Translations under genes and position numbers: made by a program | Notes under the pieces: generated by a model | The model's input: the letters and a program-made list of their open reading frames with translations, nothing else | Database searches by the model: none | Told to the model about the DNA's origin: nothing | Assembly (NCBI RefSeq): GCF_030815865.1 | Contig: NZ_JAUSXI010000001.1 | Location: 620,001 to 684,000 of the forward strand | Length of the DNA stretch: 64,000 bases | DNA from: Arthrobacter globiformis | Lineage (GTDB): Bacteria; Actinomycetota; Actinomycetes; Actinomycetales; Micrococcaceae | Direction: 5' to 3' | Part shown: positions 1 to 64,000 of the stretch, in pieces | Layout of the letters: each line of letters begins with the position of its first letter | How positions within the stretch are numbered: position 1 is the stretch's first letter

Positions 1-1130
1 TCCTTGCCCGCCCGTGCCGCGACGCCGTTGGCCTTTGCCGCGTGGTGCTCTTCCGCGGTGAACGGTTCCGGTGTTTTGCCCTGATCGCGCAGGGAACGGT
101 ACTTGTTCAGCCGGGGATCCGCGTGCCCGCCGCCGCGCGGTCCGGCGGTTTTCGTGGGTGCGGGGTCCGGGTGGGCTGTGTTCGCGTTGCCGGCGCCGTC
201 AGCTCGGCCAGCGCCGGCGTGGCCTGGGCCAGGGTGCCCGGCGGCCGCACTGACCGGGGCGAAGGGATCCTTGCCGGCCGCCACCCGGCGCATGACCTCC
301 TCGTAGTCCAGGTGCTTGAGCGACGGCGAACTCAACTCCCGCCAGGTCCGCGGAGCCGCCACTGTGGGGTGCAGGCGCCCGCGGAGCGAATAAGGAACGA
401 TGGTGGTCTTCGCGGCGTTGTTCTGGCTCCAGTCCACCAGGACCTTTCCCGTCCTGAGGGTCTTCTTCATGTCGCTGACCGCCAGGTCCGGGTGGTCGGC
501 CTCCAGCGCCCGGGCCAGTTCACGGGCGAAGGCGGAAACCTCATCCGAGGTCTGTGTCCCGTTCAGGACGGCATACAGATGGATCCCCTTGCTGCCGCTG
601 GTGACGGGAATGGGATCAAGTCCCACGTCCTGCAGGATGGTCCGCGCCAGTTTGGCCACCTCCACGCATTCGGGCAGTCCCGCGCCTTCCCCGGGATCGA
701 GGTCCAGGACCAACCGGTCGGGAGGCAGGGCACTGCCGTGGGAGTCCACCGTCCACTGCGGCACGTGGATCTCCAGCGAGGCGATCTGTGCCAGCCACGT
801 GAGGGTGGCCGGATCATTGACCAGCGGATAGTAATTGGTGTTGGTCTTGTGCGTTATGGCGGCGCGGGGCACCCAGCCCGGGGCGGACTCGTCCAGGTTC
901 TTCTGGAAAAACATCTCGCCGGGCTGGTCGGCGGTTCCTACTCCGTGCACCCACCTCTTGCGGGTTGCCGGGCGGTTCCTGGCAGCCGGGATCAGCACCG
1001 GGGCCACAGCGGCGTAATAGGCGATGACGTCCGCCTTGGTGGTGCCGGTGGCGGGATACATCACCTTGTCGAGGTTCGTCAGGGTCAGTTCGCGGCCGCC
1101 GACCCGCACGCGTTCCTTACCGCCGGCCAT
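1..1130 (-). CDS. ligD: Multifunctional DNA ligase D, N-terminal polymerase part (partial)
   Basis: This is the N-terminal part of LigD, the polymerase/nuclease/ligase of bacterial non-homologous end joining. The gene runs off the left edge. The start ATG at 1130 follows GGAGGTGAAGCCCC. The first 280 or so residues match the archaeo-eukaryotic primase-type polymerase domain: the metal-binding pair is visible as D143 and D145 in DLDPGE, the nucleotide-binding motif as SGSKGIHLY (S178-H184), and the third aspartate as D233 in KVLVDWSQN. A low-complexity Gly/Ala/Pro linker follows. The last residues (RLNKYRSLRDQGKTPEPF) look like the beginning of the 3'-phosphoesterase domain, so the domain order is polymerase, then phosphoesterase, with the ligase domain presumably outside the window. 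It is divergent from ku with only 40 bases between the starts, so both promoters must share that space. Family assignment is firm; the ligase domain is not seen. Confidence 0.93.
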   Translation of the reverse strand, partial: MAGGKERVRVGGRELTLTNLDKVMYPATGTTKADVIAYYAAVAPVLIPAARNRPATRKRWVHGVGTADQPGEMFFQKNLDESAPGWVPRAAITHKTNTNYYPLVNDPATLTWLAQIASLEIHVPQWTVDSHGSALPPDRLVLDLDPGEGAGLPECVEVAKLARTILQDVGLDPIPVTSGSKGIHLYAVLNGTQTSDEVSAFARELARALEADHPDLAVSDMKKTLRTGKVLVDWSQNNAAKTTIVPYSLRGRLHPTVAAPRTWRELSSPSLKHLDYEEVMRRVAAGKDPFAPVSAAAGHPGPGHAGAGRADGAGNANTAHPDPAPTKTAGPRGGGHADPRLNKYRSLRDQGKTPEPFTAEEHHAAKANGVAARAGK

Positions 1131-1170
1131 GGGGCTTCACCTCCGGCCCTGTGTGCTGTTGACTTGTCCC

Positions 1171-2304
1171 ATGAGAGCCATTTGGAAAGGCGCCATCGCG
1201 TTCGGGCTGGTCAACGTCCCGGTGAAGGTCTACAGCGCCACCGAGGACCATGACATCAGCCTCCATCAGGTGCACAACGCCGACGGCGGCCGGATCCGCT
1301 ACCAGCGCCGCTGTGAGGTCTGCAGCGAGGTCGTTGACTACTCCGACATCGAGAAGGCGTACGAGGCCGACGGCCGGACGGTGATCCTCACCAAGGAGGA
1401 GCTCAAGGCAATTCCCGCGGAGAACAGCCACGAGATCGAAGTGGTGCAGTTTGTGCCCTCGGACCAGCTTGACCCGATCATGTTCGAAAAGAGCTATTAC
1501 CTGGAGCCGGACTCCAAGTCGCCCAAGGCCTACATGCTGCTGCGCCGGGCCTTGGAGGATACCGAGCGCGTGGCCGTGGTGCAGTTCGCGCTGCGGGACA
1601 AGACCCGGCTGGGTGCCTTGCGGATCCGCGACGACGTTCTGATGCTCCAGGCGCTGCTGTGGGCGGACGAAGTCCGGGAAGCAGCGTTTCCGTCCCTGGA
1701 CACGTCCATGCGCATCTCCGCGCAGGAACGCGAGATGTCCGCCGCGCTGGTGGAGTCCATGGCGTCCGACTTCGAGCCCGAGCAGTTCACCGATGACTAC
1801 CAGGCACAGCTTCGGCAGCTTATCGAGGCGAAGCTGGAAAAGGGCGACGCGCTGGACACGGAGGAGACGTTCGGTGCCGAGGCCGAGGGTGGCAACGGCG
1901 AAGTGATCGACCTGATGGAGGCCCTGAAGCGCAGCCTCGACAAGAAGCGCGGGGGAGGGGCGGCCGCACCGGAGTCGCCTGAAGAGGAGTCGGCTGACGA
2001 CGAGCCGGCTGAACCCGCCAAGCGCGGCGGTCGCAGCACCAGCGGCGGCAGGGCCGGCAGCGGCCGGAGCAGCGCCGCCAAAAAAGACGCTGCGGATTCC
2101 GACGCCGAAACTGCCAAGAGCGGTACAGCCAGGACCCGGAGCAAGACCGCCGGCGCCGCCAAGACCGGCACGGCGTCGAAGACCAGCACTGCTTCTAAGG
2201 CCGGCACTGCTTCTAAGACCAGCACTGCTTCCAAGTCCGGTACTGCGTCGAAGACAGGCACCGCGGCCAAGTCCACGGCGAAGACCGCGCGGAAAGGCGC
2301 CTGA
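1171..2304 (+). CDS. ku: Non-homologous end-joining protein Ku
   Basis: Ku homodimers bind double-strand break ends and recruit LigD. The protein begins MRAIWKGAIAFGLVNVPVK, the classic bacterial Ku N terminus, which fixes the ATG at 1171 although the frame is open further upstream. Residues 1 to about 260 are the Ku core. After a long acidic stretch the C terminus (roughly the last 100 residues) is a basic Ala/Lys/Ser/Thr tail that ends in six hexapeptide repeats of the form K-x-x-T-A-S, encoded by 18-bp units at about 2161-2270. Lysine-rich C-terminal extensions are known in mycobacterial and other actinobacterial Ku and help DNA binding and threading; the exact repeat here is lineage-specific. 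At 377 residues it is longer than a minimal bacterial Ku because of this tail. It is divergent from ligD. Confidence 0.96.
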   Translation: MRAIWKGAIAFGLVNVPVKVYSATEDHDISLHQVHNADGGRIRYQRRCEVCSEVVDYSDIEKAYEADGRTVILTKEELKAIPAENSHEIEVVQFVPSDQLDPIMFEKSYYLEPDSKSPKAYMLLRRALEDTERVAVVQFALRDKTRLGALRIRDDVLMLQALLWADEVREAAFPSLDTSMRISAQEREMSAALVESMASDFEPEQFTDDYQAQLRQLIEAKLEKGDALDTEETFGAEAEGGNGEVIDLMEALKRSLDKKRGGGAAAPESPEEESADDEPAEPAKRGGRSTSGGRAGSGRSSAAKKDAADSDAETAKSGTARTRSKTAGAAKTGTASKTSTASKAGTASKTSTASKSGTASKTGTAAKSTAKTARKGA

Positions 2305-2344
2305 AAGGGCGGGCGCCCCGCCGCGCGGCTGCACGTGCACCCGC

Positions 2345-2611
2345 CTAGGAATTCCTGAGCGCAGAGACGAGTTCGCTCTTTTTCTTGCCTGAATACCCTT
2401 TGAGGCCGATTTCCTTGGCTTTGGCCTTGAGCTGATCAACGGTCCAGTCCTCGTAGTCGCCTGACTTGCCGCCCTTGCGGCCCACCTCGGAGCGTCCCTT
2501 TTTGGCCGCCGCGTTGGAGACGCGGGCAGCCTTTTGTTTCGAGGCCCCCTCGTCGCGGAGCTCTTCGTAGAGTTTGGGATCTTTCAGGCTGGGGTTCTTC
2601 TTCTCTGGCAT
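2345..2611 (-). CDS. Small Rho-N / SAP-like domain protein
   Basis: This 88-residue protein has a basic N-terminal half with KKG and RKGGKSGDY segments. Its C-terminal helix-extended-loop-helix matches the Rho termination factor N-terminal (Rho_N) fold: [20 protein letters not shown] then [11 protein letters not shown]. Such domains bind nucleic acid. GGAGGTAGCC precedes the ATG, so the start is well supported. It lies convergent to ku and may be a small nucleoid or RNA-binding protein linked to stress or DNA repair, but only the domain is visible; the function is inferred from location and fold. Similar small proteins are common in Arthrobacter relatives. Confidence 0.8.
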
Positions 2612-2659
2612 GGCTACCTCCGTGAGGGAACGATCGGTCGCATGCGAACGGTCGCGGGA

Positions 2660-3124
2660 TCAGGTCACTTCGCCCCGGTCCACAGCGGCACGCCAGGCGC
2701 CCGTCTCGATGCCCCGGCTTTCGATGAACTCCTTGAACCGCGCGAGGTCGGAGGACACCTGCTGCTCATCAACGTGGGCGGCGGCTCCGGCCCTCTCCAG
2801 CAGGCTCTCCGGCTCCCATTCGAGTTCCACGTTCACCCGGCAGAGGTCCTCGCCCAGGCTCTCGAAGGTAACCCTGCCGGCGTTGCGGGGCTTGTCCTTG
2901 CTGACCCAGGAGATGCACCGGTCCGGCGTCTGTTCCAGGATCTGCGCGTCGTATTCGCGCTTAACGCCCGCCACGCTGGTTCGGAAATGGAGGGAGGTTT
3001 CGTCGATTTGTTCGACGGACTCGACCCCCTTCATGAAGCGGGGGAACGATTCGAACTGTGTCCACTGGTTGTAGGCGGTGCTGACTGGTACCTCGACGTC
3101 CACGCTTTCCTGCAAGGTTTCCAC
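2660..3124 (-). CDS. SRPBCC (polyketide cyclase/START-like) family protein
   Basis: The 154-residue product has the START/SRPBCC pattern: an N-terminal strand (VETLQESVDVEVPVSTAYNQW), the loop FESFPRFMKGVESV, then DAQILEQTPDRCISW and a C-terminal helix (DLARFKEFIESRG). These helix-grip folds bind hydrophobic ligands; small family members in actinobacteria are often annotated as cyclase/dehydrase, with no proven reaction. The frame is open upstream to 3214 with an in-frame ATG at 3163. I chose the GTG at 3124 because AAGGAGG sits 8 bases before it and the family start aligns there. It is leftward, in tandem with the Rho-N gene 48 bases downstream, so they may be co-transcribed. The substrate is unknown. 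Confidence 0.82.
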   Translation of the reverse strand: METLQESVDVEVPVSTAYNQWTQFESFPRFMKGVESVEQIDETSLHFRTSVAGVKREYDAQILEQTPDRCISWVSKDKPRNAGRVTFESLGEDLCRVNVELEWEPESLLERAGAAAHVDEQQVSSDLARFKEFIESRGIETGAWRAAVDRGEVT

Positions 3125-3382
3125 TCTGTCATCCTCCTTCAGTCTGGCAGTTCCGCCGGTCATTCGAATGGCTGGCCACAGTTCCAAGCTAGTAGGACGC
3201 AGAAGCAAAAACAAGAAACTACTAAGGTTGCTTACTTAGGTGGAATTGCCCGCTCATCAGGCGCGATGTCCCCCTCGGCACGCACCAGCAGCAAAATCCA
3301 TCCGGAAACGGCTACGGCCGACCTCGGCAACAGTCCACTAAGGGGACCTGCTGCGGAGACCGGCCGTAAAAGCGCGCGGTGC

Positions 3383-3661
3383 CTATTCGGCGTCGTGATC
3401 CGTTTCCAGGATCTGGACCAGGCGCTCGAGGGCGGCGTCGGCGCCATCACCCTCTGCCCGGAGCACCACAACGTCGCCGTGCGATGCCCCAAGGCTCATG
3501 AGGGAAAGGATGCTGGCGGCGTCCATGGCTTCGTCAGCAGGCTCCCCTTCGCGGGCGATGGTGATGTCGAGGTCAAACTCGCCCGCGGCCTCGGCGAAGA
3601 TGGCGGCGGGGCGGGCATGCAGGCCTACGCGGCTGGCGACGGTTGCGTTACGTTCGGACAT
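3383..3661 (-). CDS. ptsH: HPr, PTS phosphocarrier protein
   Basis: HPr carries phosphate from enzyme I to the sugar-specific EIIA domains. The 92-residue sequence contains the active-site motif VGLHARPA with the phosphorylated histidine at H15, the canonical position. A serine in AASILSLMSLG (about S50) lies where the regulatory serine sits in Gram-positive HPr; whether HPr kinase exists here cannot be seen. AAGGAG lies 5 bases before the ATG at 3661, which is why the ORF's further upstream ATG is not used. It is the last gene of the leftward fruR-fruK-fruA-ptsH run, 52 bases after fruA, so it is probably expressed with the fructose genes. Confidence 0.94.
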   Translation of the reverse strand: MSERNATVASRVGLHARPAAIFAEAAGEFDLDITIAREGEPADEAMDAASILSLMSLGASHGDVVVLRAEGDGADAALERLVQILETDHDAE

Positions 3662-3713
3662 TTCTGCTCCTTGCAATTGCAGTGCGGGTTGGAATGCTGA
3701 AGGACAGCGGGGG

Positions 3714-5756
3714 TCAGACAGTTACAGGGACGGACTCCACCGTATCAACGGCCTTGCGGGCAGCCCATCGCTTGAGGGCCACCACGATGATGGCCGTGAC
3801 CACGGTTCCGGCCAGGATGGACACGATGAACATCACCACGTTGCCGATGGCGAAGAACACGAAGATGCCGCCGTGGGGTGCCTGTGACGTAACGCCGAAG
3901 GCCATGGTGAGGGCACCAGTGACTGCGCCGCCGACCATGCTGGCGGGGATGACGCGGAGCGGGTCAGCTGCCGCGAACGGAATGGCGCCCTCGGAGATGA
4001 AGGAGGCACCCAGCAGCCAGGCCGCCTTGCCGTTTTCGCGCTCGGCCAGGCTGAAGACCTTCTTGTCCAGGACGGTGGCAAGGGCCATTGCCAGCGGCGG
4101 CACCATGCCGGCGGCCATCACGGTGGCCATGATCTGCCAGGGTGCCTGGTTGGTGGCGCTGCCGGCGCCGAGGCCTGCGACTGCGAAGGCGTAGGCCACC
4201 TTGTTCACGGGGCCGCCGAGGTCGAAGCACATCATGAGGCCGAGGATGATGCCAAGGACGACGGCCGAGGCGCCGGACATGCCGGAGAGCCAGGTGTTCA
4301 GGCCGACGGTGATGGCGGCAATGGGTCCGCCCAGGAACAGGAACATCGCGCCGGAGGCGATGATGGAGGCCAGCAGCGGAATGATGACGACGGGCATCAG
4401 GCCACGGAGCCAGCGCGGCACTGACCATGTTCCGATCAGGTGGGCGATGTAGCCGGCGAGCAGGCCGCCGACGATGCCGCCGAGGAAGCCGGCGCCCATG
4501 AAGCCGGAGACGGCACCGGCAACGAAGCCGGGTGCAATACCCGGACGGTCGGCGATTGCGTAGGCAATGTAGCCAGCGAGGGCGGGAACCAGGAAGCCCA
4601 TGGACAGGGCACCGATCTTGAAGAAAACGGTGCCGAGGTACAGTGCGAGATTGCCGTCAGGCAGGTTCACCAGGGAGTTGTTGGCCAGGATGTCGTTGGC
4701 CTTGGTGCCCAAAGCGATGTCGAAACCGGCAAGCAGGAAGCCCAGCGCGATGAGCAGGCCGCCGCCGGCCACGAACGGGATCATATAGCTCACGCCGGTG
4801 AGCAGTGCCTTCTTCAGCTTCTGCCCGATGTGCTCGCCCTTTTCGGAGGCCTCACGCTCAGCCTGCTCCTCGGCACCGAAGTGCGGAACACGGTGGGCGC
4901 GCGGGTTGTCCGCCGCGTCCAGGGCTTCCTGGACCATCTTGGCAGGCTCGTCTATGCCGCGCTTGACCGGTGCGTTGATGACCGGCTTGCCAGCGAAGCG
5001 CTCCTTGCCGCGAACGTCCACGTCGACGGCGAAGATCACGGCGTCGGCAGCGGCGATGACTGCAGGGTCCAGCGGCTTGGCGCCGGAGGAGCCCTGGGTT
5101 TCAACCTGCAGGTCCACGCCCACTTCCTTGGCAGCGGCCACGAGGGAGTCCGCGGCCATGTAGGTGTGCGCGATGCCGGTGGGACAGGCCGTGACGGCGA
5201 CCAGGCGCCGGGGTCCGGCGGACGCGGCACCGCCGGAAGCAGCGCCGGCTGCGGCCGACGCGGCGGCTGCCGTTTCCGGTGCAGCAGCGGCAGCCGGCTT
5301 GTCCGCCAACGCGTTGTCCACGAGCTCCACGATTTCTTCCCGCGAGCTGGCCGCCCGGAGCGCACCGGTGAAGTCCTTCTTGATGAGCGAGCGGGCGAGC
5401 TTGGACAGCAGCTTCAGGTGCTCCTGGTCGGCGCCGGCCGGTGCAGCGATGAAGAAGATGAGGTCGGCGGGGCCGTCCTTGGCGCCGAAGTCGACGGGCT
5501 GGGACAGGCGTGCCATTGCGAGGGTGGGTTCGGTTACGGCGGCCGAGCGGCAGTGCGGGATGGCGATGCCACCGGGCACGCCGGTTGCGGTCTTCTGCTC
5601 GCGAGCGAAGGCATCGGTGAAGAGGCCTTCAACTTCGCTCGCGCGTCCGTTGGCGGCAACACGGCCGGCCAGGTGCCGGATCACGTCCTCGGGCGAATTG
5701 CCCAGGTTCTGGTCAAGCTCGACCAGGTCCGCGGTGATGAGCTGAGTCACTGTCAA
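3714..5756 (-). CDS. fruA: Fructose-specific PTS permease, EIIABC fusion
   Basis: This 680-residue permease imports fructose and phosphorylates it to fructose 1-phosphate. Three PTS domains are visible in order. EIIA covers about 1-150, with active His68 in IAIPHCRSA. An Ala-rich linker follows. EIIB covers about 183-280, with phospho-Cys191 in AVTACPTGIAHTYMAADS. The membrane EIIC runs from about 315 to the end, with many hydrophobic segments and the fructose-family GAVSGFMGAGFLGGIVGG region. Its ATG overlaps the stop of fruK by 4 bases, and ptsH follows. The A-B-C order is typical of actinobacterial fructose permeases. Fructose specificity is supported by the adjoining 1-phosphofructokinase gene. 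Confidence 0.94.
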   Translation of the reverse strand: MTVTQLITADLVELDQNLGNSPEDVIRHLAGRVAANGRASEVEGLFTDAFAREQKTATGVPGGIAIPHCRSAAVTEPTLAMARLSQPVDFGAKDGPADLIFFIAAPAGADQEHLKLLSKLARSLIKKDFTGALRAASSREEIVELVDNALADKPAAAAAPETAAAASAAAGAASGGAASAGPRRLVAVTACPTGIAHTYMAADSLVAAAKEVGVDLQVETQGSSGAKPLDPAVIAAADAVIFAVDVDVRGKERFAGKPVINAPVKRGIDEPAKMVQEALDAADNPRAHRVPHFGAEEQAEREASEKGEHIGQKLKKALLTGVSYMIPFVAGGGLLIALGFLLAGFDIALGTKANDILANNSLVNLPDGNLALYLGTVFFKIGALSMGFLVPALAGYIAYAIADRPGIAPGFVAGAVSGFMGAGFLGGIVGGLLAGYIAHLIGTWSVPRWLRGLMPVVIIPLLASIIASGAMFLFLGGPIAAITVGLNTWLSGMSGASAVVLGIILGLMMCFDLGGPVNKVAYAFAVAGLGAGSATNQAPWQIMATVMAAGMVPPLAMALATVLDKKVFSLAERENGKAAWLLGASFISEGAIPFAAADPLRVIPASMVGGAVTGALTMAFGVTSQAPHGGIFVFFAIGNVVMFIVSILAGTVVTAIIVVALKRWAARKAVDTVESVPVTV

Positions 5757-6751
5757 TCCTTCCGGAGGGCCGTGATGGTTACGGCGTCGGGGGTTGTTTG
5801 GTGGACTGCCGGAACGGTGGAGCCCGGCAGGGAAGCGGCGGCGGCGCCATGCGCCACAGCCTGGCGGAGGCAGTCAGCCGGGGCGGCGCCCTGGCTGGCG
5901 GCCAGCAGGTAGCCGGCCAGCGACGAGTCGCCCGCGCCGACCGTACTGACTGCGGTGACCGGCGGGTGCGTGGCTAGCCACGCGCCGTCGGCCGTCACGA
6001 GGACAGCGCCCTTCGAACCGAGCGTTGCCAACACGGCCCCCACACCGGAACGCACGACGGCGGCAGCTGCCGCGGCGGCAGCGTATGGATCCGCTTCGAG
6101 TTCCTCAGCCGTGCTTGCCGAGGAAAAACCTGCTGCTGCGGCCAGTTCCGCCAGCTCCTCGGCATTGGGTTTGAGCAGGTCCGGTTTTTCGGACACCGCT
6201 TCTGTTGTGTCGCCGGCGACGGCCGCTGCCAGGGGAGCACCGGAAGAGTCGACAGCAATCTTCGGAACACCCGCCCCGGCGTCGGCATTGCGCAGCCGCC
6301 GGGTGACTGTGGCGTAGAAATCAGCGGGAACACCGGGCGGAAGCGAACCCGCCAGGACCACCCAGCTGGCTCCGCGCGAACGTTCCAGGAGCAGGCTGAT
6401 CAGCGCCTCCTGGGCGTCTTCGGCGAGGACCGGGCCGGGTTCGTTGATCTTGGTGGTCACACCGCCGGGCTCTGTCAGGGCCACGTTGGTGCGCAGCGCT
6501 TCGTGGATGGCGAGCGACGCGAAGGGCACGCCTTCTTCTCGCAGGCCAGCCAGCACGGGATCGGATTCGGCGCCGGGCAGCACCGCAAGTGTCTCGAGGC
6601 CGGAGGTCACGAGGGCGCGGGAAACATTGACTCCCTTGCCGCCGGACTCCTGGCGGACGGAAACGGCGCGCTGGACTTCGCCCCGCTCGAGCGGGCCGGG
6701 CAGCGCCACCGTCCGGTCCAGGCTGGGGTTGGCTGTGAGGGTGACAATCAT
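5753..6751 (-). CDS. fruK: 1-phosphofructokinase (PfkB family)
   Basis: FruK phosphorylates fructose 1-phosphate to fructose 1,6-bisphosphate, feeding imported fructose into glycolysis. The 332-residue protein starts MIVTLTANPSLDRTV, the standard 1-phosphofructokinase N terminus. It carries the first ribokinase-family signature around GGKGVNVSRAL (residues 38-48) and the ATP/anion-hole motif STVGAGDSSLAGYL near the C terminus with the catalytic aspartate of GAGD. Both ends overlap neighbours by 4 bases (fruR upstream, fruA downstream), which shows translational coupling in one operon. Tagatose-6-phosphate kinase is a related alternative, but the fructose permease next door favours FruK. Confidence 0.93.
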   Translation of the reverse strand: MIVTLTANPSLDRTVALPGPLERGEVQRAVSVRQESGGKGVNVSRALVTSGLETLAVLPGAESDPVLAGLREEGVPFASLAIHEALRTNVALTEPGGVTTKINEPGPVLAEDAQEALISLLLERSRGASWVVLAGSLPPGVPADFYATVTRRLRNADAGAGVPKIAVDSSGAPLAAAVAGDTTEAVSEKPDLLKPNAEELAELAAAAGFSSASTAEELEADPYAAAAAAAAVVRSGVGAVLATLGSKGAVLVTADGAWLATHPPVTAVSTVGAGDSSLAGYLLAASQGAAPADCLRQAVAHGAAAASLPGSTVPAVHQTTPDAVTITALRKD

Positions 6752-7581
6752 GCGACTACCACCTCCACCCCGGCCTCGGCGAGGGCCGCAGCTAGTTCGG
6801 AACCGGGTTTGCGGTCAGTGATCACGGTATCCAGATCTTTCAACGAGGCGAACTGGACGAGCGTTTCCGCTTCCAGCTTGGACGAATCGGCCAGGACCAC
6901 AATGCGGCGTGCCGAATGGACGAAGGCAGCCTTGACTGCGGCTTCTTCAGAGTCTGGAGTGCTGAGGCCAAAGCTGGCGTGGATGCCGTTGGTCCCCACG
7001 AAGGCGATGTCCGGTCGCAGCTTGCAGGCCGCTTCCACGGTCCCCTGGCCCACAGCGGCCTGCGTGAGCCCGCGGACCCGGCCCCCCAGAATCTGCAGGG
7101 CTATGCCGGGTGTGCTGGCCAGCTTGGCGGCGATGGGAACGGCGTGGGTGATGACCAGCAGCTCCTGGCCCGGCTCGGCCGGCTTGGCAGGACTCGCCGC
7201 GCCGCGGCGGGCCAGAAGGTCGGCGAGTACTTCAGTGGTGGAACCGGCATCGAGGAGGATACTGCTGGAGGGACCCTTCGGCAGGAAGCCGAGGGCGGCC
7301 TCGGCGATGCGCAGCTTCTGCGCCTGCCGCTGGATGGTCCGCTCGAGGATGCTCTCCTCCGTGGTGCTGAAGCGGTCTGCGGAGACGGCCCCGCCATGAA
7401 CGCGGCGCACCGTGCCAGCCGATTCCAGTGCAGCCAGGTCCCGGCGGACGGTTTCGGTGGTGATGCGGAAGCGCTCGGCGAGGTCGGTCACGCTGGCGCG
7501 GCCGCTGGCTGCAACGAGCCCGGCGATCTGCTGCTGACGCTCCTCGGCAAACACATACCCTCCATTGCGTACTGACTGCAT
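6748..7581 (-). CDS. fruR: DeoR-family transcriptional regulator of the fructose operon
   Basis: The protein has an N-terminal DeoR winged helix (AEERQQQIAGLVAASGRASVTDLAERFRITTETVRRDL) followed by a C-terminal sugar-phosphate isomerase-like sensor (DAGSTTEVLADLL, FVGTNGI, LADSSK). Family members sense phosphosugars; in actinobacterial fructose operons the ligand is usually a fructose phosphate. The ATG at 7581, preceded by CAGGAA, gives 277 residues. The frame is open to 7662, but there the N terminus would precede the HTH by about 40 residues with no good ribosome site. A GTG even closer to the HTH is also possible. It is the first gene of the operon, so it probably controls its own transcript. 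Confidence 0.86.
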   Translation of the reverse strand: MQSVRNGGYVFAEERQQQIAGLVAASGRASVTDLAERFRITTETVRRDLAALESAGTVRRVHGGAVSADRFSTTEESILERTIQRQAQKLRIAEAALGFLPKGPSSSILLDAGSTTEVLADLLARRGAASPAKPAEPGQELLVITHAVPIAAKLASTPGIALQILGGRVRGLTQAAVGQGTVEAACKLRPDIAFVGTNGIHASFGLSTPDSEEAAVKAAFVHSARRIVVLADSSKLEAETLVQFASLKDLDTVITDRKPGSELAAALAEAGVEVVVA

Positions 7582-7637
7582 TGCATTTCCTGCAGCGCGT
7601 CTTTCCTGCATCTGTCGATTGCTTCGATCCGTTCCAC

Positions 7638-7653
7638 CGTGACCGTTGTCACA
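7638..7653. promoter_or_regulatory. CRP/GlxR-like site in fruR leader
   Basis: CGTGACCGTTGTCACA matches the CRP-family consensus TGTGA-N6-TCACA except for the first base. It lies between the predicted -10 box of the fruR promoter and the fruR start, about 12-27 bases past the likely transcription start, so a bound protein would probably repress. GlxR control of fructose PTS genes is known in corynebacteria; here it is inferred from sequence only. Confidence 0.5.
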
Positions 7654-7671
7654 GATCTGCAAGTACTTGAC

Positions 7672-7699
7672 TTTATCTTCGTTCGTGTTGGTTTGTCAA
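7672..7699 (-). promoter_or_regulatory. Predicted promoter of fruR-fruK-fruA-ptsH
   Basis: On the minus strand TTGACA (7694-7699) and GATAAA (7672-7677) are separated by 16 bases, a good housekeeping sigma promoter. It lies about 90 bases upstream of the fruR start and just downstream of the terminator of the preceding gene. Confidence 0.55.
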
Positions 7700-7711
7700 C
7701 GAAAAGCCACA

Positions 7712-7757
7712 GAAAACCAAAAGCGCCGGACCCGACCCGAAGGTCCGGTCCGGCGCT
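7712..7757 (-). terminator. Rho-independent terminator after the DUF6458 gene
   Basis: A perfect 11-bp stem (AGCGCCGGACC at 7722-7732 with GGTCCGGCGCT at 7747-7757) is followed on the minus strand by TTTTGGTTTTC. It ends the leftward DUF6458 transcript about 40 bases past its stop and insulates the fruR promoter. Confidence 0.8.
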
Positions 7758-7798
7758 GACTGGTGCGTTCACTGCTGCCTGTTCGTTTCCGCGCCGCG

Positions 7799-8056
7799 CT
7801 AAAGGCCGTTGTCGCGGCTTTCGTTCCGGGTGATCCTCTCGCCCGTGTTGGGATCCACGACGGAGCGTGTCTCGCTGACGCGGCGGCTCCTGCCCGGGGA
7901 AGCAATGACCAGCGAGGCGATGAGGCCAATGACGCCGACGGCCATCAGGATGTAGCCGATCAGTGTCAGATCCACATTGGGGATAAGGCCCGGCGTGATG
8001 GCCCAGGCGAGGATGGCGCCGAGGGCAATAAGGAAGATGGAGGAACCGATTCTCAT
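7799..8056 (-). CDS. DUF6458-like small membrane protein
   Basis: The 85-residue protein begins MRIGSSIFLIALGAILAWAI and has two transmembrane segments (about 5-22 and 28-50) joined by a short loop PGLIPNVDLT. A basic tail follows with SPGRSRR and DPNTGERITRNES. This two-helix pattern with a charged tail is that of the DUF6458 family in actinobacteria. AAGGAG lies 6 bases before the ATG at 8056; the longer upstream reading has no such signal. It has its own terminator. No function is established; an upstream TTGACA-plus-TAAGCATGCT element suggests the stress-type regulation discussed under the shared palindrome. Confidence 0.75.
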   Translation of the reverse strand: MRIGSSIFLIALGAILAWAITPGLIPNVDLTLIGYILMAVGVIGLIASLVIASPGRSRRVSETRSVVDPNTGERITRNESRDNGL

Positions 8057-8123
8057 GACTTGCTCCTTGCGTTCGCGGACTTCTCGCAACCCTGGTTCGT
8101 GCGGTTGGCGGTGCCCCATTTGC

Positions 8124-8138
8124 TAAGCATGCTGTCAA
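8124..8138 (-). promoter_or_regulatory. TAAGCATGCT element upstream of the DUF6458 gene
   Basis: TAAGCATGCT (8124-8133) abuts a minus-strand TTGACA (8133-8138), 68 bases upstream of the DUF6458 start. Variants of this element lie before dps, the divergent pair at 31.4/31.6 kb and the sigma factor gene at 33.4 kb, so it may be a shared operator. Confidence 0.4.
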
Positions 8139-8228
8139 GCGTCAGGCTACATCCCGGTAACTCCGGTTTCAATCAAATGCGCAGGTCAGCGGCGGGCGGG
8201 CTTTCCGAGGACTCGCTAGGCTGATCGG

Positions 8229-8846
8229 ATGGAGACGGTTGTATGGTCCAAGCCGGAGGAGGAGCGTGCCGGCACGCCGCTGCTGGTAATGATGCACGGC
8301 TACGGCACCGACGAATCCAGGATGGTTAATCTCTTCGACTATCTGCCCAAGGAATTCACCTGCGCCGCGCTGCGGGCACCCATGCCAATCGCGAACGGCT
8401 ACGGCTGGTTCCTGCTGGACTATTTCCTGACCAACGATTTTGCCGACGTCATCGCGGCCGCCAATTCCGTGTTCTCCTGGATCGACTCAGCCAGGCCGCT
8501 CCACACCAGCGTGAGCCTGCTGGGCTATTCGCAGGGGATGGCCATGGCGAGCACGCTCCTGCGCCTGCGGCCGCAGGACTTCCCGGCAGTGGTGGGGCTT
8601 TCCGGATTTGTGCTGAATAACGACCTGCTGGCGCTCAGTGAGTCCTTTGACGAGCGGCCGCCGTTCTTCTGGGGCAGGGACAAGGCCGACCTCGTGATCA
8701 ACGGGGACGCTACCGCCTATACCGAGGAGTGGCTCAACACGAATACCCAACTCACGGCGCGGACATATCCCGGAATGGGCCATGCCATGTCCAAGGCCGA
8801 GATGGTGGACGTCAGTGCGTTCCTGCGCCACTACGTCCTGGACTGA
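8229..8846 (+). CDS. Alpha/beta hydrolase, phospholipase/carboxylesterase family
   Basis: The 205-residue product has the compact esterase fold. The oxyanion loop is MMHGYGTDES (residues 20-29), the nucleophile elbow LLGYSQGMAMA with Ser100, and a C-terminal GMGHAMS with the catalytic His. This is the carboxylesterase/phospholipase B-type subfamily (like YpfH and PA3859 relatives), which hydrolyses short-chain esters or lysophospholipids. No signal peptide or membrane segment is visible, so it is probably cytoplasmic. The start is the ATG at 8229. It is transcribed alone, divergent from the DUF6458 gene. The true substrate cannot be read from sequence. Confidence 0.85.
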   Translation: METVVWSKPEEERAGTPLLVMMHGYGTDESRMVNLFDYLPKEFTCAALRAPMPIANGYGWFLLDYFLTNDFADVIAAANSVFSWIDSARPLHTSVSLLGYSQGMAMASTLLRLRPQDFPAVVGLSGFVLNNDLLALSESFDERPPFFWGRDKADLVINGDATAYTEEWLNTNTQLTARTYPGMGHAMSKAEMVDVSAFLRHYVLD

Positions 8847-9475
8847 TTCGGCGGTTCCGGCGGGGGCGGAACCGCCCGGGAATGCCCGCACGCCAAGGGT
8901 GAATTAAAAACAGTTGCGGGGCAAAACTGCAAGCGCTTACAGTCATCTTCGGCCGGGACCCGGCCAGCAGGCGTCCACACGACGGTGGGCGGCTTGCAGC
9001 GCACGACGTCAGAGTGTTCGAAAGGGCAGAACCGCGCCATGCATCCTTGCGCCACCCGTCCCGCGGGGACGTTCCGCTGGCTTGCCCTAAACCGCCTGCG
9101 CCCTCATCATGGACATAGGCAAAAAATAGTGTGCCCGCGCACGGACGCCTTCTGCCTGTCCCGCAACGCCGCGGTGCAAGTGGCGGAACTGTGCGGATTC
9201 ACGCGCCGGACATAACCCGGCCTGTACCTAACCGAACCGGCCGCGCAAAGCAGTGGGACGCCGCCGTTAGCGGCCAGGGCAACGCAGCCCGGTCCGCGCG
9301 AAACGCCGGCCTGTCCTTCACGTCGCAGAATCACCCAAGCGGAACCTTCCGGGCTGCGGCGCCCGGAGCGGCAGGTCCTGCAGGCACACCGCACTCTTTT
9401 GGTCACCGGCGACCACGTTCCTGGTAATCCCCAACATATTGCTGTCCGACCCCCCGAAAGGACACGGAACTAAGC
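8847..9475 (+). other. Long non-coding leader upstream of the pgmB-GH65 operon
   Basis: I see no convincing gene in these 629 bases. The open frames here (for example 8985-9215 plus and 9107-9406 minus) have no domain, no ribosome site and poor composition. The notable content is the promoter/LacI operator at 8914-8942, which leaves an untranslated leader of about 530 bases before pgmB. It could hide a decayed gene or a regulatory RNA. Confidence 0.5.
8914..8942 (+). promoter_or_regulatory. LacI-type operator over a predicted promoter
   Basis: TGCAAGCGCTTACA (8928-8941) fits the LacI/GalR-family operator pattern TGNAANCGNTTNCA. TTGCGG (8914-8919) and TTACAG (8937-8942) with a 17-base spacer form a plausible promoter that the operator overlaps at the -10, so a bound repressor would block transcription towards pgmB. 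No LacI-family gene lies nearby, so the regulator would be encoded elsewhere. Confidence 0.6.
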
Positions 9476-10222
9476 ATGACCGAAACCCTGAATACCAGCG
9501 CTGGCAGCCGGCCGAACAGCTGGACCGGCGCCGCCGCCATCCTCTTCGACTTGGACGGCGTGCTCACGCCCACCGCCGTGGTCCACGAGCGCGCCTGGCA
9601 GGAGCTGTTCGACGGTTACCTCGAAACCGTCCCCGAAAAGGACGGGTACCGTGAGAGCGACTACTTCGACCACATCGACGGCAAGCCAAGGTTCGACGGC
9701 GTCCGGGACTTCCTGACGTCCCGCGGCATCACCCTTCCCGAGGGCCCCGCCGACGACCATCCGGACAACATCACAATCCAGGGCCTCGGCAACCGGAAAA
9801 ACAGGATCTTCAACGACATTGTCAGCGCCGGGGTGGAGCCCTATGCGGGATCGGTGCGTTTCCTGGAAGCCGCGCTGGACCGCGGACTGAAGGTCGCCGT
9901 CGTCTCCTCCTCAAGGAACGCCCCTTCGGTGCTGCGTTCGGCAGGGCTGGCGGACCGATTCGTGGTGGTCGTGGACGGCGTCGTGGCCGCCGAGGAAGGG
10001 CTGCCCGGCAAGCCGGATCCCGCAACCTATGAGTATGCCGCCCGGCTCCTGGAGCTTCCCAGCGAGCAGTGCGTCGTCGTCGAGGACGCCGTGTCCGGCG
10101 TGCAGGCGGGCAGCGCCGGCAGCTTCCATTCGGTCATCGGCGTGGACCGCGGTGCCGGGCGGCAGACGCTGCTCGACGCCGGCGCCACCCTTGTGGTCAG
10201 CGACCTCGAGGAACTTCTCTAG
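9476..10222 (+). CDS. pgmB: HAD-family beta-phosphoglucomutase
   Basis: Beta-phosphoglucomutase interconverts beta-glucose 1-phosphate and glucose 6-phosphate. The 248-residue protein shows HAD motif I as FDLDGVLTPT (D25 and D27), the cap-domain stretch with DYFDHIDGKPRFDGV, motif II AVVSSSRN, motif III lysine in GKPDP, and motif IV VVEDAVSGVQAG. It directly precedes a GH65 phosphorylase, the standard partner that releases beta-glucose 1-phosphate. The same gene pair (Rv3400/Rv3401) occurs in Mycobacterium tuberculosis. Part of the cap contains GLGNRKN, typical of this subfamily. The ATG at 9476 is used; AAGGA lies a little far upstream, so translation initiation may be modest. Confidence 0.9.
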   Translation: MTETLNTSAGSRPNSWTGAAAILFDLDGVLTPTAVVHERAWQELFDGYLETVPEKDGYRESDYFDHIDGKPRFDGVRDFLTSRGITLPEGPADDHPDNITIQGLGNRKNRIFNDIVSAGVEPYAGSVRFLEAALDRGLKVAVVSSSRNAPSVLRSAGLADRFVVVVDGVVAAEEGLPGKPDPATYEYAARLLELPSEQCVVVEDAVSGVQAGSAGSFHSVIGVDRGAGRQTLLDAGATLVVSDLEELL

Positions 10223-10309
10223 TCCCGCAGCCCCAGGGCCGCAACCGGGGTCCCGCCAGCCCCGACAGAACTTCCAGCACCATTTTCGACCGTCTAAGGA
10301 ACGCCTCTC

Positions 10310-12679
10310 ATGGCACTCATCAACGCTGACCGCGTCCGCTTCCCCATTGATCCCTGGAAGCTCGTGGAAACGAGCCACGAACCCGGCGACGCCGGGACGC
10401 TCGAAACGCTTTTTGCGCTCGGCAACGGCCACCTCGGTGTCCGGGGTGCCCACTGGGCCGCGGCGGATGCCGCGCTGCCCGGCAGCTTCATCAACGGGTT
10501 CCACGAGATCTGGGACATCAAACACGCCGAGAATGCCTTTGGCTTCGCACGCACGGGCCAGCGCATCCTCTACATTCCGGATGCCAACAACTTCACCGTG
10601 GTCATCGACGGCGAAATGCTCAGCCTTTCCGAATCCACTGTCCTGGACTACCGCCGGTCCGTGGACTTCGCCACCGGCATCTATGAGTGCGCCATCGTGT
10701 GGCAGTGCCGTTCCGGCGCCACGGTGACCACGGTGGAGCGCCGGGCCGTGGGCTTCGAAGCGCGCGGCAGCCTGGGCATCTCCCTGGAGGTTTCGGCCGA
10801 CCGGGAAGTCTCCGCTGACGTCACCTCGTCCGTCATCAACCGGCAGGACCAGCCGGTGGAGGACCACTCCGCCCATGACCCGCGCCGCGCTGGCCGGCAC
10901 GCAGGCCGGGTCCTGCTGCCCCTCAGGATGGAGGGCGGCGGCGGTTCGCTGCGCCTGTCATGGGAGGCCGCGGAGTCGAAGCAGCGGGTGGGGATCGCCG
11001 TCGACCACTGGACGTCCGCCGGCCACCAGCCGTTCGATACCCTCGTGGACCAGGACGACAGCAGCGTCCGCTATGTGTTGGCGATTGCCGCCGAGGAGCC
11101 GTTCCGGCTCGAAAAGAGCGTCAGCTACGCCGTGGCCCGGGGTACCCGGACGGGTCTGCCCGGCGCCGCCGACGCGGAAGCGGGGGAGGACCCGGCGGAC
11201 GCGGCTGAAGCGGGGCTGAAGCCCGTCGGCGACGTCTTCGCCGAAAGCGAGGCGCACCACCGCAGCTACTGGGCCAGCGCCGACATCCAGGTGGGCGGGC
11301 AGCCGGAACTCCAGCAGGCCATCCGTTGGAACCTCTTCCAGCTTGCGCAGGCCACTGCAAGGGCCGGCGTCGCAGGTATCCCGGCCAAGGGTGTCACCGG
11401 CTCGGGCTACGACGGGCACTACTTCTGGGACCAGGAGGTCTACCTCCTGCCGTACCTGACGTATTCAAACCCCGACGCCGCGCGGCAGGTTTTGGAGTTC
11501 CGTCACGAGATGCTCCCCGACGCCAAGATCCGTGCCAAGGAGCTGAGCGTGGACGGCGCGCTTTTTCCCTGGCGCACCATTAACGGCCTGGAAGCAAGCG
11601 CGTACTACGCTGCCGGCACTGCGCAGTTCCACATCGCCGCTGCCATTGCTTTCGCCACCAACAGGTACGTCTGGGCCAGCGGGGATTCCGAGTTCTGCGC
11701 CGGGATGGGTGCCGACCTGCTGATCGAAACCGCCCGCATGTGGGTTTCGTTGGGCTTCTTCGGCAAGGACGGCCTGTTCCACATCCACGGCGTGACGGGG
11801 CCGGACGAGTACACCGCGGTGGTGAACGACAACCTCTATACGAACGTCATGGCACGGTTTAACCTGCGGGCCGCCGCCGCGCTGAACCACCCGGCAGTGG
11901 ACGACGCCGAGCGGGAGCTGTGGGAGGCGGCCGCAGAGCGGATCCAGCTTCCGTTCGATGAGCGTTTCCAGGTGTACTCGCAGGACAACGACTTCATGAC
12001 CCTTGAGCCGTGGGACTGGACGACGCCGCGCTCCAAGTACCCGCTGCTGCTGAACTTCCATCCGCTGGTGATCTACCGCCACCAGGTGCTGAAGCAGGCG
12101 GACACGGTGCTGGCCATGTTCCTGCAGTGGCAGGAGTTCACGGCCGAGGAAAAGCGCCGGGCCTTCGATTTCTACGATCCCATCACCACGGGGGACTCCA
12201 CGCTCTCGGCGTGCGTCCAAGGGATCATGGCCGCCGAGGTGGGTTACCGCAAGGCTGCCCTGGAGCACTTCACGAATGCCGTGTTCATTGACCTGGACAA
12301 CTCCCACGGCAACACGATCGACGGCGTCCACATCGCCTCCACCGGCGGAGTGTGGAGCTCATTGGTGTGCGGCTTCGCAGGGCTCCGCGACCAGGGGCCC
12401 GTGCCGTTCTTTGATCCGCGGCTGCCCGAGGAATGGGACACCCTTCGCTTCCAGCTGAGGCTGCAGGGCCGCCCGCTCCTGGTGGAACTCGATCACGACG
12501 CCATTACCCTGACGGTCCTCGGGGGCGAAGCGCTGGACGTCGACGTACGCGGGGCCCGGTTCGCAGTGGCTTCCCAGCCAGTGCGCGTTCCCCTGGATCC
12601 TGTACACGTGCCCGAGCCCTCGATGTTCCCGAGCGGGCCGCCGACGGCGAGCCTCCCGGTGGTACGCGCACGCGAGTGA
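10310..12679 (+). CDS. Glycoside hydrolase family 65 disaccharide phosphorylase
   Basis: GH65 enzymes phosphorolyse alpha-linked disaccharides (maltose, trehalose, kojibiose or nigerose) to beta-glucose 1-phosphate and glucose. The 789-residue chain has the N-terminal beta-sandwich (LFALGNGHLGVRG near residue 35). Its (alpha/alpha)6 barrel includes GSGYDGHYFWDQEVY, KELSVDGALFPWRT and the catalytic acid E500 in GVTGPDEY. A phosphate-binding serine-rich loop (ASTGGVWSSLV) and a C-terminal beta domain follow. It lies 87 bases after pgmB, which would consume its product, and behind the LacI operator at 8928. Which disaccharide is used cannot be decided by eye. The transporter that would feed it is not in the window. 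Confidence 0.9.
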   Translation: MALINADRVRFPIDPWKLVETSHEPGDAGTLETLFALGNGHLGVRGAHWAAADAALPGSFINGFHEIWDIKHAENAFGFARTGQRILYIPDANNFTVVIDGEMLSLSESTVLDYRRSVDFATGIYECAIVWQCRSGATVTTVERRAVGFEARGSLGISLEVSADREVSADVTSSVINRQDQPVEDHSAHDPRRAGRHAGRVLLPLRMEGGGGSLRLSWEAAESKQRVGIAVDHWTSAGHQPFDTLVDQDDSSVRYVLAIAAEEPFRLEKSVSYAVARGTRTGLPGAADAEAGEDPADAAEAGLKPVGDVFAESEAHHRSYWASADIQVGGQPELQQAIRWNLFQLAQATARAGVAGIPAKGVTGSGYDGHYFWDQEVYLLPYLTYSNPDAARQVLEFRHEMLPDAKIRAKELSVDGALFPWRTINGLEASAYYAAGTAQFHIAAAIAFATNRYVWASGDSEFCAGMGADLLIETARMWVSLGFFGKDGLFHIHGVTGPDEYTAVVNDNLYTNVMARFNLRAAAALNHPAVDDAERELWEAAAERIQLPFDERFQVYSQDNDFMTLEPWDWTTPRSKYPLLLNFHPLVIYRHQVLKQADTVLAMFLQWQEFTAEEKRRAFDFYDPITTGDSTLSACVQGIMAAEVGYRKAALEHFTNAVFIDLDNSHGNTIDGVHIASTGGVWSSLVCGFAGLRDQGPVPFFDPRLPEEWDTLRFQLRLQGRPLLVELDHDAITLTVLGGEALDVDVRGARFAVASQPVRVPLDPVHVPEPSMFPSGPPTASLPVVRARE

Positions 12680-12702
12680 CGGGGCTTGTGGTGGGCTGCC
12701 GG

Positions 12703-14012
12703 CTAGGTGGTGGCCTCGGCTTCGGTGGGCAGGGGGCCCAGGCGGTCGAGCGGATGAGCGATTTCATCCGCTGACATCCGGGCCACCAGCAGGGCTGCCA
12801 CCGCCATGACCGGGCACACCCCGCCCGCCACGAGGAAGATGAGCCAGATCGGGAGCACGGAGGCGGCGGGACCTGCCAGCGCCAGGGACACAAAGAAGTC
12901 CAGGCTGGAAACCCGCCCAAGCAGGTGAGGGGGCACGCGCCGCTGCAGCAGTGTTCCCCAGATGACCATGCCCACACTGCCTGTGGCGCCGAAAATGAAA
13001 AGTGCCAGCGCCAGCAGCCAGAAATTATCCATGAGCCCCACCGCCGCCAGCGGCAAGGTGCCCGCTCCCCAGCACACCATCATGACGGTCAGGTAGCGGC
13101 GCGGGAGCCGGACTGACGCCGTGACCAGGGAGGCCACGGCGCTGCCCACTCCCATAACTGCCAGCAGGAAGCCGAACATGCGGCTGTCGCCGCCCAACTG
13201 GTCCCGGATCACGAAGGGCAGGAGCACTTCGATGGGCCCGATCAGGAACAGCACCGAAATGCAGGCCCACAGCAGAGTCCAGAGGAGCCACGGCGTCCGG
13301 ACCGTGTAGCTGACGCCCTCGCGGAGGTCGGAGAAGAGAGAGGTCTTAGCTGGTGCCTTGGCGGCGCCGTCCTTCGGAACCTCCCTGTCCGCATGCTCCG
13401 AACCGTTCCCGGGGGCCTGCAGGGCGTGCTGGCCGAGGAAGTTCAGGATGATGAACGCCAGCAGGTGGCACACGGCCACGCCGGTCACGGCGTGGGACGG
13501 CGACAGTGCGGCCACGACGACGCCTGCCACAGCAGGACCGGCCGCCTGCTGAAGCGTGGGACGCAGGGTCCCTTCCATACCGTTGGCCGCCAGCAGGTCC
13601 TCCGGCGCAGGATCCGCGGCAGAATCGCGGAGTAGGCCGGGAAGAAGAACGCGGCCCCCACACCAAGGATGAAGGCACCAGCCACCAGGTGCCAGAGCTG
13701 AAGCCAGCCTGCCATCGCCAGCCCGCTGACGGTTGCGATCACGGCAAGGTTGGTTCCCTCGACGGCGATGATCAGCAGCCGTTGCGGAACGCGGTCCGCT
13801 GCGATGCCGCCGGCAAGAACGAACGCCACGAGCCCCACGCTGCCTGCGGCGGCCACGAGGGACAGTTCAAGCGGGCCGCCGCCGATGTGGATGACCTGGT
13901 AGACCATGGCCACGGCCCACATGCCCGAGCCGAAGATGGATATGGCCAGGGCACGGATCAGCACACGGTATTCACGGTGGGAAAAGGGTCGAAGCGCGCG
14001 GGGGAGGGGCAC
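12703..14012 (-). pseudogene. MFS transporter broken by a frameshift
   Basis: Two overlapping reading frames together make one 12-helix major facilitator protein. The first part (14012 down to about 13606; starts MPLPRALRPFSHREYRVLIRAL, GTG start) runs through about five membrane segments to AYSAILPRIL. It then goes out of frame and ends in arginine-rich nonsense. The second part (to 12703) resumes at NGMEGTLRPTLQQAAGPAVAGV and continues through the remaining helices. At 13602-13608 the plus-strand text is consistent with loss of a single base, where ILPRILPAEDLLAANG would be expected. It resembles drug or siderophore exporters of the EntS type. Either it is a real inactivating mutation or a sequencing error; the rest of the gene is otherwise intact. 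Confidence 0.82.
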
Positions 14013-14073
14013 ACGGCAATCTTAGGCCTAGCCTCTGCCGGGAGGAACGTGCCCGGCGGGATAGGCTCTAGCC

Positions 14074-14664
14074 ATGGGGAACACACCGGCCAGGCCGGGG
14101 CGGCGCAATGTGGCGCTGATCGGCGCAAACTTTGGCCTTGCCCTGCACCCGGTGGACCGGAAAGGCGTCCATATTGCAGGCGAACCCGCCAGTTGCTTTG
14201 CTTCGTTCTGGGTGGCTGACTGGTCCCGGTGGGGAACCGGAACGGTCCTTATGGTGGCCACGCTCCAGGGCTGGCGCAGCTACGGCTCCAACGAATCCTT
14301 CGCCTCGTCCCTCGCCACCGAACTGACGCGCTTCTTTCCGGAGGCCGCGCGCTTTCCGCTCGCCGGGGTCAGCCACACCCAGGACGAGTTCGACGTCGAA
14401 CTGGACCTTGAACGCGGGTTCCGGGCGACCGGGCGGCGGGCCGCCCTCGAAATCTCCGGGGTTCTGGACCGGCGGCAGTTCTCCGCGCCCGACTTCCAGC
14501 TTGGTCCCGCCAGCGCCTCGATGAGCAACGTCTACCACCCCTGCAGCGGGGGCAAACTCTCCGAGTTCGGCGTCGAATGGCCCGGTGCCGCGACGGTCTA
14601 CCCCGGACCGCGCGGGCCTTCCTCCTCCGCGTACATGGCGGTGGCCGAGTCCTGGTCGATGTGA
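14074..14664 (+). CDS. Conserved hypothetical protein
   Basis: The 196-residue product (MGNTPARPGRRNVALIGAN...) has no motif I recognise, no signal peptide and no membrane segment. It contains aromatic-rich segments such as SCFASFWVADWSRWGTGTV and ends in VYHPCSGGKLSEFGVEW and a Tyr/Pro/Ser tail. The composition is normal for a real coding sequence, with strong third-position GC. It is divergent from the MFS pseudogene, whose start is 61 bases away, and precedes another unknown gene in the same direction. No function is proposed. Confidence 0.6.
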   Translation: MGNTPARPGRRNVALIGANFGLALHPVDRKGVHIAGEPASCFASFWVADWSRWGTGTVLMVATLQGWRSYGSNESFASSLATELTRFFPEAARFPLAGVSHTQDEFDVELDLERGFRATGRRAALEISGVLDRRQFSAPDFQLGPASASMSNVYHPCSGGKLSEFGVEWPGAATVYPGPRGPSSSAYMAVAESWSM

Positions 14665-14690
14665 CGGCCTGGATCAGCGACAGGGTGATC

Positions 14691-14700
14691 AGCATGCTTG
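14691..14700 (+). promoter_or_regulatory. AGCATGCTTG element before the 14.8 kb gene
   Basis: AGCATGCTTG followed by GTATGTT lies 76 bases before the start at 14776. It is a partial match to the TAAGCATGCTTA-like palindrome found before stress genes elsewhere in this window. The match lacks the outer TA, so it is listed with low confidence. Confidence 0.25.
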
Positions 14701-14775
14701 GTATGTTGGTGTGTGGCCTAGTGTTAAGGCTAGACGGCGGTATCCGCTGCCTGTTGTTCCGACGTAGAGGTGATG

Positions 14776-15612
14776 ATGGCCACGCGACGCAATCCCGCGA
14801 TGAGAATCGCGCAGGAAACAGCCCACAACGCCGTGTTCGACGATCACGGCAAACCCAAGCCCGGAGTCCACAACCTGCTGCTGCGGGCCGTGGAGATCCA
14901 GCGTCCGCTGGTAGTGGCGAACATCCGCCGGCTCCAGCGCCGCAATCCGCGGGCATCCGCCGCCCAGCTCGCTGACATCCTTGAACGCGACTATCTTCGG
15001 GCCGTGACCGGCGGGGGAGCGCTGGTGGGGGCCACTGCCGTCGTTCCCGGAGTCGGCACCGTGGCGTCGCTGGGGCTCTCCGCCGCCGCCACGGTTGGCT
15101 TCCTCGAGGCGACAGCCCTCTACGCCACCTCGCTGGCCGAACTTCACGGGATCCGGATGACCGACCCGGAGAAGGCCAGCACCCTGGTGATGGCCGTGAT
15201 GCTCGGCGAGGAGGGGACCGCGCTGCTTGGTTCGCTCAGCGGCCAGGCCATGGGCAGGGGTAAGGGTGCCAGCCAGGCCTGGGGAAACGTGCTGGCGGGC
15301 AGGATGTCGTTGTCCGGGGCCGGTTTCATCCGCGAGCGCATCCAGAAGGCCTTCCTGCGGAATCTGCTCAGGAGGCAGGGAACCGCCCTGTTCGGACGTG
15401 CGCTGCCGTTCGGGATAGGAGCGGTAGTGGGCGGCGCGGGAAACCTCATGATGGGCCGCACCGTCGTGGCGAACGCAAAAGAGGCCTTCGGGCCGATGCC
15501 GGACACTGTGCCGGGGGAGCTCAACCCTGTCGAAACGGCAGGCCCCTCGTTGGAACGTGGCAGACTGGAACCTGGCACAACGGAAGGTGGTACGGGTGGA
15601 TCTGAACGCTGA
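14776..15612 (+). CDS. Conserved hypothetical glycine-rich protein with hydrophobic segments
   Basis: The 278-residue protein has a polar N-terminal helix region ([20 protein letters not shown]). Two glycine/alanine-rich hydrophobic stretches follow ([22 protein letters not shown] at about 76-98 and [16 protein letters not shown] near 235), resembling membrane-inserting hairpins. The pattern recalls EcsC-like or other membrane-associated proteins, but I cannot name a family with confidence. GTAGAGG precedes two consecutive ATG codons; 14776 has the better spacing. Its 3' end overlaps pxpA by 17 bases. Confidence 0.65.
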
Positions 15613-16346
15613 CCTCGGGGAGTCCTTCGGCTCCTGGACCATGGGTGATGACGCGGCCATGTTCGAGCTCATCACCAGCGCCAACGTGGCTTGCGGCTTT
15701 CATGCCGGGGACCCCGTGACGATGCTGGACAGCTGCCGCGCCGCCTATGAACTGGATGTCACGGTCGGCGCCCACGTCGGCTACCGGGACCTCGCCGGCT
15801 TCGGACGCCGCTCCCTGGACATGTCCTTCGACGAGCTGTTCGGCGACGTCCTGTACCAGCTCGGTGCACTGGACGGGGTTGCCCACGCGGTGGGCGCCAC
15901 GGTGGACTACGTCAAGCCGCACGGCGCCCTTTACAACCGGGCGTTCCACGACGCCGAGCAGGCTGCCGCGCTGGTGGCAGCCATCCAGGCCTACGATCCC
16001 GGCCCTGCCCATACTGGGGCTTCCGGGGTCCGAGCTGCTGAAGCAGGCCCAGGACGCGGGGCATCCTGTTTTCCGTGAGGCGTTTGTGGACCGCGCCTAC
16101 CTGCCGGACGGAACACTGGTGCCGCGCTCGCAGGAAGGTGCCGTGCTGCACGACGTCGGGCCGATCGTTGAGCGGGCAGTTCGCCTGGCGCTCAAGGGCG
16201 AGGTAGTGGCGGTGGACGGGACCGTGGTCCGGGTCGACCCCGATTCGCTGTGCATCCATGGTGACACCCCAGGGGCCGTGGAAATGGCTGCCGCCGTCCG
16301 GGCAGGTCTTGAGGAAAACGGAGTCGAACTGACGCCGTTCGCCTGA
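15596..16346 (+). pseudogene. pxpA: 5-oxoprolinase subunit A (LamB/YcsF family), frameshifted
   Basis: PxpA is one subunit of the prokaryotic 5-oxoprolinase PxpABC, which opens pyroglutamate. The GTG start at 15596 after GGAAGG gives [12 protein letters not shown], the family N terminus. [26 protein letters not shown] and [10 protein letters not shown] follow. At about 16000-16002 the frame breaks: CCCGGCC appears where CCCGCC would continue [17 protein letters not shown] in the other frame. That frame carries the rest ([34 protein letters not shown]) to the stop at 16346. One extra base explains everything. The partner genes pxpB and pxpC are not in the window. It is either a recent mutation or a sequencing error. 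Confidence 0.88.
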
Positions 16347-16358
16347 GGGCGCAGCCCG

Positions 16359-17720
16359 TCAGCCGAACGTCAGATGGGCCACCGTGAAGATGGCGAGCCC
16401 GGCGAGCGAGCCCACCACTGTGCCGTTGATCCGGATGAACTGCAGGTCCTTGCCCACCTGGAGTTCGATCTTCTGCGACGTTTCCTCGGCGTCCCAGCGG
16501 GACACCGTATCCGTGATCACCCCGGCGATGTCTGACCGGTAGGTGCGGACCAAATAGCCGGCGGCATCGCCGATCCAGGCGTTGACCTTGCCTGCCAGCT
16601 CTTCGTCGTTGACCAGCCGGCTGCCGAAATCGCGGACGGCCGCCTTGAACTTCACCGTCAGTTCGCTATCCGGATCGTCGACGGCGGCGAGCAGCGCGCC
16701 CTTGATGGTCGCCCAGGTCCGGGACGCGAGTTCCCGGACCTCCGGGTCGCCGAGCACCTGCGCCTTGATGCCCTCCGCGCGGGCGATCATGACGGGATCG
16801 TGCTGCAAATCCTGGGCAAGGTCCGTCAGGTACTTGTCGATGGACAGCCGGACCTGGTGCTGCTGGTCGTCCTGGACCGCACGCGTGAATTTCAGCAGCT
16901 CGATGTAGACCTTGTCCCCCACGAGGCCGTCCACGAAGCTGGGCACCCACTGCGGGGAGCGCTCCGTGACGAGCCGGCTGACCATCTGGTGGTTGGACGC
17001 CACCCAGTCCGCTGCCCGGTCCACGAGGAGGTCCACCAGCTTGTGGTGGTGCCCGTCGGCGAAGATCCGCTCGGCCATGCGTCCCACGGGCGGTCCCCAC
17101 GGCGGAGCCAGGAGGTGCTTGCGGACCATTCCCTCGATGACGGCCTGGACGTCGTCGTCGTTCAGCACTTTGAACGTGCCACGGATGACGGCGGCGCCCT
17201 CCTTGGCCACTCGCTCGGCGCCGCCCGGCCCTGACAGCCAGCCGCCCACTTTGCCGGCGATGTTGATGCTGGCCAGCTTGTCCTGGACCACCTGTTCGGA
17301 GAGGAAGTTGGTCTCCACGAACTCGCCCAGGGATGCGCCGATCTGGTCCTTGCGTCGCGGAATGATGGCGGTATGCGGGATTTTCAGCCCCATGGGGTAG
17401 CGGAACAGGGCCGTCACTGCGAACCAGTCGGCCAGGGCGCCCACCATGCCGCCTTCCGCCGCGGCCCGGACGTACTCCAGCCACGGGTACTGCTTTTGCA
17501 GCGCGAACGCGACGACGAACACCACAGCCATGGCAATGAGGAGGCACAACGCCACCAGTTTCATCTTCCGGAGTGCAGCCGCCTTTTCGGCGTCGCCCGC
17601 TGTGAGCTGCCGTATGACGGCGGGGCGCGCCGGAGCGGGCCGGTCCTCTCCCGGACGATCACGGGTGGCCTCGCTTGGGGGAGACGCCAGCTGGGTGGTT
17701 GGCTCAGAGTTCACCTGCAT
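16359..17720 (-). CDS. DUF445 family membrane protein
   Basis: This 453-residue protein has the DUF445 layout. After a Pro-rich N terminus there is a membrane helix (about 53-72, LVALCLLIAMAVVFVVAFAL). The family signature AAEGGMVGALADWFAVTALFRYPMGLKIPHTAIIPRRKDQIG comes next, shown here over residues 87-130. A long helical soluble region follows, with a final membrane helix (GTVVGSLAGLAIFTVAHLTFG). The function of the family is unknown; it is widespread in bacteria. It is convergent with pxpA (12 bases apart) and divergent from the GDPD gene. Confidence 0.9.
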   Translation of the reverse strand: MQVNSEPTTQLASPPSEATRDRPGEDRPAPARPAVIRQLTAGDAEKAAALRKMKLVALCLLIAMAVVFVVAFALQKQYPWLEYVRAAAEGGMVGALADWFAVTALFRYPMGLKIPHTAIIPRRKDQIGASLGEFVETNFLSEQVVQDKLASINIAGKVGGWLSGPGGAERVAKEGAAVIRGTFKVLNDDDVQAVIEGMVRKHLLAPPWGPPVGRMAERIFADGHHHKLVDLLVDRAADWVASNHQMVSRLVTERSPQWVPSFVDGLVGDKVYIELLKFTRAVQDDQQHQVRLSIDKYLTDLAQDLQHDPVMIARAEGIKAQVLGDPEVRELASRTWATIKGALLAAVDDPDSELTVKFKAAVRDFGSRLVNDEELAGKVNAWIGDAAGYLVRTYRSDIAGVITDTVSRWDAEETSQKIELQVGKDLQFIRINGTVVGSLAGLAIFTVAHLTFG

Positions 17721-17770
17721 GTGCCAAGCCTAGCCCGGCTTTGGCGGCCGAGGTCGGCTAACGTGTGACC

Positions 17771-18700
17771 ATGACAGCCGACGAGTCAGCCCCAACCCGT
17801 CCCCTGGTCTACGCCCACCGGGGTGCGAGCGCGGATTTCGCTGAGCACACCCGTGCCGCCTATCTTCGCGCGCTCGCGGACGGCGCGGATGGCGTGGAGT
17901 GCGATGTGCACCTCACCCGCGATCAGCACGTCGTCCTGCTGCATGATTCCAACCTGGACCGGACCTCGGACGGCACCGGTCCCGTGGCCGAACGGACCGT
18001 CGACCAGTTGCGGCTGCTGGACTTTTCATCCTGGAAGGGTGCCCGGATCCCGGAGGCCTACGGGCCCAGGTCCGAACAGTTCCTGACGATGCCGGACCTG
18101 CTGGACCTGCTCCGGGCTGCCGGGCGGGACGTCGGGCTGGCCATCGAGCTGAAGCATCCCAGCCCCTACCAGCTGAAGCTGGAGGACAGGGTGCTGCAGG
18201 TGCTGCGGACGGAAGGATGGGACGCCAAGACATCCAGGCTGGGCAACATCCGGGTGACCTTCATGAGCTTCAGCCCCGACTCGGTCAGGCACCTGCGCAA
18301 GGCCGTCCCCGCGGAGTTCGTCTGCCAGCTTGTGGACGACGTGAACGTCATCGGAATCCGCGAGGAACTGGGTTTGGGGCCTTTCACGGGCAGCGCGGTC
18401 GCCAACGTGATGAAGGCTGCACAGCTGGAGGGGGAACGGATTCTCGACGGCGGCGAAGCAGGCATGGCCGGGCCGGGCATCGACTACGTGCGCCGGCATC
18501 CAGACACCGTGCGGCGCTGGCGGAATTCCGGCCGCCGCTTCCGGGTCTGGACTGTGGACTCTGAAAATGACGTGGCGCTGTGCCGGGGGCTGGGCATCCA
18601 GGAGATCACCACCAACCGGCCGGCGCAGGTGCTGGCCCAGCTCCAGCAACCAGCCTTGGCAGCAAGCTCCGGCGCCACTCAATCACAGCCGCCGCTGTGA
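17771..18700 (+). CDS. glpQ: Glycerophosphodiester phosphodiesterase
   Basis: GDPD cleaves glycerophosphodiesters to glycerol 3-phosphate and an alcohol. The 309-residue sequence shows the catalytic core: VYAHRGASADFAEHT, DGADGVECDVHLTRDQHVVLLHDSNLDRTSDG (split at residues 38-69) and the metal ligands E and D, then AIELKHP, and the C-terminal VWTVDSENDV. There is no signal peptide, so it is cytoplasmic (UgpQ-like) rather than periplasmic. The ATG at 17771 is preferred over the GTG six bases upstream. Its stop codon lies inside a perfect hairpin that continues to the azlC start. Confidence 0.92.
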   Translation: MTADESAPTRPLVYAHRGASADFAEHTRAAYLRALADGADGVECDVHLTRDQHVVLLHDSNLDRTSDGTGPVAERTVDQLRLLDFSSWKGARIPEAYGPRSEQFLTMPDLLDLLRAAGRDVGLAIELKHPSPYQLKLEDRVLQVLRTEGWDAKTSRLGNIRVTFMSFSPDSVRHLRKAVPAEFVCQLVDDVNVIGIREELGLGPFTGSAVANVMKAAQLEGERILDGGEAGMAGPGIDYVRRHPDTVRRWRNSGRRFRVWTVDSENDVALCRGLGIQEITTNRPAQVLAQLQQPALAASSGATQSQPPL

Positions 18701-18708
18701 TTGAGTGG
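18675..18708 (+). promoter_or_regulatory. Perfect 15-bp hairpin spanning the glpQ stop and azlC leader
   Basis: CCACTCAATCACAGC (18675-18689) pairs with GCTGTGATTGAGTGG (18694-18708) around a CGCC loop. The glpQ stop is inside the 3' arm and the azlC ATG lies only 4 bases past it, so the stem covers the azlC ribosome-binding region. There is no U tract, so it may be a translational control structure rather than a terminator. Confidence 0.6.
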
Positions 18709-18712
18709 TGGC

Positions 18713-19489
18713 ATGCCCATCACCTGGCCCCCGAAACTCCTGCGTTCCCCTGCGGTCCGTGTTGGCCTGTCCATCAGCATCGCCACCGGCCTGTACGGGG
18801 TGTCCTTCGGTGCGCTCTCCGTGACCTCGGGCTTGGACTTCTGGCAGACCATGGCACTGAGCTTCCTGCTTTTTAGCGGCGGCTCCCAGTTTGCGTTCAT
18901 CGGGGTGGTCGCCGGCGGCGGCTCGGGTCTCGCGGCCATGGGGGCCGCCACCCTGCTGGGGATGCGAAACGGAATCTATGGCATGCAGCTCAATGTGCTG
19001 CTCCGGCCGCGGGGGTGGCGCCGGTACGCCGCCGCCCAGCTGACCATCGACGAGTCCACGGCCACAAGCACGGGGCAGGCGGATTCTGACGAGCAGCGAA
19101 GGGGCTTCTGGGCCGCGGGCATCGGGATCTTCATACTGTGGAACGTCTTCACTGCGGCGGGTGCCCTGGCCGGAAGCGCGCTGGGAGATCCGAAGCAGTG
19201 GGGGCTCGACGGTGCAGCCGTCGCGGCGTTCCTCGGCCTGCTGTGGCCGCGGCTGAAGGGCGGGGAACCGGTGGCGATCGCCGTCGTCTGTGCCCTGGCA
19301 ACGGTTCTTGCCGTACCGTTTGTCCCGGCAGGCGTCCCCATCCTGATTGCCGCAGTGGTGGCCGCCGTTATCGGCTGGCTCAGCCACGGCCGCCGGGACG
19401 AAGGGCTCGAACCGGATATCGACCCCTACACAGAGCGGCATCCCAGCCACCACACGGGCAGCGGGACCAACGCCGGAGGTGCCAAATGA
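18713..19489 (+). CDS. azlC: AzlC family branched-chain amino acid exporter, large subunit
   Basis: AzlC with AzlD forms a branched-chain amino acid (and azaleucine) efflux system. The 258-residue protein shows the family pattern: VRVGLSISIATGLYGVSFGA, then SFLLFSGGSQFAFIGVVAGGG, TLLGMRNGIYGMQ, and the region AAAQLTIDESTA. Multiple membrane helices are visible to about residue 225. A hydrophilic tail then contains DEGLEPDIDPYTERHPSHH. The ATG is at 18713, just after a hairpin that could mask its ribosome site. Its stop overlaps azlD by 4 bases. Confidence 0.9.
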   Translation: MPITWPPKLLRSPAVRVGLSISIATGLYGVSFGALSVTSGLDFWQTMALSFLLFSGGSQFAFIGVVAGGGSGLAAMGAATLLGMRNGIYGMQLNVLLRPRGWRRYAAAQLTIDESTATSTGQADSDEQRRGFWAAGIGIFILWNVFTAAGALAGSALGDPKQWGLDGAAVAAFLGLLWPRLKGGEPVAIAVVCALATVLAVPFVPAGVPILIAAVVAAVIGWLSHGRRDEGLEPDIDPYTERHPSHHTGSGTNAGGAK

Positions 19490-19797
19490 GTCTGTGGGTG
19501 TGGTTGCTGCTGGCCTGCCTCTTCGCCTACGCATGGAAGCTGGTGGGCTACCTTCTGCCGGCCAGCCTGCTGCAGAACCCCAGAATGTCCCGGATCGCAG
19601 GAACCATGACCATCGGGTTGCTGGCGTCCCTGACGATCGTCAACACCTTGGCTACTGGGCAGGCACTGGTGCTCGATGCCCGGCTGGGCGCCTTGGCCGC
19701 CGCCGCTGCGGCCCTGTTCCTCCGGGCGCCCTTCCTGGTTGTTGTGCTGGCGGGGGCCGGAGCCGCTGCCTTGCTCCGGCTGGCCGGCTGGAACTGA
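19486..19797 (+). CDS. azlD: AzlD family transporter, small subunit
   Basis: The 103-residue partner of AzlC has four hydrophobic segments: WVWLLLACLFAYAWKLVGYLL, then TMTIGLLASLTIVNTLAT, GALAAAAAALFLRAPFLVVVLAGAGAAALLRL (residues 68-99). AYAWKLVGYLLP and the ARLGALAAA/RAPFLVVV motifs are typical of AzlD. The ATG overlaps the azlC stop (ATGA), so the two are translationally coupled as expected for a two-subunit exporter. Confidence 0.9.
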   Translation: MSLWVWLLLACLFAYAWKLVGYLLPASLLQNPRMSRIAGTMTIGLLASLTIVNTLATGQALVLDARLGALAAAAAALFLRAPFLVVVLAGAGAAALLRLAGWN

Positions 19798-19839
19798 AAC
19801 AGCGAGTTAAACTCCCTGCAGGCAGCCGGAACAGTTCTG

Positions 19840-19855
19840 AGTGATGTCCATCACA
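19840..19855. promoter_or_regulatory. CRP-like site upstream of the SIS gene
   Basis: AGTGATGTCCATCACA matches the CRP/FNR-family consensus TGTGA-N6-TCACA with one change. It lies 37 bases before the SIS-domain start. A possible -10 (TATGCT, 19862-19867) follows, so the site would be at an activating or -35-overlapping position. Confidence 0.5.
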
Positions 19856-19891
19856 GCCGTTGTATGCTCTAAATGTAGAGGAGTTGTAAAT

Positions 19892-20557
19892 ATGAAGGCC
19901 GTCAGCAGACTGTCCCGCACCCGTGCCACGGACGCGCCGTTCGAAATAAAAGCCCCGGTGGACATCGTCCTCGAGCACCTGCGGCAGGTGGGACCTGCGG
20001 TGGCCTGCCTGCGGAACGAATCGTCGCGGCTGGCCGGCTGGGGCGAGGAACTTGCCCGCCGCCTGGTTTCGGGGAACCGCCTGGTCACGGCAGGAAGTGC
20101 CGGTTCGGCGGCCGAGGTGCAGCAATTCACCGCGGAACTGCTGGGGCGCCACGCCGGTGACCGCCAGCCGTTTTCCGTCATTGCCCTGCGGCCAGGTGCG
20201 GCAGCAAGCGCCGCATCCGTCAGTGCCGTCGAGATTGCACAGGGGCATGCGGAAGAGGTTGCCAGTCAGGTGCGGGCCCACATCCGTTCCGACGACGTTC
20301 TCCTTGCGGTCTCAGCCAGTGGGCACCGGCATGCACTGCTGGAGGCGGTGGCGGCGGCGAGGGCCGCCGGAGCCACCGTCTGGGCTGTCACGGGCGCGGC
20401 CCCCAACCCCCTGGCCCAGGCCGCCGATGAAGCAATTTGCATCAACGCTCCCAAGCCCCAAGTCCGGGAAGCGCAACTGATCGCGCTGCAAGCGATGAGT
20501 GAATGCCTGGCTGCGGCCCTGCACGCGTTGTCCGCCCGGCCTGAGCCGGGCCGGTGA
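19892..20557 (+). CDS. SIS-domain protein, degenerate GmhA-like paralogue
   Basis: This 221-residue protein aligns along its length with the phosphoheptose isomerase at 39328 (shared GWGEELARRLVSG/DWGVELAQRLLSG, GSAAEVQQFTAELLGR, ALTGPAPNPLA/AVTGAAPNPLA). Key GmhA residues are altered. The substrate loop GNGGSAAEAQH reads GSAGSAAEVQQ, the ANDYGYEELFARQV segment is lost, and the C-terminal EGHLIALH is EAQLIALQ, so the catalytic histidine equivalent (E. coli H180) is Gln. The E65 equivalent remains. It is therefore unlikely to be an active isomerase and may be a sugar-phosphate sensor or binder. The start at 19892 follows GAGGAG; a CRP-like site precedes it. It is far from the heptose cluster. 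Confidence 0.8.
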   Translation: MKAVSRLSRTRATDAPFEIKAPVDIVLEHLRQVGPAVACLRNESSRLAGWGEELARRLVSGNRLVTAGSAGSAAEVQQFTAELLGRHAGDRQPFSVIALRPGAAASAASVSAVEIAQGHAEEVASQVRAHIRSDDVLLAVSASGHRHALLEAVAAARAAGATVWAVTGAAPNPLAQAADEAICINAPKPQVREAQLIALQAMSECLAAALHALSARPEPGR

Positions 20558-20603
20558 CTCCGAAGCCCAAGTGAGCCGAAGCGCCGCACCCGAAGCGCCG
20601 GTA

Positions 20604-20628
20604 TAGGCCCCTTACCGGGTTGGGCCTA
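20604..20628. terminator. Possible weak terminator hairpin between convergent genes
   Basis: TAGGCCC (20604-20610) pairs with GGGCCTA (20622-20628) across an 11-base loop, between the SIS gene and the leftward small gene at 20.6 kb. The stem is short and no T run follows, so the call is tentative. Confidence 0.3.
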
Positions 20629-20643
20629 GGTAACGGTTTGGGA

Positions 20644-20868
20644 CTAGGCAACTCCGCGGGCGTCCGGGGAAGCAGGCGCGGACCGCCTGGCGAGCTCCTC
20701 GGTGGCGAGGTCGTACCAGTCTTGTGCGCCGTACACGGGGGCCGGGGTATCCAAGTTGCGGTAGAGCGCGTCAACGAGGATGCCGAGTTCGTCCGTGGTG
20801 GCAGCCATCAGAGTTATTTCAGGATCCGTTGAGTGGTTCATGAAGTGTGCGAGCTGTGAGCGGTTCAT
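20644..20868 (-). CDS. Small conserved hypothetical protein
   Basis: The 74-residue product begins MNRSQLAHFMNHSTDPEITL and contains ATTDELGILVDALYRNLDTP and AQDWYDLATEELARR, a soluble helical pattern without recognisable motif. The ORF is open upstream to 21039 but the upstream part has no ribosome site. The ATG at 20868 itself lacks a Shine-Dalgarno sequence, but it overlaps (ATGA) the stop of a 15-codon upstream reading frame that has one, so it may be translated by coupling. Function unknown. Confidence 0.55.
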   Translation of the reverse strand: MNRSQLAHFMNHSTDPEITLMAATTDELGILVDALYRNLDTPAPVYGAQDWYDLATEELARRSAPASPDARGVA

Positions 20869-20912
20869 GATGACACGGCCGGCCTGAGTTGACCACATGC
20901 AAGGAATGACAT
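20865..20912 (-). CDS. Putative 15-residue leader peptide ORF
   Basis: ATG at 20912 is preceded by CGGAGAACACC, a good ribosome site. The frame reads MSFLACGQLRPAVSS and its TGA overlaps the ATG of the 74-residue gene as ATGA. The arrangement suggests translational coupling. The peptide itself has no obvious attenuation codons, and at this length a chance ORF is possible. Confidence 0.3.
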   Translation of the reverse strand: MSFLACGQLRPAVSS

Positions 20913-21081
20913 GGTGTTCTCCGTATATGAAAATGCCCGAGGCTGACTTCCTAACCCACCGGTGTGCATAGCTTACTGTGCTGACCCGGTGTACGGAATA
21001 TGACGCGTCTTCTTCCGGCGCCGATCCTCCTTCCGGCACAGCCCGGCTGCTCGAACTCGCCTGCTGCCCGAACTTTGCCGC

Positions 21082-21702
21082 CTACTCGAACTGTGCCGCC
21101 GGGAGCGGCACCTGCGGAGGCAGCGACCTGGTGGGACGTTCCGCGCGGATGGCGTCCTCGACAAGGGCGGCCGGCCGGCGCCAGGCGTCAGATCCGGGTT
21201 CCATGGTGTCGACCACCCCGATCAGCATTGCCAGCAGCCGCACCATGTCTGTCAGTGAGATGTCCACCCGCAGCGTGCCCTGGTCCTGGCCGCGGTCCAG
21301 GAGCACGCCAACGGACTCAATCAGGCTTCCGGTGATGCCGGTGAGCAAATCCCGCCGCCCGGCCACGGCCCCCAGCAGGTTGGCGTTGTCACTGGCCGCG
21401 GTCATCACGGCGTCGATGACCCGGAACAGGCCCTCGGCCGCATCGGTGCCAGCCAGGGCGACATCGATAACCGGGTCCACGTTGAGCCTCAGCTGGCGGT
21501 TGAGGGCCGCCAAAACCAACTGCTCCTTGTCCGAGAAATTCCGGAACAGCGTCGCCGGACCCACTCCCGCGGTGGCGGCAATGGTCTGCAGCGGAACGTC
21601 CGGCCCGTACTGCCGGAAACACTCGCGGGCGGCGTTAATGATCTTGTCCACATTGCGTGCAGCGTCAGCACGAAGGGGCTTGCGCTCTACGGCGAGGTTC
21701 AT
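21082..21702 (-). CDS. TetR family transcriptional regulator
   Basis: The N terminus has a clear TetR helix-turn-helix: residues 12-60 include NVDKIINAARECFRQYGPDVP, then LQTIAATAGVGPATLFRNFSDKEQLVLAAL. The C-terminal ligand domain (about 70-195) contains GLFRVIDAVMTAASDNANLL and SLTDMVRLLAMLIGVVDT, similar to actinobacterial SbtR/TetR_C domains. It is divergent from the thiamine-binding protein gene with about 110 bases between them, which include a small palindrome GTCAG-C-CTGAC at 21726-21736 that may be its operator. Ligand and targets are unknown. Confidence 0.88.
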   Translation of the reverse strand: MNLAVERKPLRADAARNVDKIINAARECFRQYGPDVPLQTIAATAGVGPATLFRNFSDKEQLVLAALNRQLRLNVDPVIDVALAGTDAAEGLFRVIDAVMTAASDNANLLGAVAGRRDLLTGITGSLIESVGVLLDRGQDQGTLRVDISLTDMVRLLAMLIGVVDTMEPGSDAWRRPAALVEDAIRAERPTRSLPPQVPLPAAQFE

Positions 21703-21814
21703 AAAATCAAGGTTAGCAACGCAGTGTCAGCCTGACTCCGTTACCCGTTGGTAGCGCCGAATATGACACAGGACACGGTCCGGGCGGCGGATTCCGCCAT
21801 GTCAGACTGGACGC

Positions 21815-22150
21815 ATGTTGCTTGCATTTTCAGTCGCTCCTTCCGGAATTCCCGCAGATCCCGCCTACGCCGCGGCGGGTGCCGGGGATGCCTCCGTGCA
21901 CGACGCCGTAGCTGCCGCCGTCAAGATTGTCAGGGAATCCGGGCTGCCCAACAAGACGGACTCCATGTTCACCACTATCGAGGGTGAATGGGATGAGGTG
22001 TTCGACGTGGTCAGGCGCGCCACCGAGGCCGTGGGGAAATTCGGCAGCAGGGTGTCCCTGGTGATCAAGGCCGACATCCGGCCGGGCTATTCCGGTGAGC
22101 TCACCGCGAAGGTCGAGCGCCTGGAGGGTGCCCTGATCCAGGGCGACTGA
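21815..22150 (+). CDS. MTH1187 family thiamine-binding protein (DUF77)
   Basis: The 111-residue protein has the two-strand/helix repeat typical of MTH1187/YkoF-like thiamine-binding proteins: MLLAFSVAPSG, VHDAVAAAVKIVRESGL, DSMFTTIEGEWDEVFDVVRRA, VSLVIKADIRPG, and the C-terminal LTAKVERLEGAL. Family members bind thiamine or a related compound and may buffer it in the cytosol; some accompany thiamine transport genes. Here it stands alone, followed 63 bases later by an O-methyltransferase. The ATG at 21815 has only a weak ribosome site (GGACGC). Confidence 0.85.
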   Translation: MLLAFSVAPSGIPADPAYAAAGAGDASVHDAVAAAVKIVRESGLPNKTDSMFTTIEGEWDEVFDVVRRATEAVGKFGSRVSLVIKADIRPGYSGELTAKVERLEGALIQGD

Positions 22151-22212
22151 CGGCCAGGACGATTGGCCGCGGCAGCCTAGCCCGGCCGGGCGCTTACTGG
22201 AAGACTGTGCCC

Positions 22213-22890
22213 ATGTTTGAGCACAAGCCGCGGCCCGAGTGGGCGGCCGTAGAAGAGTACCTGTCAGACGTCGTCGTCCACCCCGACGATGCCGTCCAGC
22301 GCGCCGTCCGGTCCGCCGAAGAGGCGGGGATGCCGCCGATCGAGGTGACACCGAACGCAGGAAAGCTGTTGAAGCTGCTGGTGACGGCGTCCGGTGCCCG
22401 CAGGGTGCTGGAGATCGGCACGCTGGCTGGCTTCAGCACCATTTGGATGGCCCAGGGCATGCCCGACGACGGCCGGCTGGTGACATGCGAATACCTCCCG
22501 AAACATGCCGAAGTGGCCCGGGCCAACGTGGACGCGGCCGGCGTGGGCCACAAGGTGGAGATCCGGATAGGCGCGGCGCTGGACACGCTCGCGGCCCTCG
22601 AAGCCGAAGGAGCCGAGCCGTTCGACTTCGTCTTCATCGATGCGGACAAGGAAAACAACCCGCAGTACCTGGAGTGGGCAGTGCGGCTGGGCAGGGGCGG
22701 AACGAGCATCGTGATGGACAACGTCGTGTGGGAGGGCGTTGCGCTGGACCCGTCCCTGGACGAAGTCAACGCCCCCGGAATCATCGGCGCGCTGAAGATG
22801 ATGGGGGAGGACAGCCGGCTGGACGCCACTGTCATCCAGACCGTGGGGTCCAAGGGTTGGGACGGCTTCGCGCTGGCCATAATCCGCTAA
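22213..22890 (+). CDS. Class I SAM-dependent O-methyltransferase
   Basis: The 225-residue enzyme belongs to the caffeoyl-CoA/catechol-type O-methyltransferase family. Motif I reads VLEIGTLAGFSTIWMAQ (about 63-79), the second SAM contact is TCEYLPKHAEVARANV, metal-linked aspartates lie in FDFVFIDADKENNPQYLEWA, and MDNVVWEGV follows. These enzymes are small, soluble, Mg-dependent and often act on catechol-like compounds; the substrate here is unknown. GGAAGA lies 8 bases before the ATG at 22213, which is preferred over the GTG two codons upstream. A bidirectional terminator follows. Confidence 0.9.
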   Translation: MFEHKPRPEWAAVEEYLSDVVVHPDDAVQRAVRSAEEAGMPPIEVTPNAGKLLKLLVTASGARRVLEIGTLAGFSTIWMAQGMPDDGRLVTCEYLPKHAEVARANVDAAGVGHKVEIRIGAALDTLAALEAEGAEPFDFVFIDADKENNPQYLEWAVRLGRGGTSIVMDNVVWEGVALDPSLDEVNAPGIIGALKMMGEDSRLDATVIQTVGSKGWDGFALAIIR

Positions 22891-22923
22891 CTGCACCGTG
22901 CGTTAGGCCGCCACACAAAATAG

Positions 22924-22958
22924 GCACCGCCCTCGCACTGGATGTACGAGGGCGGTGC
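22924..22958. terminator. Bidirectional rho-independent terminator
   Basis: GCACCGCCCTCG (22924-22935) and CGAGGGCGGTGC (22947-22958) form a perfect 12-bp stem with an 11-base loop. TATTTTAG follows on the plus strand and CTATTTTG on the minus strand. It ends both the O-methyltransferase and the convergent FG-GAP-like gene. Confidence 0.88.
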
Positions 22959-22983
22959 TATTTTAGTGGCGGTACTTCAGCAG

Positions 22984-25128
22984 TTAGCTGAGTGCGCTCA
23001 TGATGTGCCAGCCACCGCCGACCCTGACCCGGTTCGGGAACGCTCCGGCGCCGTTACCCATGTAGGACCAGAGAACTCCGCTGGTGTCCCGGGCTACGAG
23101 GTCGTCGCGTCCGTCTCCGTTGAGATCTGCGGCGCCGCTGATGGCGTTCATGGTGTTCCAGCCTGCACCGGCGCTGACCCGCGTTGGGAATGCGCCAGCA
23201 GCGTTGCCAAGGTAGGACCACAGAATCCCCCCGGAGTCCCGGGCAACCAGGTCAGCCTTGCCGTCACGGTTGAGGTCGCCAGCAGCGCTAATGGCCATGC
23301 CGTTCCAACCCCCGCCGGCCCTGATACGGGACGGGAAGGTACCCGCATTGTTGCCGGCGTAGCTCCAGAGGACGCCGCCGGAGTCGACTGCCAGCAGGTC
23401 ATTCCGCCCGTCGCCGTTGAGGTCAGCGGCGGCGCTGATGTTCTTCATGGAGTTCCAGCCTGTTCCGACCCGAATCCTCGTCGGGAACGTGCCGGAGCCG
23501 CTTCCGCGGTAGGTCCAGAGGACCCCGCTGGAGTCACGGGCCACCAGGTCAGCACGCCCGTCGCCGGTGAGGTCCCCGGTGGCGCTGATGGAGTTCATGG
23601 AGCTCCAGCCGGCCCCGACCCTGGTGCGGGTCGGGAAGGTACCCGAGCCGTTGCCCAGGTAGGTCCAGAGGACCCCGCTGGAGTCGCGGGCCACCAGGTC
23701 AGCACGCCCGTCGCCGTTGAAGTCCTGCGAGACGCTTGTGACACCGGTGCCCGTACCGATGCGCACGTTACGGCTGGTAATAGCGACGTTGCCCGCTGCA
23801 TCCGTGGCGCGGACGCCAAAGGTGTAGAACCCGTTGACCTGTGCGTCCCAGGTTCTCGGCGAGGCGCAGCTGGGGTCCCAGGCCTGGTTGGTGGGCTGCA
23901 GCCGGCATTCGAACCTGGCCTGGGGGTCACTGCTGCTGAAGCTCAACGACGGCGTGTTGTCCAGGCTGGGTGTTGACGGGAAAGGCGCCGTCACCGCAAC
24001 GGCCGGAGCCGTGGTGTCCACGGTGAAGTTGAGGGTCCCGGAATTCAGTCCACCGGCGACCGCCTGTATTGCGTGGGGCCCCTGGGCCAGTGGGGCCAGC
24101 TTCAGGGAGTAGGTGGAACCGGTGAGGGTGGCAGCCCTCGGGGCGCCATTGTCCACGATCAGCTGAACGGGGCCCGCGGTTCCCGCCGGCAGCGTGCCCG
24201 TGATCGTAGGCGCGGTCACGTTCGTGATGTTGTCGGAGTTGGAGCGGCCGCTGTCACTGGCTGCAGCCAGGTCAGGCGCATTCGGGCCCCCAACAGAGTC
24301 GGTCGCGATGAGGCCCTGGACGGTGAAGTTGCTCTGGGTGACGGTATTGACGCCCGGGCCGCCCGCGTCAGGGCCGGCGACCGTCACGGAGTTGCTGCCC
24401 GAGGGGGCGCCCGTGACAGGTCCTGCGGTGTTGATATCGCCGAGCCTGCCGGCCGGGGCGTTCACCTGGCGGAGGAACGATGCCGTGGTCCCCCGGCCGA
24501 AGTCGCCCAGGAAGGCGGCGCCGACGCCGGCCCAGTCGCAGGCAACCGTGTCAGTGGGTGCGCAAGCGCCGGCGTCGGTCGTCTCGTTGATGCTCCCCAC
24601 GGCGTCAGCCGTGAACGTGTCAGTCCCGTAGGGGTGCGTAACGGTGTACTGCGCATTGGGCCGCAGGCCGTCAAAACGGAACCGCAGGCGGGCAAAGCCC
24701 ATTTGCTCGCCAGGCACGACGGGACCGTTGACGTGTGCCGCTTCCAAGGCGGCCTCATAGCTGCCGATCGTTCCGACCGCCGCGTCCGCGGAAAACCAGA
24801 AAGCCTCCTCCGGGAAGTTGTTCGGGTAGGACGCTGGCTGGTCCGGGTTCGGAGGTTCAGAGAGGCAGCCCTGGCCCGCCTGGTAGCAGAGCTGCAGCCG
24901 GACTGAGCCGTCCGAATACCAGGTGGGGAACCCTGTGGAGTCAACCGGGCCCATCCCAGCGGTTTCAGCGTTGGCTGGAACAGCGGCGAGGGGCGACAGG
25001 GCGGCGGCGAGGAGGGCGCCGGCGACGGCCGGGGCAATGCGGCCGGCGGTGGTGGTGGACTTGCGGTGCGCTGCCCCGGAGCGCTTGGCTCCGTCAGGCA
25101 TCTTTGGCCGTGCAGATTGAGAAAACAT
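22984..25128 (-). CDS. Secreted FG-GAP/VCBS-like repeat protein
   Basis: The 714-residue product has a Sec-type signal: basic N terminus, hydrophobic IAPAVAGALLAAALSPLAAV and a likely cleavage after ANA near residue 54. The N-terminal half (about 55-330) is a Gly/Thr/Asn-rich beta region with DNITNVTAPTITGTLP. An Ig-like module follows (about 330-460, ending AAGNVAITSRNVRIG). The C-terminal third is five near-identical repeats of about 50 residues, each with DxNGDGxxDL, a calcium-binding type loop, then VARDSSGVLWTYLGNGSG and FPTRxRVGxGW. There is no sorting signal or anchor, so it is probably released. AAGGAG precedes the ATG by 5 bases. Such proteins act in surface binding; no enzyme motif is seen. 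Confidence 0.85.
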   Translation of the reverse strand: MFSQSARPKMPDGAKRSGAAHRKSTTTAGRIAPAVAGALLAAALSPLAAVPANAETAGMGPVDSTGFPTWYSDGSVRLQLCYQAGQGCLSEPPNPDQPASYPNNFPEEAFWFSADAAVGTIGSYEAALEAAHVNGPVVPGEQMGFARLRFRFDGLRPNAQYTVTHPYGTDTFTADAVGSINETTDAGACAPTDTVACDWAGVGAAFLGDFGRGTTASFLRQVNAPAGRLGDINTAGPVTGAPSGSNSVTVAGPDAGGPGVNTVTQSNFTVQGLIATDSVGGPNAPDLAAASDSGRSNSDNITNVTAPTITGTLPAGTAGPVQLIVDNGAPRAATLTGSTYSLKLAPLAQGPHAIQAVAGGLNSGTLNFTVDTTAPAVAVTAPFPSTPSLDNTPSLSFSSSDPQARFECRLQPTNQAWDPSCASPRTWDAQVNGFYTFGVRATDAAGNVAITSRNVRIGTGTGVTSVSQDFNGDGRADLVARDSSGVLWTYLGNGSGTFPTRTRVGAGWSSMNSISATGDLTGDGRADLVARDSSGVLWTYRGSGSGTFPTRIRVGTGWNSMKNISAAADLNGDGRNDLLAVDSGGVLWSYAGNNAGTFPSRIRAGGGWNGMAISAAGDLNRDGKADLVARDSGGILWSYLGNAAGAFPTRVSAGAGWNTMNAISGAADLNGDGRDDLVARDTSGVLWSYMGNGAGAFPNRVRVGGGWHIMSALS
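22987..23724 (-). repeat. Five tandem ~150-bp coding repeats
   Basis: Residues 469-714 of the secreted protein are five units of 50, 50, 49, 50 and 47 residues, each starting D-x-N-x-D-G. The first two copies are nearly identical at DNA level (RADLVARDSSGVLWTY), which suggests recent duplication. The unit resembles half of a beta-propeller blade pair. Confidence 0.9.
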
Positions 25129-25488
25129 TGAGACTCCTTGTGGACACTCGATTCGTGGCCCCCAGTACCTTCAAGGCCAAGTCGGGGATGCGTTCCCGGC
25201 TGCACCAACAGTGGATGCTGCACCTTGGATAAAAGTCGGATAAAGCCGGTGGGATGCGGGGGTCCGCGCCAGCCAAAGCTCGCGTTACAGCCCCGCCTGC
25301 GGCCGGGATGGTGCGGACTTCCGGTGGAGCAGCGGAGTTAGACCATCGATTTGAGGGGGCCCAATTGGGGGTGCTCCCTTCGAACCCCCACCCTTCCCAG
25401 CCCGGTCCGGCTTTTCCCAACCACGCCGGGACATCCTTGAAGCATCCCAACCGGTCTCGAACCATCCCTATCGGAAGGAGGCCCGGTA
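25129..25488. other. Intergenic region between divergent secreted-protein genes
   Basis: No gene is visible in these 360 bases. They must hold the promoters of the FG-GAP-like gene (leftward) and the multicopper oxidase (rightward). A small stem (TGGGGGT at 25366-25372 with ACCCCCA at 25384-25390) is the only clear structure. The oxidase ribosome site GGAAGGAGG is at the right edge. Confidence 0.5.
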
Positions 25489-27093
25489 ATGACCGTGTCC
25501 AGACGAAATGTTTTGCTGCTGGGTGGCCTCGGCGCCGTCGGAGCGGGTGTGCTTTCACTCCCGCGGGGCGAGGTGGAGGCCAAGTCTGTTAGCCGGCTGA
25601 GCAGCGCAGAGATGCCCAAGCCGTTTCAGTCCGCTTTCGTGAAGCCCCCGGAACTCGCGCCGGACAGGACGGGGGTGGACCCTGCTGATGGCAAACCTGT
25701 CAACTACTACACCGTGACCGAGATGGCCGGCATGGCGTCCATTCTGCCGCGGCTCAAGACCCCAATCCTGGGCTACAACGGGATTTTCCCCGGCCCCACG
25801 ATCAGCGTGGACCAGGGCACTAAGGCAGTGGTGCGGGTCCGGAACCAGCTCCCCGCAACTCACCCGAACGATGGCCACGTGCTCGCCACGTCCACGCATC
25901 TGCACGGTTCAGCCTCACTGCCACAGTTCGACGGGTACGCCAGTGACGTCACGCATCCAGGATTCTTCAAGGACTACCACTACCCGAACTTCCAGCCCGC
26001 CCGCACGCTTTGGTACCACGACCACGGGGTGCACTTCACGGCGCAGAACGCGTACTCCGGCCTGGTCGCCCAGTACCACATGCACGACCCGATGGAGCGG
26101 CAGTTGCTCCCGCAGGGCGACTTCGACGTGCCGCTCATCATTTCCGACGCGATGTTCGCGGCCAGCGGCGCCTTGGGATATGACGACAACACCCACTCAG
26201 GCCTGTGGGGGGACGTCATCCTGGTTAACGGCAAGCCGTGGCCGGTCATGAAGGTCCAGAAGCGCATTTACCGCTTCCGGGTGTTGAACTGCAGCATTTC
26301 CCGCTCAGTACGACTGACGCTGAGCACCGGCGATCCGCTGATAATCGTGGGCACCGACGGCGGCCTGGTCCCCACACCGCAGAAGGTGGCCAACTACCGC
26401 CATGCCGGGGCAGAGCGTTACGAGGTGCTCATCGATTTCCGCAAGTACAAGACCGGCCAGCGGATCGAGCTGCGCAACCTGTCCAACCCGAACAACGTTG
26501 ACTACGACTTCACGAACAAGGTGATGGCCTTCGACGTCACTGAGGACGCGGTCAACACCAGCGACCCGACCTGGAACACGGTTCCAGCACTGCTGGCACC
26601 CGCGAACGAGGTCATGGCGATGACCGAGAAGCAGGCCACCAAGGTCCGGAAGTTCCGGGTCAAGCGGAACGACGTCACCAACATGTGGACCATCGACGAC
26701 GACAGCTGGCAGGACGTCATAGCCAGCGGCTACAAGAAGGTCGCTGCGGACGTTGACCTGGACGCCGTCGAGGTGTGGGAAATCGAGAACAGGTCCGGCG
26801 GCTGGTTCCACCCGGTGCACATCCACCTCGTGGACTTCAAGATCCTCAGCCGCAACGGCCGGGCGCCTCTTCCCCAGGAGCTCGGGCCCAAGGATGTCGT
26901 TTACGTGGGTGAGGGCGAGACGGTCCGCCTGCTCATGAAGTTCGGTCCGCACCTGGGACGCTACATGGTGCACTGCCATAACCTGCCGCATGAGGACCAC
27001 GACATGATGGTGCAGTTCCGGGTGGGGCTGAAGGAAGATGACAACGATCCCAACGACCCCATGACGGCGGCGCTGCCCCAATGGGACGGCTAG
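25489..27093 (+). CDS. Multicopper oxidase (CotA/bilirubin oxidase-like), exported
   Basis: This 534-residue oxidase couples one-electron oxidation of phenols, metals or pigments to reduction of oxygen. All four copper motifs are visible: THLHGS, WYHDHGVH, HPVHIHLVDF and HCHNLPHEDHDMM, the last with the type 1 copper cysteine and axial methionine. The N terminus SRRNVLLLGGLGAVGAGV has a twin arginine and a hydrophobic stretch, which suggests Tat export, although the downstream cleavage site is unclear. The GRMLY-type linker and domain order fit the three-domain spore-coat CotA group. GGAAGGAGG lies 6 bases before the ATG. The signal peptidase gene overlaps its 3' end. Substrate unknown. Confidence 0.93.
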   Translation: MTVSRRNVLLLGGLGAVGAGVLSLPRGEVEAKSVSRLSSAEMPKPFQSAFVKPPELAPDRTGVDPADGKPVNYYTVTEMAGMASILPRLKTPILGYNGIFPGPTISVDQGTKAVVRVRNQLPATHPNDGHVLATSTHLHGSASLPQFDGYASDVTHPGFFKDYHYPNFQPARTLWYHDHGVHFTAQNAYSGLVAQYHMHDPMERQLLPQGDFDVPLIISDAMFAASGALGYDDNTHSGLWGDVILVNGKPWPVMKVQKRIYRFRVLNCSISRSVRLTLSTGDPLIIVGTDGGLVPTPQKVANYRHAGAERYEVLIDFRKYKTGQRIELRNLSNPNNVDYDFTNKVMAFDVTEDAVNTSDPTWNTVPALLAPANEVMAMTEKQATKVRKFRVKRNDVTNMWTIDDDSWQDVIASGYKKVAADVDLDAVEVWEIENRSGGWFHPVHIHLVDFKILSRNGRAPLPQELGPKDVVYVGEGETVRLLMKFGPHLGRYMVHCHNLPHEDHDMMVQFRVGLKEDDNDPNDPMTAALPQWDG

Positions 27094-27656
27094 CGGCGCA
27101 CAGGGCCGACCCAAAGTCCCGGACGGTCCCCGAAAGCGTAGCCGTCGCCGAGAGTCCTGCCGGATCGCCCCGGCAGGGCTTTCGGGGGAGGACAATCACG
27201 ACGGCGGTGCTGCTCGGCGCTGTCCTGCTGGCCTCGCGCCTGTGGCTGGTGGAGCCCGTGACGGTCAGTTCGGAAAGCATGGAGCCGGCACTGCCCAAGG
27301 GCAGCACGGTGCTGATGTTCAAACCCGGGCCGGCGCTCGGTTCGCCCAAAGCCGGAGACTTGGTGGTGTTCACGAGTCCGGAGGACGGGAGCCCTGCTGT
27401 CAAACGGGCCATTGCCTTAGGGGGCCAGACCGTTGCCATCGAGGATTCGGTGCTGGTGGTGGACGGGGTTCCGCAGGCCGAGCCGGGCATCGACCACAGC
27501 CGCATCGACGGCACCTACTTTGGCCCGGTCACGGTGCCGGCCGGGCACGTCTTCGTCCTGGGTGACAACCGGGCGGGCTCCATCGATTCACGGGCCTACG
27601 GAAGCGTGCCGTTGGAAGCGCTGCAGGCAACGGTACTCTGGCCCTCCGGCCGCTAG
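27081..27656 (+). CDS. lepB: Signal peptidase I (S26 family)
   Basis: Type I signal peptidase removes leader peptides at the membrane. The 191-residue protein has one membrane anchor (about 38-56, TITTAVLLGAVLLASRLWLV). The nucleophile is Ser66 in SSESMEPAL, the general base Lys108 in AVKRAIALGG, and the C-terminal box is GDNRAGSIDSRAYGSVP, all expected for an active enzyme. It starts inside the last 13 bases of the oxidase gene, so the two are translationally linked. It may be a second, dedicated peptidase for the exported oxidase or for secreted proteins nearby; that is inference. No main housekeeping copy is in the window for comparison. Confidence 0.92.
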   Translation: MGRLAAHRADPKSRTVPESVAVAESPAGSPRQGFRGRTITTAVLLGAVLLASRLWLVEPVTVSSESMEPALPKGSTVLMFKPGPALGSPKAGDLVVFTSPEDGSPAVKRAIALGGQTVAIEDSVLVVDGVPQAEPGIDHSRIDGTYFGPVTVPAGHVFVLGDNRAGSIDSRAYGSVPLEALQATVLWPSGR

Positions 27657-27694
27657 GGCACATGCCCGTGCCACAAAGACCCCTGCCCGAAAGA

Positions 27695-27704
27695 TAAGTA
27701 TGCT
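27695..27704 (+). promoter_or_regulatory. TAAGTATGCT element before dps
   Basis: TAAGTATGCT lies 71 bases before the dps start and differs by one base from the element upstream of the DUF6458 gene. It may be an operator or part of a -10 region (TATGCT). Confidence 0.35.
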
Positions 27705-27775
27705 GGGAATCATCCTGGCCTGCTGCCCAGCCGGCCAGGACTGGACATGCATCGGTGACGGCAGCGGAGGAAGAC

Positions 27776-28255
27776 ATGAAAGCATCCGAGACTCTGGCCA
27801 GCAATCTTCAGAAGGTCCTCACTGACCTGATCGAGCTGCACGTTCAGGGCAAGCAGGCGCACTGGAACCTGGTGGGCACCAACTTCCGCGATCTGCATCT
27901 CCAGTTGGATGAAATCGTGGACATCGCCCGGCTGCTTGCCGACCAGACGGCCGAGCGCATGCGTTCGTTGCATGCACTTCCGGACGGCCGGAGCGCCACG
28001 GTCTCGTCGGGCACCAGGCTGGAGCAGTTCCCTGCCGGCCTGACCGTCACCAAAGACACCGCCAAGCTCATCACCGCGAGGCTGGAACAAACGGTCAAGA
28101 CCATCCGCGATGTCCACGATGACGTGGATGAAGAAGATCCCGCGAGCGCGGACCTCCTGCACGAGGCCATCACCCGTCTGGAGCAGCTGGCCTGGATGGT
28201 GAATGCGGAAGTGATGCCGGCCTCTGCGTCGGTGACCGCACCGGAACAGGATTAG
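27776..28255 (+). CDS. dps: Dps family DNA-binding ferritin-like protein
   Basis: Dps dodecamers oxidise and store iron and protect DNA in starvation and oxidative stress. The 159-residue sequence shows the ferroxidase centre: QAHWNLVG (H29), DLHLQLDE (H41, D45, E46) and ADQTAERM (D56, E60). The four-helix length is normal for Dps, with a short hydrophilic C terminus. GGAGG lies 5 bases before the ATG at 27776, so the longer upstream reading (MTAAEED) is rejected. It is monocistronic or precedes the acyl-CoA dehydrogenase-like gene by 42 bases. DNA binding through the tails cannot be judged. Confidence 0.9.
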   Translation: MKASETLASNLQKVLTDLIELHVQGKQAHWNLVGTNFRDLHLQLDEIVDIARLLADQTAERMRSLHALPDGRSATVSSGTRLEQFPAGLTVTKDTAKLITARLEQTVKTIRDVHDDVDEEDPASADLLHEAITRLEQLAWMVNAEVMPASASVTAPEQD

Positions 28256-28297
28256 CAGCGCCATGACCCGGTGCCCCCGACCGTCAGCGGACGCTGC

Positions 28298-29578
28298 ATG
28301 AACACTCCGCACCGCCAGTGGCAGCCAGTTCGCCTCAGCCCGACGCCGTCCCGGAAGGACGCCGTCGAACCTGCGCCGGAAGCGGAACACGTGCCGGAAT
28401 CCGAACCTGAGCTGGAAGCCGAATCTGTACTGGACGTTGAGCGACTGCTGGACAGGGTTGCTTCGGCTGTGGGGGACGTCCCTGCCCTGCTCGCAATCGC
28501 CCAGCAGGCCGGCCGTTCCGCGCCGAAGCCCGGTGACGGACGGACAGCCCGGCTCTGGGAACTGCTGGCTTCCGTGGCCGCGGTGGACGTGGCCGCCGCG
28601 CGGGTTCTGGAGCCGCACCTGGATGCCGGCGCCATCCTGGCCCAGGCGGGCACACCGGGATCCTTCACCGGATCGTGGGGTGTCTACGCAGCCGAGGCCC
28701 CGGGCACACGACTGACGGCCGCGCCGGCTTCGGCCAGGGCTGACGGGCGGTCCCCGGCCGAGACAGAACCCCGCGAGCCGGAACCCAGCGGGAAATCCGG
28801 CGGCGTGCAGCTGACCGGCTCCAAACCCTGGTGCTCACTGGCCCAGTTCGTGGACCACGCCGTGGTGACCGCGCACACCGTGACCGGCGGCCGGGCCGCC
28901 TTCGCCGTTGACCTCAGGGCCGCCGGCGTCACGTGCGATGTGCCGGAATGGACCAGCCGCGGACTGCGCGAAATCCCCAGCGGAACCGTCCACTTTGACC
29001 TGGTGCCGGCCGTGCCGCTCGGCGGTGACGGCTGGTACTTCCAGCGCCCCGGCTTTGCGTGGGGCGGCATGGGCGTTGCCGCGTGCTGGCTGGGCGGCGC
29101 CGTGGCGCTCGGCCGGCACTTCGAGGCCGCGCTTCAGCGGGGAGCCAGGTCCCAGCGCGAGCCCGACCAGGTGGCACTCGCCGCCCTGGGCGAAGTGGAC
29201 CGGATCCTGAGCTCCACCGTCCAGTACCTCGCCAAGGCAGCTGAGGCCGTGGACGCAGCCCCGGCCGGCCTTGCCCCGGCGGGCCCGGATTCCGGCGCGG
29301 AAGCGGCCGACGGCGGCACCGTTGCCGGCGGCGCCGAGGCCACAACCAGTGCCGTAGGCGGGTGGAGCGAGGCGCTCCGTGTCCGGGGAACTGTTGCCGC
29401 CGCCGTCGAACGCGTCCAGCTCCTGGTGAGCCAGAACCTGGGGCCCGGGCCCCTTGCCTTCGATGAACGGTACGGCAAATGCATGGCGGACCTGTCCCTC
29501 TACGTGCGGCAGCACCACGCAACGCGTGACGACGCCCAGTTGGGCGCACTCACCCTCCAGGGGGAGCACGCATGGTGA
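28298..29578 (+). CDS. Acyl-CoA dehydrogenase-like protein
   Basis: The 426-residue protein has the acyl-CoA dehydrogenase fold pattern. An N-terminal helical domain comes first (residues 40-130). The beta domain follows with FTGSWGVYAAEAPGTRL, GVQLTGSKPWCSLAQFVDHAVVTA and GRAAFAVDLRAAGV. The C-terminal helices include FAWGGMGVAACWLGGAVALGR and RYGKCMADLSLYVRQHH. Proline/glutamate- and glycine/alanine-rich inserts are lineage-specific. In related actinobacteria this gene heads a set with a PIG-L deacetylase, a methyltransferase and a glycosyltransferase; here the partners are deleted (see the scar directly downstream). Start ATG 28298; a GTG at 28271 is an alternative. FAD use is likely but the substrate is unknown. 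Confidence 0.72.
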   Translation: MNTPHRQWQPVRLSPTPSRKDAVEPAPEAEHVPESEPELEAESVLDVERLLDRVASAVGDVPALLAIAQQAGRSAPKPGDGRTARLWELLASVAAVDVAAARVLEPHLDAGAILAQAGTPGSFTGSWGVYAAEAPGTRLTAAPASARADGRSPAETEPREPEPSGKSGGVQLTGSKPWCSLAQFVDHAVVTAHTVTGGRAAFAVDLRAAGVTCDVPEWTSRGLREIPSGTVHFDLVPAVPLGGDGWYFQRPGFAWGGMGVAACWLGGAVALGRHFEAALQRGARSQREPDQVALAALGEVDRILSSTVQYLAKAAEAVDAAPAGLAPAGPDSGAEAADGGTVAGGAEATTSAVGGWSEALRVRGTVAAAVERVQLLVSQNLGPGPLAFDERYGKCMADLSLYVRQHHATRDDAQLGALTLQGEHAW

Positions 29579-29773
29579 CGTTTTCCGCCGCTGCGCTCCT
29601 GCGAGGACAGTGCCCTGGTTGAGCAGCTGCGGCGGAGGGGCTTAGCCGTCATGGCAAGGGACAGCACGCGTGTGCTGACTTCCGGACGGACCGTCGCCCG
29701 GGCGCCGCACGGTTTTGGTGCCCACCTCCGTGCCTCGGGCCTGGAGATGGCTGCCGCGCTCCGGAGCAGCTGA
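29572..29773 (+). pseudogene. Deletion scar: PIG-L start fused to glycosyltransferase C terminus
   Basis: ATG at 29572 overlaps the preceding stop (ATGGTGA) and begins MVTFS, the usual opening of PIG-L family deacetylases found after this dehydrogenase in relatives. Almost at once the sequence changes. The frame RFPPLRSCEDSALVEQLRRRG, which continues to AVMARDSTRVLTSGRTVARAPHGFG in residues after that, looks like the C-terminal end of a family 2 glycosyltransferase and stops at 29773. It has no start of its own. The simplest reading is an internal deletion that removed most of the deacetylase, a methyltransferase and most of the glycosyltransferase. The identity of the lost genes is inferred from known gene order in relatives. 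Confidence 0.6.
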
Positions 29774-29839
29774 AAGCTGCGCCGCACCTCCCGGGCAGTA
29801 GCCTGTGGCGGCAGCTGCCCGGGGTTCACCTCAAGTCGT

Positions 29840-31021
29840 TCAGTGGCTGCTGCCACTGCCCCGGCTGGCGGTGGCTCCGCCGTCGCCGTTCCGGCGGTCG
29901 TCCTGGCCGTTGCCGCGCCGGTCCGGGTCGTGCTGGTCGCTGCCGTCGTTGCCGTTGCCCTGCTCGCTGTACTTCTCCCGCAGTTCGCGCCCCAGGCGGA
30001 TGTCTTCCTCTTCCTTCTCCTGGAGCTTGTCGCTCTTCTTCGTATCGCGGGGCGGGAGCTGGAGCGTGTCCTCAGCCTCAATGCCGGCCTGCAGTTGCCG
30101 TCCACGCTCCATCTCGGCGTCGAACTCGGCGCCAAAAAGCAGGGACATGTTAAGGATCCAGAGCCACAGCAGCATGACGATCACGCCGCCGATCGCGCCG
30201 TACGTCTTGTTGTAGTTGCTGAAGTTACCCACGTAAAAGCCAAAACCCACCGAGGCCAGCACGAAAATAAAGAGGGCGATGAGGGAACCAAGGCTCATCC
30301 AGCGGAACTTTGGCTGGCGGACGTTCGGAGTGAAGTAATAGAGGATGGCGATGACCACGATCACCAGCGCCACAATGACCGGCCACTTCGCGATGTTCCA
30401 CACGGTCAGGAACACTCCGCCCAGCCCCATGGCATTGCCAACGGCCTCCGCCACCGGGCCGCTGATAACGAGCATTGCGGCGAGCAGCGCAACGATGATC
30501 AGAGAGACCACTGTGACGCCGAGCATGGTGCCGCGAAGCTTTACGAATCCCCGGCCCTCATCTATTTCATAAATCCGGTTCATCGCCCGGCCGAACGCGG
30601 TCACATACCCCGACGCGGACCAGATGGCTGTCGCGAGACCGATGACCAGAGTGAAGCCGGCTGCCGGTGAGGTGGTCAGCTCCTGGATAGGTCCGCGGAT
30701 CATCTCCACCGCCTGCCCGGGCGCGACGCCCTGGACGATTTCCAGGAGTGCCGCCGTCGTCTTTTCCGCCTGTCCAAAGATGCCGAGCAGCGAAACGAGG
30801 GCGAGCAGGGCGGGGAAGAGCGAGAAGATCGCGTAGTAGGTAAGTCCGGCCGAGAGGTCGGGGCATTGGTCAGCAGTAAATTCACGCAGGGTCTTGCGGG
30901 CAATGTACTTCCACGATGGCTTGTCCACATCGGTGGGACTGTCCGGCTTCCGCGTGTCATCCGGGGCAGGCGCGCTTCCCGCCTTTGCTGTGCTGGTTTC
31001 CGGGGCTTCTTTCGTAGCCAT
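29840..31021 (-). CDS. YihY/BrkB family inner-membrane protein
   Basis: The 393-residue protein has the YihY/BrkB (formerly ribonuclease BN-like) pattern: an N-terminal WKYIARKTLREFTADQCPDL, the signature SAGLTYYAIFSLFPALLALV, then GYVTAFGRAMNRIYEIDEGR and a core of about six membrane helices ending LLFGAEFDAEMERGRQLQAG. A long hydrophilic C terminus of about 90 residues rich in Asp, Gly, Arg and Asn follows and is disordered. Its role is unknown; the family has been linked to envelope functions, and RNase activity was disproved for the E. coli protein. It is leftward and convergent with the glycosyltransferase scar. Start at 31021 follows GAAAGGATGCCCA. Confidence 0.9.
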   Translation of the reverse strand: MATKEAPETSTAKAGSAPAPDDTRKPDSPTDVDKPSWKYIARKTLREFTADQCPDLSAGLTYYAIFSLFPALLALVSLLGIFGQAEKTTAALLEIVQGVAPGQAVEMIRGPIQELTTSPAAGFTLVIGLATAIWSASGYVTAFGRAMNRIYEIDEGRGFVKLRGTMLGVTVVSLIIVALLAAMLVISGPVAEAVGNAMGLGGVFLTVWNIAKWPVIVALVIVVIAILYYFTPNVRQPKFRWMSLGSLIALFIFVLASVGFGFYVGNFSNYNKTYGAIGGVIVMLLWLWILNMSLLFGAEFDAEMERGRQLQAGIEAEDTLQLPPRDTKKSDKLQEKEEEDIRLGRELREKYSEQGNGNDGSDQHDPDRRGNGQDDRRNGDGGATASRGSGSSH

Positions 31022-31138
31022 TGGGCATCCTTTCGTTCGCGGGCGGGGCCAAGTTCCGGAAGTCGCGGAACGTTCCCTGCCCGCTGTCAGGGGTTTGGGC
31101 TCGTGGGTCGTGCAACGGGTAGCATCAGAGGTCAGTCG

Positions 31139-31408
31139 CTACTGTCCGGGCGCTCTGGGTGGGTTGCGGCGGTCCAGGGTTAGGGGGTCGCTGCCCAGCG
31201 GATCGTCGGCCGGCTGCTTTCCGTCCAGCGGATCGTCCGCCATCCGGGTGTCCGACTGCGGCGTCTCGGCCAGCTGGCTGGAGGTCAGCGGATTGGGATC
31301 CTGGTCCGGACCGCCGCTGTCCGGACCGCCGCCGGCCTCTTCGGGACGTGCGCTTTCAGTGTCGTCGAGTGGGGCCCCTGCGCCCTGCGGACCTTGGTTC
31401 TCCGTCAT
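31139..31408 (-). CDS. Small disordered acidic protein
   Basis: The 89-residue product starts MTENQGPQGAGAPLDDTESA and is almost entirely Pro/Gly/Asp/Ser with no hydrophobic core. Three similar segments (PDQDPNPLTSSQLA, DTRMADDPLDGK, QPADDPLGSDPLTL) give it a loosely repeated DPL pattern, so it is predicted intrinsically disordered. GAGAGG lies 8 bases before the ATG at 31408. It lies upstream of yihY in the same direction and shares the palindrome-bearing spacer with the divergent coiled-coil gene, so it may be a stress-expressed protein. No family known to me. Confidence 0.55.
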   Translation of the reverse strand: MTENQGPQGAGAPLDDTESARPEEAGGGPDSGGPDQDPNPLTSSQLAETPQSDTRMADDPLDGKQPADDPLGSDPLTLDRRNPPRAPGQ

Positions 31409-31468
31409 GGTTGATACCTCTCCAGCATCTCGGGTTGCCGAGTACAACCGGCAATCACTCGCCATAAA

Positions 31469-31498
31469 ATAGTAAGCATGATTACTATTAGATAGTAA
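31469..31498. promoter_or_regulatory. Palindrome with three ATAGTAA/TTACTAT half-sites
   Basis: ATAGTAA (31469-31475), TTACTAT (31482-31488) and ATAGTAA (31492-31498) surround TAAGCATGATTA. The site lies between two divergent genes (starts 31408 and 31612). It is strikingly AT-rich for this genome and is the best candidate operator in the shared-motif group. Confidence 0.6.
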
Positions 31499-31611
31499 GT
31501 ACCCTGAGGGCCGCTAGTTCAACCGGCCGCCCGCTCCGGCAACGTTTGCCCGGCGCAGGTGACCAACCTGCCGGATAGTCACGTGCTGAAAAAGAGAGAG
31601 GTGGATCCACG

Positions 31612-32097
31612 GTGGACCCAAGTGCCTGGATTTGGATCGTCGTTGTAATCGTCGTCATTGCACTCGTTGTGGTGCTTCTGATGTCCAGCCGTAAGCGCAG
31701 GGAGGCGTTCCAGCAGAAGCGCGATGAGCAGAACCGCCAGCACGCATCCGAGATCCGCAGGAAAGCGGAGAATGCCGATCTTGAGGCGCGCGAAAACGAG
31801 GCGCGGGCCATGCACGCCAAGGCTGATGCCGAGAAAGCTCAGGTAGAGGCTGCCCGGCTTCGCCAGGAGGCTGAGCAAAAGCAGTCGGCTGCCCAGGACC
31901 TCCGGACGGATGCCGAGAAGCACCAGTACAAGGCGAACGCCCTTGACCCGGACGTGGACGAGGATGGCAACCGGCGCGACGATGCACGAGCGGATGCCGG
32001 AACTGATGATGATCGGGCCGCCGATGCGCGGAACGCTGGCGGCCGGGACGCCGACGGCAGCACTGACGCTACCCGGCGGAACACTCCGCGCGAGTAG
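31612..32097 (+). CDS. Membrane-anchored coiled-coil protein
   Basis: The 161-residue protein starts with a GTG and has one N-terminal membrane helix (WIWIVVVIVVIALVVVLLM, about 6-25). A long charged helix predicted to form a coiled coil follows (about 30-110; RREAFQQKRDEQNRQHASEI, then ARAMHAKADAEKAQVEAARL). The tail is acidic and Asp/Arg/Ala-rich and disordered. This arrangement suggests a cytoplasmic coil tethered to the membrane. I do not recognise a family. GAGAGAGG lies 10 bases upstream. It is divergent from the disordered-protein gene and shares its palindrome. Confidence 0.65.
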   Translation: MDPSAWIWIVVVIVVIALVVVLLMSSRKRREAFQQKRDEQNRQHASEIRRKAENADLEARENEARAMHAKADAEKAQVEAARLRQEAEQKQSAAQDLRTDAEKHQYKANALDPDVDEDGNRRDDARADAGTDDDRAADARNAGGRDADGSTDATRRNTPRE

Positions 32098-32165
32098 GTC
32101 GCCGTCGGTTGTTTGCACCACCGGAAGGCCCGCTGGTTGCAGCAGCGGATGTCAGTGCCAGGGTA

Positions 32166-33230
32166 TTAGCGGTGCCGGGCGAGGCCGAGGAGGCTGCGCC
32201 GCGGTTTGAGCGGTGGAGACGCCGGAACGCCGGCGCCTTTGCCCATGCCGTCTATCACGTCACGGATGGCTTCAAGTGAGGGCGTGTGCGGCTCCCAGCC
32301 GAGCTCGTTCCGGATCCGTCCGGTGTCCATGATCGGTGCGCCCGCAGCCATCTCCACCCACCCCGAGTCCGTCTGCTGAAGCCGCAGCCGCCAGGTGGCG
32401 CCGACGAAGGCGTGCAGCGCGCGGACCGGTATGGGGAGAACCCTCTTGGCCGAAAAAAGCCTGGCCAGGTTTTGCGGTGTGACCACCGGTTCCGCCGCCA
32501 CATTAAAGGCCCCGCTGGCCTTGCGCTCAAGCACGCGCCAGTACGCGTCCGCGACGTCGTCGGCATGCACCGCCTGGAAGACAAGTTCGTCGGGAACCGG
32601 CAATACCGGCAACGCCGGCCGGCGCGGGACGAGCCTCGGGTGCACCCATCCCAGGAAGTACCTGCCGATTTCGCTTCCGGCCTCCGCCTGGAAGATGAGT
32701 CCGGGGCGCAGCCTGGCCACGGCAACCGAGGGATTGTCCGCCGCGAACCCGTCCAGCAGCTTTTCCTGCTCCGCCTTGTGCCGGCTGTAATGTGAGCCCT
32801 CGATGCCGCCTGCCGGCCAGGATTCGTCCACGCGGGGGTCCTTCGGTGACTTGCTGTACGCGCCAACCGAGGAGGCGCAGACCACGTGATTCACGCCTGC
32901 GTCCCGGGCGGCCGCCAGTACGTTCGCCGTGCCGGTGACATTGGTGCGGTGCAGCAGTGGCAGATCCCGGTTCGGTTGGATCTGCCAGGCGAGATGCACC
33001 ACGGCGTCTGCTCCGGCAAAGGCCTTGGCCAGGTTCTGTGCCGCACTGTCACCGCCCACGTCCAGGGTGTGCCATTCGACGCCGGCGTACGGTGGCCGTG
33101 AAGTGTCTGGCGCGCGGCGGCTGATGCCCACCAGTTCCAGCCCGCCGGGGTGTTCCTGCCGGGCCTTCTGGAGCCTGCGCAGGAGTGCTGTTCCCGCATT
33201 GCCGCTGGCGCCCGTGATAGCGATGCGCAT
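32166..33230 (-). CDS. NAD-dependent epimerase/dehydratase (extended SDR)
   Basis: The 354-residue protein has a Rossmann dinucleotide-binding motif ITGASGNAGTALLRRL at the N terminus. DVGGDSAAQNLAKAF, DAVVHLAWQ and TANVLAAARDAGV follow, then the active-site region ASSVGAYSKSP and a YSRHKAEQE tyrosine/lysine pair, all typical of extended SDRs. The C-terminal half carries a substrate-binding region. Members act as nucleotide-sugar epimerases, reductases or sugar dehydratases; I cannot pick one. It is leftward and separate from the heptose cluster 1 kb away, so a role as an epimerase for heptose (HldD-like) is only a possibility. The GxxGxxG motif reads GASGNAG. Confidence 0.82.
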   Translation of the reverse strand: MRIAITGASGNAGTALLRRLQKARQEHPGGLELVGISRRAPDTSRPPYAGVEWHTLDVGGDSAAQNLAKAFAGADAVVHLAWQIQPNRDLPLLHRTNVTGTANVLAAARDAGVNHVVCASSVGAYSKSPKDPRVDESWPAGGIEGSHYSRHKAEQEKLLDGFAADNPSVAVARLRPGLIFQAEAGSEIGRYFLGWVHPRLVPRRPALPVLPVPDELVFQAVHADDVADAYWRVLERKASGAFNVAAEPVVTPQNLARLFSAKRVLPIPVRALHAFVGATWRLRLQQTDSGWVEMAAGAPIMDTGRIRNELGWEPHTPSLEAIRDVIDGMGKGAGVPASPPLKPRRSLLGLARHR

Positions 33231-33337
33231 GAAATGCCTTCCGTCCGTTGCCCTGGAAACGTGACTGCCGGGCCGCCTGGTAACGGTCCCGTGGCCCTGG
33301 TGCTTCTTTCGAGCCTAACGCCTGGGGCCATTGTGCA

Positions 33338-33351
33338 ATAAGCACGCTTAT
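33338..33351. promoter_or_regulatory. ATAAGCACGCTTAT palindrome upstream of the sigma factor gene
   Basis: The near-perfect inverted repeat ATAAGC-AC-GCTTAT lies 65 bases before the sigma factor start. It shares the TAAGC-AYG-NTTA core with the element at 31469-31498, and it is likely part of the promoter or an operator of the sigma gene. Confidence 0.5.
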
Positions 33352-33415
33352 GATTTCCTTCTTCTAAGTCTTGCCGCAGGCTTTCTCGAGCTACCGATCG
33401 AAGGAACCCACGACA

Positions 33416-34381
33416 ATGCCAGAAACTCCGCCTTCTTTGTCCATGACCGGCCCGCCCCGCGCAGCACCCCGGCCTGTGCACCCGCCTGCGACCCCGGTAG
33501 TGCCCCAGACGGGGCGGCTGCACGATGCTTTCCAGAACCAACTGGTGCTCGATTACCTGGATCTGGCGGAGGCGCTCGCCTCGCGGTTTGCAGCCCGGGG
33601 ACGGGAGCGCTCAGACCTGGTCCAGGTGGCCTACCTGGGGCTCATCAAGGCCGCCCGGGGCTTCGATGAGGAGAAGGGCGAAAGCTTCCCTGCCTACGCG
33701 GCGCCCACCATCAGCGGCGAACTCAAGCGCTTCTTGCGGGACCGGTGCTGGACCGTCCGGCCGCCACGGCGCATCCAGGACGTCCGGACGCAGCTCCAGC
33801 ACACCGCCCCGGACCTGGCCCAGTCGTTGGGCCGTGTTCCGTCGGCGCAGGAATTGGCCAGCGAACTGGGCGTTACCCCGGCTGACGTCCGGGAAGCGCA
33901 GGCCGCCGGCAGCAGCATGCATCCCGACTCGCTGGACAGCCCGGATCCCTGGGGCGGGCCAACCATGGGCGAGGGGCTGGTCTCCCCGGACCAGCCGATC
34001 GAGCACCTCGAAGAACTCGTGTGCCTCCACGAGGCAATCCAGGAGTTGGACCCTGACGACCGGGAGATGCTGTACCGGCGCTACTTCCGCGAGGAGACCC
34101 AGGTGGAACTCGGCAAACGGTTCGGCATCTCCCAGATGCAGGTGTCCCGGCGGCTGTCTCGGATCCTAGTTTGGCTGCAGCGCCGGCTGCTCGATGAGGA
34201 GGACCGGAGCGGCGAGGGCCGGAGCGGCGGCAGCGCCCGCAGCGCCAGGGGGGACAGCGATCGGGCAAGCGCGGATCAGGGGAGCCCGAGCCGCCCCACC
34301 GCCGCCAGGACATCCTCCACTGAAACTGCCAGCAGGGCCGGATCAGGAGTGGCCGCGAAGGTGTCGCCGCGGCGCGCCTGA
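33416..34381 (+). CDS. RNA polymerase sigma factor, SigB/SigF/SigG type
   Basis: The 321-residue protein has the sigma-70 group 3 layout: region 2 (LVLDYLDLAEALASRFAARG, then LVQVAYLGLIKAARGFD), region 3 (SGELKRFLRDRCWTVRPPRRIQD, LAQSLGRVPSAQELASELG), and region 4 (LDPDDREMLYRRYFREETQVELGKRFGISQMQVSRRLSRIL, split at residues 234-276). WTVRPPRRIQ is typical of SigB/SigF. Such factors drive general stress regulons and are usually held by anti-sigma factors, none of which is visible nearby. After residue 285 the chain continues in a low-complexity Ser/Arg/Ala tail that runs 106 bases antisense into the convergent glycosyltransferase gene, so the tail is probably not conserved. Start 33416 follows GAAGGAA. 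Confidence 0.87.
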   Translation: MPETPPSLSMTGPPRAAPRPVHPPATPVVPQTGRLHDAFQNQLVLDYLDLAEALASRFAARGRERSDLVQVAYLGLIKAARGFDEEKGESFPAYAAPTISGELKRFLRDRCWTVRPPRRIQDVRTQLQHTAPDLAQSLGRVPSAQELASELGVTPADVREAQAAGSSMHPDSLDSPDPWGGPTMGEGLVSPDQPIEHLEELVCLHEAIQELDPDDREMLYRRYFREETQVELGKRFGISQMQVSRRLSRILVWLQRRLLDEEDRSGEGRSGGSARSARGDSDRASADQGSPSRPTAARTSSTETASRAGSGVAAKVSPRRA

Positions 34382-35220
34382 GCGTCCGTTAGTACGATGT
34401 GCGGTCCTGGTGGTGGGCCCCAGACCTCAGCCGGGGCCGGACCGAAAAGCACCACCGAAGGCCGCGCATACGCAGAGGCGAGGTGCGCCGCACCGGTGTC
34501 CGCGGACACCACAAGCCGGGATTCCGCGATGGCGGCCATGAATTCGGCCAGCCGCAGCCGCCCCGCCAGGACCTGGACTTCCGGGAGCCCGGCGAGCCGT
34601 GCAACGTCCAGTGCCCGCGGCCGTTCCGCCGAGCTGCCGGTAAACATCACCCGGTGACCATCCTCCGCGAGGGTGCGGGCCACTTCGGCAAAGCGGTCCT
34701 CGGGCCACAGCCGGCTGCCGTATGCAGCCCCCACGTGCAGCACGGTGGCTCCAGGGCAGGGGCTGGGAACGGCCGGCGGGAGAAGCCGGAAATCGTCCGG
34801 TTCCGCGTCGATGCCATGCCACTGCAGCAGCCTGGTCCACCGCTCGCGCTCATGGATTTCCTCCAGCCACCCCGGGCCCGGCCGCTCGAGGGTCCGGTGG
34901 CCGACGATGGTTTTGGGCTGGACGGCGGTGATGCGGGCCTCGCTTTCGGGTCCGCTGCCGTGCAGGTTCACGGCGATATCCACCTTGCCTGCCTCGATGG
35001 GAATCGGAACGTCCAGGCCATGCGTCGGAAGCAGTTCGTAGCCTCCCACCAGCTCCAGCGCGTCTTCCAGCCAGTCCTGGGCCGCGTAGAGCAGGCGGTG
35101 TTCCGGATAGGCACGCCGCAGGGCGCGGAGCGCCGGAACCGCAACCAGCAAGTCGCCAAGCTTCAGTGCCCGCAGGACCAGCAGGACCGGTTGTTCATGC
35201 TTGCCGTTTGATGCTTCCAC
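34276..35220 (-). CDS. GT9 glycosyltransferase (heptosyltransferase family) 1
   Basis: The 314-residue enzyme belongs to family GT9, which includes LPS heptosyltransferases. LVLRALKLGDLLVAVPALRALRRAYP at residues 14-39 is the family N-terminal signature. VHLGGS-like elements appear as LHVGAAYGSRLWPEDRFAEVA, and the donor site is visible as SADTGAAHLASAYARPSVVLFGPAP. The GTG at 35220 follows GAAGGACGGCA and is preferred over the ORF's earlier start. It is divergent from gmhB and convergent with the sigma factor, overlapping its tail by 106 bases. It is one of three GT9 genes in a heptose biosynthesis cluster, so the likely donor is an NDP-heptose; the acceptor is unknown. Confidence 0.86.
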   Translation of the reverse strand: MEASNGKHEQPVLLVLRALKLGDLLVAVPALRALRRAYPEHRLLYAAQDWLEDALELVGGYELLPTHGLDVPIPIEAGKVDIAVNLHGSGPESEARITAVQPKTIVGHRTLERPGPGWLEEIHERERWTRLLQWHGIDAEPDDFRLLPPAVPSPCPGATVLHVGAAYGSRLWPEDRFAEVARTLAEDGHRVMFTGSSAERPRALDVARLAGLPEVQVLAGRLRLAEFMAAIAESRLVVSADTGAAHLASAYARPSVVLFGPAPAEVWGPPPGPHIVLTDAQARRGDTFAATPDPALLAVSVEDVLAAVGRLGLP

Positions 35221-35335
35221 TGCCGTCCTTCTCCTCCTCGGTCTGGTACTGCCGCGCCGCCTGTCGAGGAGTCTAGCGGAGAAGAAGTACGCGGCCTTCT
35301 GTTTAGGTCTCGCGTGGGCGGGGAACGAAGGGGAT

Positions 35336-35911
35336 ATGGCAAGTGATGCTTCTACGCTCAAGGCTGTGCTTTTCGACCGGGACGGGACGCTTGTAGTTGA
35401 CGTGCCTTACAACGGCGACCCGCAGAGGGTCACGCCCTTTCCCGGTGCGCGGAAAGTCCTCGACGAAGTGCGCAGCTTGGGACTGGCCACCGGCGTGCTG
35501 AGTAACCAGTCGGGCATTGCCCGCGGCCTCCTGACAGCCGAGGAGGTGGACAACGTGAACGCGCGGGTGGAGGACCTGCTGGGCCCTTTTGACGTCTGGG
35601 AGGTCTGCCCGCACGGGGCCGGGGATGGCTGCCTGTGCCGTAAGCCGTCGCCGGGCATGATCCACAGCGCCTGCCGGCGTCTCGGCATCGACCCTTCAGA
35701 GGCGGCGTTCATCGGCGACATCGGCAGCGACGTCGAGGCGGCCGCGGCCGCCGGTGCACGGGGGGTCCTGGTTCCCACTCCGCAGACCAGAACCGAAGAA
35801 GTCGAGGCCGCCGCCGAGGTAGCCGCAGACCTCGAGCAGGCTGTTGCGCTGCTGTTTGGGGAGCTGCTGCTTGGGGGACCTCGGGGACCGGTGCTTCGAG
35901 GACCGGCATGA
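35336..35911 (+). CDS. gmhB: D-glycero-beta-D-manno-heptose 1,7-bisphosphate 7-phosphatase
   Basis: GmhB removes the 7-phosphate from heptose 1,7-bisphosphate, the third step of NDP-heptose synthesis. The 191-residue HAD-IIIA protein shows the nucleophile motif FDRDGTL, motif II as GVLSNQSGIARG, the zinc-binding loop CPHGAGDGCLCRKP (Cys, His, Cys, Cys), which is characteristic of GmhB and histidinol phosphatases, and motif IV AFIGDIGSDVEAA. A histidinol-phosphate phosphatase is the main alternative, but the neighbours (gmhA, hldE, GT9) favour GmhB. Start ATG 35336 after GAAGGGG. It is coupled to the next GT9 gene by an ATGA overlap. Confidence 0.88.
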   Translation: MASDASTLKAVLFDRDGTLVVDVPYNGDPQRVTPFPGARKVLDEVRSLGLATGVLSNQSGIARGLLTAEEVDNVNARVEDLLGPFDVWEVCPHGAGDGCLCRKPSPGMIHSACRRLGIDPSEAAFIGDIGSDVEAAAAAGARGVLVPTPQTRTEEVEAAAEVAADLEQAVALLFGELLLGGPRGPVLRGPA

Positions 35912-36984
35912 GCAGGGTCCTCGTGGCCCGGCTGGACAGCGTCGGTGACGTCCTCCTGGCAGGCCCGGCAGTCCGGGCCGTGGCGAACGGACGGCGGGCC
36001 GACGGCGGCAGCCCCAACGACGTCGTCGTGCTTTGCGGACCGCAGGGCCAATCGGCGGCCTCACTGCTGCCCAATGTGGCCGACGTCTTTGCCTGGGACA
36101 CCCCGTGGATCAGCAACCCTGCCCCGGCGGTCACAGGACCGCATTTGGACTCGCTGGTGGGGTACGTCCGGAATTCCCGCATCACCGAGGCGGTCATCCT
36201 CACCTCCTTTCACCAGTCGCCGCTTCCGCTGGCGCTCCTCCTGCGGCTAGCCGGCGTGGAGCGCATCACCGGCGCGTCCACTGACTACGCGGGCACCCTC
36301 TTGGACGTCAGGCTGAAACCCGGCGAGGACTTTCCCGAGGACCAGCCGGAATCCGTTCGGGCGCTCGGCATCGCCCGGGCGGCGGGCTTCCAGCTCAAGA
36401 CGGGTGACGACGGAAAGCTCATGGTCAAGGACCCTCCCGGCATCCGGCACCTGGTGGGGGAGGGCCCCTACGTGGTGGTCCACCCGGGGGCAACGGTCCC
36501 GGCGCGGGCCTGGCCGCCGCTGCACCATGCGGCGGCCGTGGAGCTGCTGGAGGGCGCCGGCCACCGGGTGGTGGTGACCGGCGGTCCGGGGGAAACAGCC
36601 CTCACCGCAACCGTGGCCGGCCCTTCTGCCATTGACCTCGGCGGACGGACAGACCTTTCCACCCTCTCCGGTGTCCTGGCCAACGCGGATGTCGTGGTCA
36701 CCGGCAACACCGGGCCCGCCCACCTGGCCGCCGCCGTCGGAACCCCGGTGGTGAGCCTGTTTTCCCCGGTTGTGCCGGCCGTCCGGTGGGCGCCGTACGG
36801 CGTTCCGCTGGAACTGCTGGGCGACCAGAACGCGCCGTGCCGGCTCAGCCGCGCACGCGACTGTCCGGTACCGGGACATCCCTGCCTCAGCTCTGTTTCG
36901 CCGGAGCAGGTGGTGGAAGCCGTCGAACGCCTGCTGAGTGGGGTCTCCTCCCTCAGCACACGGAGAAAGGTCCGGAAACAATGA
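35908..36984 (+). CDS. GT9 glycosyltransferase (heptosyltransferase family) 2
   Basis: The 358-residue GT9 enzyme begins MSRVLVARLDSVGDVLLAGPAVRAV, a typical heptosyltransferase N terminus. Other family features are VILTSFHQSPLPLALLLRLAG, VVVHPGATVPARAWPPLHHAAAVELLEG, and the donor-site segment VTGNTGPAHLAAAVGTPVVSLFSP. The C terminus has CPVPGHPCLSSVSPEQV. It overlaps gmhB by 4 bases and the next gene by 4, so it is in the middle of a coupled run. Like its homologues it probably adds a heptose to a surface glycan; acceptor unknown. Confidence 0.87.
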   Translation: MSRVLVARLDSVGDVLLAGPAVRAVANGRRADGGSPNDVVVLCGPQGQSAASLLPNVADVFAWDTPWISNPAPAVTGPHLDSLVGYVRNSRITEAVILTSFHQSPLPLALLLRLAGVERITGASTDYAGTLLDVRLKPGEDFPEDQPESVRALGIARAAGFQLKTGDDGKLMVKDPPGIRHLVGEGPYVVVHPGATVPARAWPPLHHAAAVELLEGAGHRVVVTGGPGETALTATVAGPSAIDLGGRTDLSTLSGVLANADVVVTGNTGPAHLAAAVGTPVVSLFSPVVPAVRWAPYGVPLELLGDQNAPCRLSRARDCPVPGHPCLSSVSPEQVVEAVERLLSGVSSLSTRRKVRKQ

Positions 36985-38075
36985 GAATCCTGCTTTGGCA
37001 CGTGCACGGGTCGTGGACGGACGCCTTTGTCCGCGGCCGGCACGAGTACCTGCTGCCGGTCCTGCCCGGCGGCGGTCCCTGGGGACTGGGCCGGGCGGGC
37101 CGGCCCTGGCCAGCTTCCGTGCGGGAGGTCGCGCTCGCGGAGCTGGACTCCGGCAGTATTGACGCCGTCGTGCTTCAGCGTCCGGAGGAAGCCGCGGAGG
37201 TGACGCGCGTCCTGGGCCGCCGGACCGGCGTCGATCTTCCCGCCGTGTACGTGGAACACAACACCCCCAAGGGTGATGTTCCCTTCACCGTCCATCCGCT
37301 CGGGGATCAGAACGGCATCCCGATCGTCCACGTGACCCATTTCAACGAGCTGTTCTGGGACAGCGGCCGCGCACCGACCAAGGTCATCGAGCACGGCATC
37401 GCGGACCCCGGCTACCTTTACACGGGCGAGGTCCCGGAGCTGGGCGTGGTGGTCAATGAACCGGTGCGCCGCGGACGGGTGACGGGCACGGACCTGCTGC
37501 CCCGCTTCGCCACCGCAGCCCCGCTCCAGGTCTTCGGCATGGGCGGCGAGGGGCTGGCGCAGGCTACGGGAATTCCTTCGGCGCGCCTCACCGTCCGGGG
37601 CGATCTGAAAACCGCGGAGCTCCACCGTGAACTGGCGCGCTGCCGGGCATACCTGCACCCGCTGCGCTGGACTTCGCTTGGGCTGGCGCTGCTGGAGGCG
37701 ATGCATCTCGGCATGCCGGTCCTGGCGCTGGCCACCACCGAGGCGGCACGGGCCGTCCCGCCCGAGGCAGGCTGCATCTCCACTGACGTGGAGGAGCTGG
37801 GCCGGTGTGCCCGGCAGCTGGTCAACGATCCGGAGGAGGCGCGACGGCGGGGCAAAGTTGCCCGGGAAGCGGCGCTGGAGCGCTATGGGCTGGAACGTTT
37901 TCTGGCCGACTGGGATGAGCTGCTGGCGGATCTTGTGCCGGCCGGCGGCGGAGGGAAAGTACAGGGGGAGGGGCGGCTGCAGGGGTCTTTGGAGGGGGCG
38001 CCATCCGGCGATGCAGCTTTGAAGGGGTCCGGACCGGATGCCCTCACCGCGGCGCGAGAAGGGAATATGCATTGA
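36981..38075 (+). CDS. Glycosyltransferase (GT4-like)
   Basis: The 364-residue protein opens MRILLWHVHGSWTDAFVRG and has a GT-B fold: VYVEHNTPKGDVP and VTHFNELFWDSG in the N-terminal half, then a C-terminal donor domain with ELHRELARCRAYLHPLRWTSLGLALLEAMHLG, where the usual E-x7-E pair is visible across residues 213-245. AVPPEAGCISTDVEELG follows. It belongs to the group annotated as glycosyltransferase family 1/4; the sugar is unknown. A low-complexity Gly/Glu/Leu tail of about 45 residues ends the chain. ATGA overlap with the preceding GT9 gene, and its stop overlaps the TTG start of the next. Confidence 0.8.
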   Translation: MRILLWHVHGSWTDAFVRGRHEYLLPVLPGGGPWGLGRAGRPWPASVREVALAELDSGSIDAVVLQRPEEAAEVTRVLGRRTGVDLPAVYVEHNTPKGDVPFTVHPLGDQNGIPIVHVTHFNELFWDSGRAPTKVIEHGIADPGYLYTGEVPELGVVVNEPVRRGRVTGTDLLPRFATAAPLQVFGMGGEGLAQATGIPSARLTVRGDLKTAELHRELARCRAYLHPLRWTSLGLALLEAMHLGMPVLALATTEAARAVPPEAGCISTDVEELGRCARQLVNDPEEARRRGKVAREAALERYGLERFLADWDELLADLVPAGGGGKVQGEGRLQGSLEGAPSGDAALKGSGPDALTAAREGNMH

Positions 38076-39331
38076 AGATCTCAATGATTTCGGAACACGC
38101 CAGTCCTTTGGCAGCGCTTGGCGGAGTGGACGCCGGCGGCCAGAACGTCCATGTGGCGGCCCTTTCGTCGGCACTGGCCCGTCGGGGCCACCGGGTAACG
38201 GTCTACACGAGGCGTGACTCGCCGGATTTGCCCACGAGGGTGCGGGTGCATCCACGGCTCGAGGTGGTGCACGTGGACGCCGGGCCGGCCGAACATGTGC
38301 CCAAGGACGATCTGCTGCCCTTCATGGGCGCCCTGGCGGACGGCGTGGTCCGGGACTGGGACGGCTCGCCGCCGCACGTGGTGCACGGCCACTTCTGGAT
38401 GTCCGGCGTCGCCGCGCTGGACGCCGCACGCCGTGACCCGGGCGGCTTCCGGGTTCCGGTGGTGCAGACCTTCCACGCATTGGGCACGGTCAAGCGCCGC
38501 CACCAGGGCGCCGCCGACACGAGCCCGGCCGAGAGGCGTTTCCTCGAACCGTCCGTGGGCCGGTCGGCGGACCGGATCGTCGCCACGTGCTCCGACGAAG
38601 TGTTCGAGCTGAGGGCGATGGGGATCGATACCCGCCGGGTTTCCATCGCCCCCTGCGGAGTGGATCTGGAACTCTTCTCCAGCGACGGTCCGGCCGACCC
38701 TCCCTCCCGCTCCCACCGCATCCTGTCCGTGGGCCGCCTGGTCCCGCGCAAGGGTATGGATCTGGTGATCCGCGCGCTGCCGTATCTGCTGCAGGCGGGG
38801 TTCGACGACGTCGAGCTGCTCATTGTGGGCGGCGACGCGGACGCGGACGCGGGCGGGCAGGATCCGGAGGCGCGCAGGCTGCTGGACCTTGCCCGGGACC
38901 TCGGGGTGGCGGACCATGTGGAGCTCCGGGGCCAGGTCCCCCGGGAGGCCATGCCCGGAGTCTTCCGAAGTGCGGACGCTGTGGTCTGCACTCCGTGGTA
39001 CGAGCCCTTCGGGATTGTTCCGCTGGAGGCCATGGCCTGCGGCGTTCCGGTAGTTGCCGCTGCGGTGGGCGGCCTGACGGACAGCGTGGTGGACCGGGGA
39101 ACCGGCCTGCACGTGCCGCCGAAGGACCCGGAAGCCATCGCCAAAGCCATCGGCACCTTGTTGGCCAGCCCGGACCTGCGCGCAAAACTCGGGCGCGCCG
39201 GCGAGCGGCGGGCCAAAGCCCGCTACTCCTGGAGCAGAGTCGCCGCCGAAACCGAAAAGGCCTACCAGTTGGCTATCGCAGGTTCTGTAGACGCTGGCAG
39301 CCTGGAATCGATGGAAGGAGCGGCACTGTGA
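38072..39331 (+). CDS. Glycosyltransferase family 4
   Basis: The 419-residue enzyme has a clear GT4 architecture: N-terminal GGVDAGGQNVHVAALSSALARRGHRVTVYT, VHGHFWMSGVAAL, APCGVDLELF, and the C-terminal donor site with WYEPFGIVPLEAMACGVPVVAAAVGGL. These E-x7-E residues bind the nucleotide sugar. It resembles the retaining glycosyltransferases of cell-envelope glycan clusters, such as MshA-like or phosphatidylinositol mannosyltransferases; substrate undecided. It starts with TTG overlapping the preceding stop (TTGA), AAGGGA upstream. Its stop overlaps the gmhA GTG. Confidence 0.9.
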   Translation: MKISMISEHASPLAALGGVDAGGQNVHVAALSSALARRGHRVTVYTRRDSPDLPTRVRVHPRLEVVHVDAGPAEHVPKDDLLPFMGALADGVVRDWDGSPPHVVHGHFWMSGVAALDAARRDPGGFRVPVVQTFHALGTVKRRHQGAADTSPAERRFLEPSVGRSADRIVATCSDEVFELRAMGIDTRRVSIAPCGVDLELFSSDGPADPPSRSHRILSVGRLVPRKGMDLVIRALPYLLQAGFDDVELLIVGGDADADAGGQDPEARRLLDLARDLGVADHVELRGQVPREAMPGVFRSADAVVCTPWYEPFGIVPLEAMACGVPVVAAAVGGLTDSVVDRGTGLHVPPKDPEAIAKAIGTLLASPDLRAKLGRAGERRAKARYSWSRVAAETEKAYQLAIAGSVDAGSLESMEGAAL

Positions 39332-40068
39332 CTACGGAATCCCTGCGGGAGGCTGAGCTTCCTGCCATGAACCGGGTTGGCACACCGGGTTTTCCCTCTC
39401 TGGACGCGGACTCCTCCCCGGAGGAGGCTGGGCAGGACGACGCCCGGCACGACGCCAGTCCGGGCCCCCGGGAGGCAGTGCGGACCCACCTGGAAAACGT
39501 CCTGCCCGCCCTGCGGTCCCTGGAAAGCCAGGCAGACAGGCTGGCCGACTGGGGCGTGGAGCTGGCCCAGCGCCTGCTGAGCGGGCAGAAACTGCTTGCC
39601 GCCGGAAACGGCGGGTCCGCCGCCGAGGCGCAGCATCTGACTGCGGAACTTGTTGGCAGGTTCGACGGCGAGCGGATGCCCTTTTCCGCGATCTCCCTGC
39701 ACGCGGAGAGTTCGGCCGTCACGGCGATTGCCAATGACTACGGCTACGAAGAGCTCTTCGCCCGGCAGGTCCGCGCCCACGGCAGGTCGGGGGACATCCT
39801 CGTGCTGCTGTCCACGAGCGGCCAGAGCCCCAACCTGCTCCGTGCAGCCGAGGCGGCCTCCAGGCTGAACGTGACCACGTGGGCCCTGACCGGGCCGGCG
39901 CCCAACCCGCTGGCATCCTGCTGCGATGATGCCGTGGCCATCGATGCCATCTCGGCCAATGCCCAGGAGGGGCACCTGATTGCGCTGCACGCCATTTGCC
40001 GGGCCTTCGAAGCCGAGGTGGTTCGCAGGGGCCAGGGCGTCCCCGGGCCGGAGGCTGATCGCGGATGA
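39328..40068 (+). CDS. gmhA: Phosphoheptose isomerase (SIS domain)
   Basis: GmhA converts sedoheptulose 7-phosphate to D-glycero-D-manno-heptose 7-phosphate, the first committed step of heptose activation. The 246-residue protein has an acidic N-terminal extension of about 50 residues, then the isomerase core. Visible conserved parts are AAGNGGSAAEAQHLTAELVGRF (about residues 88-109), TAIANDYGYEELFARQV, LLSTSGQSPNLLRAAEAA and the C-terminal NAQEGHLIALHAICRAFE, which retains both histidines. The E65 and H180 equivalents are present, so it should be active. GTG start overlaps the preceding stop (GTGA) after GGAAGGAG. Its paralogue at 19892 lacks these residues. Confidence 0.9.
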   Translation: MTTESLREAELPAMNRVGTPGFPSLDADSSPEEAGQDDARHDASPGPREAVRTHLENVLPALRSLESQADRLADWGVELAQRLLSGQKLLAAGNGGSAAEAQHLTAELVGRFDGERMPFSAISLHAESSAVTAIANDYGYEELFARQVRAHGRSGDILVLLSTSGQSPNLLRAAEAASRLNVTTWALTGPAPNPLASCCDDAVAIDAISANAQEGHLIALHAICRAFEAEVVRRGQGVPGPEADRG

Positions 40069-41426
40069 GGATCGCAGTGGTGGGTGACGTTTTGCTGGAC
40101 GTAGACCTTTCCGGTGAGGCAACACGCCTGTGCCCCGACGCGCCGGTGCCGGTGGTGGACGTCTCCGAGGTCCGGCGCCGGGCCGGCGGCGCCGGGCTCG
40201 TGGCCCGAATGCTGGCCCAGGACGGCCACCGGGTCACCCTGGTTACGGTGCTTTCCGACGACGACGCCTCCCTCGAGCTGGAAGGCGCCCTCGCCGGGGT
40301 GCATGTTGTCTCCGGGCCCTCCGGCGCGCGGACGCCGGTCAAGACCCGGGTCCGGGCAGGCCGCCAGCCGGTGGTGCGGGTGGATGAGGGATGCGGGCGG
40401 CCGGAGGTGCCGGCGGCGACGGCGGGCATGCTCAGGGCGCTGGAGCGCGCCGAAGCGATTGTGGTGGCCGATTATGGACGCGGTGTTGCCGCGAACCGGG
40501 AGATCCGCGACCTCCTCGCCGCCCGTGCCGGCGACATTCCGATCGTGTGGGATCCGCACCCCTCCGGTGCCGCACCCGTGCCCGGGGTGGCCGTGGTGAC
40601 CCCAAACTTGTCCGAGGCTGCCAAGGCCGCGGACTCCGGTACCGGTACGCCTGCGGCGATTGCCGCCATCGGCACCCTGCTGCTGGACCGCTGGCAGAGC
40701 CAGGCGGTCCTTGTGACCATGGGGGAGCAGGGCGGCACCCTATCTCAGCGCGACACTTCACCCTTGGCCATCCCGGCCCCTCCCACCGAAGTCACTGATC
40801 CCTGCGGCGCCGGCGACCGGCTCGCGGCCAGTCTGGCCGTGCACCTGGCAGGGGGCTGCAGCCTCAGAGACGCCGCGGAACGTGCGATCAATGAGGCGGC
40901 AGCCTTCCTCGGTGCCGGCGGGGTGGCCTCCCTGCCGGACCGCCACCGGCCGGTCTGGCACCACAGCCGCGAGGAAGACGCCCTCGGCCTTGCGCGCCGG
41001 GTGCGCGCCAACGGGGGAACCGTCGTAGCCACGGGAGGCTGCTTCGACCTGCTGCACGCCGGCCACGCCCGCACGCTGGCGGCAGCCAGGGACCTGGGCG
41101 ACTGCCTGATCGTGTGCCTGAACTCGGACGAGTCGGTGCGCCGGATCAAAGGTGAGCAGCGGCCCATTGTGAGCCAGCAGGACCGAGCCGAGCTCCTGCT
41201 GGCGCTCGAGTGTGTGGACGCCGTCCTGGTCTTCGGGGAGGACACCCCGGAGGCCTGCCTGGAAACGCTGCGGCCGGACGTCTGGGTGAAGGGCGGGGAC
41301 TACCGCGCGTCGGAGCTTCCCGAGGCCGGGCTGGTCGAGAGCTGGGGAGGGCGCTGCATGACGGTGCCGTTCCACCAGGCCCGGTCCACGTCCGTCCTCG
41401 CGGACGCCCTGGCAAAGGTCAGCTGA
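40065..41426 (+). CDS. hldE: Bifunctional heptose kinase/nucleotidyltransferase 1
   Basis: HldE proteins phosphorylate heptose 7-phosphate at C1 and later join heptose 1-phosphate to a nucleotide. The 453-residue chain is a PfkB kinase (about 1-300) followed by a cytidylyltransferase-like domain (about 320-453). The kinase start GDVLLDVDLSGEATRLCPDAP and the ATP-site DPCGAGDRLAASLAVHL are recognisable, but the usual GGAANVAMN stretch is altered to RAGGAGLVARMLA. The transferase has GGCFDLLHAGHARTL, LNSDESVRRIKG and the KGGDY motif. The kinase half is more divergent than in the second copy at 45253. ATGA overlap with gmhA. Confidence 0.88.
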   Translation: MRIAVVGDVLLDVDLSGEATRLCPDAPVPVVDVSEVRRRAGGAGLVARMLAQDGHRVTLVTVLSDDDASLELEGALAGVHVVSGPSGARTPVKTRVRAGRQPVVRVDEGCGRPEVPAATAGMLRALERAEAIVVADYGRGVAANREIRDLLAARAGDIPIVWDPHPSGAAPVPGVAVVTPNLSEAAKAADSGTGTPAAIAAIGTLLLDRWQSQAVLVTMGEQGGTLSQRDTSPLAIPAPPTEVTDPCGAGDRLAASLAVHLAGGCSLRDAAERAINEAAAFLGAGGVASLPDRHRPVWHHSREEDALGLARRVRANGGTVVATGGCFDLLHAGHARTLAAARDLGDCLIVCLNSDESVRRIKGEQRPIVSQQDRAELLLALECVDAVLVFGEDTPEACLETLRPDVWVKGGDYRASELPEAGLVESWGGRCMTVPFHQARSTSVLADALAKVS

Positions 41427-41470
41427 CCTTCACAACAAATCTTGAACTAGTCCCAAGCGAAAGGAACACC

Positions 41471-42172
41471 ATGACTGAATCGACTTTCAAGCCAGGCCGG
41501 GTGCTGGTAACCGGCGGCGCCTCCGGACTGGGAGCCGCCGTCGTCGATGCCGTACTGAAAGCCGGCGGAACGCCGGTGGTGCTGGACCGGGACATCCGGA
41601 ACGTCGCCGCGGCGAAGGCCTTTGAAGTGGACGTGTCGGACCGCGTTGCCGTGACCGAGGCCGTCCGGCAGGCAGCCGAAACCCTGGACGGGCTGGACGC
41701 CGTGGTCACCGCTGCCGGTATCGACCGGTGCGGCAAGCTGGAGGACGTGGCCGCAGAGGAATGGGAACGCGTCATCGGCGTCAACCTGATGGGCACGGTG
41801 TCCGTTGTCCGGGCGGCCCTTCCGTACCTCAAAGCGTCGCACGGCCGGGTGGTCACCATCGCGTCCACGCTGGGCAAACGGGCGCTGCCGGAGGCCACCG
41901 CCTACTGCGCCTCGAAATTCGCCGTAGTGGGCTTCAGCCATTCGCTGGCCGCCGAGACCGGCGGCGAGATTGGCGTGACCACCATGATTCCAGGCGGCAT
42001 GAAGACGCGCTTCTTCGACGACCGCGCCGAGCAGTACAAGCCGCAGGACGACTCACGCCTCAACGACCCCGGCAACGTGGCGCAGGCAATTCTGTTTGTG
42101 CTGTCCCAGCCCACCGGCTGCGAGGTCCGCGAAATGCTTATCTGCCATGAGGAAGAGGGCTCGTGGCCGTGA
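41471..42172 (+). CDS. Short-chain dehydrogenase/reductase in the heptose cluster
   Basis: The 233-residue SDR has VLVTGGASGLGAAVVDAV (NAD(P) site), DAVVTAAGIDRCGKLEDV, TIASTLGKRALPEATAYCASKFAV with the Ser, Tyr and Lys of the active site, and a C terminus ending VREMLICHEEEGSWP. GAAAGGA lies 6 bases before the ATG. It follows hldE1 by 44 bases in the same direction. Its small size and classical motifs do not match HldD, which is an extended SDR, so it probably does not epimerise the heptose; it could reduce a keto-sugar or modify the product. It ends convergent with GT9 gene 3 with a 35-base overlap. Confidence 0.85.
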   Translation: MTESTFKPGRVLVTGGASGLGAAVVDAVLKAGGTPVVLDRDIRNVAAAKAFEVDVSDRVAVTEAVRQAAETLDGLDAVVTAAGIDRCGKLEDVAAEEWERVIGVNLMGTVSVVRAALPYLKASHGRVVTIASTLGKRALPEATAYCASKFAVVGFSHSLAAETGGEIGVTTMIPGGMKTRFFDDRAEQYKPQDDSRLNDPGNVAQAILFVLSQPTGCEVREMLICHEEEGSWP

Positions 42173-43367
42173 GCTGGAGAACATCCTCGTAGACTTCCCC
42201 GGGTTCGACGGCCTTAACGGTGGACTCGTCATGCGGGCACCGTGGGGCCGTCCACCCGACCTGGGTGACGTCCACGCCGCACACCGGGCAGCGCGTGACC
42301 CAGCCGAGCCGGATGCGGTGCTTACTGCGGCCCAGCGGGGCGGCGTTGATGGCATTGCCCGCCCAGTAGATGCCCACTGTGGACGTGCCGAGGGCCTGGG
42401 CGAGGTGGCGCGGTCCGCTGTCGTTCGCCACCACGACGGCGCTGCCCGCAAGCAGGGCGGCAAGCTCACCCAGGCTGAGTTTGCCGGCCAGTGACTCTAC
42501 GGCGGGGCGGGCGGCGCCGGACTCGTCCGCGGGGGATTGTTCCGTGCTGGATTGTTCTGCGGCGAGTTCCACCACCGCCTCGGCAAGTTCCTTTTCGCTG
42601 CTGTCGCCCACCACGTAAACCCGGAAACCGTCGTCGGCGGCCTTCCGTGCCACCGCGGCGAAGCGTTCGGCCGGCCAGCGCCGGCGCGGATCCGTCGCGC
42701 CCGGATGGATCACCAGCACGCGGCCCTGCCCGGGCCCGTCGTAGCCCAGCCCCGGCCCGCCGTTCCCCAAAGGCAGGTCCTGGGCGAGCCGCTGGCCAAA
42801 CTCAGGCAGCGCCTCGAGCCTCGCTTCCAGCTCACGGGGAGGGGCCCCGGCGAATCCCGCCACCTCGAGGGCCCGGAGCGGCTCGTGCTGGTAGTACACG
42901 TAGGGCACGGTCCGCTCCAGCGGAGCGGCGTCCGGAGTTCTGGTGCCCACGGCGTGCCGGGCCCCGAGGCGCAGCAGGAAAGGATTCGAGTACCGGCCGC
43001 CGCCGTGCAACTGGACGGCCAGGTCAAAGTTCCTGCCACGCATCGCTGCAAAGAACCGTTCCACTTCTTCGTCGTCTTCCGGCCCCGGGCGGACCCCTTC
43101 GGCGAACGGCAGAATCACCGTCTCATCCACCGGTCCCACCGTCTGCGCCAGCAGTTCAGCGTGTACAGGCGTGCCCAGCAGGGTGACGCTGGCCCCAGGG
43201 TAGGCGGCCTTCAGGGCTGCAACCGCCGGGAGGGCAAACATCAGGTCGCCCAGCCCGCCGCCACGGAGAACGGCGATGCGGGAGACGCCGCTGAAGGGTT
43301 CCAAAACCGGGCCGATTCCGTGCCCTGTGATGCGTGCTCCGCCGAAGTCGGCGTTGAAGAGTTCCAT
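42138..43367 (-). CDS. GT9 glycosyltransferase (heptosyltransferase family) 3
   Basis: The 409-residue enzyme is the largest of the three GT9 proteins. It has IAVLRGGGLGDLMFALPAVAALKAAYPG (residues 30-57), HPGATDPRRRWPAERFAAVARKA, the donor segment VVVANDSGPRHLAQALGTSTVGIYWAGNAINAAP, and a C-terminal cysteine set CPVCG and CPHDE that may bind metal. A Glu/Ser-rich insert (about 270-295) separates the halves. Family assignment is firm; the likely donor is an NDP-heptose given the neighbours. It is transcribed opposite to the rest of the cluster. Confidence 0.86.
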   Translation of the reverse strand: MELFNADFGGARITGHGIGPVLEPFSGVSRIAVLRGGGLGDLMFALPAVAALKAAYPGASVTLLGTPVHAELLAQTVGPVDETVILPFAEGVRPGPEDDEEVERFFAAMRGRNFDLAVQLHGGGRYSNPFLLRLGARHAVGTRTPDAAPLERTVPYVYYQHEPLRALEVAGFAGAPPRELEARLEALPEFGQRLAQDLPLGNGGPGLGYDGPGQGRVLVIHPGATDPRRRWPAERFAAVARKAADDGFRVYVVGDSSEKELAEAVVELAAEQSSTEQSPADESGAARPAVESLAGKLSLGELAALLAGSAVVVANDSGPRHLAQALGTSTVGIYWAGNAINAAPLGRSKHRIRLGWVTRCPVCGVDVTQVGWTAPRCPHDESTVKAVEPGEVYEDVLQLTATSPLPHGR

Positions 43368-43732
43368 GGTGTCAGCCCTCTCGGCTCCGGATCGTTCAGG
43401 TCGGGATGCGTTCAGGTCGGATCGGATCAGTGGGGCCCACCCTACGGTGCATCGGGCCTGTTTTGCCAGCTCAGAAAACCCGGCCCGCCAGCTGAGTAAG
43501 ACCAGCCGCCAGCTCTGAAAACTCCTGCCGGAGGCGCGTGTAAACCCCTCGACGCCGGGGTACGGATCACCTCAGAGAGGGCGGGAACGGACGCCCGGCA
43601 ACACTGAGCAGCATGCCTAAAGACCAGTGCCTTGAGACCAGTGCCTTGGAGACCGAGAATCGAAGGACCAGCGTCTGGAGACCCAGCGCCTGCAGCCCCG
43701 GTGGCACAGGCCAAGCCCCAGTGAGGAGCCAC
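43368..43732. other. Intergenic region with degenerate short repeats
   Basis: No gene is visible. The region separates the leftward GT9 gene from the rightward aldehyde dehydrogenase and should contain both promoters. Two 14-base copies of GACCAGTGCCTTGA/G (43624-43651) are followed by related units (ACCAGCGTCTGG, ACCCAGCGCCTG) to about 43698, a decayed tandem array. TTCAGGTCGG occurs twice near 43396-43419. Confidence 0.5.
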
Positions 43733-45256
43733 ATGCAATCCACCATCACCAGCGAGCTGGCGAATGCGGAAGACACGCTCACCATCCTGAACCCGCGAAC
43801 GGGGGACACCGTCGGCAACCTTTCCGTCGCCGGCGCACATGATGTGGCAGGAGCCGTGGCGGCGGCCCGCGCTGCCCAACCCGGCTGGGCTGCCACGCCT
43901 CCCGGGGAGCGGGGCCAGCTGCTGCGCCGGGCCGCCCGGGCGCTGGACGCGGCCGCTGCCGAACTTGCTGATCTGAACGCACAGGAGACCGGCCGTCCGG
44001 TGGATGAGGCCCTTGCCGGTATTGCCGCCGGTGTTTCCACGCTGGAGCAGTATGCGGAGCTCGGTCCCGTACACCGCGGCCACAGCCTGCGCGGCAACAT
44101 GCTCGCAGCGGACTACACCGTCGCCGAGCCGCGCGGCGTGGCGGTGCTGCTGACGCCGTGGAACGATCCCGTCGCCGTGGCCTGCGGGCTCATAGGGGCC
44201 GCCCTGGTTACCGGGAACACGGCCATTCACAAACCGAGCGAGCGCTGCCCCCACGTGGGAGAGCTGCTGGGGGAGGCGCTGGCGCCGGTATTTCCGCCCA
44301 ACGTGCTGGTCACGCTGACAGGAGGAGCCGACGTCGGGACCCTCCTCACGCAGCAGTCTGACGTGGATATGTTCGCCCACGTCGGGTCCAGCGCGACCGG
44401 TGACCGGATTGCGCGGGCGGCGGTGCTGACGGGTGCCCATGTCATCAGGGAAAACGGCGGGAACGATCCGCTGCTGGTGGATGCGGACGTGGATCCCGGC
44501 TGGGCCGCGGAGCAGGCGGCGATCGGGGCCTTCAGCAACAGCGGGCAGATCTGCACGTCAGTGGAGCGGATCTACGTCCACCGGTCCATCGCCGAACCGT
44601 TCTGCCATGCGCTCGCCGGACAGGCCCGGGACCGGAACACAGAACGCCGGCTCGCGCCGCTCGTGGACACCCGGATGCGGGATGCGGTCCACCGGCACGT
44701 GGCCGAGGCGCTGCAGCTGGGTGCCCGGGCCGTGGAGGGCGGCACGGTCCCGGACGGGCCAGGCGCCTTCTACCCGGCCACGGTCCTGTTGGACTGCACC
44801 GACACCATGGACGTCATGGCAGAGGAAACATTCGGCCCTGTCGCTCCGGTGCGTGTGGTGGACAGCTTCGAGGAAGGGCTCACGCTCGCCGCGGCCGGCC
44901 GGTACGGACTTGCCGCCACCGTTCTGACCGGCACCATCGCCCACGCCCAGCAAGCCGTCGCCGCGCTGCCGGTGGGGACCGTCAAGGTCAACGAAGTGTT
45001 CGGCGGCGCACCCGGCGGAGCCGCCCAGCCCCGGGGCGAAAGCGGGCACGGGTTTGGCTACGGGCCCGAACTCCTGGACGAATTCACACGCGTAAAGGTG
45101 GTGCACATCGCTGCGCCGCCTGCGCCGGAGGCCCAAGCCCGGCAAGCTAACGACGCTGGGCCAGGTGAAGGGGCAGTGGCAGGTGAAGGGGCAGTGTTAG
45201 GTGATGGGGCAGTGCCAGTTGATGGGGCATTGCCAGCTGACGGGGCAGCATCGTGA
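43733..45256 (+). CDS. Aldehyde dehydrogenase (NAD(P)-dependent)
   Basis: The 507-residue protein matches the aldehyde dehydrogenase superfamily. Visible parts are LLTPWNDPVAVACGLIGAALVTGN, the catalytic Glu in HVIRENGGNDPLLVDAD, the nucleophilic Cys in NSGQICTSVERIYVH, and the C-terminal EETFGPVAPVRVV, VGTVKVNEVFGGAPGGA. The ATG at 43733 follows GAGGAGCCAC, so the longer upstream reading is not used. The last 30 residues are five hexapeptide repeats (GEGAVA type) encoded by exact 18-bp units. Substrate is unknown; in this cluster it may oxidise a sugar aldehyde. Its stop overlaps the hldE2 GTG. Confidence 0.87.
   Translation: MQSTITSELANAEDTLTILNPRTGDTVGNLSVAGAHDVAGAVAAARAAQPGWAATPPGERGQLLRRAARALDAAAAELADLNAQETGRPVDEALAGIAAGVSTLEQYAELGPVHRGHSLRGNMLAADYTVAEPRGVAVLLTPWNDPVAVACGLIGAALVTGNTAIHKPSERCPHVGELLGEALAPVFPPNVLVTLTGGADVGTLLTQQSDVDMFAHVGSSATGDRIARAAVLTGAHVIRENGGNDPLLVDADVDPGWAAEQAAIGAFSNSGQICTSVERIYVHRSIAEPFCHALAGQARDRNTERRLAPLVDTRMRDAVHRHVAEALQLGARAVEGGTVPDGPGAFYPATVLLDCTDTMDVMAEETFGPVAPVRVVDSFEEGLTLAAAGRYGLAATVLTGTIAHAQQAVAALPVGTVKVNEVFGGAPGGAAQPRGESGHGFGYGPELLDEFTRVKVVHIAAPPAPEAQARQANDAGPGEGAVAGEGAVLGDGAVPVDGALPADGAAS
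45164..45250 (+). repeat. 18-bp tandem repeat in the aldehyde dehydrogenase 3' end
   Basis: Five units of about 18 bases (GGTGAAGGGGCAGTGGCA and variants) start at 45164, 45182, 45200, 45218 and 45236. They encode GEGAVA/GEGAVL/GDGAVP/VDGALP/ADGAAS. The unit is a multiple of three, so copy-number change would keep frame. Confidence 0.9.
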
Positions 45257-46884
45257 CCGCCGGGACACCCGGCGCCGGGGGACTCGCCGGGGACGACGGC
45301 GGCCCGATGTCTTCCAAACCGGAGTTTTCCGAATCTGGGCGTTCCGCATCAGGGCTTTCCGAACCTGCGGTTTCCGAACCTGCGCTTTCAGAACAGCGCG
45401 GCCTTGCGGCGTGGCTTCCCCGGAGGCTGGCCCAGGAGCATCCTGCCGTCACCGTCGTGGGCGACTTCATGCTCGACGGCTGGTGGACCGGCACGATCGA
45501 CAGGATGTGCCGCGAGGCCCCGGCTCCCGTGGTGGACATCGTCCGGCGTGATTTTGCCCCCGGCGGTGCCGCCAACACGGCCATGAACCTGGCCGCACTC
45601 GGCGCGCGTGTCAGTGTGGCAGGAATCATCGGAGCGGACGACGCCGGCGCGGAACTTCGGCGCCAACTGATCGCCGCGGGGGTGGACACCAGGCTGCTCG
45701 CCGAACACCCGGACATGGCCACCCCCACCAAGATCCGGATCAGCAGCGGCGGCCAGGTCCTCCTGCGCTTCGACGACACCGCGGCAACTGTCCCGCCCGA
45801 AGCCCTGGCGACGTTCGAGGCGGCGGTTCCCGCCGCCGTCGGACACCAGAACGCGGTGGTGATCTGCGACTACGGAACGGGCGTCCTCGCAGAACCGGTC
45901 CGCGGCCGGCTCATCGGATCCCTGGCCGGGCGCGGTCAGGACACGCTTGTGGTGGTGGACGCGCACGATCCGCGCCCGTGGGCCGGACTTGAGCCGGACC
46001 TGGTCACGCCCAACGCGCAGGAGGCCGCCCGGATGCTTGACCTCCGGCTGGGCAGCGGGCCCGAGCGCGCGGCGGTGGTGACCGAGCACGCCGGCGAGCT
46101 GCTGCAGGCGACGGGAGCACGCGCCGTCGTGGTCACGCTGGACCGGGACGGGACGGTCCTCATTCCGGTCGCCGGAAACCCGCACCGGACGTGGGCGCGG
46201 CCTGCCACCGAGAAGCAGGCCTCCGGCGCGGGCGACACGTTCGTGGCTGCCCTGACCCTGGCGCGTGCGGCGTCGTTGCCGCTGTCGGCCAGCCTGGACC
46301 TGGCGCAGGCCGCTGCGGATGTGGTGGTCCATCATCCCGGGACGTCGGTGTGCGGCACGGACGAGCTGGGCCGCTACCTGGAAAGCTTCGGGGACGCCGC
46401 CCTTACGGCAGACGAACTGGAGCGGCACATAAGGGCCCACCGCAACGACGGCCAGCGCGTGGTGCTGACCAACGGCTGTTTCGACGTGCTGCACCGGGGG
46501 CACACTCGTTACCTGAACCAGGCCAAGCAGCTCGGCGACGTCCTGGTGGTGGCACTCAACAGTGACGACTCCGTCCGGAAGCTCAAGGGGCCGGGCCGTC
46601 CTATCAACAGCGTGGCGGACCGGGCGGCCGTGATCGCCGCCCTGAGCTGCGTGGACTACGTGACCGTCTTCGACACCGCGACTCCGATTCCCCTGATCGA
46701 ACGGCTGCGTCCGGAAATCTACGCCAAGGGCGGGGACTATACGCCGGAGATGCTGGCCGAAACCGAGGCCGTGGAGGCGTACGGTGGCACGGTCACCATC
46801 CTCGACTATGTGGCCGAGCGTTCCACCACGGCGATGGTCCAGCGCATACGCAACGGCGAGGGCGCCCCTGTCCCGGAGGGGTAA
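45253..46884 (+). CDS. hldE: Bifunctional heptose kinase/nucleotidyltransferase 2
   Basis: The 543-residue protein is a second HldE. After an acidic/Ser-rich N terminus of about 65 residues, the kinase has a canonical VVGDFMLDGWWTGTIDRMCREAP and PGGAANTAMNLAALG and the ATP-site KQASGAGDTFVAALTLA. The nucleotidyltransferase (about 400-543) has VLTNGCFDVLHRGHTRYLNQA, LNSDDSVRKLKGPGRPIN and YAKGGDYTPE. All expected HldE landmarks are present, so this copy looks fully active. It uses a GTG overlapping the previous stop (GTGA). Its N-terminal tail carries 15-bp tandem repeats (SEPAV type), an unusual extension relative to the family. Whether it makes ADP- or another NDP-heptose cannot be told. Confidence 0.9.
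   Translation: MTAGTPGAGGLAGDDGGPMSSKPEFSESGRSASGLSEPAVSEPALSEQRGLAAWLPRRLAQEHPAVTVVGDFMLDGWWTGTIDRMCREAPAPVVDIVRRDFAPGGAANTAMNLAALGARVSVAGIIGADDAGAELRRQLIAAGVDTRLLAEHPDMATPTKIRISSGGQVLLRFDDTAATVPPEALATFEAAVPAAVGHQNAVVICDYGTGVLAEPVRGRLIGSLAGRGQDTLVVVDAHDPRPWAGLEPDLVTPNAQEAARMLDLRLGSGPERAAVVTEHAGELLQATGARAVVVTLDRDGTVLIPVAGNPHRTWARPATEKQASGAGDTFVAALTLARAASLPLSASLDLAQAAADVVVHHPGTSVCGTDELGRYLESFGDAALTADELERHIRAHRNDGQRVVLTNGCFDVLHRGHTRYLNQAKQLGDVLVVALNSDDSVRKLKGPGRPINSVADRAAVIAALSCVDYVTVFDTATPIPLIERLRPEIYAKGGDYTPEMLAETEAVEAYGGTVTILDYVAERSTTAMVQRIRNGEGAPVPEG
45326..45400 (+). repeat. 15-bp tandem repeat in the hldE2 5' end
   Basis: Five 15-base units (TTTCCGAACCTGCGG and variants) start at 45326, 45341, 45356, 45371 and 45386 and encode FSESG/RSASG/LSEPA/VSEPA/LSEQR. 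They lie only 76 bases past the 18-bp array in the preceding gene. Confidence 0.85.
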
Positions 46885-46982
46885 AACCGCTGGCTGGGCC
46901 TGCCGGTGATCGAGCTGTGGCCCGGCAGGCCCCACCACCCGGTCAACTAGGCTTGAAGCATGACGGAAGCGGCGGAGAACTG

Positions 46983-47984
46983 ATGGCACGGCGCACCAAG
47001 TCAGGCGGAAAGCCGGGTTCCAACGCAGGCAGCAAAACAGGCGGAAGAAGAGGCACGGCAGTGGCCTCCGAGGTGCTGGAAGTCCCCAAGGGAGCGCCTG
47101 CCGGCGGCCCCGTTGAGGGCGTCTACTACATCGACACTGGCGACTGCGAGCTCATCGCCGACCAGGACAACTCCACGGGCTGGCTCCTGCGCATCAACGG
47201 CGTGATGAGTTCCCACATTGACCTTGCCGATCCGCTGTTCCTCGACTTCGAGTACATGCGCTGGATGTCCGCCCTCATCGAATCCCGCTGGCAACCTGCG
47301 ACCAAACCCAGGCTGCGGGGTCTGCACCTGGGCGGCGGAGCGTGCTCACTGGCGCGCTACTTCCACGCGGCCTACCCGGACGCCCGGCAGGTGGTGGTGG
47401 AACTGGACGGGAAGCTCGCCGAGTACGTCCGCGGCTGGTTCGACCTGCCCAAGGCCCCGCTGCTGCGGCTGCGCGTCGGCGAAGCCCGCGCCGTGACCGA
47501 GACCCTCACCCCGGACACCCGCGACTTCATCATCCGGGACGTCTTCGCCGGTGCCGTGACCCCGTTTCCGCTGACCACGGCGGAGTTCAACGGGCATGTC
47601 CGCCGGGTGCTCGCCCCCGGCGGCATCTACGTGGTCAATTCGGGCGACGGCCCTGACCTGAAGAATGCCCGTGAGGACGCCGCCACCATCGCGGCCGCCT
47701 TCGAACACACCATCATCATCGCGGACCCCGCCATGCTGAAGGGGCGCCGCTACGGCAACATGGTGATGGCCGGCAGCGATCAGCCGTTCGACGACGATCC
47801 ACAGCTCGCGCGGCGGCTCTTGGGCGGGGCAGTGCCCGCGCACATCTGGAACGACGCCAAGGTGCGGGCATTCGCCGCCGGAGCCCAGGTGCGCCACGAC
47901 CCTGCGCCTAGCGCAGATGCCGAACCCGGCACGGACCCCGCAATCACCGCCGACCCCGGGCATCAGCCGTCAGTCAGCGACTGA
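46983..47984 (+). CDS. Spermidine synthase-like methyltransferase-fold protein
   Basis: The 333-residue protein has a PAPT/spermidine-synthase core: GVYYIDTGDCELIADQDNSTGWLLRINGVMSSHIDLADP, then LFLDFEYMRWMSALI, the nucleotide-binding glycine motif RGLHLGGGACSLARYF, and VVVELDGKLAEYVRGWF. Later FIIRDVFAGAVTPFPLTTAEFNGHV corresponds to the catalytic region. Actinobacterial members of this group are often soluble and not proven to make spermidine. A basic, Gly/Ser-rich N terminus of about 35 residues precedes the core. GGCGGAGAACTG precedes the ATG at 46983. It is convergent with the LysR gene and overlaps it by 15 bases. Confidence 0.75.
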   Translation: MARRTKSGGKPGSNAGSKTGGRRGTAVASEVLEVPKGAPAGGPVEGVYYIDTGDCELIADQDNSTGWLLRINGVMSSHIDLADPLFLDFEYMRWMSALIESRWQPATKPRLRGLHLGGGACSLARYFHAAYPDARQVVVELDGKLAEYVRGWFDLPKAPLLRLRVGEARAVTETLTPDTRDFIIRDVFAGAVTPFPLTTAEFNGHVRRVLAPGGIYVVNSGDGPDLKNAREDAATIAAAFEHTIIIADPAMLKGRRYGNMVMAGSDQPFDDDPQLARRLLGGAVPAHIWNDAKVRAFAAGAQVRHDPAPSADAEPGTDPAITADPGHQPSVSD

Positions 47985-48887
47985 GCCGGCGCGTCCCTGC
48001 CCGAGCAGCCACTCCCGGTGCGCGGTAGTTTGTTCGCGCAGCGCCATCACCACCGCAGCGACGGCCGGCCGGCGCATCGACTCCGGGCGCAGGACCATCC
48101 AGTAGGGCAGCCGTTCGGCGATGTCCCCGGGCAGCAGGCGCACCAGGTCCTCGTGCCTGTCGGCCATGAAACACGGGAGGAACCCCACCCCGGCTCCTGC
48201 CCGGGTGGCCTCGACGTGCACAAATACGTTGGTGGAGCTGACGCCGTCGCGCATTGCCGGCACCAGCCGCCGCGGTGCATCAAGATCGTCCACCTGCAGC
48301 ATGGAGTCCACGAAGTACACAAGCGGATGGGCCGTCAGGGCCTCCACCGACTCCGGCGTTCCCTTGGCCTCGATGTACGAGCGGGACGCGTACATTCCGA
48401 GCTCGTACTCGCCGAGCCGGAACGCTTCGGCCCGGTGCACCTGCGGCTCGCCCACCACCACCTCGATGTCCAGTCCCGAGCGTTGCTGGAGCGCCCGGCG
48501 GGTGACGGTGACAATCTCGACGCTGAGTCCCGGGTGATCCCTCCTCAGCCGGGCCACCGCCGGAGCGGCGATGTACGCGCTGAAGCCGTCGGTCGCCGTC
48601 ATGCGTACGACGCCGGTAATCGGGTCCGGCGCACGGCCTGACGGTCCCAGCGCTCGCACCGCCGTTTCCACCTGCTCAGCCACCAGCACGGCCTGGGCGC
48701 CGAGTTCGGTCAGCTCCCAACCCCCGGAGGCCCGGGCGAGAACACGGCCGCCCAGGGCCTTTTCCAGTGCGGCGATCCGGCGTGAAACGGTGGTGTGGTT
48801 CAGGCCCAGGACCTGGGCCGCCGTCGTGAATTTCGCCGAGCGGGAGACGGCGAGAAGCACCAGCAGGTCGTCCGGGTTGGCATCCAT
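47970..48887 (-). CDS. LysR family transcriptional regulator
   Basis: The N-terminal helix-turn-helix (residues 6-64: LLVLLAVSRSAKFTTAAQVLGLNHTTVSRRIAALEKALG, shown in part) and the co-inducer domain (about 90-295, containing VEIVTVTRRALQQRSGLDIEVVVGEP) identify LysR. MDANPDDLLVLLAVS fits a family start at 48887; an ATG at 48926 is also in frame but has no ribosome site. It is divergent from the SDR gene at 49019, so it probably controls it. The spacer is 131 bases and must contain the LysR box; I could not place T-N11-A with confidence. Confidence 0.9.
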   Translation of the reverse strand: MDANPDDLLVLLAVSRSAKFTTAAQVLGLNHTTVSRRIAALEKALGGRVLARASGGWELTELGAQAVLVAEQVETAVRALGPSGRAPDPITGVVRMTATDGFSAYIAAPAVARLRRDHPGLSVEIVTVTRRALQQRSGLDIEVVVGEPQVHRAEAFRLGEYELGMYASRSYIEAKGTPESVEALTAHPLVYFVDSMLQVDDLDAPRRLVPAMRDGVSSTNVFVHVEATRAGAGVGFLPCFMADRHEDLVRLLPGDIAERLPYWMVLRPESMRRPAVAAVVMALREQTTAHREWLLGQGRAGSVAD

Positions 48888-49018
48888 ATCTGCAATTTTG
48901 CACGAATCCAGTGCCTGATTAGTCATTGAACCGCGTTCCGTCTGCAGGAATACTCGGGGAAATCGGAAGTGCTGCACGACGCGGCACGTGTCAGCGTGGA
49001 CACTTGGAGGAGCAGACT

Positions 49019-49789
49019 GTGGACGCACAAGGTCCGGACGTGGAAAAGAACCTGAACGGCCGCAAGGCGCTGGTCACCGGCGGTGCCAGCGGAATCGGCG
49101 CGGCGTGCGTCAGGGAACTGGCCGCCAGAGGAGCCAAAGTGGTGGTGGCCGACGTCGACGAAGCCGGCGCCGCGGCCCTCGCCGATGAGGTGGGCGGCAC
49201 GTCCTGGGCTGTCGACCTCCTGGACGTCGAGGCGCTGGCCGCGCTGAGTCTGGACTGCGACATCCTGGTGAACAACGCCGGCATCCAGCGCATCAGCCCC
49301 ATCGAGGACTTCGATCCCGTGGCGTTCCGGCGGATCCTGGCGCTCATGCTCGAGGCGCCCTTCCTGCTGATCCGTGCCGCCTTGCCGCACATGTACGCCA
49401 ACGGCTTTGGCCGCATCATCAATTTGTCGTCGGTGCACGGCCTCCGGGCTTCCCCGTTCAAGAGCGCTTATGTCTCGGCGAAGCATGGGCTCGAAGGGTT
49501 GAGCAAGGTGACGGCACTCGAGGGCGGTGAGCATGGCGTCACGTCCAACTGCATCAATCCCGGCTATGTGCGCACGCCGCTGGTGGAGAAGCAGATCGCG
49601 GACCAGGCTCGAGTCCACGGCATTCCGGAGTCCGAGGTCCTGGCGAAGGTGATGCTTACCGAGTCCGCTGTGAAACGGCTGGTGGAGCCCGAGGAGGTGG
49701 CATCCCTGGTTGCGTGGCTGTCCTCCGACGCCGCCGGAATGGTCACCGGGGCCAGTTACACGATGGACGGCGGGTGGTCCGCTCGGTAG
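49019..49789 (+). CDS. bdhA: 3-hydroxybutyrate dehydrogenase-like SDR
   Basis: The 256-residue SDR has ALVTGGASGIGAACVRELAARG, DILVNNAGIQRISPIEDFDP, the catalytic triad in IINLSSVHGLRASPFKSAYVSAKHG and the C-terminal region NPGYVRTPLVEKQIADQARVHGIPE. This long loop with VEKQI is typical of 3-hydroxybutyrate dehydrogenases, which oxidise (R)-3-hydroxybutyrate to acetoacetate. GGAGGAGCAGACT precedes the GTG at 49019. It is divergent from a LysR gene that may regulate it. Another NAD-dependent secondary alcohol is possible. Confidence 0.83.
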   Translation: MDAQGPDVEKNLNGRKALVTGGASGIGAACVRELAARGAKVVVADVDEAGAAALADEVGGTSWAVDLLDVEALAALSLDCDILVNNAGIQRISPIEDFDPVAFRRILALMLEAPFLLIRAALPHMYANGFGRIINLSSVHGLRASPFKSAYVSAKHGLEGLSKVTALEGGEHGVTSNCINPGYVRTPLVEKQIADQARVHGIPESEVLAKVMLTESAVKRLVEPEEVASLVAWLSSDAAGMVTGASYTMDGGWSAR

Positions 49790-49826
49790 GACGCTTCCAG
49801 ATGCCCAGAACTTCAGGCAGCCCAAT

Positions 49827-50462
49827 TTAGCTCTTTGAACCCGTCAGGGCCAGGGTGCCGCCGAGCCCCATCATCATCACCCCGCCAGTAGTGGTGACAG
49901 CAGCTACCCGGCGGGGTGAGCGGGCGAACCACTGCCTCGCAGTTCCGGCGGCCAGCGCCCAGACGCTGTCCGAAACCAGCGCGATGGCCAGGAACGTGGC
50001 ACCAAGCAGGGCGAGCTGGACGGGAATGGCGCCGGCAGAATGGTCCACGAACTGGGGGAGGACTGCCACGAAGAACACCACCGACTTCGGATTGGTGGCC
50101 CCGACAATGAAGCCTTCGCGCAGAATCCGCCGGGTGGTCGCCGGCCTGGACGGATCCGGGCCCGCAGGGCCGCCCCGGCGATGCAGCACCGCCTGGATTC
50201 CCAGAAAAATGAGGTAAGCCGCGCCGGCAAACTTCACCACCATGAACAGCAGCACGGACTGTGCCAGCACCACGCCGAGTCCCAGGGCCACGGCCGCGAT
50301 CTGCAGCAGTTCCCCGGCCGCGTTGCCCAGGACGCTCAGCAGGCCACCTCGCCGGCCCAGCGCCAGCGACCGTCCGATGACGAACAGGACGCTGGGACCC
50401 GGCACGGCGATGAGTAATGCGGAGACCAAGGCAAAGGCCAGGAGATTCTGCAGCGGCAGCAT
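49827..50462 (-). CDS. LysE/RhtB family amino acid exporter
   Basis: The 211-residue protein has six hydrophobic segments: ALVSALLIAVPGPSVLFVIGRSLALG, then GELLQIAAVALGLGVVLAQS, VLLFMVVKFAGAAYLIFLGIQAV, a cytoplasmic loop with GPDPSRPATTRRILREGFIVGATNPKSVVFFVAVLPQFV (residues 101-139), and three more C-terminal segments. The P-N-P-K-x-x-x-F motif is the LysE superfamily signature. Members export lysine, threonine, homoserine or other solutes. The ATG at 50462 is chosen; the longer frame upstream has no ribosome site. Substrate unknown. Confidence 0.88.
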   Translation of the reverse strand: MLPLQNLLAFALVSALLIAVPGPSVLFVIGRSLALGRRGGLLSVLGNAAGELLQIAAVALGLGVVLAQSVLLFMVVKFAGAAYLIFLGIQAVLHRRGGPAGPDPSRPATTRRILREGFIVGATNPKSVVFFVAVLPQFVDHSAGAIPVQLALLGATFLAIALVSDSVWALAAGTARQWFARSPRRVAAVTTTGGVMMMGLGGTLALTGSKS

Positions 50463-50554
50463 GCCTGATGGTAACGCCGGCCGTTGGCGTCCAGCCAGCA
50501 CCGAAGTGCTCCAAGCGGCTGGGAATGAACCGACGGCGCCTCAACTTCGTGCGC

Positions 50555-50773
50555 TCACCTTAGTGCGCCCGGGGGATCCCCCGGGCCCGGGTTGCCTGAG
50601 GCCCGGATGTACTCCTCCACAGCCGGCTCCGGTACGCGGTAGGACTTGCCGAAGCGGTCGGCCGCCAGCGTTCCGGCCCGGACCATCCGGTAGACGGTCA
50701 TTTTGGAAAGGCGCAGGGCCGCGGCCACCTCGGCAATGGTTAGGTAAGCGGTTGGCAGGTTGGCGATGGACAT
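50555..50773 (-). CDS. Small helix-turn-helix DNA-binding protein (excisionase/BldC type)
   Basis: The 72-residue protein is a single winged helix: LTIAEVAAALRLSKMTVYRMVRAGTLAADRFGKSYRVPEPAVEEYI. The pattern AEVA-x-x-L-x-x-S-K-x-T-V-x-R is that of the MerR-like excisionase family, to which BldC and phage excisionases belong. No integrase or phage gene lies near, so a chromosomal regulator is more likely than a mobile-element excisionase. The ATG at 50773 is followed by SIANLPTAYL. It is leftward, with a small hypothetical gene just upstream in the same direction. Confidence 0.75.
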   Translation of the reverse strand: MSIANLPTAYLTIAEVAAALRLSKMTVYRMVRAGTLAADRFGKSYRVPEPAVEEYIRASGNPGPGDPPGALR

Positions 50774-50820
50774 GGAATCGGCTCCTGTTGGTCGTCGGCT
50801 GGACTGGCGGGATGACCCGC

Positions 50821-51075
50821 CTAGTCCGGCCGCCTCAGTTGCCGGTGGTCGTAGAAGTACACCCGGTCCGAGGACCGGATCCCGATCGATCGGCCGTTCT
50901 TGACCACCACGGTGCCTTCCCGCCTGCCGTTGAACGGATCGTCGCCCAGCAGAACGTCGCCGATCCTGTAGGGAACAGCGGCCGTGAGCGCCCGCTGCAG
51001 TGTCTGGGCCAGGAAGCCGGACAACCGCCCGGATTGAATATTCTCTGCCGGCGCCCCGGCTTGGATTTCCAACAT
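50821..51075 (-). CDS. Small hypothetical protein
   Basis: The 84-residue product (MLEIQAGAPAENIQSGRLSG...) contains GFLAQTLQRALTAAVPYRIGDVLLGDDPFNG and ends SIGIRSSDRVYFYDHRQLRRPD, so it looks like a small soluble alpha/beta protein. I do not recognise a family. AAGGAG lies 8 bases before the ATG at 51075, which fixes the start. It is 47 bases upstream of the helix-turn-helix gene in the same direction, and the two may form one transcript. Confidence 0.55.
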   Translation of the reverse strand: MLEIQAGAPAENIQSGRLSGFLAQTLQRALTAAVPYRIGDVLLGDDPFNGRREGTVVVKNGRSIGIRSSDRVYFYDHRQLRRPD

Positions 51076-51331
51076 GAGGACCACTCCTTCACAGTGTGAC
51101 CAAAGTTCAAGCACTGGCGGCGCGGGTCCGGTTCATCATCCCGGGTTCGGTTCCCGGCCGGCTGGCACCATGTAGTCAACTGTAAGAAATAACCACATGC
51201 GTCACACGAGTAACATTTACCTCATTTATCACAACAGGCCCTCGCGTAACAGGCGGCGAGTACCTGTCTTTGCCCATTTTTACTACTTGTTTTGACCGTT
51301 TCCAGCTTGGCGCGCCATTTCCGCCGGAATC

Positions 51332-52825
51332 CTACTCAGTTTCGACGACCACGGACAGCGGTGAGGTCTCGTCCTCAAGGTGGGCCCGGCGTCGTCCGTT
51401 GCCCCTGACCCAAAGCCGATAGGCGGCCACCAGCGCTCCCAGCCACACAGCTCCCACGTACAGCGCCACGCGCGTCTCCTCAAAGAAGCCAAGCACCGCG
51501 ATCACCAGCACCATGAAGCCGATGGTGAGAACGGACGCCATCGGCCACCACGGGGAGGGGAAGTCCGACGCCGGCAGGCCCTTCCGGGCGATCTCCCGTT
51601 TCATGGCCACGTGGGAGGCGAGAATCATTACCCACACCCAGACCGTGGCGAAGGTGGCGATGGAGGCGATGAGCAGGAAGACATCTTCCGGGATGACCGC
51701 GTTCAGCACCACTCCCACCAGGAGGATCCCGGCCATCATCACCACAGTCATCCACGGAACGCCATGCCGGGAAACCCGCCCGAAGCTCTGCGGTGCATGC
51801 CCTTGCTTGGCCAAACCGAAGAGGATCCGCCCGGCGCCGAAGATGTCGCTGTTGATGGCGGACAGTGCGGCGGTTATCACCACGGCGTTGAGGATGTGGG
51901 GTGCGGCGGGAATGCCCAGGCCGCTGAAGATCTGGACGAACGGACTGCCGTTGCTGCCGATCTCGTTCCACGGGAAGAGGCTCATCAGCACACCTAGGGT
52001 CAGCACATAGAACAGCAGGACGCGGACCGGCACCGTATTGACGGCCTTTGGGATCACCTTCTTGGGGTCGGCTGCCTCGCCGGCTGTGATGCCGATCGTT
52101 TCGATGCCGCCGAACGCGAACATGACGACGGCGAACGAGGCCAGGAGCCCCTCGAAGCCGTTCGGGAACAGGCCGCCGTGCTCCACGAGGTTGCCCAGGC
52201 CCGGGGCGGCCGAGGCGTCGCCGTTCTGGAAGCCGAACGCGAGGATGGCCGCTCCGCCCGCGATCATGGCGATAATTGCCGCAACCTTGACCAGCGTGAA
52301 CCAGAATTCGAGTTCGCCGAAGACCTTCACGCTCAGCAGATTCAGCGCCGCGAGAAGGAAGATGATGGCCAGGATCCAGACCCACCGCTCCACCGACGGG
52401 AACCAGAAGCCCATGTAGATGCTGAAGGCGGTGACGTCGGCGATGGCCACGATCGCCATTTCGAAGACGTAGGTCCAGCCGGTCACGAATCCGGCCAACG
52501 GGCCAAGGTAGCGGCTGGCGTACTGCCCGAAGGATCCCGAGACCGGATGCCGCACGGCCATTTCCCCCAGGGCGCGCATCACCATAAACACGGCGGCGCC
52601 GCCGATCATGTAGGCCAACAGCACGGCGGGGCCGGCTTTTTGGATGGCCGAGGCCGAACCGTAGAACAGGCCGGTGCCGATGGCGGAGCCCAGCGCCATG
52701 AAGCGGATATGGCGGACGCTGAGCCCGCGGTTCAGGACCGTTCCGACGGCGGTTCCGATGGCGGTGCGCGCCGTTCCGGTCCCGCCTACGGGCGCCAATT
52801 CATCTCTTGTTTGGGCTTGTTGCAT
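51332..52825 (-). CDS. Amino acid permease (APC superfamily)
   Basis: The 497-residue permease has about 12 membrane helices. [38 protein letters not shown] near the N terminus (split at residues 35-72) and [25 protein letters not shown] are signatures of the amino-acid transporter group that includes HutT, ProY, AroP and GABA permeases. HutT-like histidine import would fit the hut genes 3 kb away, but they are not adjacent and other substrates are equally possible. A hydrophilic N terminus of about 30 residues and a C-terminal tail flank the core. ATG at 52825. Confidence 0.87.
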
Positions 52826-53044
52826 GCCAATACCTTCTCGTCATTGGGAGGGGGATCGCTATCCAGCAGACCACGTCTGCGGGAGCTGTGATGAGGCTCA
52901 CGGGGTCTTGGTGTCTTCCATTTCAGACTGTGCGGTGGACTGTGGGGTGGTTCCTCCGCGGTCGCGCGCTCCTCACATCGGACCCGCCGACGCGCTTAAT
53001 TCGCGCGCCGGAAAAATGTCAGTGGCCCGTGAAAGGCTGCGGGT

Positions 53045-54709
53045 ATGGAAAGCAGTGCAGCTGTCGAGACGATGGCGGCGATCGACGCCTCCACTCCGGT
53101 GCTGGCTGCTTTTGTCCGCCGCGGGACGGGTGGCCTTGCGTTCCAAGGATCAGATAGCCCGGCGTCGGACGGTGGTGATCCGTTGCGGGAGCAGGCGGAT
53201 GCGTGCCTGGACGGGCTGGCTGAGCTGGCCCGGATGGAGGCCCGGATGGCGGCTTTGAAGGTGCAGATCGTCGCCGGGTATGCCGCTGCTGAGGCGGCCA
53301 TGGCGTCGCCGGCCGAGTCCCCGCAGGACCGCACCGTCAGGGGGATGGCCGTGACCTCGGAGATCGCGTGCGCGCTGACCATCAGCGAACGCGCCGCCGG
53401 CGCCCTGCTGTTCGACGCCCTTGAACTGACCAGCGCCCGGCCGCTGACCCTGTCCGCGCTACAGGCAGGGGCCATGTCGTGGCAACACGCCCGGATCATG
53501 GTCGACGAAAGCGCGAACCTCGACCCGGCCGGTGCCGCGGCGTTGGAGGCGCATTTCCTGGATCCGGACGCGCCGGACCCTGCGCGGGGTTGCCCGGCCG
53601 GGGAGCTCGTCCCGTGCCGGTTCCGCGCGAAGGTCCGGACCTGGCGGGAACGGCACCACCCGGTCAGCATCGAAACCCGCCACACCCGCTCGGCGGCGGA
53701 CCGGCGGGTGGAATACGCCCCGGACCGCGACGGGATGGCCTGGCTCTCGGCCTATCTGCCCGCGGCCCAGGCCGCCGGGATCTGGGACCGCACCACCGCC
53801 GCCGCCCGCGCCATGCAAGGACCCGGCGAGTCCAGGACCCTCACCCAGCTCCGCGCCGACGTCGCCTCGACCTGGCTCCTCACCCCAGGCCTTGAACAGT
53901 CACCGGCCGCCACCACTGACAGCGCCAGCGACGGCAGCACCGTTGATGACGGCATCGCCGGGTCCGTGCTGTCCGGGGGTGTGCCCTCGCCGGGAGCCCA
54001 GGTCCTCGTCACGGTTCCGGTGTTCTCGCTGCTCGGCCTGACTGATGAACCGGCCATGCTGGACGGCTACGGGCCGATCCCCCCGTCCATGGCCCGTGCC
54101 CTGGTTGCCGACGAGGCGACGTCCTTCCTGCGGGTACTGATAGACCCCCGCGACGGCGCACCCTTGGAGATCGGCCGGACCAGCTACCGCGTTCCCAAAG
54201 CAATGCGGCAATGGCTGCGGCTTCGGGACGCGAAATGCACGTTCCCCAGCTGCAACAACCACTCCCTGGACAACGACGCCGATCACCTCCTCGCCTGGGC
54301 CCGGGGCGGCGGCACCGGGATCAGTAACCTCGGCCAACCATGCCCCAAACATCACAGACTCAAACACAACTCAGCGTGGACACCCACCGCCGCCAGCGCC
54401 AACGACCCGCCCGGCTGGACCTCACCCACCGGCCGCCACTACCCCAGCGAACAACCAGACTGGGAACCACCCCACTGGCCACCACCAATCCAAGCCATAC
54501 TCAACAACCCGGCCGTGTTCAATGACCAAGCCGTGCCCAACAGCCTTGACCCGCGCATGCCCGAACCACCTGACGACCGTGCCCACGCTTCGCCACTACG
54601 TCCCCGGCCGGATAGTGACTGGTATGCGGTGGCTCACGAAGTAGTGCCGGGGACCGAAGTAGTGCCAGGGACGGAAGTAGTGCCGGGGACAGGCCGCGAA
54701 GCAGCCTAA
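53045..54709 (+). CDS. DUF222 / HNH endonuclease domain protein
   Basis: The 554-residue protein belongs to the actinobacterial 13E12/DUF222-HNH group. The N-terminal DUF222 region (about 45-330) includes ALTISERAAGALLFDALELT and QAGAMSWQHARIMVDESANL. The C-terminal HNH nuclease motif is visible as CTFPSCNNHSLDNDADHLLAWARGGGTG then CPKHHRLKH, with the expected paired cysteines and histidines. Members are numerous in actinobacterial genomes and are often thought to be mobile or selfish. The C terminus ends with three copies of EVVPGT, encoded by an 18-bp repeat. No catalytic histidine is missing by eye. It is a stand-alone gene. Confidence 0.88.
   Translation: MESSAAVETMAAIDASTPVLAAFVRRGTGGLAFQGSDSPASDGGDPLREQADACLDGLAELARMEARMAALKVQIVAGYAAAEAAMASPAESPQDRTVRGMAVTSEIACALTISERAAGALLFDALELTSARPLTLSALQAGAMSWQHARIMVDESANLDPAGAAALEAHFLDPDAPDPARGCPAGELVPCRFRAKVRTWRERHHPVSIETRHTRSAADRRVEYAPDRDGMAWLSAYLPAAQAAGIWDRTTAAARAMQGPGESRTLTQLRADVASTWLLTPGLEQSPAATTDSASDGSTVDDGIAGSVLSGGVPSPGAQVLVTVPVFSLLGLTDEPAMLDGYGPIPPSMARALVADEATSFLRVLIDPRDGAPLEIGRTSYRVPKAMRQWLRLRDAKCTFPSCNNHSLDNDADHLLAWARGGGTGISNLGQPCPKHHRLKHNSAWTPTAASANDPPGWTSPTGRHYPSEQPDWEPPHWPPPIQAILNNPAVFNDQAVPNSLDPRMPEPPDDRAHASPLRPRPDSDWYAVAHEVVPGTEVVPGTEVVPGTGREAA
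54646..54699 (+). repeat. 18-bp tandem repeat in the DUF222/HNH 3' end
   Basis: Three units of 18 bases (GAAGTAGTGCCGGGGACC and variants) encode EVVPGT three times before the terminal GREAA. The array keeps frame. Confidence 0.8.
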
Positions 54710-54760
54710 TGCAGGGGGGCTGGGTGTTCAGACCCCTGGATGCCGGCAGCCCCGTCCACC

Positions 54761-55684
54761 TCAGCGGTAGCCGGTGGAATCCGCCGGCAGCCCGGCCTCC
54801 TGGATCTCTTCCAGATAGCGCCAGCAGTCTGGCCGGGAGCCGTCGACGTCGGTAAAGCCGTACTCCTGCGCAAGCCCGCCGGAGGAGAAGGAGCCGCCGG
54901 TCCGGCGGTGTACGTCGGGATCGGCGGCGAGGGCGGCGACCGCCCGGCCCACAAAGCGCGGGCTCTCCGAGATGGCGGCGAAGTGCGGATTCATGGCGGC
55001 CGCCTCGCGCCAATTGGCTTCGGTGGCGCCATAGTGTTCGAGCATCATTTCCGAGCGCATCCAGCCCGGCGTCAGCGCCACGGCCGTGCACCGGAACGGT
55101 TTCAGCTCCTCGGCCTGGCTGAAGGCGAGCCGCAGGATGGCGGACTTGGCGAGGTCGTAAAACGCGGAGAGCCGGTAATGAGTCGCGTTGTACTCGCGCG
55201 TTCCGTCCGTCATTTCCACCACCAGTCCTCCCGGCCGGCGGATGAGGAGCGGCAGTGCGAAGTGGCTGGTGATCAGGTGCGTGTCCACGGCGCCGTGCAG
55301 CATCCTCAAACCGCCGTCAAGCTCGTGTTCCCACAGGGGCGTATTCCACTGGATGAGGTTCTCACCGCCCCAAATGTCGTTCACCAGGATGTCCAGCCGG
55401 CCGTGCTCGTGGTCGATGTGGCGGACCAGCGCGTCCACCTCCGAAGCGTTGAGATGGTCCACCGCCACTGCGATGCCAGTGCCGCCGGCCGCACTCACCA
55501 TGGCGGCGGTTTCTTCAATCGTTTCGGGGCGACGATAGTCGGACGTCCGGCCTTTCGTGGTGCGGCCGGTGCAGTAGACCGCAGCCCCGGCCTCACCCAG
55601 GGCCACGGCCGTGCCGCGCCCTGCCCCTCGAGTGGCCCCGGCGACCAGAGATACCTTGCCCGCGAGCGGAAATTCCATGGACAA
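54761..55684 (-). CDS. Short-chain dehydrogenase/reductase
   Basis: The 307-residue SDR has SLVAGATRGAGRGTAVALGEAGAAVYCTGR (NADP site, split at residues 12-41), LDILVNDIWGGENL, the active-site VEMTDGTREYNATHYRLSAFYDLAKSA and a C-terminal segment TPGWMRSEMMLEHYG. It resembles the putative oxidoreductases with an aspartate/NDIWGG loop found in many actinobacteria; substrate unknown. GGAGG lies 6 bases before the TTG at 55684, which is preferred over the ATG at 55678. It is divergent from the IclR gene, sharing a region with two operator-like sites. Confidence 0.82.
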   Translation of the reverse strand: MSMEFPLAGKVSLVAGATRGAGRGTAVALGEAGAAVYCTGRTTKGRTSDYRRPETIEETAAMVSAAGGTGIAVAVDHLNASEVDALVRHIDHEHGRLDILVNDIWGGENLIQWNTPLWEHELDGGLRMLHGAVDTHLITSHFALPLLIRRPGGLVVEMTDGTREYNATHYRLSAFYDLAKSAILRLAFSQAEELKPFRCTAVALTPGWMRSEMMLEHYGATEANWREAAAMNPHFAAISESPRFVGRAVAALAADPDVHRRTGGSFSSGGLAQEYGFTDVDGSRPDCWRYLEEIQEAGLPADSTGYR

Positions 55685-55734
55685 ACGCTACCTCCGTCTG
55701 CGGGAAACCGGGATGATAGACAGGATAACGGGGA

Positions 55735-55752
55735 TGTCCGGTATTCCAGACA
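55735..55752. promoter_or_regulatory. Hut-type operator 1
   Basis: TGTCCGGTATTCCAGACA is an inverted repeat (TGTCYGG-N4-CCRGACA). It lies between the SDR gene and the IclR gene. A near-identical copy in reverse sits before hutU at 56832. Confidence 0.65.
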
Positions 55753-55802
55753 GCGGTGCCTCTGAAAGGGGTCTGCCGTGTGCGGGCTGGGCGCAAACTT
55801 GA

Positions 55803-55820
55803 AGTACGGGATACCGGACA
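55803..55820. promoter_or_regulatory. Hut-type operator 2
   Basis: AGTACGGGATACCGGACA shares the GG-ATACCGGACA half of the element at 56832 but has a degenerate left half. With operator 1 it flanks the probable IclR promoter, which suggests autoregulation. Confidence 0.5.
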
Positions 55821-55887
55821 CCATTCGGAGATACCTGAAGAACAGAAATCCCGAATAGACAGCCTAATGGCGAGGCCCGGAGGACAC

Positions 55888-56730
55888 ATGGCAGGCGCGA
55901 TGGCCGCAACGGCGGCAACGGCGGCAACGGCCGCAAAGCGGCCGGAATCAGCAGTCAAGGCAAAAGTTCCAGCTGCCGAAAATACCTTGCGGATCCTCAA
56001 ACTGTTGGGTTCCAAGCGGGGGCCGATGGCGGCGTCGAACATTGCGACGGCATTGGGACTGCCGCGCTCAAGTGTGTACCACCTCCTTGGCGTCATGGAG
56101 GCAAACGGCTTTGTCCTGCACCTGCACGAGGAGCAGCGGTACGGCCTCGGCATCAGCGCCTTCGAGCTCAGTTCCGCGTACTCACGGCAAGAACCGCTGT
56201 CTCGGCTTGGGCGGCCCATGCTGGCCAGCCTCGTTGATGTCCTTGGCGAAAGTGCACACCTGGCGGTCCTGCACGGACGGGATGTGCTCTACATCGTGGA
56301 GGAGCGGGCCAAGAACCGGCCGTCCCTCGTGACCGACGTCGGCGTCCGGCTGCCGAGCCACCTCACCGCCAGCGGTCGGGCCATTCTTGCCGCGCTGCCA
56401 AAGTCCCAGGTCCGCGCGCTCTATCCGAACGCCGCCGCCTTCAGTGCCCGGCACGAGGTGGAGGGCGCGATCATGAAGTACTCGGCACTGTCCTCCCACC
56501 TTGACCAGGTGCGGCAGCGTGGCTACGCCACGGAACATGGGGAGGTGACACCCGGCTTTGGCTCCATCGCCGCCGCTGTCACGGATCATCTTGGATGGCC
56601 GACGGCGGCAGTCGCCGTCACGTTCCTCGAGGACAAGCTGCCGGAGGACCAGTGGCCGGTGCTCGCCGCCCGGGTGCAAAAGGTGGCCGACGAGCTCTCC
56701 GTGCGCATCCACGGCCGCCCGGCGAAGTAG
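55888..56730 (+). CDS. IclR family regulator of histidine utilisation
   Basis: The 280-residue protein has an IclR N-terminal winged helix (residues 30-90: NTLRILKLLGSKRGPMAASNIATALGLPRSSVYHLLGVME, shown in part). The ligand-binding domain contains ESAHLAVLHGRDVLYIVEE, LPSHLTASGRAILAALP and the C-terminal AAVTDHLGWPTAAVAVTF. GGAGG lies 4 bases before the ATG at 55888, so the longer frame is not used. An Ala/Thr-rich stretch precedes the HTH. It lies directly upstream of hutU, and the TGTCYGG-N4-CCRGACA motif occurs around both. It is the likely hut regulator, sensing urocanate or histidine; that is inference. Confidence 0.85.
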   Translation: MAGAMAATAATAATAAKRPESAVKAKVPAAENTLRILKLLGSKRGPMAASNIATALGLPRSSVYHLLGVMEANGFVLHLHEEQRYGLGISAFELSSAYSRQEPLSRLGRPMLASLVDVLGESAHLAVLHGRDVLYIVEERAKNRPSLVTDVGVRLPSHLTASGRAILAALPKSQVRALYPNAAAFSARHEVEGAIMKYSALSSHLDQVRQRGYATEHGEVTPGFGSIAAAVTDHLGWPTAAVAVTFLEDKLPEDQWPVLAARVQKVADELSVRIHGRPAK

Positions 56731-56831
56731 CGCCACCCAAGCAGCGGCCTGTCCCCGGAGGTAGCAGCCCAAGTAGGTAGCAGCACAGGGCGTTCTGCGG
56801 GCTGGGAACGCCCTTATCTGCCACCTAGTTG

Positions 56832-56849
56832 GGTCTGGAATACCGGACA
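56832..56849. promoter_or_regulatory. Hut-type operator 3 upstream of hutU
   Basis: GGTCTGGAATACCGGACA is the reverse complement of operator 1 apart from one base. It lies 126 bases upstream of the hutU start, in the region that should carry the hutU promoter (TTGATA at 56895-56900 is a possible -35). Confidence 0.65.
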
Positions 56850-56975
56850 GCACCCGCCGGAAACCCCTGTCTGGCCGGCTCCGGACGGGCTTTAGTTGAT
56901 ACAGAAGCACTTTCGCTCTCAAGCATTCCGCAACACTCCCGATGTAACATATTCCCGCGATACGAAGGAGCCACC

Positions 56976-58673
56976 ATGGCACCCGCCGATTTCACCACCG
57001 GTGCCCGCCCGGTCAAAGCAGCCCGAGGCACCGAGCTCACCGCCAAGTCTTGGCAGACCGAGGCACCCCTGCGCATGCTCATGAACAACCTCGACCCCGA
57101 GGTGGCCGAACGCCCGGATGACCTGGTGGTCTACGGCGGCACCGGCCGGGCCGTGCGCTCCTGGGCAGCCTTCGACGCCATCACCCGCACCCTGGAAACG
57201 ATGGACAGGGACGAGACCCTGCTGGTCCAGTCCGGCAAGCCGGTTGGCGTCTTCCGCACCAACGAATGGGCGCCGCGCGTGCTGCTGGCCAACTCCAACC
57301 TCGTCGGCGACTGGGCGAACTGGCCCGAATTCCGCCGGCTCGAGGCCGAGGGCCTGATGATGTACGGGCAGATGACGGCCGGCTCCTGGATCTACATCGG
57401 CACGCAGGGCATCCTGCAGGGCACGTTCGAAACCTTCGCAGCAATAGCCCGCAAGCTCACTGGAGATAGCAACGGCACACTTGCCGGCACCCTGACGCTG
57501 ACCGGCGGCTGCGGCGGCATGGGCGGCGCCCAGCCCCTCGCCGTCACCCTGAACGAAGGCGCCTGCCTGATTGTCGACGTCGACGAGACCCGCCTCCGCC
57601 GCCGCGCCGGCAAGCGCTACCTCGATGAGGTGGAGACCGACCTCGACGCCGCGATCGCCAAGGTCCTGAAGGCCAAGGAGGAGCGCCGCGGCTGGTCCGT
57701 GGGCTACGTGGGCAACGCCGCCGAGGTCTTCCCCGAACTCCTTCGCCGGCACAAGGCCGGCGAGCTGACCATCGACATCGTCACCGACCAGACCTCCGCC
57801 CACGACCCCCTGAGCTACCTGCCGGAAGGCATCTCCGTGAACGAATGGCACCGCGAGGCCGAGGCTGACCCGGAAGGCTTCACCAAGAAGGCCCAGGCAT
57901 CGATGGCCAAGCACGTCCAGGCCATGGTCGAATTCCAGGACGCCGGCGCCGAGGTGTTCGACTACGGAAACTCCATCCGCGACGAGGCCCGCAAGGGCGG
58001 CTACAGCCGTGCATTCGAGTTCCCCGGCTTCGTCCCGGCCTACATCCGCCCGCTGTTCTGCGAGGGCCTGGGCCCGTTCCGCTGGGTGGCGCTCTCCGGC
58101 GACCCTGAGGACATCGCTGTCACCGACACCGCCATCAAGGAGTTGTTCCCGGAGAACCAGCATCTGCACCGCTGGATCGACGCCGCCGCCGAGCGAGTCG
58201 AATTCGAAGGACTTCCGGCTCGCATTTGCTGGCTGGGCTACGGCGAACGCGCCAAGGCAGGTCTGCTCTTCAACCAGCTGGTCAAGGAAGGCAAGGTCAA
58301 GGCCCCCATCGTGATCGGCCGCGACCACCTGGACTCCGGCTCCGTCGCCTCCCCGTACCGGGAGACCGAAGCCATGGCCGACGGCTCCGACGCCATCGCC
58401 GACTGGCCCCTGCTCAATGCCCTCCTCAACACCGCCTCCGGCGCCACCTGGGTTTCCATCCACCACGGCGGGGGAGTAGGCATCGGCCGCTCCATCCACG
58501 CCGGCCAGGTCTCCGTTGCCGACGGCACCGATCTCGCCGCGCAGAAGCTTGAGCGGCTCCTCACCAACGATCCCGGCATGGGCGTGATCCGGCATGTCGA
58601 CGCCGGCTATGACCGCGCCGTCGACGTCGCCAAGGAACGCGGCGTCCGAATCCCCATGCAGGAACAGCGCTGA
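56976..58673 (+). CDS. hutU: Urocanate hydratase
   Basis: Urocanase converts urocanate to imidazolone propionate with a tightly bound NAD, the second step of histidine degradation. The 565-residue length is normal. Visible features are [17 protein letters not shown] near the N terminus, the NAD-binding glycine-rich [17 protein letters not shown] (about residues 179-195), and [18 protein letters not shown]. The active-site cysteine region is seen as [37 protein letters not shown] precedes the ATG at 56976. It is followed by hutH 116 bases downstream, separated by a REP-like hairpin. Confidence 0.95.
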
Positions 58674-58687
58674 GGTATCCGCTGATC

Positions 58688-58775
58688 GAGCTTGTCGAGA
58701 TCAAGGTTTCGACAAGCTCACGGCAGGCTCAACCGGAGAACAGGCTCAACCGGCGAATAGGCTCAACCACCAGAA
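58688..58775. repeat. REP-like hairpin and 17-bp direct repeats between hutU and hutH
   Basis: GAGCTTGTCGA (58688-58698) pairs with TCGACAAGCTC (58709-58719). This GGTTTCGACAAGCTCA-type palindrome is dispersed in many actinobacterial genomes. Three 17-bp copies of CAGGCTCAACCGGAGAA (58724, 58741, 58758) follow. The hairpin lies inside the probable hutU-hutH transcript. Confidence 0.75.
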
Positions 58776-58789
58776 GTAGGAACACTCCA

Positions 58790-60382
58790 ATGACACTTAC
58801 CACCCACGAACCGCTCACTGTTACTCTCGGTGCCAGCGGTGCCACGCCCGAGGACCTCGTCGCCGTCGCACGCCATGACGCCAAGGTGACCATCTCCCAG
58901 GACGCCTTGGACACCGTCGCAAAGGTCCGCGCACACATCGACGAACTGGCCCACAGCGACGTGCCCGCGTACGGCATCTCCACTGGCTTCGGCGCGCTGG
59001 CCAACCGCCACATTCCCGGCGAGCTGCGCACCCAGCTGCAGAAGTCGCTGATCCGCAGCCACGCCGCAGGCATGGGCCCCGCGGTGGAACGCGAAGTGGT
59101 CCGCGGCATCATGTTCCTGCGCGCCAAGACCCTCGCCTCGGGCCGCACCGGCGTCAGGCCCGTGGTCCTGCAGACCATGGTGGATGTGCTCAACGCCGGC
59201 ATCACGCCGGTGGTCCGGGAGTTCGGTTCGCTGGGCTGCTCGGGCGACCTCGCACCGCTGTCCCACTGCGCCCTGGTCCTCATGGGCGAAGGCGAGGCGG
59301 CCGGACCCGACGGCGAACTGTACGGCGGCGCCGGCCAAAGGACGGTCGCTGAATTGCTCGCCGCGCACGGCATCGAACCGGTGACCCTTGCCGAGAAGGA
59401 AGGGCTGGCGCTGGTCAACGGCACCGAGGGCATGCTGGGCATGCTCCTGATGGCCATCGCTGACCTGCGGCAACTGCTGACGACGGCGGACATCACCGCC
59501 GCGCTCAGCGTCGAGGCGCTGCTCGGCACCGACCAGGTGTTCCGGCCCGAGCTGCACGCCGCACTCCGGCCGCACCCCGGTCAGGCGGCCAGTGCCGACA
59601 ATATGCTCCGTGTGCTGTCCGACTCGGCGATCGTGGCCTCGCACCGCGTGGGCGATTCCCGCGTCCAGGATGCCTACTCCCTGCGCTGCGCACCCCAGGT
59701 TGCGGGCGCCGTCCGGGACACGGTCGACCACGCCGAACTGGTGGCTTCCCGTGAACTCGCTGCCGCCATCGACAACCCCGTGGTCCTGCCCGACGGCCGG
59801 GTCAGCTCCAACGGCAACTTCCACGGCGCCCCGGTGGCGTACGTGCTCGACTACCTGGCCATCGCCGTCGCGGACCTCAGCTCCATCGCCGAACGGCGGA
59901 CGGACCGCATGCTGGACCCGGCCCGCTCCCATGGCCTGCCGGCGTTCCTGGCCGCCGATCCAGGTGTGGACTCGGGCCTCATGATTGCCCAGTACACGCA
60001 GGCCGGGCTGGTCTCGGACAACAAGCGGCTCGCGGTGCCCGCCTCCGTCGACTCCATCCCCAGCTCTGCCATGCAGGAGGACCACGTGTCCATGGGATGG
60101 CACGCTGCCCGCAAGCTACGGAAAGCCGTGGAGAACCTGCGCCGCGTTCTCGCGATCGAACTCGTGACGTCGGCCCGGGCAATTGACATGCGCATCCAGC
60201 TCTCCGGCGGTGAGCTGGCGCCTGGCCCCGCAGGGGCAGCCGTCCTCGAAGCGCTGCGCACCGTCGTCGGCGGTCCGGGCACGGACAGGTTCCTCTCACC
60301 CGAGCTCGAAGCGGCCGACCGGCTGGTCGCCTCCGGTGCGGTGCGGGCGGCAGCCGAATCCGCCGTCGGAAACCTTGCCTAA
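58790..60382 (+). CDS. hutH: Histidine ammonia-lyase
   Basis: HutH removes ammonia from histidine to give urocanate, using a self-formed MIO cofactor. The 530-residue chain has the MIO triad region FGSLGCSGDLAPLSH at about 146-159, with C150-S151-G152 in place of the usual Ala-Ser-Gly. Catalytic Tyr61 is in YGISTGFGALANRH. Further conserved parts are GLALVNGTEGMLGMLL, QDAYSLRCAPQV and the SSNGNFHG loop. It is the downstream gene of the hut pair; hutI and a formiminoglutamase gene are not in the window. ATG at 58790 after AGTAGGAACACTCCA. Confidence 0.95.
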   Translation: MTLTTHEPLTVTLGASGATPEDLVAVARHDAKVTISQDALDTVAKVRAHIDELAHSDVPAYGISTGFGALANRHIPGELRTQLQKSLIRSHAAGMGPAVEREVVRGIMFLRAKTLASGRTGVRPVVLQTMVDVLNAGITPVVREFGSLGCSGDLAPLSHCALVLMGEGEAAGPDGELYGGAGQRTVAELLAAHGIEPVTLAEKEGLALVNGTEGMLGMLLMAIADLRQLLTTADITAALSVEALLGTDQVFRPELHAALRPHPGQAASADNMLRVLSDSAIVASHRVGDSRVQDAYSLRCAPQVAGAVRDTVDHAELVASRELAAAIDNPVVLPDGRVSSNGNFHGAPVAYVLDYLAIAVADLSSIAERRTDRMLDPARSHGLPAFLAADPGVDSGLMIAQYTQAGLVSDNKRLAVPASVDSIPSSAMQEDHVSMGWHAARKLRKAVENLRRVLAIELVTSARAIDMRIQLSGGELAPGPAGAAVLEALRTVVGGPGTDRFLSPELEAADRLVASGAVRAAAESAVGNLA

Positions 60383-60395
60383 AGGTGAATGATGT

Positions 60396-60425
60396 GCACC
60401 GCCGGCAGACATTTGCCGGCGGTGC
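60396..60425 (+). terminator. Strong hairpin after hutH
   Basis: GCACCGCCGGCA (60396-60407) and TGCCGGCGGTGC (60414-60425) form a perfect 12-bp stem with a 6-base loop starting 14 bases after the hutH stop. There is no T tract, as is common in actinobacterial terminators. Confidence 0.65.
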
Positions 60426-60547
60426 CGAAATACTCTGCAACGCGCCACACACAGGGCGAAGAGTGTAGTAGAACTGAAGGTGTAGTGAAAGTCACATCAA
60501 AGAGGCTGTGGCGGAAGAAGAACATCCACAAAGGGGTAGAAGTTCAA

Positions 60548-60784
60548 ATGAAAGCACGCGGGACAGTCCTGTCCAGGCGCATTGCACACGCAGCTACGGT
60601 TTCCAACTGGGGATCGCTGCACGTGGGCGAGCGGGTCGAGATCATCAAGCATGCTCATGTCATTGCGGCAGGCGAGGTGGAGGAAGTCTCACGGAGCGGA
60701 AACGTGTTGTGGCTTATCTGCGGCGGAGCGGCGGAATCGCAGCTCTTCATGAAGTCTGACGGCGTGCAGGTGCGCCGGATGTAA
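60548..60784 (+). CDS. Small hypothetical protein
   Basis: The 78-residue product starts MKARGTVLSRRIAHAATVSNWG and contains LHVGERVEIIKHAHVIAAGEVEEVSRSGNVLWLICGGAAESQLF, an SH3-like small-beta pattern (five short strands). I do not recognise a family by name. The ATG at 60548 is taken; the frame stays open upstream to 60389 with no better ribosome site. It is followed by a strong bidirectional terminator and is convergent with the 86-residue gene. Function unknown. Confidence 0.6.
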   Translation: MKARGTVLSRRIAHAATVSNWGSLHVGERVEIIKHAHVIAAGEVEEVSRSGNVLWLICGGAAESQLFMKSDGVQVRRM

Positions 60785-60830
60785 TCCGGCGGGCTGAGCT
60801 CGCGCGGTAGGACGCGCAACGGAAAATTGA

Positions 60831-60895
60831 AAGCCCCCGACCTTGGATCATTCGGCCGTTCGGCCAGAACGAGTCCAGGGTCGGGGGCTTTTTTT
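60831..60895. terminator. Bidirectional rho-independent terminator
   Basis: AAGCCCCCGACC (60831-60842) and GGTCGGGGGCTT (60879-60890) form a perfect 12-bp outer stem that encloses a smaller hairpin (TTCGGCCGTTCGGCCAGAA). A run of seven T follows on the plus strand, and TTTCAATTTTCC on the minus strand. It ends both convergent small genes. Confidence 0.92.
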
Positions 60896-60901
60896 CGCGT
60901 G

Positions 60902-61162
60902 TTACGCTGCGATGTCCTCGTGTGTTTCACCGAAGGGGACAGACTCGTCGAGGGCCACCGTGTAACGGCCTGGCTCAAGGCGTGTGACCTTGATGCCGCA
61001 GTTGCCTTCCTGGGCAGCCGTTTCGATCAGCGTCTCCACCGCGCTTTCCAGGCCGTCGTGGACCTGGTCGGCACTGGTGAACGCCAGGTCGATGGACCGG
61101 GCATCCGCGGAGCGTGCGTCGCTCGTAGGAGCGGTTGGGCGCTCCATAGTTGCTGTGCTCAT
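60902..61162 (-). CDS. Small hypothetical protein
   Basis: The 86-residue protein begins MSTATMERPTAPTSDARSAD and ends with a folded part: LAFTSADQVHDGLESAVETLIETAAQEGNCGIKVTRLEPGRYTVAL, then DESVPFGETHEDIAA. No family is recognised; it looks like a small soluble alpha/beta protein. The start ATG at 61162 has only a weak GAAAG ribosome site. It is leftward, ends at the terminator at 60.85 kb and is divergent from the antiporter. Confidence 0.6.
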   Translation of the reverse strand: MSTATMERPTAPTSDARSADARSIDLAFTSADQVHDGLESAVETLIETAAQEGNCGIKVTRLEPGRYTVALDESVPFGETHEDIAA

Positions 61163-61394
61163 GTACTGACTTTCTGTGGTTCTTGCCGGGGGGCAATAGA
61201 CCATCCTACCGGTAATCGGCTCAAAGGTAAGATGACTGTCATTTGACAAGCATCTTGACGGTAGTTGTCTCGTCAACCATTCTTTCGACGCCGGGCCGGT
61301 ACAGAGACCCTTCGCGTCCGCCGAAAGCCCACCAGCGGCGCTCCGACCGCTAGTGTTGGTCAGGTCTGAGAGGCCGACGGCGCAGGAGGCGACC

Positions 61395-62699
61395 GTGTTT
61401 GAAGGTGCCAGCATCATGTTCGCCGCGGCGGGCGTAGCCGTCTTTGTTGCCGCCATCCTGCCCAAGGCGCTGCGCAATGCTCCGATCTCCATGCCCATGG
61501 TGTTCCTGGGCGCCGGCGCGGCCGCCTTCGGCCTCCTTCCCAACCTTCCGGACCCGAACCCGGTCCAGCACCCCGAGCTGACGCTGCATCTGACCGAGAT
61601 CTGCGTGATCATCTCGCTGATGGGAGCCGGGCTGGCGCTCGACCGTTCGGTCGGGCGGCGGACCTGGGCAACCACCTGGCGGATGCTCGGTATTGCCATG
61701 CCCCTGTGCATGCTAGGCCTGACGCTCCTGGGACTCTGGCTGCTGGGCCTGGGACTCGCTGCCGCGCTCCTCGTGGCCGCCGCATTGGCACCCACGGATC
61801 CGGTCCTGGCTTCCGAAGTGCAGGTGGGCGAGCCGGCCGACGAGGAGGAGGGCACCGACCAGGAGGACGAGGTCAGGTTCGCGCTGACCTCGGAGGCTGG
61901 ACTGAATGACGGGCTGGCCTTTCCCTTTGTGTACCTCGCCATCGCCATGAGCCTCGTGGGGACGGCGCCGTCGGCCTGGTTCCCGGAGTGGTTCGGCGTG
62001 GACGTACTGTGGCGCATCGGAATGGGCGTGCTGCTGGGCTACGGCACGGGCAAGGCGCTGGCCCGGCTTTTCTTCTCCGCCCGGCACGACAGCATCCGGC
62101 TGTCCAACCACTCCGAGGGTTTCGTAGCGCTGGCCGCCACCTTCCTGGCGTACGGGGTGACCGAAATGATCGAGGGCTACGGCTTCATCGCGGTGTTCGT
62201 CTGTGCGGTGACTATCAGGGCTGCGGAACGCACCCACGGCTACCACCGCATTCTTCACTCCTACGTGGAACAACTCGAGCGGCTGATGACAGTGGTCATC
62301 CTGGTCCTTCTGGGCGGAGCGATCGCGCGGGGCCTGCTGGCCGACGTCGGTTGGGCCGATGTGGGCGTGGCGCTGGCCTTCCTGGTCCTGGTCCGTCCGC
62401 TGTCCGGCTGGCTGGCGCTGGCCCGCGGCAAGACCGGTCCCCGGGAACGGATCGCCATTTCGTTCTTCGGCATCCGGGGCATCGGGTCGCTGTATTACCT
62501 TGCCTACGCGCTGGGCCAAGGTGGCTTCGGGGACCAGGAGGAGTACCTCTGGAGCATCGTTGGACTCGTCGTGGCTATGTCCGTGGTGCTGCACGGCGCC
62601 ACCACGGCGCCGGTCATGAAGCGCCTGGACCGGCTCCGCGAACGCAGGGCAGCCGAGAAATTCGGCGACGAGGGAAAGGCGCCGCACACGCCGGTCTGA
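61395..62699 (+). CDS. Cation/proton antiporter (CPA1/NhaP-like)
   Basis: The 434-residue protein has 10-12 hydrophobic segments and the CPA1 landmarks: LAPTDPVLASEV (conserved Asp-Pro) and FALTSEAGLNDGLAFPFVYLA (the ND ion-binding pair), a C-terminal GWLALARGKTGPRERIAISFFGIRGIGSLYYLAYALG (split at residues 336-372). It exchanges Na+ or K+ for H+ in pH and salt balance; which ion cannot be read. GGAGG lies 6 bases before the GTG at 61395, which is preferred to the upstream ATG. It precedes the PBP gene by 74 bases, same direction. Confidence 0.88.
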   Translation: MFEGASIMFAAAGVAVFVAAILPKALRNAPISMPMVFLGAGAAAFGLLPNLPDPNPVQHPELTLHLTEICVIISLMGAGLALDRSVGRRTWATTWRMLGIAMPLCMLGLTLLGLWLLGLGLAAALLVAAALAPTDPVLASEVQVGEPADEEEGTDQEDEVRFALTSEAGLNDGLAFPFVYLAIAMSLVGTAPSAWFPEWFGVDVLWRIGMGVLLGYGTGKALARLFFSARHDSIRLSNHSEGFVALAATFLAYGVTEMIEGYGFIAVFVCAVTIRAAERTHGYHRILHSYVEQLERLMTVVILVLLGGAIARGLLADVGWADVGVALAFLVLVRPLSGWLALARGKTGPRERIAISFFGIRGIGSLYYLAYALGQGGFGDQEEYLWSIVGLVVAMSVVLHGATTAPVMKRLDRLRERRAAEKFGDEGKAPHTPV

Positions 62700-62773
62700 C
62701 GCTGCGGAGCACGGACCATGGCGGGAGCGGCGAATATTCTGCTTTCCGTGCGATCGTGTGGTGAGCTTGGATC

Positions 62774-64000
62774 ATGGCAGGCAAAAAGTTGGTATCCCGT
62801 ATGGCTCTCGGCCTGGCAAAGTTGCTGGGGTTCGTGATTGTCAGCTGCCTCTGCGGGGTCCTCGCGGCCAGTTTCCTGGTGCCCGGAGCTGCCCTCGCCG
62901 GCACCTCGGTCAGCAGGTCGATTTCCTACTTCAACAGCCTGCCCACCGAACTCGCGGTGCCCGCACCGTCGCAGACCACCCGCATGCTGACGGCGGACGG
63001 CAAGCTCATCGCCACGTTCTATTCCGAGAACCGCGTCCGCGTGCCCCTGAAGCAGATGTCCCCGTTCATCCGGAAGGCCGCCATCGCCATCGAGGACAGC
63101 CGCTTTTATGAACACAGCGGCGTCGACACTCAGGGCATCCTGCGCGCGCTGACCAGCAACCTGACCCGCGGCGACCGGCAGGGCGCCTCCACCCTCACCC
63201 AGCAGTACGTCACCAACATTGTGAACGAGTCCCTGATTTCCGAGGGCCGTGAGGATCAGGTGGTCCTCAGCGGGCAGAAGACCATGGGGGACAAGCTGCG
63301 CGAGATGCGGCTCGCCATGGCACTGGAAAAGAAGTTCACCAAGGACCAGATCCTCGAGGGCTACCTGAACATCGTCTTCTTCAACCGCAGCGCCTACGGC
63401 ATTGAGGCGGCGTCCCAGTATTTCTTCAGCGTTCCGGCCAGCAAGCTGACCCTGCCCCAGTCGGCGCTGCTCGCGGGCCTAGTCAACAGCCCCAGCTTCT
63501 ACGATCCCGTCACCAACCCCAAGAACTCGCTGACACGCCGCAACCAGGTCCTCGGCGAAATGCTCAAGCAGAAGATGATCTCCAAGAAGGAGCATGACGC
63601 CGCTGTGGCCTCCGGTGTCGGTTTGAAGGTGAGGCCCTCGCTGCAGGGTTGCGCTGCTGCCACCATGGCCCCGTACTTCTGTGACTATGTGACCCGGCTC
63701 TTCCTCAACAACCCGGCCTACGGTGCGGACACTGAGGCGCGCGAAAAGCGGCTCTTCCGCGGCGGGCTGACCATCACCACCACCCTGGACAGCCGGCTGC
63801 AGGCCAAGGCCCAGGCACAGGTGAACGCCACGGCCGGCGCCAATCCGGACAGGTGGGGCGCCTCGCTGGTCACGGTCCAGCCGGGCACCGGCCGGGTCCT
63901 GGCGATGGCGCAGAACACGGTGTACTTGCCCGGGCCCGGAAAGTTCGACACCCAGCTGAACTTCAACGTGGACGCCAAGGACGCGAACGGCAACGATCTC
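62774..64000 (+). CDS. Class A penicillin-binding protein (partial)
   Basis: Class A PBPs polymerise glycan strands and cross-link peptidoglycan. The first 409 codons are present; the gene runs off the right edge. A short cytoplasmic start and one membrane helix (about 18-42) lead to the GT51 transglycosylase with catalytic Glu107 in AIEDSRFYEHSGVDTQG, then GASTLTQQYVTN, the KKFTKDQILEGYLNIVFF region and YGIEAASQYFF. The N-terminal linker of the transpeptidase follows (LRTLVTTLDSRLQ-like GGLTITTTLDSRLQ). The SxxK active site lies outside the window. ATG at 62774. Confidence 0.93.
   Translation, partial: MAGKKLVSRMALGLAKLLGFVIVSCLCGVLAASFLVPGAALAGTSVSRSISYFNSLPTELAVPAPSQTTRMLTADGKLIATFYSENRVRVPLKQMSPFIRKAAIAIEDSRFYEHSGVDTQGILRALTSNLTRGDRQGASTLTQQYVTNIVNESLISEGREDQVVLSGQKTMGDKLREMRLAMALEKKFTKDQILEGYLNIVFFNRSAYGIEAASQYFFSVPASKLTLPQSALLAGLVNSPSFYDPVTNPKNSLTRRNQVLGEMLKQKMISKKEHDAAVASGVGLKVRPSLQGCAAATMAPYFCDYVTRLFLNNPAYGADTEAREKRLFRGGLTITTTLDSRLQAKAQAQVNATAGANPDRWGASLVTVQPGTGRVLAMAQNTVYLPGPGKFDTQLNFNVDAKDANGNDL

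Follow-up and report, generated by a model that had tools for sequence, protein, structure and literature searches.

A conserved glycosyltransferase cassette with a probable heptose pathway in Arthrobacter globiformis and other actinobacteria

Gene content of the locus

The window, the whole 64,000-nucleotide stretch of the Arthrobacter globiformis genome that we analysed, contains GmhA, GmhB, two bifunctional HldE proteins, three family 9 glycosyltransferases and two other glycosyltransferases. Six genes run together on the plus strand: a GmhB-like HAD-IIIA phosphatase (35336-35911, above the HAD-IIIA model cut-off), the family 9 glycosyltransferase GT9b (35908-36984; PF01075, 80.7 bits), the cassette-typical GT-B glycosyltransferase GT4x (36981-38075; a modest match to Pfam Glycos_transf_1, 36.6 bits), the MshA-like GT4 glycosyltransferase GT4y (38072-39331; PF00534, 144.9 bits), the SIS-domain sedoheptulose-7-phosphate isomerase GmhA (39328-40068, GTG start; PF13580, 79 bits for the longer ORF) and HldE1, a Leu-type bifunctional kinase/adenylyltransferase (40065-41426; PfkB and CTP_transf_like). 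On the same strand lie a classical short-chain dehydrogenase (SDR, 41471-42172; PF00106, 143.9 bits), an aldehyde dehydrogenase (ALDH, 43613-45256, with its start perhaps at 43733; PF00171, 354.9 bits) and the canonical, Asn-type HldE2 (45253-46884). GT9a (34276-35220, GTG start; PF01075, 81.2 bits) and GT9c (42138-43367; 93.4 bits in a whole-genome search) are encoded on the opposite, minus strand. The initial annotation had described a heptose gene set joined by 4-base stop-start overlaps; all of its proteins were found, together with six such overlaps, in the GmhB to HldE1 chain and between ALDH and HldE2. Promoter and terminator counts in the locus were no higher than in shuffled sequences, and Rfam and tRNA scans gave no matches. 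A spermidine-synthase-like gene (46917-47984, plus strand; NF037959, 66.8 bits) follows HldE2. Among 24 other loci from the genus, 19 have this gene beside HldE2, and 6 of the 80 named loci described below give tblastn matches to it; its membership is uncertain.

Most cassette proteins scored below curated equivalog cut-offs, and the HldE adenylyltransferase domains were the only ones above. GmhA is 30% identical to E. coli GmhA and scored 141.2 bits against TIGR00441 (cut-off 209.45). At the catalytic positions, in E. coli numbering, it retains H61, E65, R69, D94, S119, T120, S121, S124, Q172 and H180, with D169 replaced by A. GmhB is 35% identical to its E. coli counterpart and carries the DxD and CPH...CxC motifs, scoring 112 bits against the beta-type model (cut-off 178) and 46.4 bits against the alpha-type model NF050049 (cut-off 250). 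In each HldE, a PfkB kinase domain is fused to an HxGH adenylyltransferase domain, and HxGH and KGGDY are retained in both. HldE1 and HldE2 scored 183.2 and 196.1 bits against the adenylyltransferase model TIGR02199 (cut-off 181.5), 175.2 and 209.7 bits against the kinase model TIGR02198 (cut-off 345) and 299.9 and 364.5 bits against the whole-protein model PRK11316 (cut-off 521). Judged from sequence, the GmhA/GmhB/HldE precursor set is complete, catalytic motifs included.

By their sequences the two HldE proteins fall into different subfamilies. The GGAAN motif kept in HldE2 reads GGAGL in HldE1, and the split is clean: every one of the 106 HldE1-class sequences has Leu in place of the PfkB signature Asn, whereas HldE2 and the other canonical HldE proteins (33 sequences) retain Asn. 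Most HldE1-class sequences also carry CGAGDR and WDPHP instead of the E. coli motifs TGAGDT and IDPKG. Since HldE1 lacks the Asn that marks PfkB sugar kinases (in GG-A-x-N), its sugar pocket may differ. Its predicted model lies nearest to solved structures of HldA and, in the C-terminal part, of HldC.

The three GT9 genes account for every PF01075 match in the 5.11 Mb genome. Their scores fall below the heptosyltransferase cut-offs: 76 bits for GT9a against the heptosyltransferase I model (cut-off 185.3), 58 bits as the best score of GT9b against I, II or III (cut-off 134.6) and 67 bits for GT9c against II (cut-off 134.6). GT9a retains WaaC D13, E222, D261 and H266, with K192 replaced by R; GT9b has N at the D261 equivalent. 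GT4y scored 260.7 bits against the MshA model TIGR03449 (cut-off 462.5), and the AF2 model of GT4x (pLDDT 81.4) has the GT-B retaining enzymes PimB' and BshA among its nearest folds.

Recurrence of the cassette

We examined named loci from the best 80 of at least 582 relatives, of which 65 were fully flanked; the other 15, with cut flanks, were left out. The core order GmhB-GT9b-GT4x-GT4y-GmhA-HldE1 was kept in 49 of the 65, so that conserved synteny, set beforehand as a test of the heptose proposal, was strongly borne out. Thirteen more had all six core genes in a changed order, and 3 lacked some of them. Other families and orders show the same arrangement, which argues against chance. GT9a and GT9c are not constant: a single GT9-type match is all that 6 of the 65 loci and 4 of 13 regions from the same genus show, and this counts slightly against the heptose reading. 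Across a phylum sample of 396 genomes, the HldE1 class occurred in 32, the GT4x class in 32 and both in 29 (Fisher p 2.8e-37, a statistic that ignores shared ancestry). In this sample, 38 of 39 GT4x matches had an HldE match on the same strand no more than 8 kb away. Among the named carriers are Streptomyces, Nocardia, Micromonospora and Arthrobacter species.

The SDR and ALDH, which the earlier gene list had omitted, are recurrent members and belong to the cassette. The SDR immediately follows HldE1 in 41/65 fully flanked loci and shares 51-59% identity with its counterparts in five regions that belong to other families of the same order. For the ALDH, 31 of 35 sequences taken from cassette loci form one cassette-specific clade that includes the window's own, which shares no more than 34.8% identity with any of the 29 own-genome paralogues compared. 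Outside the clade are those of L141, L144 and L145 (three of five extra ORFs, which may be wrongly cut) and L075 (27% identical).

Most named relatives' loci add a carbamoyltransferase (48/65), an NDP-sugar epimerase (45/65) and a GT2. These are lacking from Arthrobacter-type loci, which carry HldE2 in their place; that group of 8 loci, including Planctomonas and Curtobacterium, was defined after HldE2 had been noticed there. No match to the relatives' carbamoyltransferase family was found anywhere in the window's genome. HldE2 is present in 9 of the 65 loci, and 24 of 36 genus genomes encode two HldE proteins. Four genomes that have no HldE1-class match (L139, L141, L142 and L143) carry a similar cassette with a canonical HldE, although the transferases of three of these cassettes share just 33-45% identity with our queries. 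The two HldE classes thus look interchangeable, and this comparison speaks for a common product of HldE1 and canonical HldE.

Beyond actinobacteria we found one Chloroflexi MAG and plasmid matches. Two Burkholderiales plasmids carry GT2, GT4y, GmhB, two GT9, carbamoyltransferase, GT2, GT4x and epimerase genes; the 25 kb that we read contain no GmhA, and HldE is absent from the entire replicon. This is as expected if LPS heptose supplies the transferases, and the hosts presumably encode HldE elsewhere. GmhB is kept although the LPS pathway should supply it; the enzyme may therefore act on something else, a point against the heptose reading. A carbamoyltransferase on S. meliloti pSymB was rejected as part of the same cassette, with one glycosyltransferase about 10 kb off and no other cassette-type gene among 17 annotated neighbours in the incomplete table of one pSymB record. 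A Clavibacter plasmid GT4x, with no GmhA or HldE match nearby and no HldE on the plasmid, marks a partial or different locus.

These results modify the proposal of an undescribed system. A heptose-type precursor pathway with glycosyl transfer in a Gram-positive bacterium stands; its isolation does not, the cassette being phylum-wide with relatives in Burkholderiales. The locus is probably one lineage's version of an old and widely spread glycan cassette, and its recurrence across actinobacteria and Burkholderia relatives suggests a surface or secreted sugar compound that has gone unrecognised.

A proposed pathway and its alternatives

We consider it likely, with a probability of roughly two in three, that the cassette builds a glycoconjugate from ADP-D,D-heptose. 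The steps and the order of transfer that we infer are as follows. GmhA would convert sedoheptulose 7-phosphate to D-glycero-D-manno-heptose 7-phosphate, HldE1, HldE2 or both would phosphorylate this at C1, GmhB would take off the 7-phosphate, and the HldE C-terminal domain would yield ADP-D,D-heptose. The sugar would remain D,D, as no HldD was found: the annotation had noted none, and across the whole genome the best TIGR02197 match reached 91.3 bits (cut-off 274.6). GT9b, GT4x and GT4y, joined by GT9a and GT9c in loci that have them, would then assemble a short heptose-containing oligosaccharide on a cytoplasmic-side acceptor, and the SDR and ALDH would oxidise a sugar or acceptor alcohol towards a carboxylate. 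The carbamoyltransferase, NDP-sugar epimerase and GT2 of most named relatives could add further decoration. The annotation had remarked that no flippase or polymerase was visible at the locus; our analysis saw none there either, and the Wzx flippase model PF01943, positive in 13 of 14 control genomes, had no match in the whole genome.

Two kinds of epimerase were considered for the HldD role and rejected. The best NCBIfam match of the epimerase at 32166-33230 was to a sugar-epimerase family (71.5 bits), and the HldD model was absent from its 15 NCBIfam matches. Among four recurrent NAD-epimerases from the relatives, three scored 58-71 bits against the HldD cut-off of 274.6 and the fourth had no HldD match at a limit of 1e-15.

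A more specific version of the heptose reading, which falls somewhat short of even odds, holds that the product represents an undescribed actinobacterial and Burkholderiales class of glycoconjugate. It would be built from ADP-D,D-heptose by the conserved GT9, GT4x and GT4y, oxidised by a dedicated pair of SDR and ALDH and, in many lineages, carbamoylated; the Leu-type HldE would be a new subfamily that evolved for it, and Gram-negative hosts would draw on their LPS heptose pool to make the same compound.

A different, unlikely reading is that of a secreted small molecule, with the cassette as a natural-product sugar pathway rather than one for an envelope glycan, akin to heptose formation in septacidin and hygromycin B biosynthesis or to the bleomycin genes for a carbamoylated sugar. 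Cassette ORFs in the 13 loci viewed have at most two hydrophobic segments each, so that they include neither a flippase nor a polymerase. A small secreted product would fit this result, the frequent carbamoyltransferase and epimerase genes, and the ABC exporter, fused to a response-regulator domain, that adjoins both Burkholderiales copies examined. However, the few flanking families scanned included no polyketide, peptide or nucleoside synthases, and the order and family spread of the cassette are wider than would be expected for one antibiotic.

More doubtful still is the idea that HldE1 activates another sugar phosphate, such as a hexose phosphate, leaving HldE2 alone to make ADP-heptose in the window. 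The invariant Leu, the altered CGAGDR and WDPHP motifs and a kinase-domain score of 175 of 345 bits speak for it. Yet most relatives pair HldE1 with GmhA and GmhB and have no HldE2 in the locus, a similar cassette elsewhere uses canonical HldE, and the closest solved folds are those of HldA and HldC. We give least credence to a polymeric capsule or S-layer protein glycan made through a Wzx/Wzy or ABC route whose genes lie outside the locus. Although heptose occurs in Gram-positive S-layers and the genome has one distant Wzy_C match (35.1 bits, cut-off 31.7), PF01943 is unmatched in it and the recurrent near-cassette families scanned include no exporter or polymerase.

Relation to known heptose systems

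Heptose biosynthesis is usually taken as a mark of LPS. From the presence of HldE1-class proteins in 32 of the 396 genomes we predict a cell component or secreted glycoside that has so far escaped recognition, and the cassette offers a defined gene set for finding it, with the Leu/Asn split as a direct handle on the substrate specificity of HldE. ADP-heptose is an innate immune ligand, and cassette-bearing actinobacteria might therefore release such a ligand.

The locus shares precursor enzyme families, catalytic motifs and GT9 with the Gram-negative LPS ADP-heptose pathway (GmhA, HldE, GmhB, HldD and WaaC/WaaF). It differs in that scores identify no HldD, HldE comes in two subfamilies, the GT9 proteins stay below the heptosyltransferase cut-offs and GT4x, GT4y, SDR and ALDH genes are attached; to our knowledge, LPS is not known from actinobacterial hosts like these. 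The GDP-D,D-heptose pathway, which uses HddA and HddC, serves S-layer glycans and is represented by gmhA-gmhB-hddA in M. tuberculosis, resembles the cassette in GmhA and GmhB, in Gram-positive hosts and in the D,D-heptose proposed here. The cassette has instead a fused beta-type HldE, and its GmhB reaches 46.4 of 250 bits with the alpha-type model.

Bleomycin biosynthesis brings together an HldE-like nucleotidyltransferase, a carbamoyltransferase, a GT9 and an epimerase (BlmC, BlmD, BlmE and BlmG), resembling the carbamoyl variant of the cassette. The bleomycin sugars are hexoses, no GmhA is known among these genes, and the window's genome, in contrast, is without the relatives' type of carbamoyltransferase. 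The Streptomyces antibiotics septacidin and hygromycin B depend on heptose routes that, like the pathway proposed here, lead from sedoheptulose 7-phosphate to an NDP-heptose in an actinobacterium; there the enzymes belong to one strain's antibiotic cluster, whereas here they are part of a phylum-wide glycosyltransferase cassette.

Gene layout and enzyme identity

The window (positions 620001-684000 of a single 5.11 Mb contig; 67% G+C) was subjected to domain scans. These placed GmhB, GT9b, GT4x, GT4y, GmhA, HldE1 and a short-chain dehydrogenase (SDR) on the plus strand, and the family 9 glycosyltransferases GT9a and GT9c on the minus strand; after GT9c, the plus strand encodes an aldehyde dehydrogenase (ALDH), HldE2 and a spermidine-synthase-like protein. 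The scans bear out the heptose genes and glycosyltransferases listed in the initial annotation, and its 4-base overlaps were found at six gene junctions of the cassette. A 115-base gap separates the divergent GT9a and GmhB, with purine-rich sequence before both starts.

A sigma-70-family sigma factor with regions 2, 3 and 4 (window 33371-34381) is convergent with GT9a and shares about 105 bases with the 3' end of that gene; of 20 regions from relatives, 13 contain a tblastn match to it, as do 15 of the 80 named loci. Another cassette copy, on a Streptomyces plasmid, is flanked by GAF/ANTAR, PP2C and STAS genes. Together with the sigma factor, these neighbours hint at stress regulation. Further along, at 48926-49789, lies a 3-hydroxybutyrate dehydrogenase that exceeds its curated cut-off, with a LysR regulator in divergent orientation; several genus loci retain this pair 3' of HldE2 and the spermidine-synthase-like gene.

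Motifs were compared by the residue numbers of E. coli GmhA and of the LPS heptosyltransferase WaaC. GmhA conserves H61, E65, R69, D94, S119-S121, S124, Q172 and H180, with D169 replaced by Ala, and GmhB conserves its DxD and cysteine/histidine cluster. All three GT9 proteins keep the equivalents of WaaC D13, E222 and H266 and have Arg for K192; D261 is Asn in GT9b. The HldE1 model (pLDDT 88.3) has HldA, and HldC for its C-terminal part, as closest folds. GT4x (pLDDT 81.4) is of the GT-B type, and PimB', BshA and TarM are distant fold neighbours of its model. The adenylyltransferase domains alone passed their curated cut-off. Because the remaining pathway proteins scored under equivalog cut-offs, they count, by score, as related to the LPS enzymes rather than as members of those families.

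Conservation and variants of the cassette

Synteny in relatives, on which the initial annotation had made its claim depend, is retained. The named-genome scan found at least 582 relatives, and the best 80 were kept; 49 of the 65 fully flanked loci among them have GmhB-GT9b-GT4x-GT4y-GmhA-HldE1 in this order on one strand. Another 13, including Nocardia and Mycobacterium, carry the six genes in a different arrangement, and three lack some of them. These best 80 include Streptomyces, Nocardia, Mycobacterium sp., Micromonospora, Actinoplanes, Cellulomonas, Dietzia, Kineococcus, Blastococcus, Parafrankia, an Acidimicrobiales MAG and one Chloroflexi MAG; among the matches listed, the closest named relatives at the locus are Arthrobacter and Pseudarthrobacter. 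All six genes also occur in 17 of 20 larger regions from relatives, five of the 17 from other families of the order; of the other three, one is truncated within the operon and two are ends of contigs. An even phylum sample of 396 genomes gave HldE1-class matches (>450 bits) in 32, GT4x-class in 32 and both in 29, uncorrected for shared ancestry, and for 38 of its 39 GT4x genes there is an HldE match on the same strand no more than 8 kb away. Within the genus the distribution is patchy, since 24 of 36 genomes have a pair of strong HldE matches separated by a few kilobases and 12 do not.

GT9-type matches number two in 53 of the 65 loci, three in six and one in six, and GT9b is the sole GT9 in 4 of 13 same-genus regions. 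GT9a and GT9c are not indispensable, because some loci have one GT9 only. About 8 kb separates the SDR from GT9c in one same-genus genome (L046:6335-14500); the two adjoin in other loci. Within about 10 kb, a carbamoyltransferase was matched in 48/65 loci, an NDP-sugar epimerase in 45/65 and a GT2 in 50/65. Of the relatives' epimerases, four were tested, and these resemble dTDP-glucose dehydratase more closely than they do the heptose epimerase HldD. Neither carbamoyltransferase nor epimerase was matched in the eight Arthrobacter-type loci (Planctomonas and Curtobacterium included), all of which have HldE2, compared with 1 of 57 others. The carbamoyltransferase is missing from all nine HldE2 loci, and its cassette family from the window's whole genome. 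A Dietzia locus (L061:4597-6162) joins MftF-like GT2 and GmhB domains in a single open frame, and similar long frames in other relatives may likewise be true fusions or over-long ORFs. In Micromonospora (L116:5308-7149), one frame holds GmhB-like and GT9 domains, as do frames in Actinoplanes, Paractinoplanes and Dactylosporangium.

Of 14 plasmid records with a GT4x match, ten are replicons of the Gram-negative Burkholderiales. In the two copies examined, from Caballeronia and Paraburkholderia, the genes are GT2, GT4y, GmhB, GT9, carbamoyltransferase, GT2, GT9, GT4x and epimerase, accompanied by a PIG-L deacetylase and by an ABC exporter in which the membrane and ATPase domains are followed, at the C-terminus, by a fused response-regulator receiver domain (L185:14018-16681, L186:1655-4345), an unusual domain fusion. 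By position, among 40 of 157 matches listed, the carbamoyltransferase lies about 2 kb from GT4x on at least nine of the ten replicons. Within the 25 kb analysed for each of these two copies we found no GmhA, ALDH or cassette-type SDR, and there is no HldE on either replicon. Such hosts produce ADP-heptose for LPS, and therefore the Burkholderiales cassette need not carry precursor genes; GmhB is retained even so.

Two HldE classes

Of 139 sequences, 106 carry Leu and 33 carry Asn at the position of the signature Asn in the PfkB kinase motif, and these groups fall on opposite sides of one tree branch (support 0.988 and 1.0). The Leu class mostly has CGAGDR and WDPHP where E. coli has TGAGDT and IDPKG. 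The window carries one HldE of each class. Four genomes of the phylum sample without an HldE1-class match have a similar cassette whose HldE is of the Asn type. In one (G244), identity to the queries is 56-65% for the carbamoyltransferase, GT2 and GT4x and 37-49% for the other genes; transferases of the other three (G185, G291, G381) are 33-45% identical. Because Asn-type HldE occurs in these similar cassettes, both classes probably supply one kind of pathway. We regard these cassettes as the best evidence that HldE1, its altered motif notwithstanding, would be a heptose enzyme.

Predicted product and known heptose systems

The SDR directly follows HldE1 in 41/65 loci, and an ALDH is within the locus in 29/65. 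The window ALDH is 47-75% identical to cassette-adjoining ALDHs elsewhere and at most 34.8% to any of 29 own-genome ALDHs compared; 31 of 35 cassette ALDHs, the window's among them, fall into one clade, and the catalytic Glu and Cys are conserved in 32 of 32. Given the pairing of SDR with ALDH, the product may carry a carboxylate.

In the 13 loci viewed, cassette ORFs have at most two hydrophobic segments each, in agreement with the initial report of no visible flippase or polymerase. Searching beyond the window extended this to the whole genome for the flippase, with zero PF01943 matches; for the polymerase, there is a single Wzy_C match far from the cassette. A glycolipid or a secreted oligosaccharide is a better fit than a polymer of the Wzx/Wzy type.

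Heptose production in Gram-positives is by itself nothing new, being known from S-layer glycans, septacidin, hygromycin and M. tuberculosis gmhA. The apparent novelty lies in a heptose glycosyltransferase cassette that is broadly conserved and has an HldE subfamily of its own, together with putative oxidising and carbamoylating partners.
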